Positions 1-64,000 of a stretch of DNA of 64,000 nt are shown in pieces. Each line of letters begins with the position of its first letter. Position 1 is the stretch's first letter. Source of the DNA: Porodaedalea pini (Eukaryota > Basidiomycota > Agaricomycetes > Hymenochaetales > Hymenochaetaceae); contig NBAY01000054.1 of NCBI GenBank assembly GCA_002794775.1, positions 124,001-188,000 on the forward strand, given 5' to 3'. The notes below the pieces were generated by a model. That model was not told the DNA's origin, ran no database searches, and saw nothing but the letters and a program-made list of their open reading frames with translations. The position numbers and the translations under genes were made by a program.

Positions 1-334
1 TACAGCAGCAATCTACTACATGCAGTTCTACGCACTTCTCGCCTGACTCTCACTCTAAACCTGTACACACCAACTCTGTCACTGACTCTCAGAACTCCAT
101 CACCCAATCACCAAAAACCTTCGGCCACTGTCATAAGTGCTGACTCTACCCAGCCAAGTCTTGGTCCCATCAGAATCCCGCTCATATCCATATCGCCAAG
201 TCTTCATATCTTGAACCTTGCTCTACTTAGGTTGTCCCTCTCAGTATACCGAGTCACTGCAGTCCCCTTTGGGTTGAACACAAGCACTAGCCCAGATTGC
301 CCTTTGAATTAGAAGAGTCTGCACCCCTATACAT
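1..334 (+). repeat. LTR-A, 5' copy, 3' portion only
   Basis: Matches 20804-21134 almost base for base; differences are mostly C/T and G/A transitions. It ends in TACA at about 334, with a two-base insertion relative to the 3' copy. The U3 start lies outside the window. Confidence 0.85.
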
Positions 335-1358
335 TGGAGCCCACCGTGAGGGGGACAAGGTGCCTCACCTAAGTATCAGGTCGATGTCTGAAGCTCCTTG
401 GCACTCTACACACATACAGGCAAAGGTCCAGGAAGAACTGAGCAACTCACCACCACCACCCAGAGGACGAGGCTGAGGAAGACCAAGAGGTCACCCACCG
501 GCCACAGCCACCCCTCAAATCTTACATACCCCCAGAGAAGCATTGTTGTCACCTTTTTGCTGATCTGGAATTGCCAACCCAGAAAACACACCTCAGGACA
601 CTGAACAACAACAGCAATCCTCAGTAGCCAAACCAGAAACCACACAAGAACGAGGACAACCAGTCGAACCTAGAAGGATCCTACCTGATCTCATCAAAAC
701 TCCACTATCACTTCATATCCCAGGAAGTTTCATAACTGGCAACAGGTCTCATCTCAGCATTGCCAGTACACCACTCAGTCGGCAGACACAACGACCCAGG
801 GGAGCACCCAAAAGTGAGGAAAGGAACCCAGGCCTCAGAGGATACAGAAGTCCAACAAGGGAACAAAGTCGCTCCAGATCTGAAGAAGTAGTCAGGAAAT
901 TAGTATCACCAGGACCGTGAGAATCAGCAACACTGTATCAAAACCAGTCACTAGGATCGTTGTCACCCTGAAGGCTAGGATCACCACTTAATTGGAACAG
1001 GCAAGCCATCAGAAGGCGACTCAATGAACCTCTGATCCAGACAGAAGGACCAATAGAAGGACCAACAGAATGAAACTCCAAACCTGAGAATCCTACCCCC
1101 GACCAAGAAGAATGATCAACCCCGGGATCACCACAAACTCAGTCCAAGACATCAGAGGAAGAACTACCCCTGCCAGCACCACCACTAACTCCAGAAGGAA
1201 CGGTACCTGTTGCGATATCAAGAATTGCCAATCCCTACCTGGAAACTTGCCCTTCTACCCCGGAACAACCAGGAAGAACACCAACTCCACCCACAAGAAC
1301 ACCTACACTGGCACCGCCAACTTCCCATATTGTGGTGCCACCAATAGTCAGAGCAGTC
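335..1358 (+). other. Element A primer-binding region and untranslated leader
   Basis: Directly after the LTR lies TTGGAGCCCACCGTGAGGG (336-354), in the usual place of a primer-binding site. It has no obvious complement in the LTR transcript start, so a tRNA primer is likely but I cannot name it. The rest is Pro/Thr/Gln-codon-rich sequence with stops in all frames. It may be decayed N-terminal gag or a long leader. I see no convincing gene. Confidence 0.45.
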
Positions 1359-2917
1359 ATGGCCAATTCTGCCACACAAGGATCGAGCCAAGGACCTTCA
1401 CAAGCTCCTCCAACGGTACCACCAGCACAACCCATACCGAACATAGCAAATCCTCTCCCGGACCTCGCTGAGTCCAGAAATCTCCCAATCACCAGACCAA
1501 ATCCTCCAGTTCCAGGAGCAACAATGTCAAACAGACATGACAAACGAGCACCAGCAATGAATGCTGATGTGGAACCAGAAGGGATCCTGCAATTCTTTGA
1601 AGAAGTCAACATATTGGGATTGAACACAGGGATCACTGAGCTACAGAAATTTAATTGGGCATGTTACTACACACCGGTACATGAGGAGTTACTATGGTCA
1701 ACTCTCCCACAGGCACGACAAAACAATTTCATGTCATTCAAAACAGCTGCCCTAAGCTTCTATCTGGCGGCAATGATAAGATACATGTACGGGGATCTAA
1801 TCAACTTTGTCACCGAGAACTCCAATAAAGTTTTGATGAGCACAGCTGCCCTGGGAGAATATCATCAAAGCTTCATGCGTATGATGTCATATCTGGTTCA
1901 AGAAGGAGTCATTTCAGAACTAGACCAAAAGTGGTTCTATCGAGAAGGTCTGAATCAGCTCACCAATCAGCAACTTGAACAACAGCTTCAGTTGGTTGAC
2001 TTTTGACACCCGGCTGGCATCCCTTGGGATATACCGGTACTATACAATGAACTCGACTGACTTATATCAGGAGGAGTCCTAGTGACTGGCCCTGGTGCGC
2101 AGCAAGGTTACGCAGTACCACAGTATGGAACATTCAGGATACCCGCAGCACCTCCATACTTTACTCAGCAACATGTTGCTGCAGCATCTGGACCATATGC
2201 ACCAACCCCCATCAAACAAGAGGACATGGAACTAAGCCTTCTCACACACATGGTATTGGACTTACAAGCTGAAATAAGGGATCTCTGGGGTGAAAGGAAG
2301 GAGGACTATCGAAGATGAGACTACAAGGATCGGTACACTCGAGATTGGCCATATGCCCCTAATGAACCAAGGGATTACCAATGACCTGATGATTACAGAC
2401 GACCACGCGAAGAGTACAGGGCACCACCAAGAGGCCCACCTCCAGCCAGAAATATGCAGGTAAGGAACACAGGACCCTGAATGTGTGCAATGTGCCACAG
2501 CACTGCACACCTATTCAGGGACTGTACGATCAGGGACATGTTGCTGAACCAGCAACTATTGGCCTTGGATGTGCAAGGATTCATTGTGATACCAGGAGGA
2601 ACACGACTACTGCCAGGACCTCAAGGCTTTTCTCTACTGGATTGAATGAACTTGTACTACCGAGACCACCCGAATGAAGTCCCTCCTGGTACGACTCTTC
2701 CTGTCAATATGACGGTGCTACAAGATCCACCACTACACCAAATGGCGAACTTGTTTGATATGTACTATCCTGCCATATCAGGACCAAGTATGTATACGCC
2801 AACCCAGCCATGTAAGGAGGAAGCCCATATCAAAGAAATCCAGGACAAATATGTAGAAGAAGGAAGGAAGGTTTGGTTTGATGATATGGCAAACTCTTGT
2901 GGTCAGCAGAGATGATC
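1359..2917 (+). pseudogene. Element A gag-like protein (degenerate)
   Basis: One reading frame continues with interruptions from the ATG at 1359. It has a Pro/Gln/Ala-rich start, then an alpha-helical capsid-like block (about 1560-2000, rich in Phe, Leu and Tyr), a Pro-rich stretch with many Arg and Tyr, and a zinc knuckle CX2CX4HX4C (CAMCHSTAHLFRDC) at 2484-2525. A knuckle after a helical block is the classic nucleocapsid arrangement of retrotransposon Gag, which packages the RNA in a cytoplasmic particle. Stops at 2004-2006, about 2316 and 2478 are mostly TGA where Arg or Trp would fit. The frame continues into the protease region. Assignment as Gag rests on position and knuckle, not on a recognised capsid family. 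Confidence 0.65.
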
Positions 2918-2918
2918 G

Positions 2919-3895
2919 GTGAGACTGGCAAATATAGGAAAAGTCAACTCTCCTTCACCTAAGCACACGACAAAACCAATGAAAGAACAAGAGGGACGCG
3001 AACCAGCTACAGACTCAGGCATACCGGAAACTGAAACAGACAAAGGAAAGGAGAAAGAATCAGCTGAGCCCAGAACAATCAAAGAATCAGTACCCGACTC
3101 CATTCCACCAAGTGAGCCTATGCAAGTCCATGTGACGCCACCACGAGAAAGGATGGAACCAAAGCCTGGACATCCCAACCTGACAGTAGACATACAGAGG
3201 CCTCAGTTCAAATACAACACACTGGCAAATGACCCCGCAATGGTTGATGCAGTGTTTCACCAATTCTTGGACTCTACGGTGTCAGTATCAGGTCGAGAAC
3301 TGTTGGCAACCTCCCCAGAAGTCAGACAAAAGTGCAAGGATATGATGATGGCAAAGTGAAGTCCAATAAACCCTGAAGATGAAGGCATGGCCATGTACTC
3401 AGTAGGACCCAGGCTAGGATTGCCAGACGAGACAATGGAAAGGGAACCAGTCACACCAGCAACTGTACCAATTTGAGTCATCAATGTATGGCTGGATGGA
3501 AAAGTCAAGGTAGAAGGACTACTTGACACTGGAGCTTCATTTATTGGAATATCGCAAGACGTGTGGAAACATCTAGGATCACCAACTCTGAACAACGAAT
3601 GAATCACTATCAAAACAGCAGACGTGTCTAGGCCCAAATCACTTGGACTAATACCATGACTCAGGATAGGGCTCAGAGGATTCTCAGTACTTGTACAAGC
3701 ACAAGTCGTACATCCAGCACTGTTCAATATCCTACTCGGCCGACCGTTCCTCGCACACTGCAAGGCTCAGCTCATGGATATAGACATTGATGACCAGGTA
3801 CTAGAACTAATCCACCTGGTAACAGAAGAAGATATAACAGTTCCAACCCAAGAACGAACACGACAAAAGCCATCAGCAAAGGAGGACAAGAATTT
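2919..3895 (+). pseudogene. Element A protease region (aspartic protease, degenerate)
   Basis: Same frame as gag. A charged, low-complexity linker rich in Lys, Glu and Pro (2919-3200) is followed by a conserved-looking block ending near 3357. The retropepsin motif LLDTGASFIGIS lies at about 3520-3555, with a later ILLGRPFL block near 3730 that fits the second half of the protease fold. The enzyme would cut the Gag-Pol polyprotein as a dimer. In-frame TGA codons at 3474, 3600 and 3658 break it. At the T5 run near 3893-3897 the coding frame changes: everything downstream (RT to integrase) reads one base back. Confidence 0.75.
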
Positions 3896-5566
3896 TTGAT
3901 AGTCAATGAATTGGTATCAAATCGACAAGATGAACTAGAAATGCAACCATGTTATACCATGGATACCCCGGAGTCAAATGCAGTACATATTTCTTTTGAC
4001 AGGCAGTCTATTGAAATCACCGTCACGGAAAAGGGAGGCATAAAAACAAAGCAAAAAATGGAAAACAACAAAACCCGAATGAATGATGCAACAGGACTAT
4101 TCTCTATTAATCACCCTTACGATAACGAATCTCTAATTCCTCGAACAAGTCAAACTCGCCAAATGACTCAACCTTTCTACAAATACAAGAAGGTCACCGA
4201 TTGTATAAAGTCGGTTCCAACCACACTCCCCAAAGAATACTGAATCACCAGAATGCTGCACCCCGATCCTCTGAAAGACCTTCCCGAACTACTGACCCAT
4301 CCACCACCATTCTCACCTGGGAAGTGACTCACACAGGAATGATATGATGAAATGAACATAGACCCAGCCAGGTTCCTACTCCCTGAAGAAAAGGACCTTG
4401 CATGGTGGGTTATTCGGACACAGGAAATGGCATTCCCTTGGGATGAAATGGAGAAAGGCACACTCAACTATGACTACTTCACCCCAGTTCTTATCCCAAT
4501 GATCAAACATATTCCATGGGTCCTGAAGAATATTCCCATCCCACCGGGGATATTCGACAGGGTCATTGCAATCATCAAAGACAAAATCATGTCCGGTGTT
4601 TACAAACCATCAAACTCATCATACCGATCCAAGTGGTTCTGCATAGTAAAGAAGGATGGAAAGTCATTGAGAATAGTCCACGATCTTCAACCTCTAAACG
4701 CAGTCACAATACAAGATCCATTGGTACTGTATCCAACAGAACACATTGCCGAATCTTTCGGAGGGCAGTCCTGCTATACAACCTTGGACTTATTCATGGC
4801 ATTCGACCAAAGGAAACTTGCCATATGAAGTAGGGACATAACAACATTCCAGATGCCACTAGGAGCATTCTGACTCACATCGATTCCCATGGGGTATACG
4901 AACTCCCAGCAAATCATGCACGCTGATGTCACATTCATCCTGAAAGACAAAATCCCAGACATGGTGTTCCCATACATTGATGATGTACCCATAAAAGGGC
5001 TGGCCTCATGATATGAGCTACAGGATGGATCATACAAGACCATCCCAGAAAATTCAGGAATCTGCCAATTCATATGGGAACACCTAAATGATGTCAACTG
5101 AGTCCTCCAAAGATTCAAAGTAGTTGGAGCGACTCTGTCTGGGAAAAAGTTGGTACTCGCTGCACCCGAAGCTGTGATAGTCGGCCATACATGCAACTAC
5201 TCAGGATGAGTCCCAGACAAAGCATGAGTCCAAAAAGTCGTCAACTGGCCCCCTTGTGAAGACATTACCGATGTTTGATCATTCCTCAGGACTGCAGGAG
5301 TTCTTAGGCATTTTATCAACAACTTCGCTCGGCTGGCATATGATCTGAACCGACTCACTGGAAAAGATGTCCCCTTCTCATTTGGAAAACTCAAACAGCG
5401 ATTGATGGACCAACTCAAGAAGGCAGTCACTGAGTCTGGAGCCATCAGGCCAATTGACTACAAATGCGGGAGACTGGTCCACCTTTGTGTAGATTTGTTG
5501 ATTTGAGGATACAGAGCGATTCTCCTACAGATTGGAGAAAATGGAGAATGATTCCCAGCTTGTTTT
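3896..5566 (+). pseudogene. Element A reverse transcriptase (degenerate)
   Basis: From 4352 the frame encodes an RT of the Ty3/gypsy type common in Agaricomycetes: a YRSKWFCIVKKDGKSLRIV fingers block (4621-4677), then TLDLFMAF (palm, first Asp) at 4783-4806. After a TGA come the TFQMPLGAF block (4851-4877) and the catalytic FPYIDD box near 4970-4987. Stops at 4826-4828, 4871-4873, 5008 and later are TGA codons where CGA is expected by comparison with relatives. The enzyme would copy element RNA to DNA in the particle. The segment 3896-4340 is a spacer without recognisable domain. Confidence 0.8.
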
Positions 5567-7411
5567 ATGTCTGCAACATGGAACGAGAGGGAACAGAACT
5601 ACTCACAGCCAAAAGTAGAACTATTCGGCCTCATGAGGGCTCTTCATGACACACGGATCTACCTAATAGGACTGGACCACTTCTACATTGAAGTCGATGC
5701 CAAGTACATTAAAGGCATGATCAACAACCCAGATATCCAGCCAAATGTGACGATCAACTGGTGGATTGCTGGAATCTTATTGTTCCACTTCACAATTATC
5801 CATGTACCAGGCACTTGGCATACAGGCCCAGACGGACTCAGTCGGCGAAAGCGAGCAGATACCGACCCTCCAGATGACAAAAACTATGAAGAATGGATCG
5901 ACAACCAGTATGCTTTCATATTTGTAGCATACACTGAAGACATTCCTCCTGCTGCTGACCCTCCCACCATTCCCTGGACAACTGCAGCAGAATCGGCCGA
6001 TCAAGAGTTGATAAAAATCAAGGAGTTTCTCAGTGACCCAAAGAAACCAGAAGACATGACAGACAACGAATTTCAACACTTCGTAACAAAGGCAACTCGG
6101 TTCTTCATTGCAGATGGACAACTCTGGAGGAAACGATACTTGGGACCACACCAACTCGTACTCACACGAGATCACCAACTCTCAGTCATGCAGTCAGCAC
6201 ACAATGACCTGGGACACAAAGGATTCTTTTCAGTACAACTACGAATCCACAATCAATTTTGGTGGCCCATGATGAGTTCCAACATACATTGGTTCCTGAA
6301 GATGTGTCACTTGTGCCAGACTCAGCAATTCACTCACATACAAATCCCACCAAATGTTCCAACACCAGTGCCACTATTTGCCAGGGTACACATAGACATG
6401 ATGCTCATGCCCAAATCAGGGGGATTCAGGTATATCATCCAGGCAAGAGACTCACTCACAGGCTACCCAGAGTTCTGACTCTTGCGCACCGACAACTCAA
6501 GATCGATCGCCAACTTCATATTTCAAGACATCATATGTCAATGGGGTTACATTCATGAGATTGTATCAGACAATGGTCCATCATTCAACAGTGAAGTAAT
6601 CAGGATGTTGGCAAGATATGGAGTCCACAATATCTGAATATCCCCTTATAACTCAAGAGCAAATGGAATTGTAGAGTGGCGCCACAGGGACCTTCGGGAA
6701 ACACTGATGAAACTTGCTGGGAATGACGAAGCTCAATGGTCACAACATGCATACCATGCCATATGGGTGGAGAGGATCACGATTCAGAAAGCAACAGGAT
6801 ATTCGCCATACTACATGGTCCATGGAGTCCAGCTGATCCTTCCATTTGACCTGGCCAAACAAACATACATGTCGCCGGTATACTCGTCCAAGGTATCACA
6901 AGCAGAACTACTCACTGCATGGGCAAGGGCACTCCAGCATCAACCAGAAGACTTGAAACGAGTACACTCAGCAGTCATGCATGCTCGCTTCAAATCAATC
7001 CAGCAATTCAAAAAACACTACCAAAACACAATCCAAGACTACGACTTTGGTCCTGGAGCCCTGGTTCTGGTTCGAAACTCATGATTCGACACGGAACTAA
7101 GCTGGAAAGCCAAACCCAAATACCTTGGACCTATGGTAGTTATTTGCCGAACAACTGGAGGATCGTACATACTCGCAGAACTCACAGGTGCAGTCTCGGC
7201 ACTATGATACGCAGCATTCAGAGTCATCTTGTACCACCCCCAAGCAAACATATCGACCCCAGTCACCCAGATAGTGGAGCAAACCAACTCAGAACTCGAT
7301 GATCTAGCCAACAAACATTCAAAAATTGAAGGGGAGGAGCTCAGTGCCGAGGATCGGCCACAACCAACAGAAATCCTCGACACCGACTCTGGAACTGAAT
7401 CCAAATCATGA
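5567..7411 (+). pseudogene. Element A RNase H and integrase (degenerate)
   Basis: Residues from 5567 show an RNase H-like block ending in the typical VPGTWHTGPDGLSRR (5800-5850). The integrase zinc domain follows (HNDLGHKGFF ... CHLCQ, HHCC type) near 6200-6330, then the catalytic core with HIDMM (6391-6405), SDNGPSFNSEV (about 6567-6600) and NGIVEWRHRDLRE (6664-6702), giving the D, D and E positions. TGA stops at 6476-6478, 6638 and 7082 interrupt it. The C-terminal part (7083-7411) is acidic and shows no chromodomain, unlike families D and E here. Role: tRNA/RNA strand removal, then integration of the cDNA. Confidence 0.8.
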
Positions 7412-7624
7412 TACCCCTTATTCTCCTTGATATTTGTACTCATTCCATTTCATTTCACACACTAAACCCCTACTCTCAAACTTGGAAACCATGAGATCCA
7501 CAGAAACAGTACTTTACTGAGCCTTGAACAAAGCCGAGTCTTAATCTCTCATCATAAAGCACAGTGTAATGTAGTACCAACCATAAACTAAATTCCTTTT
7601 AATAAATAACAACTAAACTATTTT

Positions 7625-9784
7625 CTACTTCCTCCCTTTTCCTTTTCCCTTCCTCTTCTTCTCCTTTTCTTCCTTCTCCTCCTGTTCCTGAATGGTCTGA
7701 TAGTTAATGAAAGATTCCTTGTCAAGGAACGGCATAGGTGGCATCCAATCCTCAACCTCCTCGTATTCACTGAGACAACACATGAGCTCCTCGACACAAG
7801 CCTCATATGCCTCAAGACAACAACGGATGGCGGCCTGATGCTCATGAATCAACACACAAGACTCGGTGACATTCCTAGCCAATGCCTCAACCAGGATGTC
7901 GATGGAAGCTGCATCTGAGTAGTCAGGCACGTCACTGAACTGCCAGACTGCGCCGCCAATACCAATTGGGTCCACCATGGAGAGCATGAGAGGAGTGAGC
8001 TGGGTACCACCACACTGCCCATGGAACTGATTGAAGATGCAGCATGCCTTGTTCCACGAGCAGCGAGCGCACCGCCGACTCTTGGGGACACCATCGCATG
8101 ACATGCCTGTGACAATGCAAGTGTTGCAGGCAAGGGCAAACTGAACAGTCTGCCCTAGGTGTACCCCACCTCTGAGAAAATCCGGGTCCAGGCCATCAGA
8201 GATGGCCTCTTTGGGCTTCGCATCCCTCACAGAAGATGCACCCACAGCGCATGGAACCTTGGACGGACCAGGATGGGAAGGACCTTTGTCGCCACTGGAT
8301 TCAACCAAAACTGGCTTCTGCTTCATCCCAGGCTTCGTAGGAGGGATGTTGGTGGCCACCAGCTCAGGACACGCATGCAAACCACCAACCTACACCGGGA
8401 ACAGTCAACCATGAAGATCAGGATCAGTACAGAAAGGAATACTCACCTTTGTCACCTCACACGGTACCTTCATGGATGAGGTGCTTCCGCTGACTGTCAA
8501 AGGATCAGCTTTTACACTCCCAGCTGGCGCAGCCAGGAAAGGAGAGGTGGAAGTCCTGTAAGGGGGCACAGCAGGCCCACCAGGACCTTAACGAGACACG
8601 GCACTCGCATCCGAGCCAGCCCAAGGCAATGATGCGGGAGAGTTGACTTCCCTGCTTTCTGCGCCTGAATGCACAAGGACAGGACGAGGGCGAGGCTGAC
8701 ATGTACACAACCCAAAATGAGGTGAAGGTGGGACTGACTGAGTGGGAACAGGAGGGCTCAGTTTCTATGACAAATCAGCAGGTATACAAAAAAAAAAAAA
8801 AAATTATTATACTCACAGCAGATGAAGCCGGCAGAGGAGGACCGACCATACGATAGATCCGACCCTGGAGCTCCTTGTTGGTCGCAGCAAGATACAGTGC
8901 TTGTAGCGACTTGTGCATGCCCCTCAGTTTCACCGTGTGCTCCTCCTGTTCCTGGGCCTGTTTCACCTCCAGGAGCACCCTATGCTTGACCCAAAATTGC
9001 ATCTCTTGTGCAGCCTGCTTGGCATGCTCAGTGTCCTCACGTGCCCAACACTCTACCCTCTCCTTGGCCTCAGCAGCAGTGCATGCACACTTGGCAGCAA
9101 CAAGCTTGCATTTATGCTTACGCTTGGCCACCTTCTCCTCCTCCTCAGTAATAAGGGACCAGAGATGCTTTGGCAGCATCTCCTTGGTCGTGTTCTCCAC
9201 TGCTTCCTCAAACTCAGTCTGGAACACATCCAGAAGGACGTCCATCGCAGTAAAAGAGGGGTGGGTAGCTTTCACGTGCTCAGAGATGCCATCCCATGTG
9301 GTAGAAAGGAAGCACTAGAAAAAGTGTATCAGAAACGAAAACAAGAAAACAAAAACAAGCGGCACATCCAGGTAGCCTGCACATACGCCATCGCCAACTC
9401 GTGACCCTCCTCACCTGACTTCTTGAGATCATCCAATGCCAAGTTGAAGTCTTCCATACGTGATGAGAATGGATCACACTGGATGAGGCTTGGCAGAACA
9501 GACTCGGCAGGGGGGACACCAACTTCCCCGGTGGTTTCCCCCTCCTCGCCCACTTCTGCACCCAATGAGGACAACAGCAGCTGCAATGGATGCAGGAGAT
9601 CCATGCCAACAGGCACACCTCCCACGTCTCAGTTGCCATCGTCAGGCTCCTGCAAAAGGGCCGGGGTCACTGGCACATGATTGTTGGGTCCCAGCTTCCA
9701 CTGTGGTGGTGTCGAAAAGCCTCCCCCATCTTTGGGAGATGCGGAGGGCCACAGGATGGGCTCGGGAGTTGTAGTAGTGTTCAT
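7625..9784 (-). pseudogene. Antisense spliced accessory gene of element A: coiled-coil plus Zn2Cys6-type cysteine cluster
   Basis: Read on the minus strand from ATG 9784. Exon 1 is about 9784-9381 (Pro/Gly-rich, then acidic), exon 2 about 9316-8819 (164 residues, strongly helical, rich in Glu, Lys and Ala, coiled-coil-like), exon 3 about 8765-8455 (Pro/Ser-rich), exon 4 about 8399-7625 (258 codons). Introns of about 52 and 57 nt between exons 2/3 and 3/4 have GTGAGT donors, TAG acceptors and phase 0 joins; the first join is less clear (GTATGT or GTGCAG donor). Exon 4 contains cysteines spaced CX2CX6CX8CX2CX6C, the Zn(II)2Cys6 spacing, followed by a Lys/Glu-rich tail. The product would be about 660 residues. 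Two in-frame stops (TGA near 9630, TAA in exon 3) disable this copy. I recall many Agaricomycete hypothetical proteins with this coiled-coil plus CXXC-cluster layout, but the function is unknown. Opposite orientation inside a retrotransposon is unusual. Confidence 0.65.
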
Positions 9785-10544
9785 CAAAAGGGTAAGGCAA
9801 GACCGAGGAGGTGGTAGTAAAAAGTAGAGGGCGACATGTTTCGAAAATTACGATGATCTCTGTCAACAACAATCACGCCCCATGCTACTGGACCGGAACA
9901 AGCACCGTGATCACACTCAAGAAGCACGACATGAAACCTGGTCATTTCAAGATCACCAAAGCACCTGAAATGGTTCTTGACGATCACACACCTCAAAAGC
10001 CAATCACATGTGGATCCAGACCACACCAAATACAGCATGAACCCACCAATCATTCACAATGAACCTAGGTACACACCGAACACCAGCATCTAACTATGAG
10101 CCTGCTTCCACCAAAAAGGAACCATGAGGCACAGAACACACAGACACTCAATGGAAAGTGAACACCAAATAAAATAACTACGCCAAGCCAGGACCACCAA
10201 ACAAAAATCACAACCGGCAATACAGAGACACAGACCGGAACAAAACACATGAAACATTGGACCAAAAAGACATGCAATTCTGCTGATTGACCAGCCGCCG
10301 ACCATGAGAAAATGACACTATTGCTGTCACAAATCACCCATTAAAGGACCCAATTAAAGCACACAAACAAATTGCCCAAAACACGCAACAAATGTGAACT
10401 CTGCTGACTGATGGCATGACCAATACAGAGAGGTCCTCCCGATACAGACATACAAACAACTCTGGCAACGCAACTGCCCTTAAAAAGACATGCCATTACT
10501 GAAAGCAACAAAAGAAAAAGAAACAACATCTGACCCTGCCCACA
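9785..10544. other. Element A spacer without recognisable gene
   Basis: Separates the antisense gene (starting at 9784) from the sense ORF at 10545, so it should hold both promoters. I see no clear TATA box in either direction and no ORF with convincing composition. Confidence 0.4.
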
Positions 10545-11324
10545 ATGGAAAGTACCAACATTACTCCTCCCCATGCGATCATCCTCAAGGGCATGGCACG
10601 CTGTATGCCCAACCCAACCCCTGGTGACCTCGCACTAGCCAACCCTCACCCGACGGGGGGTCTTGCAGATAGTCATATACAACCCAACAACAACCTCATT
10701 TGCCAAGTTTGCAGTGGAATTACTGTTCACATTTGACAAGCTCACGCCCACAGACCTGACTCTGATATACATGGCTTACATGTTCTGCACACCCGAAATA
10801 CAAGAGCGACTCTTGCAGTCACCCACACTTGCTGGAGGCTTGTGGTCTCAATTCTGCACCACAGTCACCATAGCCAGTCCCAATTGCGAGGGGCTCACGC
10901 AACTCACGTATGAAGAAGTATACCACATGGTGTTCAGACAGATCACAAGCAGGAAGGCGACCTCCTACAAATCAGCCCTGACCCTCTCTCAGTTCAATGC
11001 CGCAGCAATGGTGTCCTACATCCAACTGGCATACCTCAGCCAACTGTATGAAGCCTGGGAATTGCTGATTTCTGCAGAAGCCGAGCAGGCCGACTTCGCA
11101 GCAATGCTAGAAGACACCGAGCAGGAGTGTACAGCATGCAAAGCACAACAGTCGGCCCTTCAGGAAACAGTGATCTTGATGGCTCACCTCACTGAAACTG
11201 CTTGGGAACAAGCCATCAAAGCCCATGAGCTACTCTCACAACTAGTTGGTCAACTAAACGAGCTCCACGTTGTACCGATCAACCTGGGTGAGCACATGAA
11301 CTTGATCACATTGTGGAATGACTT
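10545..11324 (+). pseudogene. Element A accessory ORF (5' part), split by element E
   Basis: An ATG at 10545 opens a frame that runs to a run of six G at about 10655-10660. Removing one G joins it smoothly to the frame that continues to 11324, so I read a one-base insertion there. The downstream part is alpha-helical and rich in Ala, Leu, Gln, Thr and Glu (several CysXX motifs, coiled-coil-like from about 11060). Element E is inserted after the codons for Trp-Asn-Asp-Phe (duplicated GACTT). The frame resumes at 19319 and ends at a TAG at 19410-19412. The restored length would be about 290 residues. I recognise no family. It sits between the antisense gene and the last ORF of element A. Confidence 0.55.
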
Positions 11325-11773
11325 TGTCATGGATGCTTTTTAATTATTTTATTCTCTTACCATTTTCCCCTATCTTATCTTATCATATCTTATCCACTCA
11401 TTACTAATCACACTTATTTCGACTTACTCATATCCATTATGCCCCTTTCCCACACTCTCATTATTTGCTGACTGATACTATGACGCTATTGTTCTATGAA
11501 GTTCCATGATGTTCTTTCATCTATCTTTATGTAGTAGCTGATTCCCTGGTCTGTGCGCAGCCTCTGCAGGGTATATAAGTAGGTAGTACTCCTGTACTTA
11601 TCCCTTAGTTTTGACCTGGTCAATTCTACCTGGCTACGTCCAGAAGCTGTCCTCCCACCTCTGTGCTGTGTCAGCTCCCCTGGCTCACCGCTCTCTCTCT
11701 CGCTCCCCTCTTCCTCTGACTGAGTTCTGTGCAACCCGGTTACCTCTTGCGTATCCATAGTCTGTCACTGACA
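11325..11773 (+). repeat. LTR-E, 5' copy
   Basis: 449 bp, TG...CA ends, TATATAA at 11572-11578. Nearly identical to 18865-19313. Confidence 0.92.
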
Positions 11774-11788
11774 CAAGGTCGAAACTAA
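11572..11788 (+). promoter_or_regulatory. Element E TATA box, transcript start motif and complementary primer site
   Basis: TATATAA at 11572 is followed 33 nt later by TTAGTTTTGACCT (11605-11617), where the transcript should begin. Three bases after the LTR, AGGTCGAAACTAA (11776-11788) is its reverse complement at 12 of 13 positions; the one difference is a G-U pair. This is the layout of self-priming Tf1/sushi-type elements, in which the mRNA 5' end folds back onto the primer site. Confidence 0.7.
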
Positions 11789-12631
11789 ACTCCTTACCGC
11801 CTTGCGCACTTCTCAGTCACCACTACCAAGCTGGCTCTGAACGTTCGCGTCTCTTACCGACACCAGTCCCTTTATTGTGCTACATTCTACCATCTCACCT
11901 GCACACCTACTATCACCTTCACACTCGACCTCTTCCTCTTATCCATCATCATTACACTCAACCCTTACATTGTTCAAGTACCTCAAAACCATCCACTACC
12001 CGTCCGCAACCCTGAACTATAAACCAACATTCTTATCCGACGTGTCTGACGACTTGGACTGCGACCCCAACTATGATTGCTTCAACCCACACCTGTTCTC
12101 AGATCGATCTCACGTGCATCAATCAGGCCAATACATCATTAATCCTTTACTTTCATTACCTAACTCACTCGTTTTACAAACCGCCGTCTTCTTTCTATTC
12201 GATCAACCAGCGCTCGTTTGAGAGGGGGTAACGTTGAGCCCAACCCACTCAAGAGTAGCTACCAGGCCTTGGGGGTGATCTTCAGAGAGGTCCCTTGGTG
12301 CCCATTGGAGTCTTCACAGAGGAAGATCCAGGTTTGATCAGCAAGTGAAAGTCGACCACCACACCTGGAGTTTTGTTACAGCGCTCGATCAGATCTGCAG
12401 GTGTCCACACCACCTGTCAGCTGGCAGTGTTGTTTCTGATCTGAGCTGGCTCCACACCCGTATGCCTGACCGTCTGGATCAGCAGCACAGCATTGGAATA
12501 CACCACTGGAAGACACCACCGACGCTGTCCTCGCACAACTACCACTGCTGACCGACGATGACCTAGTACACATAGATGACAAGCTAGGAGCCCTCCAACC
12601 ACCCCACCCATCACCCACACCATTGCCTGTC
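11774..12631 (+). other. Element E leader
   Basis: Holds the primer site and a Ser/Thr/Leu-rich open frame to 12221 (about 114 codons, no clear ATG start), then sequence in which the gag frame is open upstream of its first good ATG from about 12480. I cannot tell whether the first frame is translated. Confidence 0.35.
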
Positions 12632-13723
12632 ATGGCAGAACCCCAAACTCCCGTCGCACTGGCGGCCAGAGCACTGACGATCTCAAATGACACGATGCAG
12701 GAGATCATCAACATGCTACAGGGCCTGGGGTTGTTGGCAACCCCCATGCCAGCAACAGCAACAGCACCTGCTCCCCCTCCCCAAACAATGAACAGTAATG
12801 GAGGGAGACACATTGCCAAACCTGAGGCATTCAACAGGTGAGGCTACAAGAAGTTCGAACAAGCCATCACCCTTTATGTTGAAGCTAACGCAGGGGACTT
12901 CGTGAATGATAAGGATTACTTCCTTTTTGTGCTATTGTTCATGACAGAAGGTGCAGCAGCACTCTGGGCCCAGAACTTCTTGGAAAGCATCAAGATGGAC
13001 GGATACCTGATCTTCTCACTCATCAGCCACCAGAAATTCAATAAACAGCTAGAAGCGGCATTTGGAGACCCGAATGAGCAACAAAACACCATGCAGAAGC
13101 TGGACAGCTGGAAACATACTCGAGACATCACTGCTGACCAATTCTTCCAACAGTTCAACATCTATCGCCAAGCAGCGGGATATGATGACAATGCCAAGAA
13201 TGACGACACCCTCATCCACAAACTGATGAAAGCATTGGATAAGGAAATCGTGTACCGAATACAAATGAGTGACCCCGTTCTGACCACATACAAAGGTTGG
13301 CAGGAAAAAGCCATTCGATTTGACAACGCAAGATGCCAGATAAGGGCCATCAAACAAATGCGTGCTGCTCCGCTCAGACCTCAGGCTCCCCCACCAAAAC
13401 CTGCCCAAACATTCGCACCTAGAATCCCCAAAAGGCGCGATGCCACCAGAGTCACATACAGAGGCATGGGGAAGCCAATGGACGTCTCACTCGAAGAGCT
13501 GAGGAAAGTGGGAGTATGCTACTACTGTAAGAAGCCTGAGCATCTACAGAGGGATTGCCCACAGAAGAAGCAGGTGATAAGGGCGGTGTTGATGGGGATG
13601 GAGCCACAAGAGAGAAAAGTCTGGGCAGACGAGACCATGACGCTCAAGGAGTCAGACTTTGCAGAGGAAGAAGAGGAGGCGCTCTTTGAGCAGGAGTTGG
13701 ATTTTGCGGAACCCCAGCAGTGA
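12632..13723 (+). pseudogene. Element E Gag
   Basis: ATG 12632 starts a 363-codon frame with one TGA at 12839 where Trp or Arg is expected. A Pro/Ala-rich start precedes a retrotransposon gag (capsid) block about 12860-13350, with conserved-looking ALWAQNF and a DQFFQQFNIYRQ segment, a basic Pro-rich linker, and zinc knuckle CYYCKKPEHLQRDC at 13517-13558. The tail is acidic. The product packages element RNA. The stop TGA (13721-13723) is preceded by TTTT at 13702-13705, and the pol frame overlaps in -1. The solo LTR-C lies 6 bases after the stop. Confidence 0.85.
13702..13723 (+). promoter_or_regulatory. Candidate -1 frameshift site between gag and pol (element E)
   Basis: Gag codons Asp-Phe-Ala span a TTTT run; a Phe-tRNA on TTT can re-pair one base back, entering the pol frame (Gly-Phe-Cys-Gly). 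The distance from the T run to the gag stop is 15 nt, the same as in D1, D2 and D4. Confidence 0.5.
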
Positions 13724-13729
13724 ACACGG

Positions 13730-14718
13730 TGAAAGGTGAACGGTACGGTCTACTGGCAGACTCGGACCTGGTTGAGTTCGGCCACTGGGGGTTCACTCTA
13801 ATGTGTCTGATGGAGGGGATAGTGTCAGGAAGTGTGGGGAAGTGTAATAGAATACTCAGGGCTAGGTGTCGACTCGAGGACGCGAGTACAAAGGACGACC
13901 GGCAAAACGTGCCTAAATGCGGTCGGAGAACAAAGAGCAACTACGATCTTGACAACCCGGGCTCGGAAACTCGCCAGTGAAGACAGGAATCGATACTATT
14001 CGTCGAGACGATTCTGAATCTGAAAAGACCTCGAGACGCGATGCAGAATTGACGGAGATATAGCAGTTGCACTGGTTGCGGCTGGCGGAACGCACGGAAC
14101 TCCCGGAACCAAAAGCTATTTTCGTAGCTCTACGACACGGGCTCGGAATCGTGCAAGAAAAGACAGTGTTCGAAAGCGATTTTCGACGAGATTAAGAATC
14201 TGAAGAGAGCTCGGGAAACGGATAAGAACTGAGGGCGATATAGCGAAAGCAAGATTTGGCCGAAAACAGGACTCGAGACGGAACGGACGGAACGACACTG
14301 AACAGTGACGGAGACGAGAACTAAAGACTGGGACTGACTCAGGGGAGCTAAACTTGTATTTTTGAGACATTTACATGAGTGTTTAAATAACCAACAGAGG
14401 GTTGAGCCTCTGAGCGGCGTACAAAGGACACAAAGACAGACCGGAGGCTCTAGCCAAACAACACCAAATAGCCGGAACTCGGAGCCGTAACTCGAGAACA
14501 TGAGTAATTAAGCTTCGGGAGGCTCGGAACAATACCAGATGTGACCCAAAACGGACTTCGGTGGCTCACCGGTGCAGAACCAAGCTGTATGCGTCGAGTT
14601 AATACTGCCAAACACTGAAACTGTCCTGAAATGCATCAGGGATACTTGTAAGGCTGTCCTGAGTCGAGTCGAACCTAATAGAGCCGATTCCGAGGCCAGT
14701 GGCATCGGGATCTCCACA
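13730..14718 (+). repeat. Solo LTR-C inserted in element E
   Basis: 989 bp beginning TGAAAGG and ending TCCACA, flanked by the 4-bp duplication ACGG (13726-13729, 14719-14722). A second copy is at 38035-39031. Orientation is inferred from the TG/CA ends only. No internal region of this family is present in the window. Confidence 0.88.
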
Positions 14719-14722
14719 ACGG

Positions 14723-17700
14723 CACTGACTGGGATAGGTTCAGTTTCAGTTTTTCAAACGGCCATTTTTGATAATCTTATGGACTCTGTAGATAATTTAG
14801 ATAACACACAAAAAAATGTAGAAAACAATGTCACTCGCAAAAATATTCCTTCTGTTCCTGTACCGATAGTTAGTAGTGTAGATATGTCTCCATGTAACAA
14901 CATTTCTGTCTCATCATCTGATTATATACCTGCATCTGAAAATCATGTAAAATCCTCTTCTTCACCTTTTAATTCTATTTCTTCCTTGGCCGGAACTGAA
15001 CCGAAATCTGTGAAAAATGAAAACTCATCAAAACAAGCTGAGAGGAAGTCCTGGAGAGATTGCCCCATCCCCTTTACTGCACCATGGGTTGTACAGCATC
15101 TCAAGGAGGATAAACTCAAAAGTGCTTTAACGACTCTCCGAGTGTAGATGAAACAGCAGAGGCATGCTGAAGCAAATGAAGAGACAGTGCGTCAGATCAT
15201 TGCGCTAGAAGAATCAGATGCTGTAGCAGCTGTTAGGGACCTGAGGGGTCCAAAACAGTTCATAAGAGGGTCTCAGGGGCAACAGCTCATGGTACCGATT
15301 CTCCTTCAAACGACCAACACCAGTAACCAGTTCAAGGTAGACGCACTACTGGACAGTGGCTGCACTGGCTCATGTATCAACCAATCCTTTGTTGAAAAGC
15401 ATCAGATCAGGACAAAAAAGACACCCATCCTGATCTGAGTTTACAATGCTGACGGCACACTCAATAAGGACGGTTCAATCATGGAATTTGTGGAAATGCG
15501 CATGACAATTAAAGATCATTTGGAGCACATCCACTTCGCAGTCACGGATCTAGGGAAAACAGATGTGTTCATCGGACACGAATGGTTAAAGCTGCACAAC
15601 CCCAACATCGACTGGCAAAAGTCAACAATCAAATTTGATCGATGCCCTGATGTATGCGGCTATATCCATGGTCTAGAGGACATTGAAGTGGACCCCAATG
15701 AGAACCTTGATCTGGTAGAATTTGAAGATGGCAATCAGCTCTTTCTCTTTGATTGGGACAGGTACATTAAGTCCGATCCAAGAAAAGCACTGAAGGTCAG
15801 GCAACAGGCACTCAAGGAGGTCCCAGACTATGTCAAAGAGTTTGCAGACGTCTTCAGTGAACAGGAATTTGATCAGTTACCAGAGAGACGCCCTTGGGAT
15901 CACACTATTGAACTCAAGCCGGGTTCAAAGCTCTCTGACTGTAAAATCTACCCGCTCAGTCCATCTGAACAGGTGGCACTTGACGAATTCCTTGCCAAAA
16001 ACCTGAGAACTGGACATATTCGCAACTCTCAATCTGAGATGGCATCCCCCTTCTTCTTCATCAAAAAGAAGGATGGCAAGCTTCGTCCTGTACAGGATTA
16101 TCGCAGGCTCAACGAGATGACGGTTAGGAACAAATACCCGTTACCTCTAATCCAAGAGCTCATTGACAAAACAAAACAGGCAAAATTCTTCATGAAGCTT
16201 GACATACGCTGGGGTTACAATAACATTTGGATTCGAGAGGGTGACAAGCACAAAGCTGCCTTCAGGACGAACCATGGTCTATTCGAACCAACGGTCATGT
16301 TCTTCGGTCTCACAAACTCACCGGCAACCTTCCAAGGATTTATGAACAAGATCTTCTGAGAACTCGTCAATGATGGACACGTCATAGTCTACATGGATGA
16401 CATTCTAATCTTTGCACAAACTCGCGAACACCATGACAAACTCGTCCGACAAGTCCTGGAAGTGTTGCGAGCAAACAAGTTGTTCTTAAAGCCAGAAAAG
16501 TGCAGCTTTGCTCAAGAGACCGTGAACTATCTTGGGCATATCCTCGGCAATGGACAGATTTGCATGGATCCAGCCAAAGTGGCAGGTGTAAAAGATTGGC
16601 CAGTTCCTAAGAACAAGAAAGAACTACAGTCTTTCCTTGGGTTCTGCAACTACTACCGCTGCTTTATCCTAGCATTCAGTCACTACGCAAAGCCCTTGAC
16701 TGTATTGACCGGAGATGTAGAGTAGAAGTGGGAGGTGGAGCAACAAGAGGCCTTTGAACGTCTGAAGTGGAAGCTCTGTGAAGAACCCATACTCACAGTG
16801 CCTACTGATGACGGTCAATTTCGGGTGGAGGCTGATTTGTCGCATTTCGCTAATGGCGCCATTCTGTCCCAATTCATTGACAGAAAGTGGCATCCAATTG
16901 CATACCGATCGCAAGTGCTTAGCCAAGCAGAGCGCAACTATGAAATCTATGACAAAGAGATGTTTGCGATCATGTGCACACTGGATGACTGGCGACAATA
17001 TCTTCTAGGGGCAACACAAACCTTCGAAATCTGGTCAGATCACCTCAACCTCCAGTATTTCCGAAAACCCCAGAAGATTAACCACCGACAAGCAAGATGG
17101 CTACAGGAGTTAGCGGACTACAACTTCAAACTGTTCCATAAACCAGGTGCCCTGATGACTAAGGCTGACCTCCTCTCGAGACGAGTGGATCATGAGAGGG
17201 GGGAGAACGACAATATCGACATCGTTTTGCTCAAGCTGGACCTATTCGTAAACAAAAAACTGCTAGAAGCATTGGATGCAGACTTTGTTAAACGAATTAA
17301 AAGGGTACAAAACAACAGGGACAGAGCAGTTGTGAAGGCGTTAGAGCAGAAGGAATGAGAGTGGGATGAGGAAGAAGAAGGGTTGTTGATGTGGAAGGGC
17401 AGGATCTATGTGCCAAAAGACCATAAACTCCGAGAAGACATCATTCAAAACCATCACAACAGCACACTCGCAGGACACCCAGGATGCTACAAGACCCATG
17501 AGTTGATCACATGCAACTACTGGTGGCCAGGAATCCAGCGAGATATTCAAATGTATGTCAAGGGATGTAACACGTGCCAACGTACCAAGGCACACCGAGC
17601 AAAACTGCATAATCCCCTGAATCCAAATGAGATCCCAAAAGGTCCTTGGGAAATCGTCACGGCAGACCTGATCAGCGAACTACCCAAGTCCAACGGGCAT

Positions 17701-18747
17701 AACGCAATCTGTGTCTTCGTTGACAGGTTCAGTAAACAGGTGCATGCGATCCCGACCTCTGTGAGCATAATGTCAGAAGGAATGGCAAGGCTCTACCGGG
17801 ATCATGTCTTCAGGCTACACGGCATACCGTGCAAGTTTATTCATGACAGAGGATTGCAGTTCGAGTCCAAATTCATGAATGAACTATACCAGTTACTGAG
17901 CATCGAGGGAAACCCATCAACGGCATATCACCCACAGATGGATGGTCAAACAGAATGGATAAACCAAGAGATTGAACAGTACCTTTGTCTCTTTGTTAAC
18001 CACCATCAGTCGGACTAGGCGGAATGGCTTGCACTAGCAGAATTCGTGTATAATGACAAAGAGCAGACGTCGACAGGAGCGTCGCCCTTTTTCGTCAACC
18101 ATGGGAGACACCCGTACAAGGGCATGAATCCTAGACACGAATTGACAAATGAGTCCGCTAAGCAGTTTGCCGACCAAATGACAAAGATCAGGGAGGAAAC
18201 CGAAGTGGCACTGAAGCATGCAGCTGAAACCATGAAGCACTTCTATGACAGGACAAAGGGAGAATCCATCAAGTATAAACCTGGGGATAAGGTCATGCTC
18301 GAAGGAGCTCACTTAAAGACAGATCGTCCTATGAAGAAACTAGGAGACAAACGATATGGGCCTTTTGTTGTTGAAAAGAAAATTGGCGCATCAGCATACA
18401 GGCTTAAGCTTCCACGCACATGGAAGAAGGTCTATCCAGTCTTCAATGAAGTGCTTCTCTCCCCATACCATGAACTGCAGTACACATTGCAGAAGCGAGA
18501 TCCTCCACCCCTGCCCGAGATCATCGATGATGTGCCGGAATATGAGGTTGAAAAGGTTGTCGACTCCAAGCTGGTGCGAGGAAAGCTCAAATACCTCATA
18601 CACTGGAAAGGGTACCCGAATGAAGAGCACACCTGGGAGCCAATTGAGAATTTGACAAACTCTCAAAAGGCCATCGATGAATTTCATAAATCAACCCCTG
18701 CTCCTCGTGCCCTCAACACCCTAGAAATGTCGCAACTAAAGTTCTGA
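14723..18747 (+). pseudogene. Element E Pol: protease, RT, RNase H, integrase, chromodomain
   Basis: The frame is -1 relative to gag and starts upstream of the LTR-C insertion. A Ser/Asn-rich linker (14723-15060) leads to the protease with DSGCTGSCIN (about 15351-15380). RT follows at about 15890-16720 with KLDIRWGYNN and catalytic YMDD (16390-16401), then RNase H 16735-17200 (ETNYEIYDKEM-like block). Integrase spans 17383-18330 (HHCC finger 17450-17580; catalytic core with TADLI and HDRG). A C-terminal chromodomain (YEVEKVVDSKL ... YLIHWKGYPN) lies at 18540-18690. Stops at 15147, 15438, 16359, 16725, 17358 and 18018 are single-codon TGA/TAG at Arg or Trp positions. The chromodomain should target integration to modified chromatin. 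Otherwise the polyprotein is complete, so the copy died only by point mutation. Confidence 0.92.
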
Positions 18748-18864
18748 CCTATATTTGAGATGACGGAGCCAGAGAGACAAGAAGGAGTGGCACAGTGGTG
18801 GGCTGGTAAGTTCCAAGGTAGGAAACATGGGCAATTGGGACGCTCGCCTTGAAGGAGAGGGTCA

Positions 18865-19313
18865 TGTCATGGATGCTTTTTAATTATTTTATTCTCTTAC
18901 CATTTTCCCCTATCTTATCTTATCATATCTTATCCACTCATTACTAATCACACTTATTTCGACTTACTCATATCCATTATGCCCCTTTCCCACACTCTCA
19001 TTATTTGCTGACTGATACTATGACGCTATTGTTCTATGAAGTTCCATGATGTTCTTTCATCTATCTTTATGTAGTAGCTGATTCCCTGGTCTGTGCGCAG
19101 CCTCTGCAGGGTATATAAGTAGGTAGTACTCCTGTACTTATCCCTTAGTTTTGACCTGGTCAATTCTACCTGGCTACGTCCAGAAGCTGTCCTCCCACCT
19201 CTGTGCTGTGTCAGCTCCCCTGGCTCACCACTCTCTCTCTTGCTCCCCTCTTCCTCTGACTGAGTTCCGCACAACCCGGTTACCTCTTGCATATCCATAG
19301 TCCATCGCTGACA
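18865..19313 (+). repeat. LTR-E, 3' copy
   Basis: 449 bp; preceded by a purine-rich stretch (AAGGAGAGGG, about 18852-18861) that can act as polypurine tract. Followed by the duplicated GACTT. Confidence 0.92.
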
Positions 19314-19318
19314 GACTT

Positions 19319-19412
19319 CAATGTGATGTTCACAGCCAAGTATGGAAGGATCGCACAGGAAGGATCAGCTATGACAGACAGGCAGGCCAAAGCCGAACAC
19401 CTGGCAAAATAG
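19319..19412 (+). pseudogene. Element A accessory ORF, 3' part
   Basis: Continuation of the frame interrupted at 11324 (Asn-Val-Met-Phe onward) to the TAG at 19410. Only about 30 codons; basic and Ala-rich end. The clean frame match across the GACTT duplication is the evidence. Confidence 0.55.
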
Positions 19413-19559
19413 AGTACCCCTCCATTTCCTTTAATAACAAAGAACCCCATTTTTGTTTGACAACAGACACTGACCCTCTCTATTTTTACTTTCTCTCCAC
19501 CCAAAAATATTTTTTTTCTCTTACACCGAACATCGCACTGATTAATAACCCCGAGTCTC

Positions 19560-19566
19560 TATAAAA
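19560..19566 (+). promoter_or_regulatory. TATA box of the last element A ORF
   Basis: TATAAAA about 100 bp upstream of the ATG at 19667, followed by a pyrimidine-rich leader. This suggests the ORF has its own promoter rather than relying on the LTR. Confidence 0.5.
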
Positions 19567-19666
19567 TACCCCCTCCCTTTCATTCATTCAGAATTATCCA
19601 CCCTACAATATTCCCCTTTTTGAATAATTCAATTTTGTTCTACTTCACTTCTACCCTCCACCAACC

Positions 19667-20218
19667 ATGCACTTAGACTGAACCAGCACCAAGTCTTTCT
19701 TTGACAACCAAATCCTGTGCCCGGATGACATATGTGGGGTTCACAACTGGTCGATATCATTCACACTCGCCATTGCATGCCATCACTCATATCAGGCCAC
19801 TCTCGAGGACATCCTATGCCACTCCAGATTTCACCAGCACTTCTGGTGCTTGATCGCCAAGCCTGGCATGAAGGTGCATGAGTTCTTCCTGCACCTGTAC
19901 ATGGTGATCAACATCCAGTTCCGACCCCGACCAACCCTGATCAATAACCACACCAAGTATGTTGTCAACCAAGGCCTGGAACTCCCGGTCAATCAGCATC
20001 TATGTTTGGCAGTGACACATGACCTGATCTGGATCGCAATTATCCTGTGGCACCCAGACCTACAGATGAGCATACACCACCCAGCCCCGTCAGTCCAACT
20101 TGAGAACCTCCGTGACATGGTCGCGCAGCAGATAGCGCACATCACAAAACTCCAGGGTGCGATTTCAGCATTGATCGGTGAACCTTCAACTTCTCCTTCT
20201 TCTTCTTCACACGATTAA
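19667..20218 (+). pseudogene. Element A accessory ORF near the 3' LTR
   Basis: 183 codons from ATG 19667 with one TGA at codon 5 (19679-19681). A His/Leu/Ile-rich central part with several Trp and Cys is followed by a helical segment and a Ser-rich end. I see no known domain and no clear membrane segment. It lies 105 bp before the 3' LTR, with its own TATA box. The single early stop and otherwise clean frame suggest recent loss. Function unknown. Confidence 0.5.
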
Positions 20219-20323
20219 AAACCACAGAATGCACCGAACCTTGCCCATTACATTTTCTTTAATTTCCAATTCAACCACTTCTCATGTACACTGCAAACAT
20301 TTTTTTTCTGGCCCCCCGGGAGA

Positions 20324-21134
20324 TGTAGCAATTAACCATCGCCTACGCACCAGCTGAGTCCTACTCCCTTCATTTACACTACTCCTTTGACTCCCTTTAC
20401 CAGCCACCAAACATTACCATCTATTCATTCATAATCGGCAGCCGACACTTTATTATAATTCTTGGTATGGACACGATCGGACAGACGGATGTCATACGAA
20501 CTCGATCCACACATGGACGACCGACTCTCGTGGGCACAGGTGGAAGGAATTAGGCAAGTAGGACAAGGACGTGGGATATGGTTGTGCAGTGGTGGGAAAC
20601 AAGAGAGCAGGTTGGGCACTATAACATCACTCCATGACGATCGGCTGCGTGATGTGCACAGGCCAATTGCCGACTCACATTCACATCCACTCACACAGAC
20701 TCAGCCAAGTCTTGCACCACTTCCTCTGCTTTAGTTTAGTATAAAGTCGCAGTAGTTTATAGAGAGAAAGAGGACAGAGATAGACAGTACCCCTCTACCT
20801 CCATACAGCAGCAATCTACTACATGCAGTTCTACGCACTTCTCGCCTGACTCTCACTCTAAACCTGTACACACCAACTCTGTCACTGACTCTCAGAACTC
20901 CATCACCCAATCACCAAAAGCCTTTGGACACTGTCATAAGTGCCGACTCTACCCAGCTGAGTCTTGGTCCCATCAGAATCCAGCTCATATCCATATCGCC
21001 GAGTCTCCATATCTCAAACCTCACTCTACTTAGGTTGTCCCTCTCAGTATACCGGGTCACCGCAGCCCCCCTTGGGTCAAACATGAGCACTAGCCCAGAT
21101 TGCCCTTCGGATTAGAAGAGTCTGCACCCCTACA
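20324..21134 (+). repeat. LTR-A, 3' copy
   Basis: 811 bp, TGTAG...CTACA, preceded by CCCGGGAGA (20315-20323) as a poor polypurine tract. TATAAAG at 20740-20746 marks the U3/R region. A reverse solo copy is at 48217-49068. Confidence 0.9.
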
Positions 21135-21138
21135 TTGT

Positions 21139-21720
21139 CTTGCCATTCACACACAAGATGTAGCATCCTGCAGTCGGTGCTCTGCTACATCGAGGTGGTG
21201 CAGGGGAAGGTGACAGGGCTCACAGAGAAGGAGAAGATCAGCATGGGAGTGAGGGGCAAGCCAGAGTTGGATAAGAGGGAAGGCAAGGCATCTCTCTCAT
21301 CAAAGGCGAATACCTCTTCAGACATGTCCAACCCCTGCAGTCTTCTGACAGAGCTGACATCAATGGACCCCTCCAACACATTGTGCATGCCAACAGTCTA
21401 CCAGATGGACACTTCACTTCCATTAACTCAGCAGATGCAGACTCAAGGGCAGTCTAATGACAAGTGTCATAAGATCCTTGGAAAACCGTTCACACCGCTA
21501 TCACCTCTGTCATCGCTGCTTCTTTGCCCATGGCGCACTTTCATCGCCACACTCATTGTGGTATCAAGATTCTTACAGGATCGATGCTATTCAAATCAAG
21601 CATGGGCAAAGCTCTCCGGTCCCATCATGCGTGGTTGAATGCTGCTAACGCACATTGGGCAATGCCCTAGGGTGGTGTCTCTGGGTCGGCAAGAGCACTA
21701 TGCCGCCGCAGGAAGAGAAG
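21139..21720 (+). pseudogene. PHO80/PCL-like cyclin relic, N-terminus removed by element A
   Basis: The frame reads CSILQSVLCYIE, then a low-complexity linker, then LLLCPWRTFIATLI, SRFLQDRCYSNQAWAKLSG (about 21520-21625). After a frameshift it reads LGNALGWCLWVGK (to about 21690). I recognise this as the block found in Agaricomycete PHO80-like cyclins (CPRRTF, SNRAWAKLSGL, ALEWRLWVGK). Such cyclins partner a CDK of the Pho85 type in nutrient signalling. The N-terminal cyclin part is absent; element A ends 4 bases upstream, so the missing part probably lies left of element A, outside the window. The missing glycine-loop residues and the frameshift make this a pseudogene. Confidence 0.6.
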
Positions 21721-21759
21721 TCACGCAACATGCAATGCACAAAAGGTGAGGGTATGAAT

Positions 21760-22500
21760 GCATTTGGATCATCTCTGGTTTCTGCAGTGCACAAACACGG
21801 GGCACTTCCCAAGTCCACCCTTGCCAGATGCAGGCACAAGTCTGAAGTCTGGCTGCATGCAGACAAAGGCAGGGATGGCAAACGGAGTACCTCAGACATG
21901 CTGCAATGCTGCCAGGTGATGTGGCCGTGTGGAGCATGCTGCCCCACTATTGATCCCCAGGATCTTTGCCATTCTCATTTGTTGGTCCACCTCTTGCGGT
22001 CATTGTGGTGCTCAGTGCACAGCAAACATTCCTTTCTTCTGCACTTGCATCACAGACACCATTGTTGTCTGACCGATGCCTGTTCCACTCAAAAACTGAC
22101 ATTCTGCCTGTCATACTCACCACTCTCACTTGGTGAATCAACAATTGCATTTGGTTCACTGCCAACAATCTGCAGCATGTGACACGATGCACTTCCCGAG
22201 TCCACCCTTGTCTGATGCAAACAGTCTGGAATTTGGCTGTATACAGACAAAGGCAGGGTTTGCAAACAGAGCTCAGGTGTGCTGCTATGCTGCCAGATGG
22301 CACAGCCATGCAGAGTGTGCTGCCCTCTCACAATCATTGCAGCTCACCAGCATGCAGCACTCAGTGCACAATGAACATTGCTTTTTCCACTTTTCATCAG
22401 ACACCATTGTTGTCTGACCCAATGCCTGTCCCACTTGAAGAGCTGACACTGTGCTTTTTGTACTTGCCACTCTCACTTGGTGAACCAATGCTTGAGATAC
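21760..22500 (+). repeat. Degenerate tandem duplication, unit about 350-390 bp
   Basis: Segments around 21800-22100 and 22185-22480 repeat the same order of blocks, for example CCACCCTTG at 21815 and 22202 and GACACCATTGTTGTCTGACC at 22055 and 22400. Identity is moderate. No coding role is evident. Confidence 0.6.
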
Positions 22501-23640
22501 TGTGTGTGGTGTCATGTAGCTATTATTATAGCTATAACTTCAATAACAGTACTAATGGTGTGTGGAGTCCCACATGGAGTACAGATTTGAACTATTTGTC
22601 CAACTTGGGCTTGAGTGTCGGGTCAGAGGCCAATGCAACTTAATACTGACTGTCATTCATGATATATACAGGTTGAATGTGACAACATCAAGGGGATGAT
22701 TCTACTCTCAGAGCTTTCTTGCAGGTGAACTTGTTCAATTCAAAGGCTGATCTGTGTTGGAAGGAAAGAGATCATTGTCATCCTGCATGTGGACAAGGGG
22801 AAGGGTCTGTCTCTTGTTGTATCTGTTGTATCAGTCTCAGTCATTCATTTGTTATCCTTGAAGGATACTTTGATCTGAGTAAGTGTTGTGTATCACTGGA
22901 GGACATTACAAAATGTGAAGAGAAGATGGTTGCATCCATATTATGACATGTTGCATCCAAACTTTTGTCAGAGGAGATCTCTGAGGGCCAGTCCAGCACC
23001 ACACCTGCAAAACTGGAGGCAACAGGTGAGGACAAGAAGGAAATAGTGATGGTGGCTGCTAGGCAAGACATATGGCCATCTGTATGATGCATTCAAGCTC
23101 ATACTGATGGAGCTGGAGAAGGTCTTCACAATGTTGTTGAACTTGCTGTTACTGGCAACATTCACACAGCTGATGGTGATGATCATGTGGTGGCCAACCA
23201 CTGTAGCCAATCAAGCTGCATGCAGACATTGAGTTAATGTGCTATATGGACATGGGCATTGATATTATCAGACAGGTGAGGTGGTGAGCACTGAGGTGGT
23301 ACCTATCAAGGCAAAGCTCATTTCACTGCCTCTCTGTGTGCTGGGTATAAATGCTACTGACAATGTGCACTGTGTTTGTTGTAATTGTCTCACTCCATAC
23401 TTATTTTGAGTTTGCGGTATGCAGCAATTGAGTGTCTTGAGCATGCAATTGAGAAGATACAGAGCACTATTGAGGAGCAGGGTGGTAATCTCTTCAAAAT
23501 GAAGTTTTATGCTTGCTTGTCCTTAATCTTGTGGAAGCTCTGGTGTTGGGTCAATGATTGTAGTGTATTGATTTGTCTTCAGAGCAAAGCTGCCAAGATG
23601 CAGAGTCTAGAACAAAATGCTTGAGAAATTATCTATAGAA
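22501..23640 (+). other. Unrecognised coding-like relic
   Basis: Short interrupted frames with protein-like composition (for example an acidic stretch about 22910-23080 and a Gln/Glu-rich one about 23420-23510), broken by stops and without a recognised domain. It may be a decayed gene or transposon. Confidence 0.3.
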
Positions 23641-23754
23641 TTATTAAGGCTTCCATTCTAGACTTATTTAATTTTCATGACATAATGATTTTTTGCATTT
23701 TAAAAAATGATTCTAAGGCAGGAATCAAAAAAGACCTTATATAGCTAGGTACTC

Positions 23755-24100
23755 TCAGACATTTGGGTGTACCTAACTGGACGCCTCCAGATAATTGGAT
23801 GCACCTAACTGGGCACCCCCAGATAATTGGGTGCACCCAGTTGGGCACCCTCAGATAGTTGGGCACCCCCAGATAGTTGGGTGCACCCAGTTGGGCACCT
23901 CCAGATAATTAGGTGTGCCCAACTGGGCACTCCCAGATAGTTGGGCATGCCCAACTGGGCATTCCCAGATAATTGGGCACTCCCAACTGGGCACCCTCAG
24001 ATAGTTGGGTGTGCCCAACTGGGCACCCCCAGATAATTGGGTGTGCCCAACTGGGCACCCCCAGATAATTGGGCACTCCCAAATAATTGGGTATACTGAG
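23755..24100. repeat. 32-bp minisatellite with internal palindrome
   Basis: About ten units of 32 bp beginning CCAGATAATTGGG, one shortened to 18 bp. Each holds a near-palindrome such as TTGGGTGTGCCCAA. Spurious frames through it in several directions come from the periodicity. Confidence 0.88.
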
Positions 24101-24109
24101 TATACTCAA

Positions 24110-25000
24110 CTAGGTACCTGTAAAAGATTTGGATACAGTCAACTAGTCATATCTAATCTTTTAAGCTTAGTAGTCCAGGCCTAATATTTGAGCACAGCTC
24201 AAGTCTGACTGCTTTCAAGTCTCCCTTTCATTTTAACTTCAAATCTCTTCCCTTTCTTGTTCTCTTCATCCTAGGATTTTACACTGTATTGATACTTTGT
24301 GTATCTCAGAGTGTTAGATGCTTAGTATCTCAAAGTTAAGTTATGATGTTCAGAAGGTCAGCAACATGTTAGAAATGATAAGAATGCTCTAGTGGGCTTA
24401 CACTCTTTCTACATTTCTATCTCAGTTTCCCTCTTAGTTTATACTCTCTATTCTACTTGGGCATTCAAACTGATCCTAATGTATCAGACCTTTGCACCTG
24501 TTCAGTTTTCAATTGTTCAGTTTTCAATTGCTCTACTTAAGTGTCCAGTGCAGCTATGTCACTCTAGTTAGAACTTCTCATAGAGCCTATGACATATAAT
24601 CTCTCTAATATAGTTAGAATGCTGGAGCTTGATTCCCAATGTCTAATGTTAGAATATCATTAATGATTTCTTAAGTAGTCATTACACTTTTAGCTGACTC
24701 ATATTTATTTTCATTTCTCTCATACTGCTGTACAATTTCCCTATTTCTCCATTTGTCTTACAGTATATAGAACTGTTCAATACTATCTTTATTATTTTTA
24801 TTATCTTAGTCTTTCTAATAGCAACAAATATCTTTTTTGTCCTGTGTGTCTAGCATGCTCAGCATTCTTTCCTGTCTGATGCAGACTAATCTTGACCAAA
24901 ATTCAATTCATGCCAATGGTCAATAGCAAGATCACTAAGTTGTAGGATCAAAAACAATAAAATACAACATTTATAAAGCCCCTAGATTTTATGGCAAAAA
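24110..25000. other. AT-rich spacer
   Basis: About 900 bp of AT-rich sequence with short T/C-rich runs. I see no ORF, promoter or known repeat. It is bounded on both sides by clusters of the same GGGTGTGCCC-type motifs. Confidence 0.4.
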
Positions 25001-25004
25001 CAAA

Positions 25005-25255
25005 TTGGGTGTGCCCAAAAGTCCCCCAGACAGTCAGTGACAGTGACATATCTGGGCACTCCCAGGGCACTCCCACTGGGTGTGCCCAAAAACTGGGCAG
25101 GCCCGGTTGGGAGTGCCCCAAAACTGGGCAAGCCCAGTTGGGAGTGCCCAAATGATCTGGGTGCACCCAACTTTCCCACAGTAAAAAAAATTGGGCACAC
25201 CCAACCCGCACCCACTGGGAGTGCCCAGCGGATTGGGCACACCCAGGCTCAATAC
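25005..25255. repeat. Second cluster of GGGCAC/GTGCCC palindromic motifs
   Basis: Contains about ten irregularly spaced motifs (GGGTGTGCCC, GGGAGTGCCC, TTGGGCACACCCAA) related to the 32-bp minisatellite 1 kb upstream, but not in a strict period. Confidence 0.7.
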
Positions 25256-25646
25256 CTAAATGGTCAATTAGTTGTGTGTACAAATAGACCTACTTGGTCT
25301 GCTCAGAGGGGTAGCCTGAAGTGGCTCAAAATATGAGATTCATGTGATGATCTGCATATTGCTGCTTTGAGCCATCAAATGTTTTGGAGCTGGCCAGAGC
25401 ATGTGATGATTGAAGAAGGAAAAAGGAAGCATCAAACAACTGAAAGTCCGAATTTAGTCAGCATGTGGCTGTGTCCAAAGTAGGGGTTGCGTTTAATAAT
25501 AAGGATGCGTTTAATAATAAGGATAATGTACGAGTGTGTGTGTTGCGTATGCTGGAAATACAACTATATCTAAATTTATTCTTAGCATCTTTACTAGTAC
25601 TGCATATCTAGTTCCACTAATCACATAGATATTAATATTATGACAG
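25256..25646. other. Intergenic
   Basis: Only an 18-bp direct tandem duplication (GCGTTTAATAATAAGGAT, about 25488-25523) stands out. Confidence 0.5.
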
Positions 25647-25654
25647 TATAAAAA
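25647..25654 (+). promoter_or_regulatory. TATA box
   Basis: TATAAAAA 143 bp upstream of the ATG at 25797; fits a promoter of the downstream gene. Confidence 0.5.
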
Positions 25655-25796
25655 TGCGTAGAGCGCGGCTTGAAATACCGGCAAAGTGCGAGATACTGGA
25701 GGTGTGCCACCGTTGGTTCACTGCATCTCTCAACCTCTACAGCGACTCCCATTTCCGTTCACCATACATTTATTCACAAATTGATTAGTGCTCCTC

Positions 25797-27397
25797 ATGA
25801 TCGTGTTGTCTTCCCCACCCGAGCGAGAGACATGGCGGGGTTTTATGGGTCGAACTCTTTTCAGAGTTGTCTTTGCGCTTGTGTTTTCACCATGGTTGGC
25901 CAGGGCGTCACTTCGTCTCGGTCGTCGATTACGTTTGCTCAAGAAACACCACGCACCGCGCTGGCAGGATCCTCACTTCAAGGTGGCAATGGTCTTCGCC
26001 ATTCTGATCTCGCAGCTGGTCATAGCCTTCTACAGCGCCAAAGACGTTCCCCAAAATGTGTACCAATTCCTGGGCGTACCCGTGGATGTGGACTACAAAG
26101 TAGCCAAGAAGGCCTTCGACAACCTAGTAAAAACAAAACATTCAGACCACGGAGAATTTGTCTCGTGCTTCATTGCAATGCAGGAGGCCTTGCGCACTAT
26201 ACGAGGTACAATAGCGAGGTCGCACCATGACTTGTAAATGCATGTTTTTCCTCCCGCTAGATACAACGAACTGACTTATATGTTTAGCCTCGGATACACT
26301 CCTTTGCCACCTCCTGTCTCTTGCTATGCAAACGAAGCCAACACAATGCCACTGATGTGGGAAGATCCTCACTGTGGTTATGCAAGCGCCGTCATCGTGT
26401 CTGACTCCATCGGATTGCTCTTCGCTATCCTCCTGGCATTTGTGGATGGTCTTTTTTATTGGCTTCGGGTCCTTGTCGTCGTGCGTTGTCACAATCATAA
26501 CATTTTCCGTACATTGTGCACTGATATTTTGTTCGTGTTGAAAGTTCTGGATCCCTCTTCTTGACTATAATCTGTTACATGGTATTTTCGTTGTGTATCA
26601 ACGGACACTTGATGGCGAGCTCATCTTCAGTGGCGTGCTTGCACGCACAGGCTGGACACCCTACCAACTTATGTTCTTTCTCTATGACCTGACGCCCTCT
26701 GTGATGTTTGCTATCGCGCTTACCTACTACGTCTACGTCCCTAAGACGACACAGCTTTGGAGGACAGCCATCTTTGTGCAGGGACCACGCGAGGTGTTCG
26801 AACAGCATATGTGGTGGAGACATAGCAATCGCAGGCCGAGCATCCTGTTCTGGTGGTTCAAATCATATGTGCCGAAGTTGTGAGTTAGCAGGACTTTGTA
26901 TCTGCGAGTTTATTACTGATGTCTCTGAAAGGAGCTATACAATCAAGCTTGGCGATGAGGCATATTTCGTTGTCTTCAAGTCTGAGCGCTTCGCCAAACT
27001 CGCGGTTTCGAAACATAGTCGCGCTTTGAATGCCTCTCTACGTTTCATATGGCCAATTGTGGGGCACGGCCAGATCCAGGCATTCAACATGGCGCTCAGG
27101 AAGCATGTGGCCAATGAAGAAGCCAAGCTCGTTACGAAGGATCTATCAAGGACGAAGAGAACGAAGATAAAAAAGCTCGTTATGGACACCCGTCGCTTTG
27201 CTTCTTACTTGAGCAAGGGACGCATACAAGAGGCTTCGAGCGGCTATGTTGTATTGACCGACATCCTGCTACTCAGTGCCGTTCCTGTCGACTTTCTTTC
27301 TCTCTATTATCTCGATTTTTCTGTCTTTTACAATTCCTTCGTCTCGTTTCAAGTCGGATTCGCTGCGTTATTATCCTTCATAATCAACGCCGCTTAG
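25797..27397 (+). CDS. Multi-exon membrane protein with J-like segment, hypothetical
   Basis: From ATG 25797 the first exon encodes a basic N-terminus, a hydrophobic helix (AMVFAILISQLVIAFY, about 25989-26035) and then NVYQFLGVPVDVDYKVAKKAF, which resembles helix I/II of a J domain. Where HPD is expected it has KHSDHGE. An intron near 26206-26260 leads to a second exon (about 26261-26450) with a hydrophobic segment. A third exon about 26590-26880 has another (YDLTPSVMFAIALTYYVYV). The last exon about 26927-27397 is basic, then strongly hydrophobic. The third join (GTGAGT donor at 26880, AAAG acceptor near 26926) keeps frame; the first only keeps frame with a weak donor, so exon limits are approximate. 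Agaricomycetes have multi-pass J-domain proteins of this size. Function is not known, and it may already be decaying. Confidence 0.4.
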
Positions 27398-27851
27398 CGT
27401 ACTCTGCATTGAGCTACTGTACTGCGTCTCGTACATACACTATTTGTCTTTCTCTCATTCTTGAACCGTAGCTGTACTCGTGCATCGGATTGTAAACTCT
27501 AGAATCCACATGTGAAACGACAATGCAGCCTGAGATCGGGTTGCATGTGTCGTGGTTTGTTTCTGCAGCTTAAATTCTATCGAGCCCAATGTGAAATGGA
27601 TGTCTGACGCCGTGATTATTGCCTTCAATGAAAATGATGTCCTAGAGTGAGAGTGAATGCGAAAGAAAAAAGCGGAACTCCCTGACTCTGAATGGTAAGA
27701 TTCCTCTCGGGCCGGCCAAGCCACTTATTCCCGCCTACAATTTGACGCAGGAAAGGTCTATTTAGGTATTCGAAATCGGCGACAAGCAAGGCCCCCGCAG
27801 ATCTCATCTAGCGCCGAAGCTCCGGTATGAGAACTGCTGGAATGCGATATA
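27398..27851. other. Intergenic, convergent gene ends
   Basis: Lies between the 3' end of the plus-strand gene and the 3' end of the monooxygenase pseudogene. No gene seen. Confidence 0.5.
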
Positions 27852-27878
27852 CCGCTGAACAGCATCAATCTGGATGGT

Positions 27879-29571
27879 TCAGATCTTGCCAGCAACTCGA
27901 TCCTCGAACATCCTGATAGCCCTCTCGTTATCATCCTCAATACCTGTCGTCCACGTCCACTTCCAATTCTCCACCGCCACGTGTCCAATCTCCCTCAGCT
28001 TCCTCGCATCCACCGCTCCAATATCCAGATTCGCAAAACGGGAGTCTGCAAACTCGTACAGCATCCCATTCAGACGAGAAAGACGTCGAACATCATTCCC
28101 ACGAGGCAGACGCTCCGCCTCATACACCTTGAGAGCCTCGCGAAGGGTGTCGATCGTGGTGAGCGGGTGTGCAAGGAGGGCCGAGAGGACGTAGGCATCC
28201 TCGATAGCTTGACCTGCACCGGAGCCTTGATGTGGAGTCATAGCGTGGGCTGCATCTCCCGTGAGAGCGACGTGACCATGAACATTTATCGGGAGGCCCT
28301 TGAGAACGTTGACGACCCAGCGAGAAGGTTTTTCCATGCACTATGCAGCATACAGTCAACGCAGGGTCGTGTGAAGGAGATCGCTTACGTACCTGCAGGA
28401 TTTGCTGCACTTCGTCCTCCCAGCCGACATACTGTTCAAGGAGCTCCTTCTGGGTTCTCGACCGTTTTGCCCTCGAAGATGGTGCCGTCTTTCTCGGGCC
28501 AAGAACAGAATGCGACAACATTGATCAGACGGCCTTTCTAAATGGGAAGCACTATGAGATGCTACGCAAAGTTCATGAAAAGCTGTCAAAAGGAGCAAAT
28601 TGAATCGATGTGCCTTATTTTTTCCCATATACTGCAAAAAAAAAGGCACGTATCAGCGGTCGGGACCAATGGACTCGATGAAGTTCCACTGACGTTCTGA
28701 GGTGTACGTATAGCCCTGTGGTTTGAGTTCAGTTTTTCGAGTTTTTCGCGAGGTATCACACCCCGATAGGCAACACTGCCGCTCCAGACAGGATCCACCA
28801 TTCCACGGAGCGTCTCAGCTGCTTTCTTCCCTTCCTCGCTATCGCTTGCCTCGGCATCCCGCGCCGCGAGTTCATACATCGTGTGGCGCGTCGCAGAAAG
28901 ATGCCGTCGCAGCCCATGAGAACATCATATGTCGCAATCGACCCGTCTTTGAACGATAAAGTTATCGGAGACCTTGAAGAACTCTCGGACGCAAGAGTGT
29001 AGGAGGTGAGACGCTTCGAGAAGTACGTCTTTGTGGTCTTCGGATCAAGCTGGCTGGCAAGTGCATTAAGAAAATCAGCGCGGTGAAAAGCAAGGAGCCC
29101 CACTGCAAGATAATCAGCACGTGAATCGATAAAACGAACATACTCGGAACGATCATGTCATAGAATGAGACACCCTTCGCTTGATCGGACTTGCGCATCT
29201 CAAAAACAGGTTCTTCGGAAACTAAGTACCAGGCAACATGCATTTGTAGGATAAAAGGCTTACGAGGTTTATCTTCCGAGCTAGGGATCTCAACGAGTTT
29301 CCCAAGCTCTTCCTAAAGACCCAGACTTTTCATCGCCCGCCAAGGCCTGCGCCACATACCGACACCAGCACAAATTTCAGTGAACTCATGCGCAGCTTCA
29401 TAAATGTCGACATGGATGTCTTTCTTCTCTGAAGAAAAGCGAGAGAGCGCGACCGCGGTTGTCAGACCGGCAATGCCGCCACCGCTACAGAGCGAGTTAG
29501 CAAGGCAAAGACGAGATACAAAGAGCAGTCTTCAATCACCAGACTGCCACAGTAAATTTCGGAGAAGCCAT
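27879..29571 (-). pseudogene. Salicylate-hydroxylase-like FAD monooxygenase, broken
   Basis: Minus strand from ATG 29571. Exon 1 (29571-29540) and exon 2 (29484-29264) join to MASPKFTVAVCGGGIAGL, the GxGxxG-type FAD-binding motif. Later exons show FHRADFLNALA (about 29090), the GCDGI motif (about 28905), and in the last exon (28340-27879) GDAAHAMTPHQGSGAGQA, the GD motif that binds the flavin ribityl chain. Class A flavin monooxygenases of this type hydroxylate aromatic acids with NAD(P)H in the cytosol. Breaks: TAG in exon 2 near 29315, one-base shifts near 28895 and 28455. The last exon is intact and was copied to 32332-32714. The gene structure, with five or more exons, is typical of basidiomycetes. 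Confidence 0.85.
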
Positions 29572-30069
29572 CGTTGAGCAGGAGTTGGTTCTTGTACGTG
29601 AGTGACGATGTAGGTGGGTTTGGTGATTGTCGAGTCCCTCGAAGGCTTTTGAACGCCTCTATGGAAACCAACTGTTGGGGTCGGAGCGGCTCCGCCTTGC
29701 GGCTCTTATCAAAATTATCAGTCAGTGTGAACGTCCCTCCGCATCATCTGCTGCTAGTTGAGCAAGGTGCTTGACTTTGAGGATTAGACTGCTCACGGTT
29801 ACTTCGTCCGATGGCACGCGGATAACCTTCATCCAATAATATATCACGACTTTTAATAATGCTGAATATTAATGAGGACAGCCTTTGGTTTGGACGATCG
29901 AGACGTACGGAAAGCGTGAGCAGCGCATGTGAACAATCAAATCTGTGTTCAAGTTGCTGTTCGAACGACGCGTCTTATGTACAGTACTGGGGCTCGTGGG
30001 AAGTGATTCCCACTGCTGGCTCCTTTATAGATTCTTGTCAGTCTTATTCTACAACACACAATTTCCTAG
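29572..30069. other. Intergenic
   Basis: Upstream region of the monooxygenase pseudogene. No gene or repeat recognised. Confidence 0.5.
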
Positions 30070-31000
30070 GAATAAATAAAATGGTATAACAAAACTATAG
30101 ATTAGAAGAATAAATGAAAGTAAAGCTGACCTTTGAGTTATGCACCACAAGCATTGGATCTCTACTTGTTGCTAGCCCTGAGCACCTATTCTCAGTGGTA
30201 ATGTTCCGACCGTATTCATAGGCATACGGATACGGCACATCCGTATATGGGTACGGCCGTATGCATATGAGTTTCTGGAATGACAAAATGTGGTCGTATA
30301 GTATATGGCCGTAACCCGTATTGAGGAGAAGAAAATCCCCATATACGCAGCATATGACCGTATACTACACCCTTAACTTACTACATATATATGTCTCAAG
30401 CCCCTTGCGAAGCCTGCTTCAACTGATTTGGGTGCACAAATTAATATAGAAGCCGACTTCTGGTGAGTCTCCAAGTCAAGAAGCTCAGGCTCCTTGGTCC
30501 CCAGCAAGCCGCCTGACCTCAACTTGTTGATGTGTGCTTTCATCCTGGCCATTTTCAGCTGCTTTTGGTACTAACTGGTTTATGTTATGACTTATACATA
30601 TCAAGAAGTAAGGTATGTCTTTACTACAAAGAATTCAGAGTGATTTTTTGTCTTAATCATCTCTCTCACATCCAGTGTTATCTACCACCTTGTTTATGCA
30701 TATATGGCACAGCCATATGCATATGAGCTCTGGAAACCTGGAATATATGGCCATATCTGTATACATAGTCAAAAATATGGTCATATGTGTATATGCATAC
30801 GGTCAGAACACTATGAGTCAGTGGATGACAGGTAAGTGGTAGCTGGATGTCAGCAAGTAAGGAGGAGGAGGAGTGGCAACAAATATTTTCTTATTAGGAG
30901 TGTAGGCAAACAAAGTTGCTGAAAAGGGTGAACCAAAAGCAAACCAGTGTTCACAGCCAAAAGATATATGCACTGAATAGTAGGAGGAGTCTATCTGATG
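30070..31000. repeat. Segmental duplicate, copy 1 (interrupted by a MITE)
   Basis: 30085-30198 and 30818-30960, read together, match 31385-31690 in the same order, with the blocks TAGAAGAATAAATGAAA, GAGCACCTATT, GTGGATGACAGG and GTGAACCAAAAGCAAACCA. The second copy has no insertion and so preserves the empty site. Confidence 0.75.
30199..30817. mobile_element. hAT-like MITE
   Basis: 619 bp. Left end TAATGTTCCGACCGTAT and right end (reverse complement) TAGTGTTCTGACCGTAT agree at 15 of 17 bases. It is flanked by TCAGTGG on both sides (30192-30198, 30818-30824), and the paralogous empty site at about 31490 lacks the insert. Subterminal regions carry many CCGTATATG/CATATGCATACGG motifs, as hAT transposase binding sites do. 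It contains no transposase. The right end has about 4 extra bases before the duplication. Confidence 0.65.
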
Positions 31001-31032
31001 CACTATGATTGACATATAATCAGCATCCTTCA

Positions 31033-31330
31033 CATCATAGCACAGTGGTTGAGCATCATGCCTAAAAACAGACCCAGATTAGGGATCTGATGTCAAGTAC
31101 TCATAACAGCTTTGAGCTTGCAAGTCATGGATATGAATTGATTTTGATGAATGGCCAGTACTAGTGTCGGTGTGCACATTAGGCAATGAGAAAAAAGACA
31201 TAAGGAAAGACAAAAAAAAAATGCACCCTTGAGTGATTGAACCGGTTGTACCGCCGTAGCAATCCATTTGATCCCGTTCTGATCACCCATATTAACTGCT
31301 AGACCACTAGTGACCTTAAAAGAATTCTGT
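31033..31330. repeat. Possible tRNA-derived SINE relics
   Basis: TAGCACAGTGGTTGAGC (31038-31054) fits a pol III A box; a weak B-box-like sequence follows about 45 bp later, and the segment ends in A10 near 31219. On the minus strand, 31330-31250 reads a second tRNA-like head (GGTCACTAGTGGTCTAGC, then GGGATCAAATGG). Both are weak matches. Confidence 0.35.
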
Positions 31331-31372
31331 ACATTTTGTCTTACATTGCACTATTTACCGGAGAGTAATAAA

Positions 31373-31690
31373 AAAGATACCACAACAGAATATATAGTTT
31401 AGAAGAATAAATGAAAACAAAGCTGACCTTCGAGTTATTACGCGCCACAGGCATTAGATCTCTACTCGTTGCTGACCCTGAGCACCTATTTTCAATGGAT
31501 GACAGGCAAGCGGAGATGGATGTTCGCGAGTAAGCGACGTCGTGATATCAATGAGAGACATATCGACATTGTTAATTAGTGTGCTCTTCTCGTTTGTCAA
31601 TGACGGTGCGAGGTGGGAGGAGCAGCAGCAACAAATACCAGGAGCGTGAGGCGGTGAACCAAAAGCAAACCAATGTACGCCGTCAACGAT
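31373..31690. repeat. Segmental duplicate, copy 2 (empty site of the MITE)
   Basis: Uninterrupted counterpart of 30085-30960. The MITE insertion point is at about 31489-31495. Confidence 0.75.
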
Positions 31691-31697
31691 GTCTTCA

Positions 31698-32090
31698 TTA
31701 GAGGCTTGTCGACATGGGCTGAGTCTTCAGAGGTGAAATTGTTCTACTGACCGTTGTTCCGAGTTCTTTGCGGCAGCCGGTATCCCTCAGCCCCCTTGTC
31801 AGCCCTCCCGCCCTGCCACAACCTGATACCCAATCAGCGCTACGATGTCCACCTGTACAAACTGTGTTCATCATACCGTGTGGTCCCTGCATAATAGCTG
31901 TGAAGGCAACACGATGATGGTATTCATAGGTGTTGGTGCTGCTCAGATGCCACAATCGAATTGAAAACAACACTGGCTTAGGATCTCCAGATAACGGGTC
32001 ACACTGATTCTTGAACCTAAGAGACCAAATTGCTGATATAGCTGTGGATAGTTCGAAGAGTAACCACGAGCAGCTGAAGGTGGATGCCAT
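31698..32090 (-). CDS. Weak hypothetical ORF
   Basis: 130 codons from ATG 32090. There is no known motif, composition is mixed, and no promoter or intron is seen. It could be an exon of a lost gene or chance. Confidence 0.2.
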   Translation of the reverse strand: MASTFSCSWLLFELSTAISAIWSLRFKNQCDPLSGDPKPVLFSIRLWHLSSTNTYEYHHRVAFTAIMQGPHGMMNTVCTGGHRSADWVSGCGRAGGLTRGLRDTGCRKELGTTVSRTISPLKTQPMSTSL

Positions 32091-32331
32091 CGGCAGTCAC
32101 GCAGAATGACGAAGACGCGTCGCTCAGTCTAAATCACGGGTTCACCATTTGAAAAAATCTATGCAAGTGCACTCGATGAACAAGACCCACTTCAAGAAGC
32201 AGAAGTATATTTACCTGGATGAGCTTTACATAAGGGGGATGCCATGTGCTTATTATGGTACGTATATGCAACGGACACAGTCAACGCCTGCCGCGGATGA
32301 TTTGAGCAGGTAGGCGCAGCACAGCTAAAGA

Positions 32332-32714
32332 CCGCTGAATGGCATCAATTTGGATGGTTCAAGTCTTAACAGCAACCCGCCCCTCGAGAACATCCTGATA
32401 GCGCTCTCGTTATCATCCTCAATATCTGTCGTCCACGTCCACTTCCAATTCTCCACCACCGCATGTCCAATCTCCCTCAGCTTCCTCGCATCCACTTCGT
32501 TCAATTTGCCTTCCTCCACCTCTCCAAGGTCCAGATTCGCAAAGCGAGGGTCTGCGAACTCATACATCTTCCCATTCAGACGAGAAAGACGTTGAACATA
32601 GTTCCCATGAGGCAGACGCTCCGCCTCATACACCTTGAGAGCCTCGTGAAGGGTGTCGAGCGTGGTGAGCGGGTGTGCAAGGAGGGCCGAGAGGACGTAG
32701 GCATCCTCGATAGC
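32332..32714 (-). pseudogene. Duplicated last exon of the FAD monooxygenase
   Basis: Reads the same order of residues as 28208-27852 (ALLAHPLTT, YEAERLPHGN, FADPRFANLDLG, ENWKWTWTTDIEDDNE) with a small in-frame insertion and a frameshift near the end (about 32390). The duplication stops at a sharp joint at 32714, beyond which the sequence is the truncated transporter gene. It is a fragment and cannot fold alone. Confidence 0.85.
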
Positions 32715-35390
32715 TATAGAAGAATTCTCAATCTAAATTTTGGAAGGGGGCCCGATGTGCGTGAACTCACCATTCTGGAACCTGACGATACTGGCTCATC
32801 AAGTGCGCGTGGATGTCCGGTTGCTCGTGTAGTGCGCGGCACGCCTGTATCCAGATTTGCTTGCGGTAATATAAGAATGCATGGATGATAGTTGACGTGA
32901 TCACCGCAAAGCATAACCCGTAGCTGACTGCGAATGTCGTGGAGAGGAAAAGGGGGCTGTAGCTGCGATATTTGTCGATATCGAAGGTCGTCTGCTCGGA
33001 CAGGATCAAAGTCACATTACAAGGTGCGCCAGTATTATCGGATGATCCACTGGAAAGAATTGGCATGTATTGGCTGAACCATGCATTTTTATACTAAGAT
33101 AACTTCGATGTTAGGATTCCTGAGTATCAACGAGAAGGATCATTAACTCACATAGAGGACAGGGGTCAAAAACCAAAAGAAGAAGAGGAAACGGCAAAGA
33201 TGTTTACCTCGGCCCACCACGGCGTTGCAAGTCTTTTTGATGCAATTAGCTTCAACAGGACGCAGCGAGTATCTGATACTTACGGCGAGCCGATGAAAGC
33301 AATCTGAGCCTAGTCAAAGGTCAGAACGCTCATCCCCAGTCCGCTCGAGTAACCGAAGAGCTGATTGATTTTCTGCTATACGAAATAGTTCAGATCAGTA
33401 TAGACACAATGTGCAAGCCGCGGAAATATCTTACTGTATTATCCGGTGCAATCCAACACACCCAAGAGAAGAATGAGAGAGTAGTGAAAATATATCCGGG
33501 AAAGAAGTCTATCCGTGTAGAACCGTATATCAACATCAATTGAGAAGAAAGAGCGCAAAATAATATGATCAGCATACTTCGACTTGAAACGCGATCACAA
33601 GAAAGAAGACGTACAATAACATGTTCCACCAGTGAAAACATAGACGAAGAACCGTTCACGGGAGATGCCACCGCGTGAACCCATCCCACTGTAATGTTAC
33701 GAGTGGAGCGTGTTGAACAATGCGCATAGTACCAGGTTCGCGAGCAAACTAAAAACAATGCAAGACTAAGTGCTGATACACGCATCAGACAGCAATAAAA
33801 CTCACTCATTGATGGTGGGGAGACGAGGAATCGCTTTACTATGCCGCCAATGGAGAATCCAATGAGCTGTGTCGACATGACCATCAACCACTGGTACATG
33901 AAACTATAAGTCTGGTTGTAGTAGACGCGCTGTACGGCGATAATATCTGTCTGTATCAATGTAGCTTAGTTGTGTGCATATGCTATAGCTGAATAGAAAA
34001 CAGAACACACCGCATAAGTACTTTGGGCGCCGACGCCAGCCATAATTGTGACTAAGACATGCTCTTTCACGGTAAAAGGCCCCGGGTTGATAACTATGCC
34101 GAAACAGACCATCGCGGTAGTAAGGCAGACCATGCTCGTCCTAGTGGGTATGTGAGAAGCTGAGCAACTGGCTAAAAGAATGCCGCCATGGTTCGATATG
34201 TGACTAACAAATCTGATGTAAGGAGTACATACCGATAATACCGTAACGGCCGGAAACCTTACAGCCTTTTTCATAAGTCCTGCGACACGTGCATGTCACG
34301 TGAAATGAGCCGCGTCAGAGCCAAAGTGTCGAAAAATTAGAATGAATGCCTATTTTCTCTGTGAATTCTGCACAGTACCTGCTCATTAAGTACTCAAAAA
34401 AAAGGCACGGTTCTCAGGAGAAGAAATATGTAAAATAGGGAGCAATAAATTGACTGTGTAGGCAGGTGGAGATCAAACAAGTGCAGCTGGTCTGTTCTCT
34501 CACCCATTTCCACTGAGATTCAAAAATTATGGCTCCCCTACATCTACCTATAAAATTCTTTCCTGTGTCTGTAAACTACATATATGACTATACCAACATC
34601 TCCTGCAAGTTTGAAGCCAATCCATTCAGTATTCATGGTGCAGCAGCAAGATCTGTGTTCCACTTCAAGCTCTTTCTACCCTCCTTTTCTCACAACAGGT
34701 CTTGCAGAGTAGAACACAAATCTTGCTGCTGCACCATGAATACTGAATGGATTGGCTTCAAACTTGCAGGAGATGTTGGTATAGTCATATATGTAGTTTA
34801 CAGACACAGGAAAGAATTTTATAGGTAGATGTAGGGGAGCCATAATTTTTGAATCTCAGTGGAAATGGGTGAGAGAACAGACCAGCTGCACTTGTTTGAT
34901 CTCCACCTGCCTACACAGTCAATTTATTGCTCCCTATTTTACATATTTCTTCTCCTGAGAACCGTGCCTTTTTTTTGAGTACTTAATGAGCAGGTACTGT
35001 GCAGAATTCACAGAGAAAATAGGCATTCATTCTAATTTTTCGACACTTTGGCTCTGACGCGGCTCATTTCACGTGACATGCACGTGTCACAGGACTTATG
35101 AAAAAGGCTGTAACAAGAGTTAGCAAATCTCAAACGCAGTAAAAGCAGTGAAAGCCATGATTACCTGAAGAACAGCAGCTGGTTAATTCTGGGCAGTACG
35201 ATTGCCCAGGCAGTCCCTAGGACCCACGCGCGGAATGTGCTACAGGAATAGAAGGATTATCGGTGTTTGCGACTGCAGAGCGGACTTCTGGATACGGAGA
35301 ATCGTCATCCAGACCAACGGCATTCTTATCGATATTTGGGTCGCCAAATGCATCAAGATCCCGGATAGCCTGTTGTTCACGTAAAAATAT
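32715..35390 (-). pseudogene. Oligopeptide transporter (OPT family), truncated and broken
   Basis: Minus strand. The exon about 35390-35173 gives QQAIRDLDAFGDPN, SPYPEVRSAVANTDNPSIP and, after a one-base shift, FRAWVLGTAWAIVLPRINQ. Further exons give RFPAVTVLS (34259-34232), NPGPFTVKEHVLVTIMAGVGAQSTYA (about 34090-34010), DIIAVQRVYYNQTYSFMYQW (about 33950-33890) and a gating-type region with FFPGYIFTTLSFFSWVCWIAP (about 33505-33440). Later ones give INQLFGYSSGLGMSVLTFD (about 33375-33320) and SPLFLSTTFAVSYGL (about 32960). OPT proteins import peptides or metal chelates across the plasma membrane through 12 or more helices. The 3' end is missing after 32767. A TAG near 33318 and several shifts kill it. 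A palindromic transposon sits in one intron. Confidence 0.88.
34262..35110. mobile_element. Long palindromic (foldback) transposon in an OPT intron
   Basis: Two arms of about 400 bp (34259-34660 and 34712-35113) are inverted copies with only a few differences, around a loop of about 51 bp. Ends read CAGCCTTTTTCAT inward from both sides and are flanked by TA (34260-34261, 35111-35112). Removing it leaves an intron ending TTGTTAAG before the next OPT exon, which restores a normal acceptor. TA duplication and CAG ends suggest a Tc1/mariner-superfamily non-autonomous element. Confidence 0.82.
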
Positions 35391-36226
35391 GAAATTTCAA
35401 TCAAAAAATGGTACACACAACTGCAGCATCAGTTTGTCAGCAAGTCGACCCGGACATATGTTTCATCTAATAAGAAAACAGACCAATGCTTTCTTCGGCA
35501 TCCTCTTTCGGGGGGGGGGGGGGGTCGGGGCTGTGACTTATAGATTCATGGCGCCGCTTCTCCTCGTTGAGGTCGACAACGTACAAAGACTTACTGCCCT
35601 TTTCAGAAGTATTGTCACACATCAAATTCATGTGGTTTTGATGTGTCTTGCGGCATAACTGCCAAAAATCGAGTAAATGACAATTTACTGTGTCAATTCC
35701 TCACGATACATGTTCATTAAGCACTCAAAAAAATGTACTTGCTCATCCAAATCTGAATCTGTAAAAATATCCGAGGTTAGATGAATTGTTTTGTCAAAAT
35801 AAGTCAAACAATGTCGACCAGCCCTGTTTCAACACCTCACCCTCACTATATGCAAAAATCATACCCCTTTCCTCTCATCCCGTAATTTTTTTTTCTCACC
35901 TGTAAATTAGGTTCACATGTATGGCAATCCTGTGCATAAGTTTGGTGTCATTCTGTGCACTATTTGTGGTGTAATGGGGATGTTTCTGTTCTTTGGACAC
36001 CTGCTCTCACCCAGGTTTGGACAGTCCATTTCATACAGCTCTGCCAATTTGACAGGTAAAAATACAAAACTTCTTGCACTACATAGACAATCCTATCTAC
36101 TACAGTCTGGGTTATTTGGGGGCCCCTCCGCCTTGATTTGACACTGTAGTGGTAATTTATTTTCAACCTGCATGCTGTAGCACCATGTGCCACCTGCACA
36201 TCTGAAGTATAGAAGTTGGGAACAAT
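35391..36226. other. Spacer with G15 run and candidate transposon end
   Basis: Upstream of the OPT relic, including its lost N-terminus. G15 lies at 35510-35524. AAATGACAATTTA at 35675-35687 recurs inverted at 46093-46105 and may mark the ends of the mariner-like element. No gene recognised. Confidence 0.45.
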
Positions 36227-36569
36227 GTGTTGCTTCATAAGTACTACTCCATCTCAAGAAGAGATGGCCACAGATATCTCACCGGCATACCAGGTGAGCG
36301 TATCTGCGATGCAGGACCACTAGTAGATACACAAGTGTATGTTCATGCAAACAGACTCAAAGACGTCCTTTCAGATCCAGAACAGCAACAGCTGGCAGCC
36401 TCTTCTTGGTCAAGAGCAAGGCATAACCATTGTCACCCACAGTCTAGACAGAAGAGCAGATGGCTTTGCTGAAGAGAGGTTGGCATGCTACAATGGTCAG
36501 CGGTATATGCAGATTAGGGGTTGGCACGTGAACACATTCACCACAAAAACACCCTTCTCTCCCACCACG

Positions 36570-37420
36570 ATGACACATGGCAATGCCCTCTCAAACAATG
36601 TGCAATCCATTCTCTTCAAGCTGCACCAATCCAATGAGTTCACCATGGACCATCTTTCTGCATTGATGGACGTCAATCGTCAAACAATCTATCAGATCAT
36701 AAAAGACTGGGAGGCTACTGGGGGTGTCGAGAGAGATGGAAAGAGAACTGGCCAGCCAAGGCTGTTGGACTATCTGGATGTACAGGTGAGGTGTAGTGTG
36801 CCAGTACTGACAGACATTGATCATCAGGATTCCATTTGCCACCAGTATCTCCTCAGTTCAGTTGATCAACGCAGGGACCTATTCCTTGATGAGCTGAGGC
36901 AGAAGCTCGGCACATCTTCTGGTAAATACATTTCAGACTCTATGATATGGAGGACACTGGAACAGGCTGGATTCACTATGAAAAGGGTATTGTCTTTTGT
37001 TTTCAACTAGTCAAGCCCAAATCCAACCTGGTCAAAGATTTCAAAGAAGGCACACGAATGTAGCAAGACTGTACGAATACAATATCATCTCAAAATCAGT
37101 GAGAAATACAAAGCTGAACAGCTTGTGTTCATTGATGAAAGTGCTTGCAAACATCGCACTTTCTTGAGAAAAAAGGCATGGGCTTTACACAGGCATCAAG
37201 CCAGCCACAAACAGTTTTTCACCAGGGGAAAGAGGTATGCATAGTCCCGTCATACCTCAGGGTGTCATATGTCAAACTTCCTCCAGGTATTCAATCCTTC
37301 CAGCAATCTCTCTTGACGGAATGCTCAACTGCATCATCTTGGAAGGCTCATTCAATACAGAATCCTTTACTGCTTTCATTGCACATCTCCTCAATCATAT
37401 GGAACCTTTTCCAGGACCGA
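36570..37420 (+). pseudogene. Tc1/mariner-like transposase, N-terminal part
   Basis: ATG 36570 begins a helix-turn-helix region (LSALMDVNRQTIYQIIKDWEA, about 36655-36717), then a GQPRLL block. A short GT-AG intron about 36786-36827 precedes YISDSMIWRTLEQAGFTMKR (about 36925-36985), the usual second DNA-binding half. The catalytic region starts with LVFIDESACKHRTF (37120-37161; first Asp) after frameshifts. HLLNHMEPFPGP then runs into the LTR-B insertion at 37421. The DDE transposase would cut and paste its own element at TA sites. Frameshifts and insertions make it inactive. Confidence 0.8.
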
Positions 37421-39353
37421 TGTAGATCCTGACTTAGGGGTGTCTGGGATCAACGGTCCTTTTGGGGACGTGATCGCGTTGCTCTGGGAGGTTAGGGGTA
37501 GACTGCAGTGAGATCACTCGACGTACTGGTACGCGTCGGTACGCTTCGGTACATGCCGGTACGTGTCGATATCAAGAACAAAGGTCGGGAACTCCTGTCG
37601 CGTCTGTGGTTTGACCGGTACGGAGTTGGTACACGCGGGTAATCAACACCGGTATGATGTGATCACGACGAGTGACGAGGTTCAAGTTATGAAGTATGAG
37701 ATGAGAGACGGTTTCAAGAGACGAGATGCTAAGACGAAGACGGAACGACTACAAGATTACGAGAACTAAGATGGATTGCACTCAAGTTACCCTATCTGAG
37801 GGAGACTCTGCGGTAGAACTGACTTGTCCTCTACCTACAACATGGGGTGCATATTTATACTAAGTCCAAAGATCTATCTACAGTTAATAATTTCCATACG
37901 GGCATACTGTGCATATCAGTCGAAACATAGAGAAGTCAAAAGGAAAAGTCATAGGTCATAGAGGTGCGCATAGAGTGCATAGAAATCAGAAGAACATAGG
38001 AAAAACATAAATCATAATGAGGAAAAACGTCCGCTGAAAGGTTACGGTATGGTCTACTGACAGACTCGGACCTGGTTGAGTTCGGCCACTGGGGGTTCAC
38101 TCTAATGTGTCTGATGGAGGGGATAGTGTCAGGAAGTGTAGGGAAGTGTAGGGGAATACTCGGGGCTAGGTGTCGACTCGAGGACGCGAGTACAAAGGAC
38201 GACCGGCAAAACGTGCCTAAATGTGGTCGGAGAACAAAGAGCAACTACGATCTTGACAACCCGGGCTCGGAAACTCGCCAGTGAAGACAGGAATCGATAC
38301 TATTCGTCGAGACGATTCTGAATCTGAAAAGACCTCGAGACGCGATGCAGAATTGACGGAGATATAGCAGTTGCACTGGTTGCGGCTGGCGGAATGCACG
38401 GAACTCCCGGAACCAAAAGCTATTTTCGTAGCTCTATGACGCGGGCTCGGAATCGTGCAGGACAAGACAGTATTCGAAAGCGATTTTAGAGGAGATTACG
38501 AATCTGAAGAGAGCTCGAGAATCGGTTAAGAACTGAGGGCGATATAGCGAAAGCAAGATTTGGCCGAAAACGGGACTCGAGACGGAACGGACAGAATGGA
38601 CAGAACGACACTGAACGGCGATGGAGACGAGAACTAAAGACTGGGACTGACTCGGGGGAACTAAACTTGTATTTTTGAGACATTTACATGAGTGTTTAAA
38701 TAACCAACAGAGGGTTGAGCCTCTGAGCGGCGTACAAAGGACACAAAGACAGACCGGAGGCTCTAGCCAAACAACACCAAATAGCCGGAACTCGGAGCCG
38801 TAACTCGAGAACATGAGTAATTAAGCTTCGGGAGGCTCGGAACAATACCAGATGTGACCCAAAACGGACTTCGGTGGCTCACCGGTGCAGAACCAAGCTG
38901 TATGCGTCGAGTTAATACTGCCAAACACTGAAACTGTCCTGAAATGCGTCGGGGATACTTGTAAGACTGTCCTGAGTCGAGTCGAACCTAATAGAGCCGA
39001 TTCCGAGGCCAGCGGCATCGGGATCTCCACACCGCTTCACGTCCGATCCCACCGGTGCTCCACCGGAACTCAGATCGTCCAATTGGTACATGGCTCCCGT
39101 CGTCGGACAGCAGTCCGGTACGCGTCTTGGCTGTATGCTCCATGTGACCGCGTCCCTAATCGTCGAGATAAGATCTCCGGTACGTTCCAGTATGCTTTTG
39201 GAGGTGTCGGAACGTGCTGATGACGCGATCGCGAGGTTCTGATTCGAGACCAGACCGATCGGGTTGAGTCGTACTGATCAGTACGCGTTGGAACCAGTTC
39301 TTGAATGCTTCTGGAGTGATCGGCAGTGATGGGACAATCGGCACAGCTCTACA
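37421..39353 (+). repeat. Solo LTR-B (with nested LTR-C) in the transposase gene
   Basis: TGTAG...CTACA ends flanked by the 4-bp duplication CCGA (37417-37420, 39354-39357). Excluding the nested LTR-C and its duplication it is 932 bp, matching the copy at 57717-58649. Removing it joins the transposase frame as Pro-Gly-Pro-Asn-Ser-Val-Ile-Val-Met-Asp-Asn. A 10-bp periodic array of (T/C)CGGTACG motifs lies at 37524-37570. Confidence 0.93.
38035..39031 (+). repeat. Solo LTR-C nested in LTR-B
   Basis: 997 bp, TGAAAGG...TCCACA, flanked by CCGC (38031-38034, 39032-39035). About 95% identical by eye to 13730-14718. Confidence 0.92.
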
Positions 39354-39432
39354 CCGAACTCAGTCATTGTCATGGACAATTGTGCTATCCACAAGTCAAA
39401 TAAAATTCACAAGTTAATCAAATCCAGGTGCA
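39354..39432 (+). pseudogene. Tc1/mariner-like transposase, middle part
   Basis: Reads NSVIVMDNCAIHKSNKI, the second catalytic Asp box, then is cut by element D1 at 39433. Confidence 0.85.
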
Positions 39433-39858
39433 TGTTAGGTGGGAGTCCAGGAGACGACTCGGACTGGGCAAGCCTCAGCTGACTGTCATCTGGGACATGC
39501 TATACTCGAGCAGGAACTCAGGACATGCTATACTCAGGCTAGGTTGTCATGGAGGTAAGAGGATTAATACAAGACTAAACTAATATAAGGGGGACGAGTC
39601 TCACCTAGGTCGTCGTGGAGGTAAGAGGAAAAGCAGAACAAGGAGTTCATGCGATTCCTTTGACCTTATATAGTGACAACCATGAGACTATATTACCTAA
39701 CATTGCATAACGAAACAGAATGGAACGAATGAAGGTCGCATGAAGGGAGTGTGGGAAATGATTGGAAAAGATGATTAAATATAATGAAAAGGAGCAATTA
39801 AAAATAAAGGACATGGTAAAAGAGAATTAAAAGAAAGGGACAAGTTCAAGTCCTGACA
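39433..39858 (-). repeat. LTR-D of D1, 3' copy
   Basis: 426 bp. It carries the 66-bp GT...AG-bounded segment (39539-39604) that the 5' copy lacks. C13 at 39862-39874 (G13 on the coding strand) forms the polypurine tract next to it. Confidence 0.92.
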
Positions 39859-39945
39859 TTACCCCCCCCCCCCCTCTTCAAGGTTGGGTGTCCCGACCAA
39901 CCAGGATTGCAGTTGTCTGGCTCGGTGTCAACAAAAAGCGGGTGG

Positions 39946-42900
39946 AGTCATGAGTGAGGGATGTTGAGTTTATGAGGGGCACTGGGATGTTTCCAATAGA
40001 ATTCAGCGATTGCCTCCTTTGCATTCTTGCCGAAGTCTGTCTCGGGCTGCCAGGTCGGTTCATTGTACCCGACCCACTTGATGAGGTACTGTAGCTTTCC
40101 TCGGTGTAGGCGTGAGTCAATGACTTCCTCGACCTCATATTCCTCCTCATTGTCGACTATGTCTGGTGGCGGTGGCGGCAGCTGTTTCTGGCTTTTGAAG
40201 GACGGGTTGACAGCAGGTTTGAGCAGAGCCTCGTTGAAGATGGGGTGGACCTTTTTCCATCGCTTTGGGAGTTTAAGCTTGTACGTGCTCGCTCTGACCT
40301 TGTTGATGATGTCGAAGGGACCATACCATTTGTCAGCAAGTTTCTTCGTAGGTGAGTCAGTGCTGATGTTGCGCCCATCGAGGAAGACCTTGTCACCAGC
40401 CTTGTACTCTACTGATGCTCCTGCAGTCCGGTCATGGTAGCATTTCATGTCTTCAGCCGCCTTGACCAGATTGTCTTTTGCCACACAATGAGTTTCCTTG
40501 ATGTGCTTCGTGAATTCTTCTGCCAACATGTTGGCAGAGGAAGTTCGTATGGTGTCAAAGCTTATAGGGTGACATCTGGTGTTCGCGTAGAAGGGTGACA
40601 TCTTCGTTGCCGAGTGTTTGCAGTTGTTGTAAGCGAACTCTGTGAGGGGGAGCCAGTCCTTCCAGTCCAATTGTCGATGGTTAACGAAGAGCCAGAGATA
40701 CTGTTCAAGCTCTTGGTTGACGAGTTCCATCTGACCGTCTGTTTGTGGGTGGTATGCCGTCGATGGGTTACCTTCGATGTGCAGGAGTTTGTACAGCTCC
40801 TTCATCATCGATGCATCGAACTGCATGCCACGGTCATGGATGATCTTGTTTGGCAAACTGTGGAGGCAGAAGACGTGGTCTCAGTACAACTGCGCCATGC
40901 CCTCAGTTGAGAGTTTCATCATCATCAGGATCGCGTGGATCTGTTTGGAGAATCTATTGACAAAGACACAGATCGCATTGTGTCCCTTCGAGTCTGGGAG
41001 CTCTCTGATGAGGTCGACTGTGATGATTTCCCAGGGGCCTTCCAGGACCGCATTCAGGTGGAGAGGCCTAGATCTCGAGGTTCTTAAGGCCTTCGTTTGT
41101 TGACAATGATTGCATCCCTGGACATACACTCGAACGTTGGAGAACATCGACACCCACCAGAAGTCTCGACGTACCAGTTCGACTGTCTTCAATGATCCGG
41201 GATGTCCTGCCAGGGTCGAGTCATGGCATTCCCGCAATACTGCTTCTCTCATTGTCGATGGCACGTACACCTTGCCCTTCATTCTCCACAGTCCGTCGAC
41301 CTCCTTCATCCCCATCTGCCTCTCTGACTTGTCCTGCTCCTTTTGCGCTTCACCCACTCTGTCCACCACCTCGTCACGTGACGTCCTCACCACTCCTTGG
41401 TTCAACCACTTTTCCTTGATGAAAACAACATCGTCGTTATCACCCTTGCCTTCGTCATATCCCATTTTGCACAACAGCAGGTCAGCCTTGCCCATGGTCT
41501 TTCCCAGCTTGTGCTCAAGGCAAAAGTCGAATTCTTCGAGCTCCGTTCGCCATCGAGCTTGGTGGTAGCTGAGTTTTTGCGCTGACCTGAAGTACGTCAG
41601 GTTAGCATGATCCGACCAAACCTCGATCTTGTGCTTGGCCCCCAGCAGATACTGTCGCCACTCCTTCATCGCCAATATGATCGCGAGCATCTCCTTGTCA
41701 TAGATCTCGTAGTTTCATTCAGCGGGTAGGAGCACTTCTGACCGGTAGGCAATCACCCTCCACTTTCCTTCCTGCTTTTGCAACAACACGCCTCCAAGCG
41801 CGTAGTTCGACGAGTCTGCCTCAATGCAGAAAGGGCCCTTGTTGTTCACGATTGCCAGGATGGGAGGTGAGCTCAACTGGCGCTTCAGCTCCTCGAATGC
41901 TGCCTGCTGCTCTTCCTCCCACTTCCAGCCCGATTTTCCTGTGAGCGACATCAATGGTTGGACCACCTTGCTGTAGTCCTTGATAAACCATCAGAGCCAG
42001 TTACCCATGCTGAGGAACTTCTGGAGTTCCTTGAGGTTTTGCAGTATGGGCCAGCTAGTGATCGCCTCTGTCTTTGCCGGGTCAGCCTTGAGTTTGCCTT
42101 CACTGATGATGTGGCCGAGGTATTTTACTACCTTGACATCGAACTCACACTTTTCTGGTTTCAGGTACAGGCCATTCTCTTGTAGGATTTGGAGTACACA
42201 TCTCGTTGTGTTGATGTGTTCCTCGATCTCTTCTGAAAGGATCAGGATGTTGTCAAGGTAGACAATGATTAGATTTGCATAAATCAGGTCCTTAAAGATG
42301 TGATTGACGAAAGCCTGGAACATTGCAGGTGCATTACAGAGACCAAAAAACATGATTGTTGGCTCGAAGAGACCCATATTCGTGCGGAAAGCTGCCTTCC
42401 ACTTGTCACCTTTGTGGATCTGGATGTTGTAGTATCCCCACCAAAGGTCAAGTTTTGTGATGAACTTTGCCTTCTTGACCTTGTTGACGAGCTCGTCGAT
42501 GAGGGGGAGGGGATACTTGTTCTTAACTGTGCCATCGTTGAGCTTATGGTAATCCTGGATCAGGCGTAGGGACTTGTCGGCCTTCTTGATGAAAAAGAAA
42601 GGCAATGCCATTGGTGAAATCGACTTTTGTATGTGGCCTGACTTCAGGTTCTCCTTGAGGAAATCCTTCAGCAACTCTTGTTCCGTCAGTGTCAACAGAT
42701 AGATCTTACAGTTGCTAGGTTTGAAGTCAGATTTCAGATCGATGACATGGTCCCATGGGCGGTGTTCCAGCAGTTTCTCAAATCCCTTCTCTGAGAAGAT
42801 GTCTGCATAGTCATTGAGATATGCGGGCCAGGATGCCTTGTCCATTCACACCTCTTGCACCCTCCTCATCTCCACCGCCTCCCTCTCCTTCAGTGTGCAT

Positions 42901-43462
42901 TTGGTCAGACAGCGGGTGAACTCAATCAAACCCGACTTCCAATCGACTTCTGGGTTGTGTCGACACAACCAGTCGTAGCCAAGGAAGATGTTCAACGACA
43001 TGAGCAATGTCACCACTAGTACTATCCTTTCCTTGTGGTTTCTGATGATCAGTTCAATGTTGACATATCTCTCGATCAAGCCGGCTTCGTTATGAGTGCC
43101 GTTGGCGTTGAGTACTGCAAGGGGATGAATGTAACGTTTCGTCTCCAACCTGTACCTCTCCACGAAGCCTATGTCGATACATGACCCTGTGCACCCTGAA
43201 TCCATGAGCGCATGCGCATCCACCTCCTTTGTCTCATCTGCAACTCCATGATTGACGGTTAGGAGAAGGTCCAGCTGGCGTCCGCCAGTTCCTCTCATGA
43301 ATAGCTTCTCGTTCTCGTCATGTTCCTTTGCATCGGTGGGGGCTTCATTATCAGGTAAGTCATTGACGTCATTTGCATCTAAGTAATGTACAGATGGTTG
43401 ACTATATTTTAACAGATCCAGATTCGAAGTCCCTTGTTCTTCTTGGTCAGTCGCCCTGATGG
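39946..43462 (-). pseudogene. D1 Pol: protease, RT, RNase H, integrase, chromodomain
   Basis: A single frame, -1 to gag. Protease DSGCTGSCID is at about 43206-43177. RT is 42845-42000 with KLDLWWGYYNIQIH and a catalytic box reading YLDN instead of YLDD (about 42262). RNase H is about 41966-41500, integrase 41400-40250 (HDSTLAGHPG ... CNHCQQTKA finger, HDRGMQFDA core), chromodomain EEEYEVEEVIDSRLHRGKLQ near 40150-40080, end 39948. Stops at 42846, 41988, 41714 and 40878 are all TGA at conserved Arg positions. The YLDN change (GAC to AAC, preceded by C) is also a CpG transition and would abolish polymerase activity. Confidence 0.92.
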
Positions 43463-44878
43463 CTACGCCTGACCACTTGCAAAATCCTGCGAGTCAACGA
43501 CCTCCTCGTCATTGCCTTCCTCCTCCATGTAATCCTCCACAGTCGTCCTCCGAGTGTCTACGACTTCCTCGAAGGCCGACTCCTTCATCGCGCCTAGCTT
43601 GTCTGTGAGGAGGCAACGTTCGCCTGGCACCATCATCTGCAGCATGCACTGCACAATCGTCTTTCCTTGCGGGCACTTGTCCTTAAAGTGCCCGAGCTGG
43701 CCACAGATCCAGCACACTCGTCAATGCTGTGCCTTGTTCATTGAGACGTCCATCGGCTGCCCAGTGCCTCCGAATGTGACACCTGTCGCATCGCGTTTGT
43801 TGACATGTGGAGCAGCAAATGGATGGTGAGGAGGAGGCTCCTGTTGCTGTTGCTGGCAAGGAGGGGGCAGAAATGCACAACCTCACTGTATGGTGTGGAT
43901 TTGTTGTTCCCCACAGTCAATCTTGATGGCCTTTTTCTTCCACACGTCATATGTTGTCGGGACAGGTGTTGACCTCAGCACTCCACAGACCACCTCGATG
44001 TTCATCGCACACTTCAGGCGGTCACAGATTATGCTCTGGTCCGTCAGTCCTGCCGTGGTGATGACGGTGTTGAGCTTTTGGAAGAACTCGTCGGCAGTGA
44101 GGTCCTTCTGGACTTTTGTTTGGAACTCTGCCAGCGCCTTCTCCTTTCGGTTCAGATCATCAAACAAAGCATCGAGTCATTCCTGGAAACGTTCCCAACT
44201 GTCAGTGAAGGTGACGATGCCAGCTGTTGTTGACTCTTCCACGTAGTTTTGTGCCCACATTGCTGTGTTGCCCCCTTTGAGGTAGGAGAGAGCGATGTAT
44301 ATCTTGCTCTCGGATGTGGGATACCAGCTCAGATTTGCAGAGACAAAAAAGAAGGACCTTGCATCTGAAGTCCAGGTAATTGTTGCCACCAGCAAATTTG
44401 CATGGTCGGGCAACGTCAATGTTCGGTGTGGTGGCAGCCCCTTGGCCAATTGGGGTTCTGGCGGCCTGATGGGTGAAAGTGTTCGTGACAATCGCTGCAA
44501 TCTGCGCAAGTTGTTGATCGCTGAACATTGATGACATGGTTGCAACAGGCATCGGCATTTGGGGTTCAGGAGGGGTCGGTGGTGAGGGATCTCGTTGCGT
44601 TTCTTGGAATGGTCCTGGGATAGGCAAAAGGACAGTTGACGTCGAGAGCAATGGTGAGATTGGGGTCATAGTATCCACTGATGCAGGCGACCACTTTAGT
44701 CTTCTTCCACCTTCAAGCGTTGAGTACCACAGTCCCTTTTCGGCACACCACCAGATGATATACTTGATGCCTGTTTGGGTGACGGTGAACCAGGAACGAC
44801 GTTCCTCGTTATACCAGGAGTGAGGCGGGAGAGCACGACGTTGTTCTTCGTCGAGATCTATGTTGACCAAGGGGGAGG
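43463..44878 (-). pseudogene. D1 Gag
   Basis: Frame open from about 44878 without an early ATG (conserved block VNIDLDEEQRRALPP); the first good ATG gives MSSMFSDQQLAQIAAIV near 44534. Capsid block KIYIALSYLKGGNTAMWAQNY about 44310-44250, zinc knuckle CWICGQLGHFKDKC (43714-43673), acidic tail to TAG 43463. A one-base shift near 44370 and TGA codons near 44175 and 43887 break it. TTTT (43481-43484) lies 15 nt before the stop. Confidence 0.88.
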
Positions 44879-45175
44879 GACAGGGATTGGGTGTGTGTTC
44901 GATCTGGGGTTATGCCAATGGTGAGATGGTTCGTCAGTGAGGTTGACAATGATACGGAAGCTGGCTATGGAGACAACAATTGACAACGATGTCGATGACT
45001 GTACGTGCTGTGTTGCCCACGTCCAAGTCAGATGTGATCTCCACCAAAGGCTAACATGGAGAGCCAGGGTGGGAGAGGGTTTCCCGATCAGGGCGTCAAC
45101 TCCTCCAAGGTCGAGTTGGCGTCCAAATGTGGTAAGTGTCAGGAAAAGTCGGTTGAGGGGCTTTATGTAATACAT
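44858..45175 (-). CDS. D1 ORF0: conserved membrane-peptide-like ORF before gag
   Basis: 105 codons from ATG 45175 (MYYIKPLNRLFLTL...), with a Trp-rich hydrophobic segment (LHVSLWWRSHLTWTW), a second hydrophobic stretch, and a conserved end HNPRSNTHPIPVPPP. It is conserved at protein level in D2, D3 and D4, which argues for translation. Its end overlaps the start of the gag-frame homology, which lies in the -1 frame in all four copies. An insertion of about 23 residues is unique to D1. No known family. It could be an independent small membrane protein or the N-terminus of a Gag fusion. Confidence 0.5.
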   Translation of the reverse strand: MYYIKPLNRLFLTLTTFGRQLDLGGVDALIGKPSPTLALHVSLWWRSHLTWTWATQHVQSSTSLSIVVSIASFRIIVNLTDEPSHHWHNPRSNTHPIPVPPPWST

Positions 45176-45316
45176 GAACGTCCAAGATGTCCAGGCAGGG
45201 TTGAGGGTTGTCGTTTGGGGGTTTTACACATTAAGTCCATCGAGGGGAGCGCTCCTCTAGACCGAGTGAAGGCAAGTCAACAGCAACAACGTACACTGGA
45301 GATGAGCCTGGGTGGG

Positions 45317-45494
45317 GTTCTGCTTTTATGTTAGGTGGGAGTCTGGGAGATGACTCAGACTGGGCAAGCCTTGGCTGACTCAGACTGGGCAAGCCTTGGC
45401 TGACTGTCGTCTGGGATGTGCTATACTCGAGCAGGAACTCGGAACACGCTATACTCAGGCTAGGTCGTCGTGGAGGTAAGAGGAAAAGCAGAAC
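45317..45494 (-). promoter_or_regulatory. D1 self-complementary primer site and transcript start
   Basis: On the coding strand, AAAAGCAGAAC (45327-45317) starts one base after the 5' LTR. Its exact reverse complement GTTCTGCTTTT (45494-45484) lies inside the LTR, 33-34 nt after TATATAA. The 11-nt perfect match is the length known for Tf1. Confidence 0.75.
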
Positions 45495-45713
45495 AAGGAG
45501 TTCATGCAATTCCTTTGACCTTATATAGTGACAACCGTGAGACTATATTACCTAACATTGCATAACGAAACAGAATGGAACGAATGAAGGTCACGTGAAG
45601 GGAGTGTGGGAAATGATTGGAAAAGATGATTAAATATAATGAAAAGGAGCGATTAAAAATAAAGGACATGGTAAAAGAGAATTAAAAGAAAGGGACAAGT
45701 TCAAGTCCTGACA
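45329..45713 (-). repeat. LTR-D of D1, 5' copy
   Basis: 385 bp. It lacks the 66-bp segment present in the 3' LTR and has a 24-bp tandem duplication (GACTCAGACTGGGCAAGCCT...) the other lacks. Confidence 0.92.
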
Positions 45714-45718
45714 GTGCA

Positions 45719-46134
45719 GTGCTTTTTCCTCCTGTGCATTGCTCCAGCACTGATGCATTCTGTAATCACGTGTCTAGCAGCATGAAGCTTGAATTCCTTC
45801 CTGCATACTCTCCAGATTTCAATCCAATTGAATTGGCCTTCTCGCTACTCAAAACTCGACTTCAATGACTTGCCCTGCCAGAAGAAGGAGGAGATGTTGT
45901 GGTGTATGCATGGCCTTACAGAGAGATTATGTTGATTAGTGCAAATGACTGTTGAGCCTTCTACCAACACTGTGGGTATGTCTGCTGGCCCTGGTGCATA
46001 GCTACCCTCAATTCTCAAGTGAAATCCTCTGACAACATGCTCAGATGAATTGGCTAGGACTGCTAGGGATACATAGATTTATAAATAAGCTCTAAATTGT
46101 CATTTGTTCACTTTTTGATCACTGTTACAAGTGG
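45719..46134 (+). pseudogene. Tc1/mariner-like transposase, C-terminal part and 3' end
   Basis: Resumes after D1 with a frame giving MKLEFLPAYSPDFNPIELAF (about 45780-45840), the third acidic box region of the DDE triad, and later AFYQHCGYV near 45955. A TGA stands at an Arg/Trp position (45955). The candidate terminal repeat TAAATTGTCATTT is at 46093-46105. LTR-B starts at 46135. Confidence 0.82.
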
Positions 46135-46563
46135 TGTAGAGCCATGCCAATCATCCCATCACTGCTGATCAGTCCAGAAGTGTTCAAGAACTGATTCCGA
46201 TGTGTACCAATCAGTCCAGTTTTGAATCAGAACCTTGCAATTGCATCAGCCACACATTACAAGATCTCCAAAAGCAATTCAGAATGTACCAGAGATCTTA
46301 TCTGGATGATCAAGAACGCAGTCACATGGAGCATACAGCCAAGACACATACCGGACTGCAGTCCAACAATGGGAGCCACGTACCAATTGGACAATCTGAG
46401 TTCTGGTGGAGCACTGGTATGGTCAGATGCTATGCAGACATTTTTCCTCCTTATGATTTATGTTTTTCCTATGTCCTTCTGATTTCTATGCTCTCTATGT
46501 GCGCCTCTATGACCTATGACTTTTCCTTTTGACTTCTCTATGTTTCAACTGATATGCACATTA

Positions 46564-47988
46564 TGTTACATGAAATTGCTACTTTAGGAAGGATTGACAT
46601 GGGATCTACAGGATCAGCATATAACCTGTTCTGGGAGTTCACCCATCAGCCAGAAATAGGCCAGGGATTCACCCAGCAGCCAGGAACAGGCCAGGAAGAG
46701 CTGATACCAATGTATGACAAAGCCAGGAAGCACACGCAAGAAGCATACTGAAATGCATGGCCATGCCAAAGTGACAAGACACATATACCGGAGTCAATAG
46801 AGCTATGCAACTTCTGTTGGGAGCTATATCACTATTCATGGGCAGCACATGAACGAATCTTCTTATGAGTGCTAGAGGCAGTATCAGTACAGAACACCCT
46901 ACTGATCGCTTCACAGCACAGGCCGCTCAGTGACCAACAGCAAGAACCAGTCATGCAGGGAAGGATGAGTACTGCATACATGCACAAACTCAAATGGTGG
47001 CTTGCAGATGAGCAAATGTATGCAGCGCTAACAGGGCTTACAATCTGGATCACCCAAATGGAACATCACAGACAGTGTGGACAATAGGCAATACTCTTCG
47101 ACTGGCCAATCACCACTTAACAAACAGAACAAGAGGCACATCATGAACTCTGGGAACTCAGGGATGAAACAGTGGATGACCTTATCACCACATGGCGAAG
47201 AGGCTTTGATGGATATCTAACAGTGGATCATCGTGCCACAAACACCTACTACAGGGTACAGCTCAAAGTGGTAATTGGATTAGACGTCACGCCACATGAA
47301 GTCGGCCTGATGGCAGGATACACCAGAGTCTACAAAGAACACCTAACAGCAGCAACCAGACTAGTTGATGATCAAAGCAACAAAGGGAACCCTCCACTGG
47401 TCCCTCCACCAGAAGGAAGCCAGACAGGCACCACAGAAACTACCGATCAACCAATGGATGCCTCATCCATGGAAAGAGGATAAATAGGACCTGCAGCACC
47501 AATGACATCATCATGATGTAACACTCCACACCACTGCTACAGAGTGTGGGAACTTTTGGACAGATGATGTGAGTGGCTATTTATAGTACACAACAATGTC
47601 ATAGTGGAGCAAGTGGAGCAGAAGGTTCTAGGAATGACTGCAGATTGCGGGAGAAGTGGAGAAGCCATTCCCCAACTAGTTAGAATTAGGTTAGCTGGGG
47701 AGTTAAGGTTTGCAGAACCTAAACTCTATATAAGGCAAGCAGGAGCGCCCTTGTCTCCTCAGCAAAATTCTTCTGCCCTTGACATGCCTTCAATACTAGT
47801 TCAGCTTGAGCCCACAGCTCGCTGCTATCATTGTTATTCTCCTGTTAAAGACCAAGCACTCAATAAGCCAATCATTCTCTCCAATCAATTAGCTCTAGAG
47901 CACTTATCTTCGAGTCTTCAAGAAGGGTGTCTACTAGTTCTAGTATGTCAGGACAGTTTAGTCACCTGTTCCAGCACTGGTCCTAACA
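46564..47988 (+). mobile_element. Element F: gag-only retroelement relic
   Basis: 1425 bp inserted in LTR-B with ATTA on both sides (46560-46563, 47989-47992). A broken frame from about 46610 to 47483 has Gag-like features: helical, rich in Trp and Gln, with a block about 47140-47340 (ELRDETVDDLITTWRRGF). It ends 34 bp before a likely 3' LTR. There is no protease, RT or integrase, and the 5' LTR is reduced to a few bases or lost. It may be a non-autonomous element mobilised by others. Confidence 0.55.
47517..47988 (+). repeat. Likely 3' LTR of element F
   Basis: 472 bp, TGTAACACTCC...CCTAACA, with TATATAA near 47729. No second copy in the window. Confidence 0.55.
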
Positions 47989-48216
47989 ATTATGCCCATA
48001 TGGAAATTATTAACTGTAGATAGATCTTTGGACTTAGTATAAATATGCACCCCTTGTCGTAGGTAGAGGACAAGTCAGTTCTACCACAGAGTCTCCCTCA
48101 GATAGGGTAACTAGAGTGCGATCCATCTTAGTTCTCATTAGCCTCATAGCCATTCCATCTTCGTCTTAGCCTCTCATCTCTCAAAAGTGTCTCTTGTCTC
48201 TTGTTCCATAACTCGT

Positions 48217-49068
48217 TGTAGGGGTGCAGACTCTTCTAATCCGAAGGGCGATTCAGGCTACAGCTCGTGATCGACCCAAGGGGGACTGCGGTGACTTGGT
48301 ATACCGAGAGGGACAACCTAAGTAGAGCGAGGTTCGAGATATGAAGACTCGGCGATATGGATACATGCGGGATTCCAGTTGGACCCAAGACTCAGACGGG
48401 TAGAATCGGCACTTGTGGCAGCGGCCGAGGGCGTTCGGTGATTGGGTGATGGAGTTCTGAGAGTCAGTGACAGAGTCGGTGTATACTGTTTTCAGAATGA
48501 GAGTCGGGCGAGTAGTGCGTAGTAATGCATGTAGTAGATTGCGGTCTAGAGGTGGAGAGGGGACTGTCTGTCTCTGTACTTGTCTCGTATCTCCCTGTCT
48601 CTGTCTCTCTATGTCTGTGTATATCTATCTACAAACTACCACGAATTTATACTAAACTGAAGCAGAGAAAGCGGTGCAAGACTCGGCCGAGTTTGTGTGA
48701 ACAGATGTGAAGGTGAGTCGACGATCGGCCTGCGCACATCATGCAGCCGATCGTCGTGGAGTGATGTTATAGTGCCCAACCTGCTCTCTCGTCTCCCACC
48801 ACTGCACACCTGTATCCCACGTCCTTGTCCTACTCGCCTAAATCATTCCACCTGTGCCCACAAGAGTCGGTCGTCCATGTGCTGATCGAGTTCGTGCGAC
48901 ATCCGTCTGTCCGATCGTGTCCATACCAAGAATTAATAATAAAGAGTCGGCCACCGATTATGAATGAATAAATGGTAATGTTCGGCGGCCGGTAAAGGGA
49001 GTCAAAGGAGTAGTGTAATTGAAGGGAGAAAGACTCGGCCGGCGTGTAGGTGATGGTTAATCACTACA
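48217..49068 (-). repeat. Solo LTR-A, reverse, nested in LTR-B
   Basis: 852 bp, reverse complement of 20324-21134, with flanking TCGT (48213-48216, 49069-49072). The interrupted LTR-B sequence rejoins when it is removed. Confidence 0.92.
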
Positions 49069-49422
49069 TCGTACCTCACAGCTTGCAGTAATTGCATCGT
49101 ACCGGTGTTGATTATCCATGCATTCCATCTCTGTACCAGTCAAGTAAGGACCTGACTGGGGTTATCGATCTTAGCCCTCAAAATTGTCACATACTGATGT
49201 GTACTGATGCATGGACTGATCCTACTGCAGTCGACCCCTAACTTCCCAGAGCACGTGATCATTTCCCCAAAAAGACTGCTGATCCCTGACATCCCCAAGT
49301 CAGGATCTATAGCAGACTACATAAGATGAAGCAAATGTTTGCATAAAGAACAAAAGCAAAGTCATGAAACCAAGGAGAGGAATAATTTACCATTGAGCCT
49401 GCTGAGGCATGGCAGTTGCAGG

Positions 49423-50911
49423 CTACAGGTCCACAGGTGCCACAGTGGTGTCAACTTCAAGATTTGTGAAATTGGTTGTCACCATACTGAGCAGTGTTTG
49501 TAGGTTCTTCCCATGGCTCGGGAACTTTGTTGTGGCCTCATCCACCACACGTTTCCAAAGATGTTTCAAAGTTTCATCTGGCAGGGAGCTCAGGTGCGCA
49601 TATGAATTCCTGTCCTTGTGAAGCTCCCAGTCATCTACCAAGATTGCATACAACTGTTTCTGTTGTGCAAGCATAGTGCAAACAAACATAGCATCATTAA
49701 TTTTTCCTTCCAACTCCTTCAAAGTTCCCTCAATTTGCATCGCAGCATGCTGTATGTAGCAAAGCCAGTCCTCCTCGCTCCCCTCTGGAATGTTACCGAC
49801 TTTAACAATCAAACATTGCAGCTTGATGGGTTGTGGGGTATCGCCACGATTTGCATAGACATTTTTGAGCTTGAGAAAGCTGTCACAGATGGTCTCAGTG
49901 ACTACTGCAAATCTGTCTTGTTCGCCCTGAAGTTGTCTCACCTGTTCATGCAGCATTGCCACATAGCCCAGCAGGGTGGCAAGCCAGATGTTGAGTTCAT
50001 CTGCGTCAAATTCCCTATATTGTCTCGTCACTTCTTTGCCCGTTAGTTTACTAGTCCATGTCTTGGTGATGTTATTGCCATTAGCTATTTTTTTCCAGAA
50101 TATCATCCACACTGATGTGTCAAGCTGGTGGTATGCATTGAGTGAGTGATACCATTTGTTCACCCATGGTCTGCTTTCCTTTTCTATTGTGTCCTTGGAT
50201 ATCTCTGCTCTGATAAGTCCTGCACATTCTCTGAGTAATTTGTTTGCGGCCTCCTTTGCAATTGCCATAGCCTCAACTTTTGCCTTTGCCTTTGCCTTTC
50301 TCACAGCTCTCTTTTTAATCAGCACCAATGACTCTGACCCCTGCTCTACTGGAAGCTGTGTGTATTCTGAGGTTGGGGTGTTGCTAGCAGATGCAACTGA
50401 CACACGAGAGCTTGGCAAGACAATGCTCTCTTCAGCTGGCACATTGAATATAGAAGTGTGGAGAGGGCTATACCAGTATCATAGGTAGTCATTGAGGAAA
50501 AAATACATTCCATCATGGAAATGACAGCACCCATAGTCGAGGAGGTGTCAGCACAGTATAGTGTTATGCGCCTCCACTGACTGATGGTAAAATTAATCCT
50601 GGTAAGTTTGCTTATCAATGGCCAAAATAAGGACCTGCTTATGTTCAATATAAGAGCTTGCTCCAGCACATGGATCTGATTTTGCATTGCGGCAGCTCCT
50701 GCATCGTGCGATTCTTTCTGAATGTCCACTGAAGACTGAACATAGTCTAGCTTTTAATCAACTTCCACACAGTTCTCTACCTGCTGCTGCTCCCATTCTG
50801 CCCGCTGCTGCACCACTTCTTCTGCAACTTTCAGTGCAACTTCTTCTGCAACTTTCAGCACAATCCTCTCATCAATCTGTGCAGATAACTCCTCTCGCCA
50901 TGTTTTCATAC
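49423..50911 (-). pseudogene. Unrecognised spliced gene G, 3' part
   Basis: Continues from 57048 after removal of D2. The exon beginning MKTWREELSAQIDERIV (50908 on) is Glu/Val/Gln-rich and coiled-coil-like, with a TAA near 50755 at a Gln position. After an intron near 50520-50480 a long exon (to 49423, about 350 codons) is Lys/Ala-rich at first, then contains a Trp-rich block (RPWVNKWYHSLNAY, WMIFWKKIANGNN, about 50160-50070) and helical sequence to the TAG. I recognise no family. The length, introns and TATA box suggest a genuine host or transposon-borne gene of about 600 residues. It is probably inactive through the D2 insertion and the stop. Confidence 0.5.
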
Positions 50912-51347
50912 TGTTAGGCAGGAGTCCGGGAGACGGCTCAGACTGGGCAGGCCTTGGCTGACTGTCGTCTGGGATGTGCTATACTTGGGCGGGGACTCAG
51001 GACACGCTGTACTCAGGCTAGGTCGTTGTGGAGGTAAAAGGATTAATACAAGTCTAAACTAATACAAGGGGGACAAATCTCACCTAGGTTGTCATAGAGG
51101 TAAGAGGAAAAGCAGAACAAGGAGTTCATGCGATTCCTGAGGCCTCTTATAGCAACGACCATGAGACTATATTATCTAACATTACATAAATGAATGGAAT
51201 GGAATGAATGAAGGTCATGTGTCAGGGAGTGTGGGAAATAATTGAAAAGATGATTAAATATAATGGAAGGGTGTGATTAAAAGAAAGGAATTGATAAAAG
51301 GAAATAAAAGAAAAGGAAAAGGAAAAGGAAAAGGAAAAGTTCTAACA
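50912..51347 (-). repeat. LTR-D of D2, 3' copy
   Basis: 436 bp. It contains an expanded AAAAGG-type microsatellite at about 51310-51338, which is shorter in the 5' LTR. The C9 tract beside it is the polypurine tract. Confidence 0.9.
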
Positions 51348-54300
51348 TTACCCCCCCCTCAAGGTTGGGCGTCCTGACCAACCATGATCATGGTCATCAG
51401 GCTTGGTGTCAACAAAGATCAGACATAGGCATTGTTGAGGGATTTCAAGTTTACGAGGGGTGCCAGGGTGTTTTTGATAGAACTTGGTGATCGCCTCCTT
51501 TGCATTCTCACTGAAGTCTGTCTCAGGCTGCCAAGTCAGTTCATTGTAGCCGACCCACTTGACGAGGTACTGTAGCTTCCCTTGGTGCAGGCACAAGTCT
51601 AGAACCTCCTTGATCTCATACTCCTCCTCATTGTCAACGATGTTGGGTGGTGGCGGTGGTGGTTGTTTCTAGTTCTCGAAGGACGGTTCAATGGTGGGTT
51701 TCAGCAGGGCTTCATTGAAGATGGGGTAGACCTTTCTCCATCACTTTGGGAGCTTGAGCTTGTACACGCTCGCTCTCACCTTGTCGATGACGTCAAATGG
51801 ACCATACCACTTGTTGGCAAGCTTCTTTGTTGGCAAATCCATGCTGATGTTTCACCTGTTGAGGAAGACCTTGTCTCCAGCCTTGTACTCCACTGAAGTT
51901 CCTGCCATCTGGTCATGGTAGCGCTTCATATCCTCCGCTGCCTTGACCAGATTGTCCTTTGCGATGCAATGAGTCTCCTTGATGTGCTTTGCAAATTCTT
52001 CTGCTGACATGTTAGCAGAGGAGGTTCATGTCGTGTCAAAACTTAAAGGATGACATCCTGTATTTGTGTAAAAGGGGGACATCTTAGTCGCCAAGTGTTT
52101 GTGGTTGTTGTATGCAAACTCTGTGAGGGGGAGCCAGTCCTTCCAGTCCAATTGCCGATGGTTAACAAAGAGTTGAAGGTACTGTTTGAGCTCCTGGTTA
52201 ATGTGTTCTGTTTGACTGTCTGTCTGTAGGTGATATGCCATTGATGGGTTGCCTTTGATGTGTAGGAGTTTGTACAGCTCCTTCATCATCGATATGTCAA
52301 ATTGCGTCCCTCGATTGTGGATAATCTTCATTGGGAGGCCATGGAGGCAGAAGACATGGTTGTGGTACAATTGAGCCGTGTCTTCTGCTGACAACTTCAT
52401 TGTTGTCAGGATCATGTGCATCTGTTTTGAGAACCTGTCTACAAAGACGCATATTGCATTATGTCCCTTCGAGTCTGGGAGTTCTCCAATGAGATCGACC
52501 ATGACAATTTCCCAAGGGCCTTCAGGGACCATGTTTGGATGGAGTGGTCTCAACCTCAACATCCTTAGGGCCTTCATTCATTGACAATGATCGCATCCTC
52601 AGACGTATGCTCAGATGTCAGAGAACATGGATGCCTACCAGAAGTCACGATGGACAAGCTCTACCGTCTTCGATGCTCCCAGATGTCCTACCAGTACTGA
52701 GTTGTGACACTCCCACAATATGGCCTCCTTCATTGTCAACGGAACGTATACCTTGCCCTTCATTCACCACAGTCTGTCAACCTCTGTCATACCTGTTGGC
52801 CTCTCTGACTCATCCTGCGCCCTCTGCGCTTCACCCACTCATTCTACCACCTCATCGCATGACATGTGCACCACTCTACAGTTCAGCCACTTCTCCTTGA
52901 TGAACATGACACCGTTGTTGTCATCCTTGCCTTGATTGTAGCCTGCCTTGTGTGACAGCAGGTCTGCCTTGCCCATTGTCTTCCCTGACTTGTGTTTGAG
53001 GTGGAAGTTGAATTCTTCAAGTTCAGTCTGCCAGTGAGCTTGACAATAGCTCAGCTTCTGCACCAACCTGAAGTAGGTGAGGTTGGCATGGTCTGACCAG
53101 ATCTCGATCTTGTGGCAAGCACCAAGGAGGTATTGTTGCCACTCCTTGAGCACTGAAATGATTGCAAGCATCTCCTTGTTGTAGATCTCATAGTTTCATT
53201 CTGCTGGTTGGAGTGCCTACAATCTGTAGGCAATCACCCTCCACTTCCCTTCCTGCTGTTCGGTCTCCCATACCCAGTCCTTTTTGCCCATTAGCAACAT
53301 TAGTGGCTGGACCACCTTGCTGTAGTCTTTGATGAAGCACCACAGCCAGTTACCCATGCTGAGGAACTGTTGGAGCTCCTTAACATTTCATGGGATGGGC
53401 CAGTTTGCAATCACCTCTGTCTTTGCTGGGTCCACCTTGATCTTGCTGTTGCCAATGATGTGACCAAGATACTTGATGACCTTAGTGTTGAACTCATACT
53501 TCTCGGGCTTCAGGTATAGGCCGTTCTCTCAAAGGATTTGAAGAACGTGCCTCGACATTTTGATATGTTCCTCGAGTGTTTCTGAGAGAATCAGGATGTC
53601 ATCAAGGTACACAATGATCATGTTTGTGTAGATCAGGTCCTTGAAGATGTGATTGATGAAGGCCTGGAATGTTGCTGGCGCATTGCAGAGACCAAAGAAC
53701 ATCACCATTGGCTCGAAGAGACCCATGTTCATATGGAAAGCCACCTTCCACTTGTCACCCTCGCAGATCTGGATGTTATAGTATCCCCAGCAAAGGTCAA
53801 GCTTGGTGATGTACTTTGCCTTCTTGACCTTGTCGATGAGTTTGTTGATGAGGGGGAGGGGGTACTTGTTCTTGATCGTACTGTTGTTGAGCTTACAATA
53901 GTCTTAGATTGGGCATAGCAATTTGTCAGCCTTCTTAATGAAGAAGAAGGGCGACGCCATGGGCAAGATCAACCGTTGAATGCAACCAGACTTCAAGTTC
54001 TCATCGAGGAAGTCCTTGAGTGACTGCTGCTCTGTTGGCATGAGTGGGTAGATCTTGCAGTCACTAGGTTTGAAGTCAGGTTTCAGATCGATGATGTGGT
54101 CCCAAGGTCGATGTTCTGGCAGCATTTAGAAGCCTTTCTCATTGAAAATGTTGCAAAGTCATCGAGGTATGCAGGCCAGGACACCTTGTCCATTCGCACC
54201 TCTCTCACTCTCCTCATCTCTTCCACAACTTCCTTCTCGATCGCGCACTCCTCTGGACAGTGGGTGAATTCAATCAAACCTGTCTTCCAGTTGACCTCCA

Positions 54301-54810
54301 GGTTGTGATGTCACAGCCAGTCATAGCCCAGGAATATGTTTGACGATGCCAGGGATGTTACCGCAAGGACTATCCTCTCCTTGTGATGCCCAATCATTAA
54401 TTTGACATCGACATATTCCTTGATCAAGCCAGCCTCATTGTGCATGCCGTCCACATTAAGCATTGCGAGGGGCCTGATATAGCGCTTGGTCTCTAGCCCG
54501 TACCATTTGATGAACCCTATGTCGATACACAATCCTGTGCACCCTGAATCCATGAGGGCATGCACATCTACCTCTCTCACTTCACCTGCTACACTGTGTC
54601 CGACGTTCAAGAGGAGGTCCAGCTGGCATCCACCAGTTCCCCTCATGAATAGCTGCTCGTACTCGTCATTTTCATTCACACCGGTGGGGACTTCATAATC
54701 AGAAAAGTCATTGACGTTGTTTGCATCTAGGTATTGTACAGATAGTTGACTATATTTTAGCAAATCCGGATTTGAAGTCCCTTGTTCTTCTCGGTCAGTC
54801 ACCCCGATGG
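51348..54810 (-). pseudogene. D2 Pol, heavily degenerate
   Basis: Pieces in order: protease DSGCTGLCID near 54552-54523; RT pieces 54125-53529 with YLDDILIL (about 53612-53589) intact; RNase H 53171-52970; integrase with HNRGTQFDI near 52320-52290; chromodomain part GKLQYLVKWVGYNELTWQ near 51585-51530. Many TGA, TAA and TAG codons and indels, plus an internal deletion. Confidence 0.88.
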
Positions 54811-55956
54811 CTACGCCTGACCACTCACAAAACCCTGTGAGTCAATGACCTCTTTGTTGTTGTCTTCCTCCTCCACATATTCCTTCACCGTCAACCTTTG
54901 AGTGTCTACGACTTCCTCAAATGCTGATTCCTTCATCACACTGAGTTTGTTGGCAAGGAGGTGACACTTACCTGGTGCCATCAACTCTAACATGCACTGG
55001 ATGATTGGCTTCCCCTGTGGGCACTTGTCCTTAAAGTGACCCTCTTGGCCACAGAGCCAGCACATCCAACATCATCGTGCCTTGTTCATCGAGACATCCA
55101 TCGGTTGACCCGTACCTCCAAAGGTGATGCCTGTCACATCGCATTTGTCAACAGGAGGGGCCGCAAACTGATGGTGAGCAGGCAGCACTTGTTGTTGTGG
55201 GTGCTGAAGGGATGGTAGTGCATGACCTTGCTGGATTGCTTAGATCTGTTGTTCACCCTGGTTGATCTCGATGGCTTTCTTCTTCCAATCGTTGTGCATC
55301 ATCAGGACTGGTGTCGACCTCAACACACCACAGACTACCTCAATGTTCATTGCACACTTCAGACAGTCACAGATGATGTTGTTGTCCTTCAGATCTGCCC
55401 TCGTGATGACCATGTCAAGTTTCTAGAAGAACTCATCAGCTGTGAGGTCCTTCTGAACCTTGGTCTGGAATTCCACCAGTGCCTTCTCCTTTCAGTTCAG
55501 ATCATTGAACAAGGCATCCAGTCGTTCCTGGAACCTGGTCCAGCTATCTGTGAAACTCATGACGCCTGCGGTCGTGAACTCCTTGACGTAGTTTTGTGCC
55601 CATGTCAACACATTGCCACCCTTGAGATAGGAGAGGGCAACGTAAATCTTGCTCGATGACAAGGGATACCTTGTAGGATTTGCCAAGATGAAAAGAGTGA
55701 CTTCATGTCTGAAGTTGAGGTAATCATTGCCACCAGCAGATTTGTGTGGTCGGGCGATGTCAATAGAGGGGGCTGGAGCATTGGCTGGGGTGGCGGGGGC
55801 TGGGGCATTGTTCACTTGATGAGTGAAGGTGCCTGCAATGATCACTGCAATCTGCTCCAGCTGTTGTACGCTGAAACCTCCCATCAACATTGCTGGTACA
55901 GGCATGTGCAACAGGTGTTCAGGGGGAGTCAGTGATGATGAGTCTCTATGGGGCAT
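54811..55956 (-). pseudogene. D2 Gag
   Basis: MLMGGFSVQQLEQIAVII start near 55893, capsid block KIYVALSYLKGGNVLTWAQNYV about 55652-55590, zinc knuckle CWLCGQEGHFKDKC (about 55062-55021), TAG at 54811. Several stops. TTTT at 54829-54832, 15 nt before the stop. Confidence 0.87.
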
Positions 55957-56216
55957 ACAATAGCCTCCTGGTTCACTAGGGAGGACAACTGATGATGTCG
56001 AGACTGTAGGAGATGATGGTGCACAAGGAGGTCGAGGTGCCCACCAAGTTTGTCTGCCTTGTTTGTCGGTCGAGTACCAAGTGTGTCTAATGTCACTCCA
56101 TCAGATATTATGGGTGACGTGATTTCTATTGTCTGCTACATACAAGTGTCATTCATCATCATAGTGCAAAGAAGAGAGAAGAGCCCATTGTTGTTCCTCG
56201 GTGAGATTTATCTTGA

Positions 56217-56474
56217 CTAAACCAGAGGGGGGACAGGAATGGGCTGGTTGTCCAGATGAATGTTATGCTGACGAAGGACAGGTTCATCGGTGAATTTGAT
56301 GACCAGGCAGAAGGAGATGGCCAAGATAACAATCAACAACAACATTGACAACTGCATGCAATGCATTAACCATGTCCAAGTCAGATGGCTCCTCCACCAA
56401 AGGGAGATGCAGAGTGCCAGGGTCAGGAAAAGTCGGTTGAGGGGCTTTATGTAATACATGAACATCCAAGACAT
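56217..56474 (-). CDS. D2 ORF0
   Basis: 85 codons, MYYIKPLNRLFLTLALCISLWWRSHLTW... ending QPIPVPPLV. Homologous to D1 ORF0 and still open in this otherwise decayed copy. Gag homology (VKINLTEEQ) starts in the -1 frame at its stop. Confidence 0.5.
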   Translation of the reverse strand: MSWMFMYYIKPLNRLFLTLALCISLWWRSHLTWTWLMHCMQLSMLLLIVILAISFCLVIKFTDEPVLRQHNIHLDNQPIPVPPLV

Positions 56475-56600
56475 CTGGGCAGGGTTGAGGGTTGTCGTTT
56501 GGGGGTTTTACACATTAAGTCCATCAAGGGGAGCACTCCTCTAGACCGAGTGAAGGTGAGTCGACAGCAACAACGTACACTAGGGATGAGCCTGGGTGGG

Positions 56601-57042
56601 GTTCTGCTTTTATGTTAGGTGGGAGTCCAGGAGATGGCTTGGACTGGGCAGGCTTCGGCTGACTGTCGTCTGGGACATGCTATACTCAAGCGAGGACTTA
56701 TGACATGCTGTACTCAGGCTAGGTCGTTGCAGAGGTAAGAGGATTAATATAAGTCTAAACTAATACAAGGGGGACAAGTCTCACCTAGGTCATCGTGGAG
56801 GTAAGAGGAAAAGCAGAACAAGGAGTTCATGTGATTCCTGAGGCCTCTTATAGTGATGACCATGAGACTATATTACCTAACATTATATAAATGAACAGAA
56901 TGGAACAAATGAAGGTCATGTGTCAGGGAGTGTGGAAAATGATTGAAAAGATGATTAAATATAATGGAAGGGTGCGATTAAAAGAAAGGAATTGATAAAA
57001 GGAAATAAAAGAAAAGGAAAAGGAAAAGTTCGAGTTCTAACA
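56601..57042 (-). repeat. LTR-D of D2, 5' copy, with primer site
   Basis: LTR 56613-57042 (430 bp). The primer site AAAAGCAGAAC lies at 56611-56601 on the minus strand and its exact complement inside the LTR at 56819-56809. Confidence 0.9.
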
Positions 57043-57047
57043 CATAC

Positions 57048-57469
57048 CCTGCTTTTGCTTCCTCCCTGCTGCCAGCCACTGTCCAGTGCAGGTCTCTTTC
57101 TCACCTTGAATTTCTAAGGATTTGCCTTTTTCTTTTGATGAGGTGGCTTCAGCCACCACCATCTTTGCCATCGTCTGGATAAAGATCTCTGCAGAAGCTG
57201 CAAACCAAAGATAAATTGAAAGGGGTGAAAAAGAAAGCGACTTGCTCTGACTTACTGTTTGATGTTAACGATTCAAAGAGATCATGGGATGCTGACCCAC
57301 TTGTGCTGCTACTTAGCTGGTCCTCTTCCTCCTTATGGCTCTCCATGTTGTGATCGAGATCTAGTGTGGTGCAACAAGAGGATATGTCTGAGACAATGCA
57401 ACTGCATGGCATGAGTGATGAGATGGGACAACACGGGTGTGAGCTTACATATATCTCAGCCATTGTCAT
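57048..57469 (-). pseudogene. Unrecognised spliced gene G, 5' part
   Basis: ATG 57469 starts a Cys/Ser/Asp-rich exon to about 57257 (SSCCTTLDLDHNMESHKEEE). A 56-nt intron with GTAAGT donor and TTTGCAG acceptor joins in frame to SAEIFIQTMAKMVVAEATS and continues to the D2 insertion at 57047. The reading frame continues at 50911. TATATAA lies about 95 bp upstream. A plus-strand gene H starts 172 bp away in the opposite direction. Confidence 0.55.
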
Positions 57470-57562
57470 GTGGACTGATCTCTATCTGGTGGGCCCCCAA
57501 CACCTTACTGTACAGCTGAGATGAAGAAGTGTGCTAGGACTTGCCTTTTACAGTTTCTGACC

Positions 57563-57569
57563 TTATATA
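57563..57569 (-). promoter_or_regulatory. TATA box of gene G
   Basis: TATATAA on the minus strand, 94 bp upstream of ATG 57469, inside the 171-bp divergent promoter shared with gene H. Confidence 0.55.
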
Positions 57570-57640
57570 CCCAGAGCACTAGCCGAATGCCATAATCTAA
57601 GCATTGCATATTCACTTTTCCACATGGATTTTTTTCTCTT

Positions 57641-57716
57641 ATGCCTCCTCAATGTACCAAAATCCCCTCCAAAAAGGCCAAAGTGGCTGAGGAAGCCAAG
57701 GCTATCAAAAATGCAC
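57641..57716 (+). pseudogene. Gene H, first coding segment
   Basis: ATG 57641: MPPQCTKIPSKKAKVAEEAK, basic and nuclear-protein-like. Cut by the solo LTR-B after 25 codons; continues at 58650. Confidence 0.5.
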
Positions 57717-58649
57717 TGTAGATCCTGACTTAGGGGTGTCTGGGATCAACGGTCCTTTTGGGGACGTGATCGCGTTGCTCTGGGAGGTTAGGGGTAGACT
57801 GCGGTGAGATCACTCGATGTACCAGTACACGTCGGTACGCTTCGGTATGCGCCGGTACGTGTTGATATCGAGAACAAAGGTCGGGAACTCCTGTTGCATC
57901 TGTGGTTTGACCGGTACGGAGTCAGTGTGCGTGGGTAATCAACACCGGTATGATGTGATCACGATGAGCGACGAGGTTCGAGTTACAAAGTATGAGACGA
58001 GAGACGGTTTCAAGAGACGAGATGCTAAGATGAAGACGGAATGACTACACGATTACGAGAACTAAGACGGATCGCACTCAAGTTACCCTATCTGAGGGAG
58101 ACTCTGCGGTAGAACTGACTTGTCCTCTACCTACGACACGGGGTGCATATTTATACTAAGTCCAAAGATCTATCTACAGTTAATAATTTCCATACGGGCA
58201 TACTGTGCATATCAGTCAAAACATAGAGAGTCGAAAGGAAAAGTCATAGGTCATAGAGGCGCACATAGAGTGCATAGAAATCAGAAGAACATAGGAAAAA
58301 CATAAATCATAATGAGGAAAAACGTCCGCTTCACGTCCGATCACACCGGTGCTCCACCGGAACTCAGATCGTCCAATTGGTACGTGGCTCCCGTCGTCGG
58401 ACAGCAGTCCGGTACGCGTCTTGGCTGTATGCTCCATGTGACCGCATCCCTAATCATCGAGATAAGATCTCCGGTACGTTCCGGTATGCTTTCGGAGGTG
58501 TCGGAACATGCTGATGATGTGATCGCAAGGTTCTGATTCGAGACTGGACCGATCGGGTTGAGTCCGGTACTGATCGGTATGTGTCGGAACCAGTTCTTGA
58601 ATGCTTCTGGAGTGATCGGCGGTGATGGGATGATCAGCACGGCTCTACA
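57717..58649 (+). repeat. Solo LTR-B in gene H
   Basis: 933 bp, TGTAG...CTACA. Flanks GCAC (57713-57716) and GCGC (58650-58653) differ only by a CpG to CpA change. It has the same 10-bp periodic CGGTAC array (57822-57868). Confidence 0.92.
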
Positions 58650-59072
58650 GCGCCCAAGTGTCCCCATGGCCAACCAAGAAAGATCGCAGAAGCAGCCGCA
58701 AGCCCCAAAGCAAAACTAGACATTTGCAAGTCCCCACGAACCCCTACATCTCGAATGCCTTTCAATTTGAATGCTAAACCAACCAGGAGGCCACTGAAAA
58801 AGCATGCCAGAAAGGTGACTTGGATGTCTTGAGAATCTATGCTTACCTGTACTGACATTCTGCTTTTACTCTCTTCCTTTGGAACTGTCACAAACAGGAT
58901 TACAACAGTGATGATGACATCAATGTCAATCCAGCTGCTGTAGCAGAAATCTCAGTCCTTGATGTGGCACGAGCTGGGGGTTATAATGGCCCTGCTGATG
59001 AAACTCTACAGTTAGACAGTACTTATCAGGAAGTTCCTGACTTCCCATCTGATGGCAGCTTTTTTTTGCTGG
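58650..59072 (+). pseudogene. Gene H, continuation
   Basis: In frame after the LTR: PKCPHGQPRKIAEAAASPKAK, Pro/Lys/Arg-rich to about 58817. A likely intron (about 58818-58896, CACAAACAG acceptor) is followed by an acidic exon DYNSDDDINVNPAAVAEISV to 59072, ending at a GTAAGA donor. D3 is inserted 44 bp into the following intron, so the 3' exons must lie beyond the window or be lost. The basic start plus acidic middle is reminiscent of a nuclear protein; no family recognised. Confidence 0.45.
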
Positions 59073-59116
59073 GTAAGAGATATTTTTACATCATAAACAT
59101 GGTCTTACATGTATAT

Positions 59117-59538
59117 TGTTAGGACTTGAACTTTCACCTTTTCTTTTATTTTCCTTTTTACCATTTCTTTTCTTTTAATCGCTCCTTTCCATTATATTTA
59201 ACCTTCTTTCATAATCATTTCCCATGCTTATGTCATACACGATCATTCCCACACTCACTTAGTACGACCCAACCTTCATTTGTTCCATTCCTAGTTATGT
59301 AAACTATACAGTACTTAGATAATACAATCCCACGGATGACACTATATAGAGGAAGGTGGAATCGCAGAAGCCCCCTGTTCTGCTTTTCCTCTTACCTCCA
59401 CGTCGTCCAGTCTGAGTAAACCTGCTGCCCAAACTTCGCGTTTGAGATACAGCCCGTCCCAGACAACGTCTGCGTCACCGTCAGGTGCCACACATTGAGG
59501 TTGCCTAGTCTGAGTTCCACCCAGACTTCCACCTAACA
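59117..59538 (+). repeat. LTR-D of D3, 5' copy
   Basis: 422 bp, lacking the 66-bp segment. TATATAG at 59343, transcript-start motif GTTCTGCTTTT at 59377-59387, primer site AAAAGCAGAAC at 59540-59550. Confidence 0.9.
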
Positions 59539-59689
59539 TAAAAGCAGAACCCCACCCAGGCTCATCCCCAGCGTACGTCGTCGCTGTCGACTCACCTTCA
59601 CTCAGTCTAGAGGAGCGCTCCCCTCGACAGACTTGACATGTAAACCCCCTAAACAACAACCCTCAACCCTGCCCGGACGTTTTCGGACG

Positions 59690-59940
59690 TTCGTGTATTA
59701 TGTAAACTTCACAACTGACTTTTCCTGACCCTGGCTCTCTGCATCTCCCTTTGGTGGAGGAGCCACTTAACCTGGACGTGGGTGACATTACGTGTACAGT
59801 CGTCAACGTCATTGTCGATTGTTATCACTGCCGCATCCTTCCGTCTCATTATCAACCTTGCCGACGAACCCATTCAATGTTGGCATAACCCCAGATCAAA
59901 TGCACAACCGATCCCTGTTCCCCCGCCATCATCAACATAG
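59690..59940 (+). pseudogene. D3 ORF0
   Basis: FLTLALCISLWWRSHLTWTW and a conserved end NAQPIPVPPPSST before TAG 59938. A one-base deletion near the start and a TGA at an Arg position remove the N-terminus. Otherwise colinear with D1 and D2. Confidence 0.5.
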
Positions 59941-60531
59941 ATCTCACCAAGGAACAGCACCTCGCCCTCCCGCCTCGCTCCTGGTATAACGAGGAACATC
60001 GTTCCTGGTGCACTGCCACTCAATCAGGCATTGAATATATCATCTGGTGGTGTGCTGAAAAGGGACTGTGGTATTCAACGTTAGAAGGAGGAAGAAGACT
60101 GAAGTGATTGCCCTCGTCCAGACCTACAAACCCGACTTCACCGTCGCTTTCGACCTCGACCGTTCTTCTACCCATCCCGGGACCATACCGAGAAACCCGA
60201 CGAGACTCCTCACCATCGACCCCCCCTGAACCCGAGACACCTGCACTGACAATGTCGACGGGAGCCTTCAGCCAGCAACAGCTGGAACAAATCACGGCAA
60301 TTGTTGCAGGAGCGTTCACCCACGCAGCAGCCCAAACCCCGGCAGGCGCTGGCCAAGGTAATGCCCCCACCCCCAACATCGACGTCACCCAGCCACGTGA
60401 ATTCACTGGTGGCAACGACTACCTGGACTTCAAACGCAAGGTCCTCCTCTTTGTCTCGGCAAACCCAAGCCGGTACCCAATGTCTGAAAGCAAGATCTAT
60501 GTCGCTCTCTCCTATCTAAAGGGTGGCAATG
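59929..60531 (+). pseudogene. D3 Gag, N-terminal half
   Basis: INIDLTKEQHLALPPRSWYN then a Trp-rich block (IIWWCAEKGLWYSTLEGG), one TGA near 60104, Pro/Ser-rich linker, and MSTGAFSQQQLEQITAIV from 60252. The capsid block breaks at YVALSYLKGGN where D4 enters. Confidence 0.85.
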
Positions 60532-60990
60532 TGTTAGGACTTGAACTTTCACCCTGTCTTTTATTTTCCTTTTATCATTTCTTTTCTTTTTACCACTCCT
60601 TTTCATTATATTTAATCATCTTTTCAATCACTTCCCACACTCACTTAGTACGACCCAACCTTCATTCGTTCCATTCCTAGTTACGTAAACTATACAGTAC
60701 TTAGATAATGCAGTCCCACAGATGATGCTATATAGAGGAAGGTGGAATCACAGAAGCCCCCTGTTCTGCTTTTCCTCTTACCTCCACATCGTCCAGGTGA
60801 GACCCACCCTCCCCTTGTATTAGTTAGATTTGTATTAATCCTCTTACCTCCACGTCATCCAGTCTGAGTAAACTCGCTGCCCGAACTTTGTGTTCAAGAT
60901 ACAGCCCGTCCCAGACAATGTTCGCATCACTGTCAGGTGTCGCACGTTGAGGTTGCCTAGTCTGAGTTCCACCCAGACTTCCACCTAACA
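60532..60990 (+). repeat. LTR-D of D4, 5' copy
   Basis: 459 bp, containing the 66-bp GTGAG...CCAG segment at 60797-60862. TATATAG 60729, start motif GTTCTGCTTTT 60763-60773, primer site 60992-61002. Confidence 0.92.
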
Positions 60991-61199
60991 TAAAAGCAGA
61001 ACCTCCCTCAGGCTCATCCCCAGCGTACGTTGTCGCTGTCGACTCGCCTTCACTCGGTCTAGAGGAGCGCCCCCCTCGACAGACTTGACATGTAAACCCC
61101 CTAAACGACAACCCTCAACCCTGCCTGGACGTTTTCGGATGTTCATGTATTACGTAAACAGTGCAACCGACTTTTCCCGGCCCTGGCTCTCCGAATTAG

Positions 61200-61392
61200 C
61201 CTCTGGTGGAGCACGCACCTGACGTGGACGTGGGTAACCAGACGAGTACAAACTTCAACGGCAATCTCATTTGTGATCTCGCTCGGATCCTACCGCCTCG
61301 TCATCAACTTCGCCGACGAACCCGTTCAACATTGGCGTAACCCCGGATCGAACGCACAACCGATCCCTGTCCCTCCGCCAACGTCAAGATAG
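61200..61392 (+). CDS. D4 ORF0 (3' part clearly conserved)
   Basis: LWWSTHLTWTWVTRRVQTST, a hydrophobic stretch, then NAQPIPVPPPTSR and TAG 61390. Upstream the frame is less clear (about 61140-61200). Gag homology VKIDLTDKQRRALPA overlaps it in the -1 frame. Confidence 0.45.
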
Positions 61393-61451
61393 ATCTTACT
61401 GACAAACAGCGACGGGCCCTTCCTGCATCAGCCCGTTGGGATCCAGACTGA

Positions 61452-62337
61452 TGTAGATCCTGTGTATGGGTTGTTTAGGATCGGTAGTTCGTTTGGGGAC
61501 ATGTTTCCGTTGAGTTATGAAGTAAATATAAGCTTGGTATGAGCATGGGAAAAATCTCAGTACACGTCGGTACACGTCGGTACGTGTCGGTATGTGTCGG
61601 TATGCGTCAATATTGAAAGGTGCTCTGGACACAATGTGAGTGTCGGTACAGAGCCAGAATGAGCGAGATATCAAATCCGGTGCGAGACAATAGCAATAGC
61701 CGAGACAAGAATGAAAACAAGACAAGAGATGAGACTGAAGATGAGGTTGCCATGAAACTAACTGTTGCGGAGACTAACTGCATGCACGGAAGCTGCCCTA
61801 TCTGAGGGGAACTCTGCGGTAGTATTTTCCTCCCTGCTACCTACGACTGGGAAGTCCCTAAATACAAGGTGCAAGAGATCTATCTACAGGAAAATTATTC
61901 CAAAGTGAGTATAATGTGCATACTGGGTGAAACATAGAGCATCGGAGAGAAAACATTCGGAATGTAAGAGAAACATAGAAATTCAAAAGAAAACCTGTCC
62001 ATGCGACAACTTCCCCATTTGCATCAGTCCATCATCCAGTCATATTGCAGCTCCACCGGAACTGAGATCCTCCAATCGGTGAGTCGTCACCCATCATCAG
62101 GCAGATCTCCGGTACGCATCCCAACTGACTCCGATGACATAAGCTTTCCGGTACATCCCGAATTGCCAGGGGGATCTTCCTAGTGATCCGCTGATGAGAT
62201 GTCGGGCAAATCATCCTGTGTCCGGTACGCATCGGGCAAATCATTCTGAGTCCGGTACGTGTCAATAGCTGTTGGAATGTGCAACGGATGGCCTCTAGAG
62301 GGATCTGCAGTGGTTGGCCACTCGCCGGAACTCTACA
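61452..62337 (+). repeat. Solo LTR-B2 inside D4 gag
   Basis: 886 bp, TGTAGATCCTG...CTCTACA, a diverged relative of LTR-B. Flanks CTGA (61448-61451) and CCGA (62338-62341) differ by one CpG transition. Five exact 10-bp units of the TCGGTA(C/T) type stand at 61561-61610. Removing it restores the gag frame (Trp-Asp-Pro-Asp-Arg-Pro-Gly). Confidence 0.9.
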
Positions 62338-62341
62338 CCGA

Positions 62342-63673
62342 CCAGGCTACGTTGCGACCAACAATAGCGGCATCACTCACGACATCTGGTGGAGCGAAAT
62401 CTGGCACAGCTGGTATTCGTCAGACGAACGAGGAAGGAGAGCCAGGTGGCCCCCAGCCGCTCCATTGTTGCCTGCACCATCGACGTCTACGGTCAACCTA
62501 CCACCGACCCCAGGTCCTTACCACGAGACTAACAGAGACCCCTCACCGCCGACTCCCCCGGAACCTTTGACACCTGCACCCGAACCCGCAATGTCAGCAG
62601 AAGGTTTCAGCCAACATCAGATGGCGCAGATCATGGCCATCGTCACAAATGCCTTTGCCCATCAGGCGAATAACACCCCGGCACCGGTCGCGGCAGCTAA
62701 CCCCCCGACCCCCAACATCGACGTCGCCCGGCCACGTGAATTCACTGGCGGTGACGACTATTTATACTTCAAGCGTGAGGTCCTCCTCTTCATCTCAGCC
62801 AACCCGAACAGATACCCCATGTCGGAAAGCAAAATCTACGTTGCGCTCTCCTACTTGAAGGGCGGTAATGCAGCAACATGGGCACAGAATTACATAGAGG
62901 AATCAACGACAGCTGGCATCGTAACCTTCACCGACAGCTGGACAAGATTCCAAGAGTGCCTGGACGCCTTGTTTGACGATCCGAACTGGAAGGAAAAGGC
63001 GCTGGCGAAATTCCGGACCAAGGTTCAGAAGGACCTTACCACCGATGAGTTCTTCCAGGATCTCGACGTCGTCATCACAAGAGTGGGTTTAACAGACGAC
63101 AACATCATCTGTGATCGACTGAAGCGGGCAATGAACATCGAAGTGGTGAGAGGGGTACTACGGTCGACGCCAGTCCCGACAACGTATGAAGACTGGAAAA
63201 AGAAAGCGATCGAAATTGACCGGGGCGAGCAACAGATTCGTGCCATCCAACGAGGCTGCGCCTTCCCACCCCCTCCACACCCGCAGCAGCAGCATGGACC
63301 CCCAGCTCATCGCCAGGTGGCTGCCCCCCATATTGACAAACGCGATGCGACAGGCATCACGTTCGGAGGAGCTGGCCAGCCGATGGACATCTCCATGAAT
63401 GAGGCACAATGCCGACACGCGTGCTGGATATGTGGCCAGCTCGGTCACTTCAAGGACACATGCCCACAAGGGAAGACGATTGTGCAGCATATGCTGCAGA
63501 TGATGGCACCCGGCGAATGTCGCCTCCTCGCCGACGAACTAGGGGCAATGAAGGAATCGGCATTTGAGGAAGTCGTAGACACTCGGAGGTCGATGGTGGA
63601 GGACTATGTGGAGGAGGAAGGTGATGGCGAAGAGGTCATCAACTCGCAGGGTTTTGCGAGTGGTCAGGCGTAG
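62342..63673 (+). CDS. D4 Gag, intact from the LTR-B2 insertion to the stop
   Basis: Its 5' homology begins at about 61375 before the LTR-B2 insertion. A candidate ATG at 62591 (MSAEGFSQHQMAQIMAIV) matches the equivalent Met in D1-D3. Capsid block from about 62740 (REFTGGDDYLYFKREVLLF, YVALSYLKGGNAATWAQNY, DALFDDPNWKEKALAKF) to about 63230, Gln/Pro/His-rich linker, zinc knuckle CWICGQLGHFKDTC (63421-63462), acidic tail, TAG 63671. There are no internal stops, so a Gag starting at 62591 could still be made if transcribed. It is the only full-length capsid-knuckle frame without lesions in the window. Confidence 0.9.
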   Translation, partial: PGYVATNNSGITHDIWWSEIWHSWYSSDERGRRARWPPAAPLLPAPSTSTVNLPPTPGPYHETNRDPSPPTPPEPLTPAPEPAMSAEGFSQHQMAQIMAIVTNAFAHQANNTPAPVAAANPPTPNIDVARPREFTGGDDYLYFKREVLLFISANPNRYPMSESKIYVALSYLKGGNAATWAQNYIEESTTAGIVTFTDSWTRFQECLDALFDDPNWKEKALAKFRTKVQKDLTTDEFFQDLDVVITRVGLTDDNIICDRLKRAMNIEVVRGVLRSTPVPTTYEDWKKKAIEIDRGEQQIRAIQRGCAFPPPPHPQQQHGPPAHRQVAAPHIDKRDATGITFGGAGQPMDISMNEAQCRHACWICGQLGHFKDTCPQGKTIVQHMLQMMAPGECRLLADELGAMKESAFEEVVDTRRSMVEDYVEEEGDGEEVINSQGFASGQA

Positions 63674-64000
63674 CCACCAGGGTGACTGACCAAGAAATTC
63701 CAAGGGTTTTTAGTTCGGATCCGTTAAAATATAGTCAACCGCCTGTACAATATCTAGATGCAAACGGCATCGATGACTTTCCCAACTATGAAAACCCTAC
63801 TGGTGTGAATGAAGAAGATGTTGGAGAGAAGTTGTTCATGAGGGGAACTGGCGGACGCCAGCTGGACCTCCTCCTGAACGTCGGACACAGCATAGCGGGT
63901 GAGATGAGAGAGGTGGATGCGCATGCCCTCGTGGATTCGGGATGCACAGGATCATGCATTGACGTGAGGTTCATCGAACAATATGGGTTGGAGACCAAAC
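63652..64000 (+). CDS. D4 Pol, N-terminal part (protease), cut by window end
   Basis: -1 frame relative to gag, entered at TTTT 63652-63655. It is open to the window end: a Tyr/Pro/Asp-rich linker, then FMRGTGGRQLDLLLNVG and the protease motif VDSGCTGSCIDV (about 63928-63963). Homologous to the D1 and D2 protease. Confidence 0.88.

Follow-up and report, generated by a model that had tools for sequence, protein, structure and literature searches.

We report that a family of LTR retrotransposons in the basidiomycete Porodaedalea pini, here called element A, carries past its gag-pol region three additional genes, one spliced four-exon gene on the antisense strand and two intronless genes (X and Y) on the sense strand, and that all three were under purifying selection while the family spread. 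LTR elements with an additional antisense gene have been described before; what is new is the spliced antisense gene together with two sense genes, all of them selected. We suggest, at a probability of roughly 60%, that A is a multicopy LTR family in which gag-pol is complemented by an accessory three-gene block, located between pol and the 3' LTR, with products acting in trans. Element A seems to have depended on helper proteins of its own. LTR retrotransposons are usually taken as gag-pol machines, and with a fungal family that retained three extra genes under purifying selection, the role of antisense and accessory LTR-element genes becomes testable in a fungus.

The window, a stretch of 64,000 nucleotides (positions 124,001 to 188,000 of contig NBAY01000054.1, C54), contains most of one copy of A, which extends over C54:123521-145134. 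Its outer LTRs (C54:123521-124329 and window 20322-21134, both on the + strand) are 96% identical over 809 nt and have the termini TGTAG...CTACA. The 5' LTR begins 480 nt to the left of the window, reaches into it with its 3' part (window 1-331, the end lying at ~329-331) and has two extra bases before the final ...CA, while in the 3' LTR the TGTAG starts at 20324. The internal part measures ~20.0 kb; subtraction of a nested ~8-kb element leaves ~12.0 kb, in line with the ~12 kb given in the sequence-only reading. This nested element (11325-19313, + strand) is of the Ty3/Gypsy type and foreign to A, with LTRs (11325-11773 and 18865-19313) of 98% identity and the target duplication GACTT on both sides.

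The gag-pol region of A (332-7302, + strand) is interrupted by stops and frameshifts in this copy. Pfam matches identify RNaseH (PF17917, 3.3e-8) followed by the integrase H2C2 domain (PF17921, 1.3e-12) in a single ORF at 5552-6478. An RT-like reading at ~4343-5200 was made by eye only, the fragments compared with Pfam giving no match for RT, and the aspartyl protease gave a sub-cut-off Pfam match (0.0014) in copy L015. By its named pol relatives, the host is Agaricomycete-like. Paired LTRs, inverted termini and a short target duplication, as in Ty3/Gypsy-type LTR elements, are found in the family: 4-bp flanks match around C54:94794-115473 (ACCT) and C19:139429-154046 (CCCC), the LTRs of both having been paired from position and flanks, and 4-bp duplications also surround two single LTRs (L023 and window 48217-49070). 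A matching duplication was absent from the four copies checked in this respect (the window's A, the outer C14 copy, C14a and C54a).

The antisense gene lies past gag-pol and has four exons of 417, 498, 318 and 765 nt, all joined in phase 0 and together encoding ~665 residues; the ~660 residues and 52-57 nt introns first proposed agree with this length and with the introns of 53, 52 and 57 nt found here. On the - strand, exon 1 (9368-9784) has one stop in the window copy, exon 2 (8817-9314) is open there and encodes a charged product that appears coiled-coil-like by eye (with weak sub-threshold Pfam matches only), exon 3 (8447-8764) is Pro/Ser-rich and has one stop, and exon 4 (7625-8389; 254 aa plus stop) is open. 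Intron 1 (9315-9367) has an AT donor in the window copy, with GT in 23/27 copies and an AG acceptor in 27/27; intron 3 (8390-8446) has a GT donor in 25/27 copies, GC in the other 2/27, and AG in 27/27. Intron 2 (8765-8816) is missing, in frame and together with 6 exon nt, from 12 of the 27 copies. The loss of these six exon bases led us to reject an exact cDNA-type removal of the intron; as the tree of copies is unrooted, both loss and gain are possible. The start codon is kept in 24/27 copies. This gene model, with its preserved splice sites, fits antisense transcription and splicing, which supports the original proposal that the gene was built for its own transcription.

Exon 4 encodes the motif CX2CX6CX8CX2CX6C, with the spacing originally read, followed by a C-terminal helix and a basic, Lys/Glu-rich tail. 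The six cysteines are kept wherever the copies have letters, except that two of the positions each have a single deviating copy. The spacing of Zn2Cys6 proteins is CX2CX6CX5-12CX2CX6-8C, and all 11 open exon 4 rows fit it. PROSITE PS00463, the Zn2Cys6 signature with basic DNA-contact residues between cysteines 2 and 3, fits 0/11 of these rows, and Pfam Zn_clus does not match any of the 11 at E up to 10. Of the earlier label "Zn2Cys6-type", the cysteine spacing therefore stands, but membership of the family is unsupported. AlphaFold pLDDT was 30-42 over the motif and averaged 45 over exon 4 as a whole and 42 over X, models too uncertain to provide a basis for a fold search.

ORF X (292 aa) starts after a head-to-head intergenic stretch (9785-10544), which, from its position, is presumed to be a divergent promoter shared with the antisense gene. 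In the window copy the 5' part of X (10545-11324, + strand) is frameshifted and cut by the nested Gypsy, beyond which the 3' remainder (19319-19412, + strand) was read against other copies; the frame is open at 292 aa in 8 of 13 rows. ORF Y (19667-20218, + strand) has 183 aa in other copies and a stop at codon 5 in the window. The TATA box formerly assigned to one of two extra sense ORFs, TATAAAATA, is indeed present before Y (19560-19568, + strand, ~105 nt 5' of the ATG), and was also found in the three other copies examined there. We rejected X and Y as a single long gene: in the copies read, X is closed by a stop and followed by a spacer of ~300 nt lacking codon bias. No transmembrane-like stretch was found in either product (best 19-residue Kyte-Doolittle mean 1.07 for X and 1.22 for Y, one copy each), and thus there is no env-like sign. 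With all three extra genes broken, the window copy of A is dead.

The block recurs with the family. In 39 of the 40 scored pol copies the antisense gene lies, whole or in part, beside the end of pol (29 found by script, nine by overlapping matches and one from the fetched sequence of L079). The expectation that the extra genes sit at the same place in other copies is supported by these 39, the exception being C21:553204, where the antisense gene was absent from the 1 kb fetched beyond pol. Matches to the antisense gene occur at 62 places, a count in which copies split by insertions may appear twice, and X was scored at 40 places, 33 of them with an upstream antisense match among the matches listed.

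A comparison of aligned copies, as originally advised, indicates that the proteins were selected. Among variants shared by at least three copies at non-CpG sites, synonymous changes outnumber nonsynonymous ones in exon 4 (29:10), X (21:6) and Y (22:3), whereas variants private to one copy do not show this (32:35, 22:38 and 12:21, respectively). By codon positions 1, 2 and 3, the shared non-CpG variants number 3, 2 and 31 in exon 4, 4, 3 and 20 in X, and 2, 1 and 22 in Y, against 7, 8 and 8 in the spacer control; this bias is beyond chance. The N/S-type ratio of shared variants is 0.11, 0.08 and 0.04 for exon 4, X and Y, versus 0.33, 0.49 and 0.55 for singletons, although its calibration is imperfect because the X-Y spacer control gives 0.63 and singletons fall below 1 in all three. 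The wrong frames of exon 4 give ratios of 6.4 and 1.9. Exons 1-3 are more weakly constrained (0.39, 0.33 and 0.43; shared versus singleton, Fisher p 0.09, 0.04 and 0.04). As shared variants are mostly synonymous and private ones are not, we conclude that purifying selection acted on all three genes during the spread of the family and was followed by decay after insertion.

In the accessory-block explanation, the block would be transcribed from internal promoters, the shared divergent region serving the antisense gene and X, and the TATA box serving Y. It follows from retrotransposition that introns of an antisense gene, which are not removed from the sense genomic RNA, survive the cycle, whereas sense genes are left without introns. 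The products would be accessory factors of A acting in trans: the antisense protein is most likely nuclear, working on the element or on silenced chromatin in regulation or anti-silencing, a role that is a guess on our part, and X and Y most likely serve replication or particle functions. A bolder version, which we hold as doubtful, sees a self-contained cassette, in which a spliced nuclear antisense protein and two partners would run an anti-silencing or regulatory programme from LTR-independent internal promoters despite methylated LTRs. If it were true, antisense placement of an intron-bearing gene would let splicing-dependent expression outlast retrotransposition.

Of the rival explanations, the one that fares best, though still rather unlikely, is that the block derives in its entirety from a virus or another mobile element that inserted in an ancestor, and that it retained the functions of that agent. 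Three adjacent genes without a known family would fit such a source, and the same origin has been discussed for plant antisense ORFs. Against it, no inverted repeat of at least 14 nt joins the two edges of the block in the window copy (which also bears in part on the refuting case of extra genes inserted independently), two peptide patterns found no relatives of X among IMG/VR viral contigs, and Pfam searches gave no family for exon 4, X or Y, nor for exons 1-3 (one copy each). This reading is about where the block came from and can hold together with the accessory-block explanation. Somewhat less probable again is host-derived cargo, a captured cluster passively carried or retained for a function of the host. 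LTR elements are known to capture genes, and the introns of the antisense gene are of the ordinary fungal kind, but shared ratios of 0.04-0.11 over many copies are unlike those of a passive passenger. Nor did the protein collection searched contain homologues of exon 4 (480 candidates) or X (2351 candidates) at E <= 0.01, and it does include fungal proteins, since the RNaseH-integrase piece of A (5552-6478) found 217 proteins at E <= 1e-5; the search requires shared 5-residue words and similar length, and distant or differently spliced relatives may therefore escape it. PDB sequences gave nothing usable for exon 4, X or Y, the best match of X (Ika8, 0.00018) having no stretch that passes alone and possibly being explained by helix composition.

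That the antisense unit works as RNA, with dsRNA or interference with the sense transcript controlling copy number and the frame being secondary, is improbable given the third-position excess and predominance of synonymous changes among shared variants of exon 4 and its six conserved cysteines. Chance ORFs in a repeat are hardly credible: damage in most copies read, and in all three genes of the window copy, would suit them, but the codon-position bias with its wrong-frame and spacer controls, and the retained start codon, splice sites and TATA box, do not.

The initial description of A as an undescribed system was overstated, as antisense genes added to LTR elements have precedents (Boty brtn, Grande and Retand). 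The host of Boty is an ascomycete. The Boty-like elements of Botrytis cinerea are, like A, fungal LTR retrotransposons with an extra antisense gene (brtn); as described, they have one named antisense gene, whereas that of A is spliced from four exons and accompanied by two sense genes. Similarly, in the plant elements Grande (gene23), RIRE2 and Retand (TRP28), an antisense ORF lies between pol and the 3' LTR in most copies; the Grande protein is reported to be nuclear and TRP28 is predicted to bind DNA. A differs from these in having no match to TRP28 or another Pfam family, in its multi-exon antisense gene and in two added sense genes, with selection measured. A sense ORF added after pol is also described for plant env-like elements and for ORF3 of the bdelloid rotifer elements Juno and Vesta, from which X and Y differ in being without a transmembrane-like stretch. 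HBZ of HTLV-1 is spliced. It is, like the gene in A, an antisense gene of a retroelement; its protein is nuclear and the HTLV antisense promoter is inside the 3' LTR, whereas the antisense gene of A starts ~2.5 kb upstream of the 3' LTR, the nested Gypsy not counted. We draw this likeness without a claim of sequence similarity.

VANDAL elements of Arabidopsis belong to a transposon class other than LTR elements. Their anti-silencing VANC proteins (PMC5735166) may provide a model for an accessory protein of A that counters DNA methylation; VANC targets are there described as often being tandem repeats (PMC5735166). By a simple k-mer test, no tandem repeat motif resembling VANC targets was seen in A, and LTR and internal non-coding stretches share a few 10-11-mers only, nothing convincing as cis motifs. 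If the products do counter DNA methylation, they would form a fungal parallel of the plant anti-silencing proteins. The copies of A offer natural variants and a difference in intron presence or absence, and they allow inherited mutations to be set against those that followed insertion. Much of the post-insertion decay lies at CpG sites, and CpG o/e is 0.42-0.50 in A, 0.62 in the nested Gypsy and 0.66 in the rest of the sequence tested.

Element A is a mobile unit carrying three genes under selection. The retrotransposon read from the sequence alone is borne out by LTR comparison, which places a pair of plus-strand LTRs at C54:123521-124329 (contig NBAY01000054.1, of which the window covers 124001-188000; the 5' LTR, mostly left of the window) and window 20322-21134 (the 3' LTR), 96% identical to each other and with termini TGTAG...CTACA. 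A Ty3/Gypsy element with a GACTT duplication and its own LTRs 98% identical is nested inside it (window 11325-19313); once this is deducted the internal sequence measures ~12.0 kb, the length first proposed. The block ahead of the 3' LTR holds an antisense gene (window 9784-7625) and two sense genes, X (from 10545, interrupted by the nested element) and Y (19667-20218), all three broken in the window copy. A minus-strand sequence at window 48217-49070, with a 4-bp duplication (ACGA), is probably a solo LTR of the element A family.

The assembly (53 Mb, 201 contigs) was searched with the pol end (window 5600-7100), and the best 40 of 108 candidates were scored. A scripted check found an antisense-gene match downstream of pol in 29 of these 40; in nine further copies, not counted by the script because its overlap rule passed over them, genome-search matches extend from pol into exon 4. 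Fetched DNA at C45:15138 has the end of exon 4 followed by an insertion, and at C21:553204 homology stops at window 7514, with no further match in the next 1 kb fetched. The expectation of an extra gene at a constant place thus holds for the antisense gene, at least part of which is kept in 39 of the 40 scored pol copies. X was scored at 40 of 67 candidate places, 33 of them with a listed antisense match upstream; at the other 7 a missing match is not proof of absence, each list covering about 40 scored places. For 24 of the 41 LTR matches listed, the lists show no X upstream and no pol downstream.

Reading at the LTR flanks gave matching 4-bp sequences for two other putative units, at C54:94794-115473 (ACCT) and C19:139429-154046 (CCCC, low complexity). 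No target duplication was seen at the window copy or the outer C14 copy, which have their flanks in common, nor at another such pair, C14a and C54a. Contigs C14 and C54 are ~95% identical across much of the element A region and are therefore duplicates or haplotypes; from the sequence, either haplotypes or a segmental duplication would account for the likeness. The fetched stretches (C54 ~56-154 kb, C14 ~60-148 kb) have element insertions in common, with the same flanks and ~95% identity. A ~990-bp repeat (TGAAAGG...CTCCACA) occurs at window 13727-14718 and 38032-39031 and in four other element A copies (L013, L014, L017 and L079); its 4-bp flanks are identical in three of four cases examined, with one mismatch in the fourth, and it looks like solo LTRs of a different family that landed at differing points in at least four element A copies.

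The antisense gene comprises four exons of 417, 498, 318 and 765 nt, separated in the window copy by introns of 53, 52 and 57 nt, all in phase 0, and starts with ATG in 24 of 27 copies. The donor of intron 1 is GT in 23 of 27 copies and AT in 4 (the window copy among them) and that of intron 3 is GT in 25 and GC in 2, with AG acceptors in 27/27 at both. Intron 2 (window 8765-8816) is present in 15 of 27 copies, with GT-AG sites in all 15, and absent from 12 along with six exon bases, so that the frame stays open at the junction. A single branch of an unrooted tree (support 0.98) splits these 12 copies from the other 15, which is consistent with one event. X (292 aa, intronless) lies head-to-head with the antisense gene, 760 nt apart; Y encodes 183 aa, and TATAAAATA stands ~105 nt 5' of its ATG in 4/4 copies printed (window, L060, L064 and L068).

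CpG observed/expected is 0.42-0.50 in the window element A, 0.62 in the nested element and 0.66 in window 21200-37000. Because element A copies abound in CpG to TpG/CpA changes, CpG-type columns were masked before variants were counted. Variants in at least three copies were treated as inherited, a threshold at which duplicate pairs alone cannot generate shared variants, and singletons were taken to have arisen mostly after insertion. At codon positions 1, 2 and 3 the inherited class numbered 3, 2 and 31 in exon 4 (27 copies), 4, 3 and 20 in X (20 copies) and 2, 1 and 22 in Y (20 copies), against 7, 8 and 8 in the X-Y spacer control (20 copies). Synonymous to non-synonymous counts were 29:10, 21:6 and 22:3 for inherited variants of exon 4, X and Y, versus 32:35, 22:38 and 12:21 for singletons (Fisher p 0.009, 0.0005 and 0.0001, all p-values being only a guide because the copies are related). 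The corresponding N/S-type ratios were 0.11, 0.08 and 0.04 against 0.33, 0.49 and 0.55, while the two wrong frames of exon 4 gave 6.4 and 1.9 and the spacer 0.63 inherited (8:14) and 1.45 for singletons (p 0.23). Exons 1-3 are under weaker constraint (ratios 0.39, 0.33 and 0.43; p 0.09, 0.04 and 0.04).

The six cysteines of exon 4 are kept in all copies with letters there, save that two of the six positions each have a single exceptional copy. As to the Zn2Cys6 type claimed for the gene, the spacing fits in 11/11 exon 4 rows, but the PS00463 signature matches 0/11 and a Pfam search of exon 4 gave no Zn_clus match; the motif is therefore best called a cysteine cluster, its kind unproven. In one copy each, exons 1-3 gave no Pfam match past the cut-off. 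X, Y and exon 4, likewise each examined in a single copy, contained no transmembrane-like stretch. X is predicted, at low confidence, to be mainly helical (pLDDT 42), and the exon 4 model has a confident helix only toward the C terminus (overall pLDDT 45). A protein search found no relatives of exon 4 or X, whereas the same search gave 217 for a pol piece; among the 120 of these listed, the few organism-named ones were from Sanghuangporus, Hypsizygus, Pisolithus, Paxillus and Candolleomyces. Judged from exon 4 and X, the cassette therefore appears lineage-restricted at the search sensitivity used.

Introns of an antisense gene are not removed from the sense RNA and so outlast retrotransposition, while sense genes remain intronless, and the observed pattern agrees. 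The block genes probably use their own promoters, their products may be trans-acting accessory proteins, and the antisense protein may have a nuclear role. The CpG decay shows element A copies to be targets of mutation at CpG sites, as methylation of the copies would predict; this makes anti-silencing the most attractive putative function.

LTR elements with extra genes are already known: Retand has antisense TRP28 ORFs in 97% of clusters (PMC11963269), fungal Boty-like elements, like element A, are reported to carry an antisense gene (brtn), and rotifer elements have sense ORF3s. Neither "intron" nor "zinc" was found in two papers on plant antisense ORFs, one of them PMC11963269. Titles and abstract openings of the papers listed from an open-licence library gave no basidiomycete precedent, and the terms antisense and extra ORF are absent from a Laccaria bicolor TE paper. 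Given the known cases, and with no basidiomycete precedent found, element A, offered in the sequence-only reading as a candidate for an undescribed system, is probably best regarded as a variant on a known theme.

Elsewhere in the window, a near-perfect inverted repeat (34259-35113) has 406-nt arms, 99% complementary, around a 43-nt loop, and a direct-repeat array with spacing mostly of 32 nt occupies 23713-24101. Two colinear blocks, 39433-45713 and 50912-57045, are ~76-78% alike and probably represent another LTR family; their 254-nt end repeats are 98% alike in the first block.
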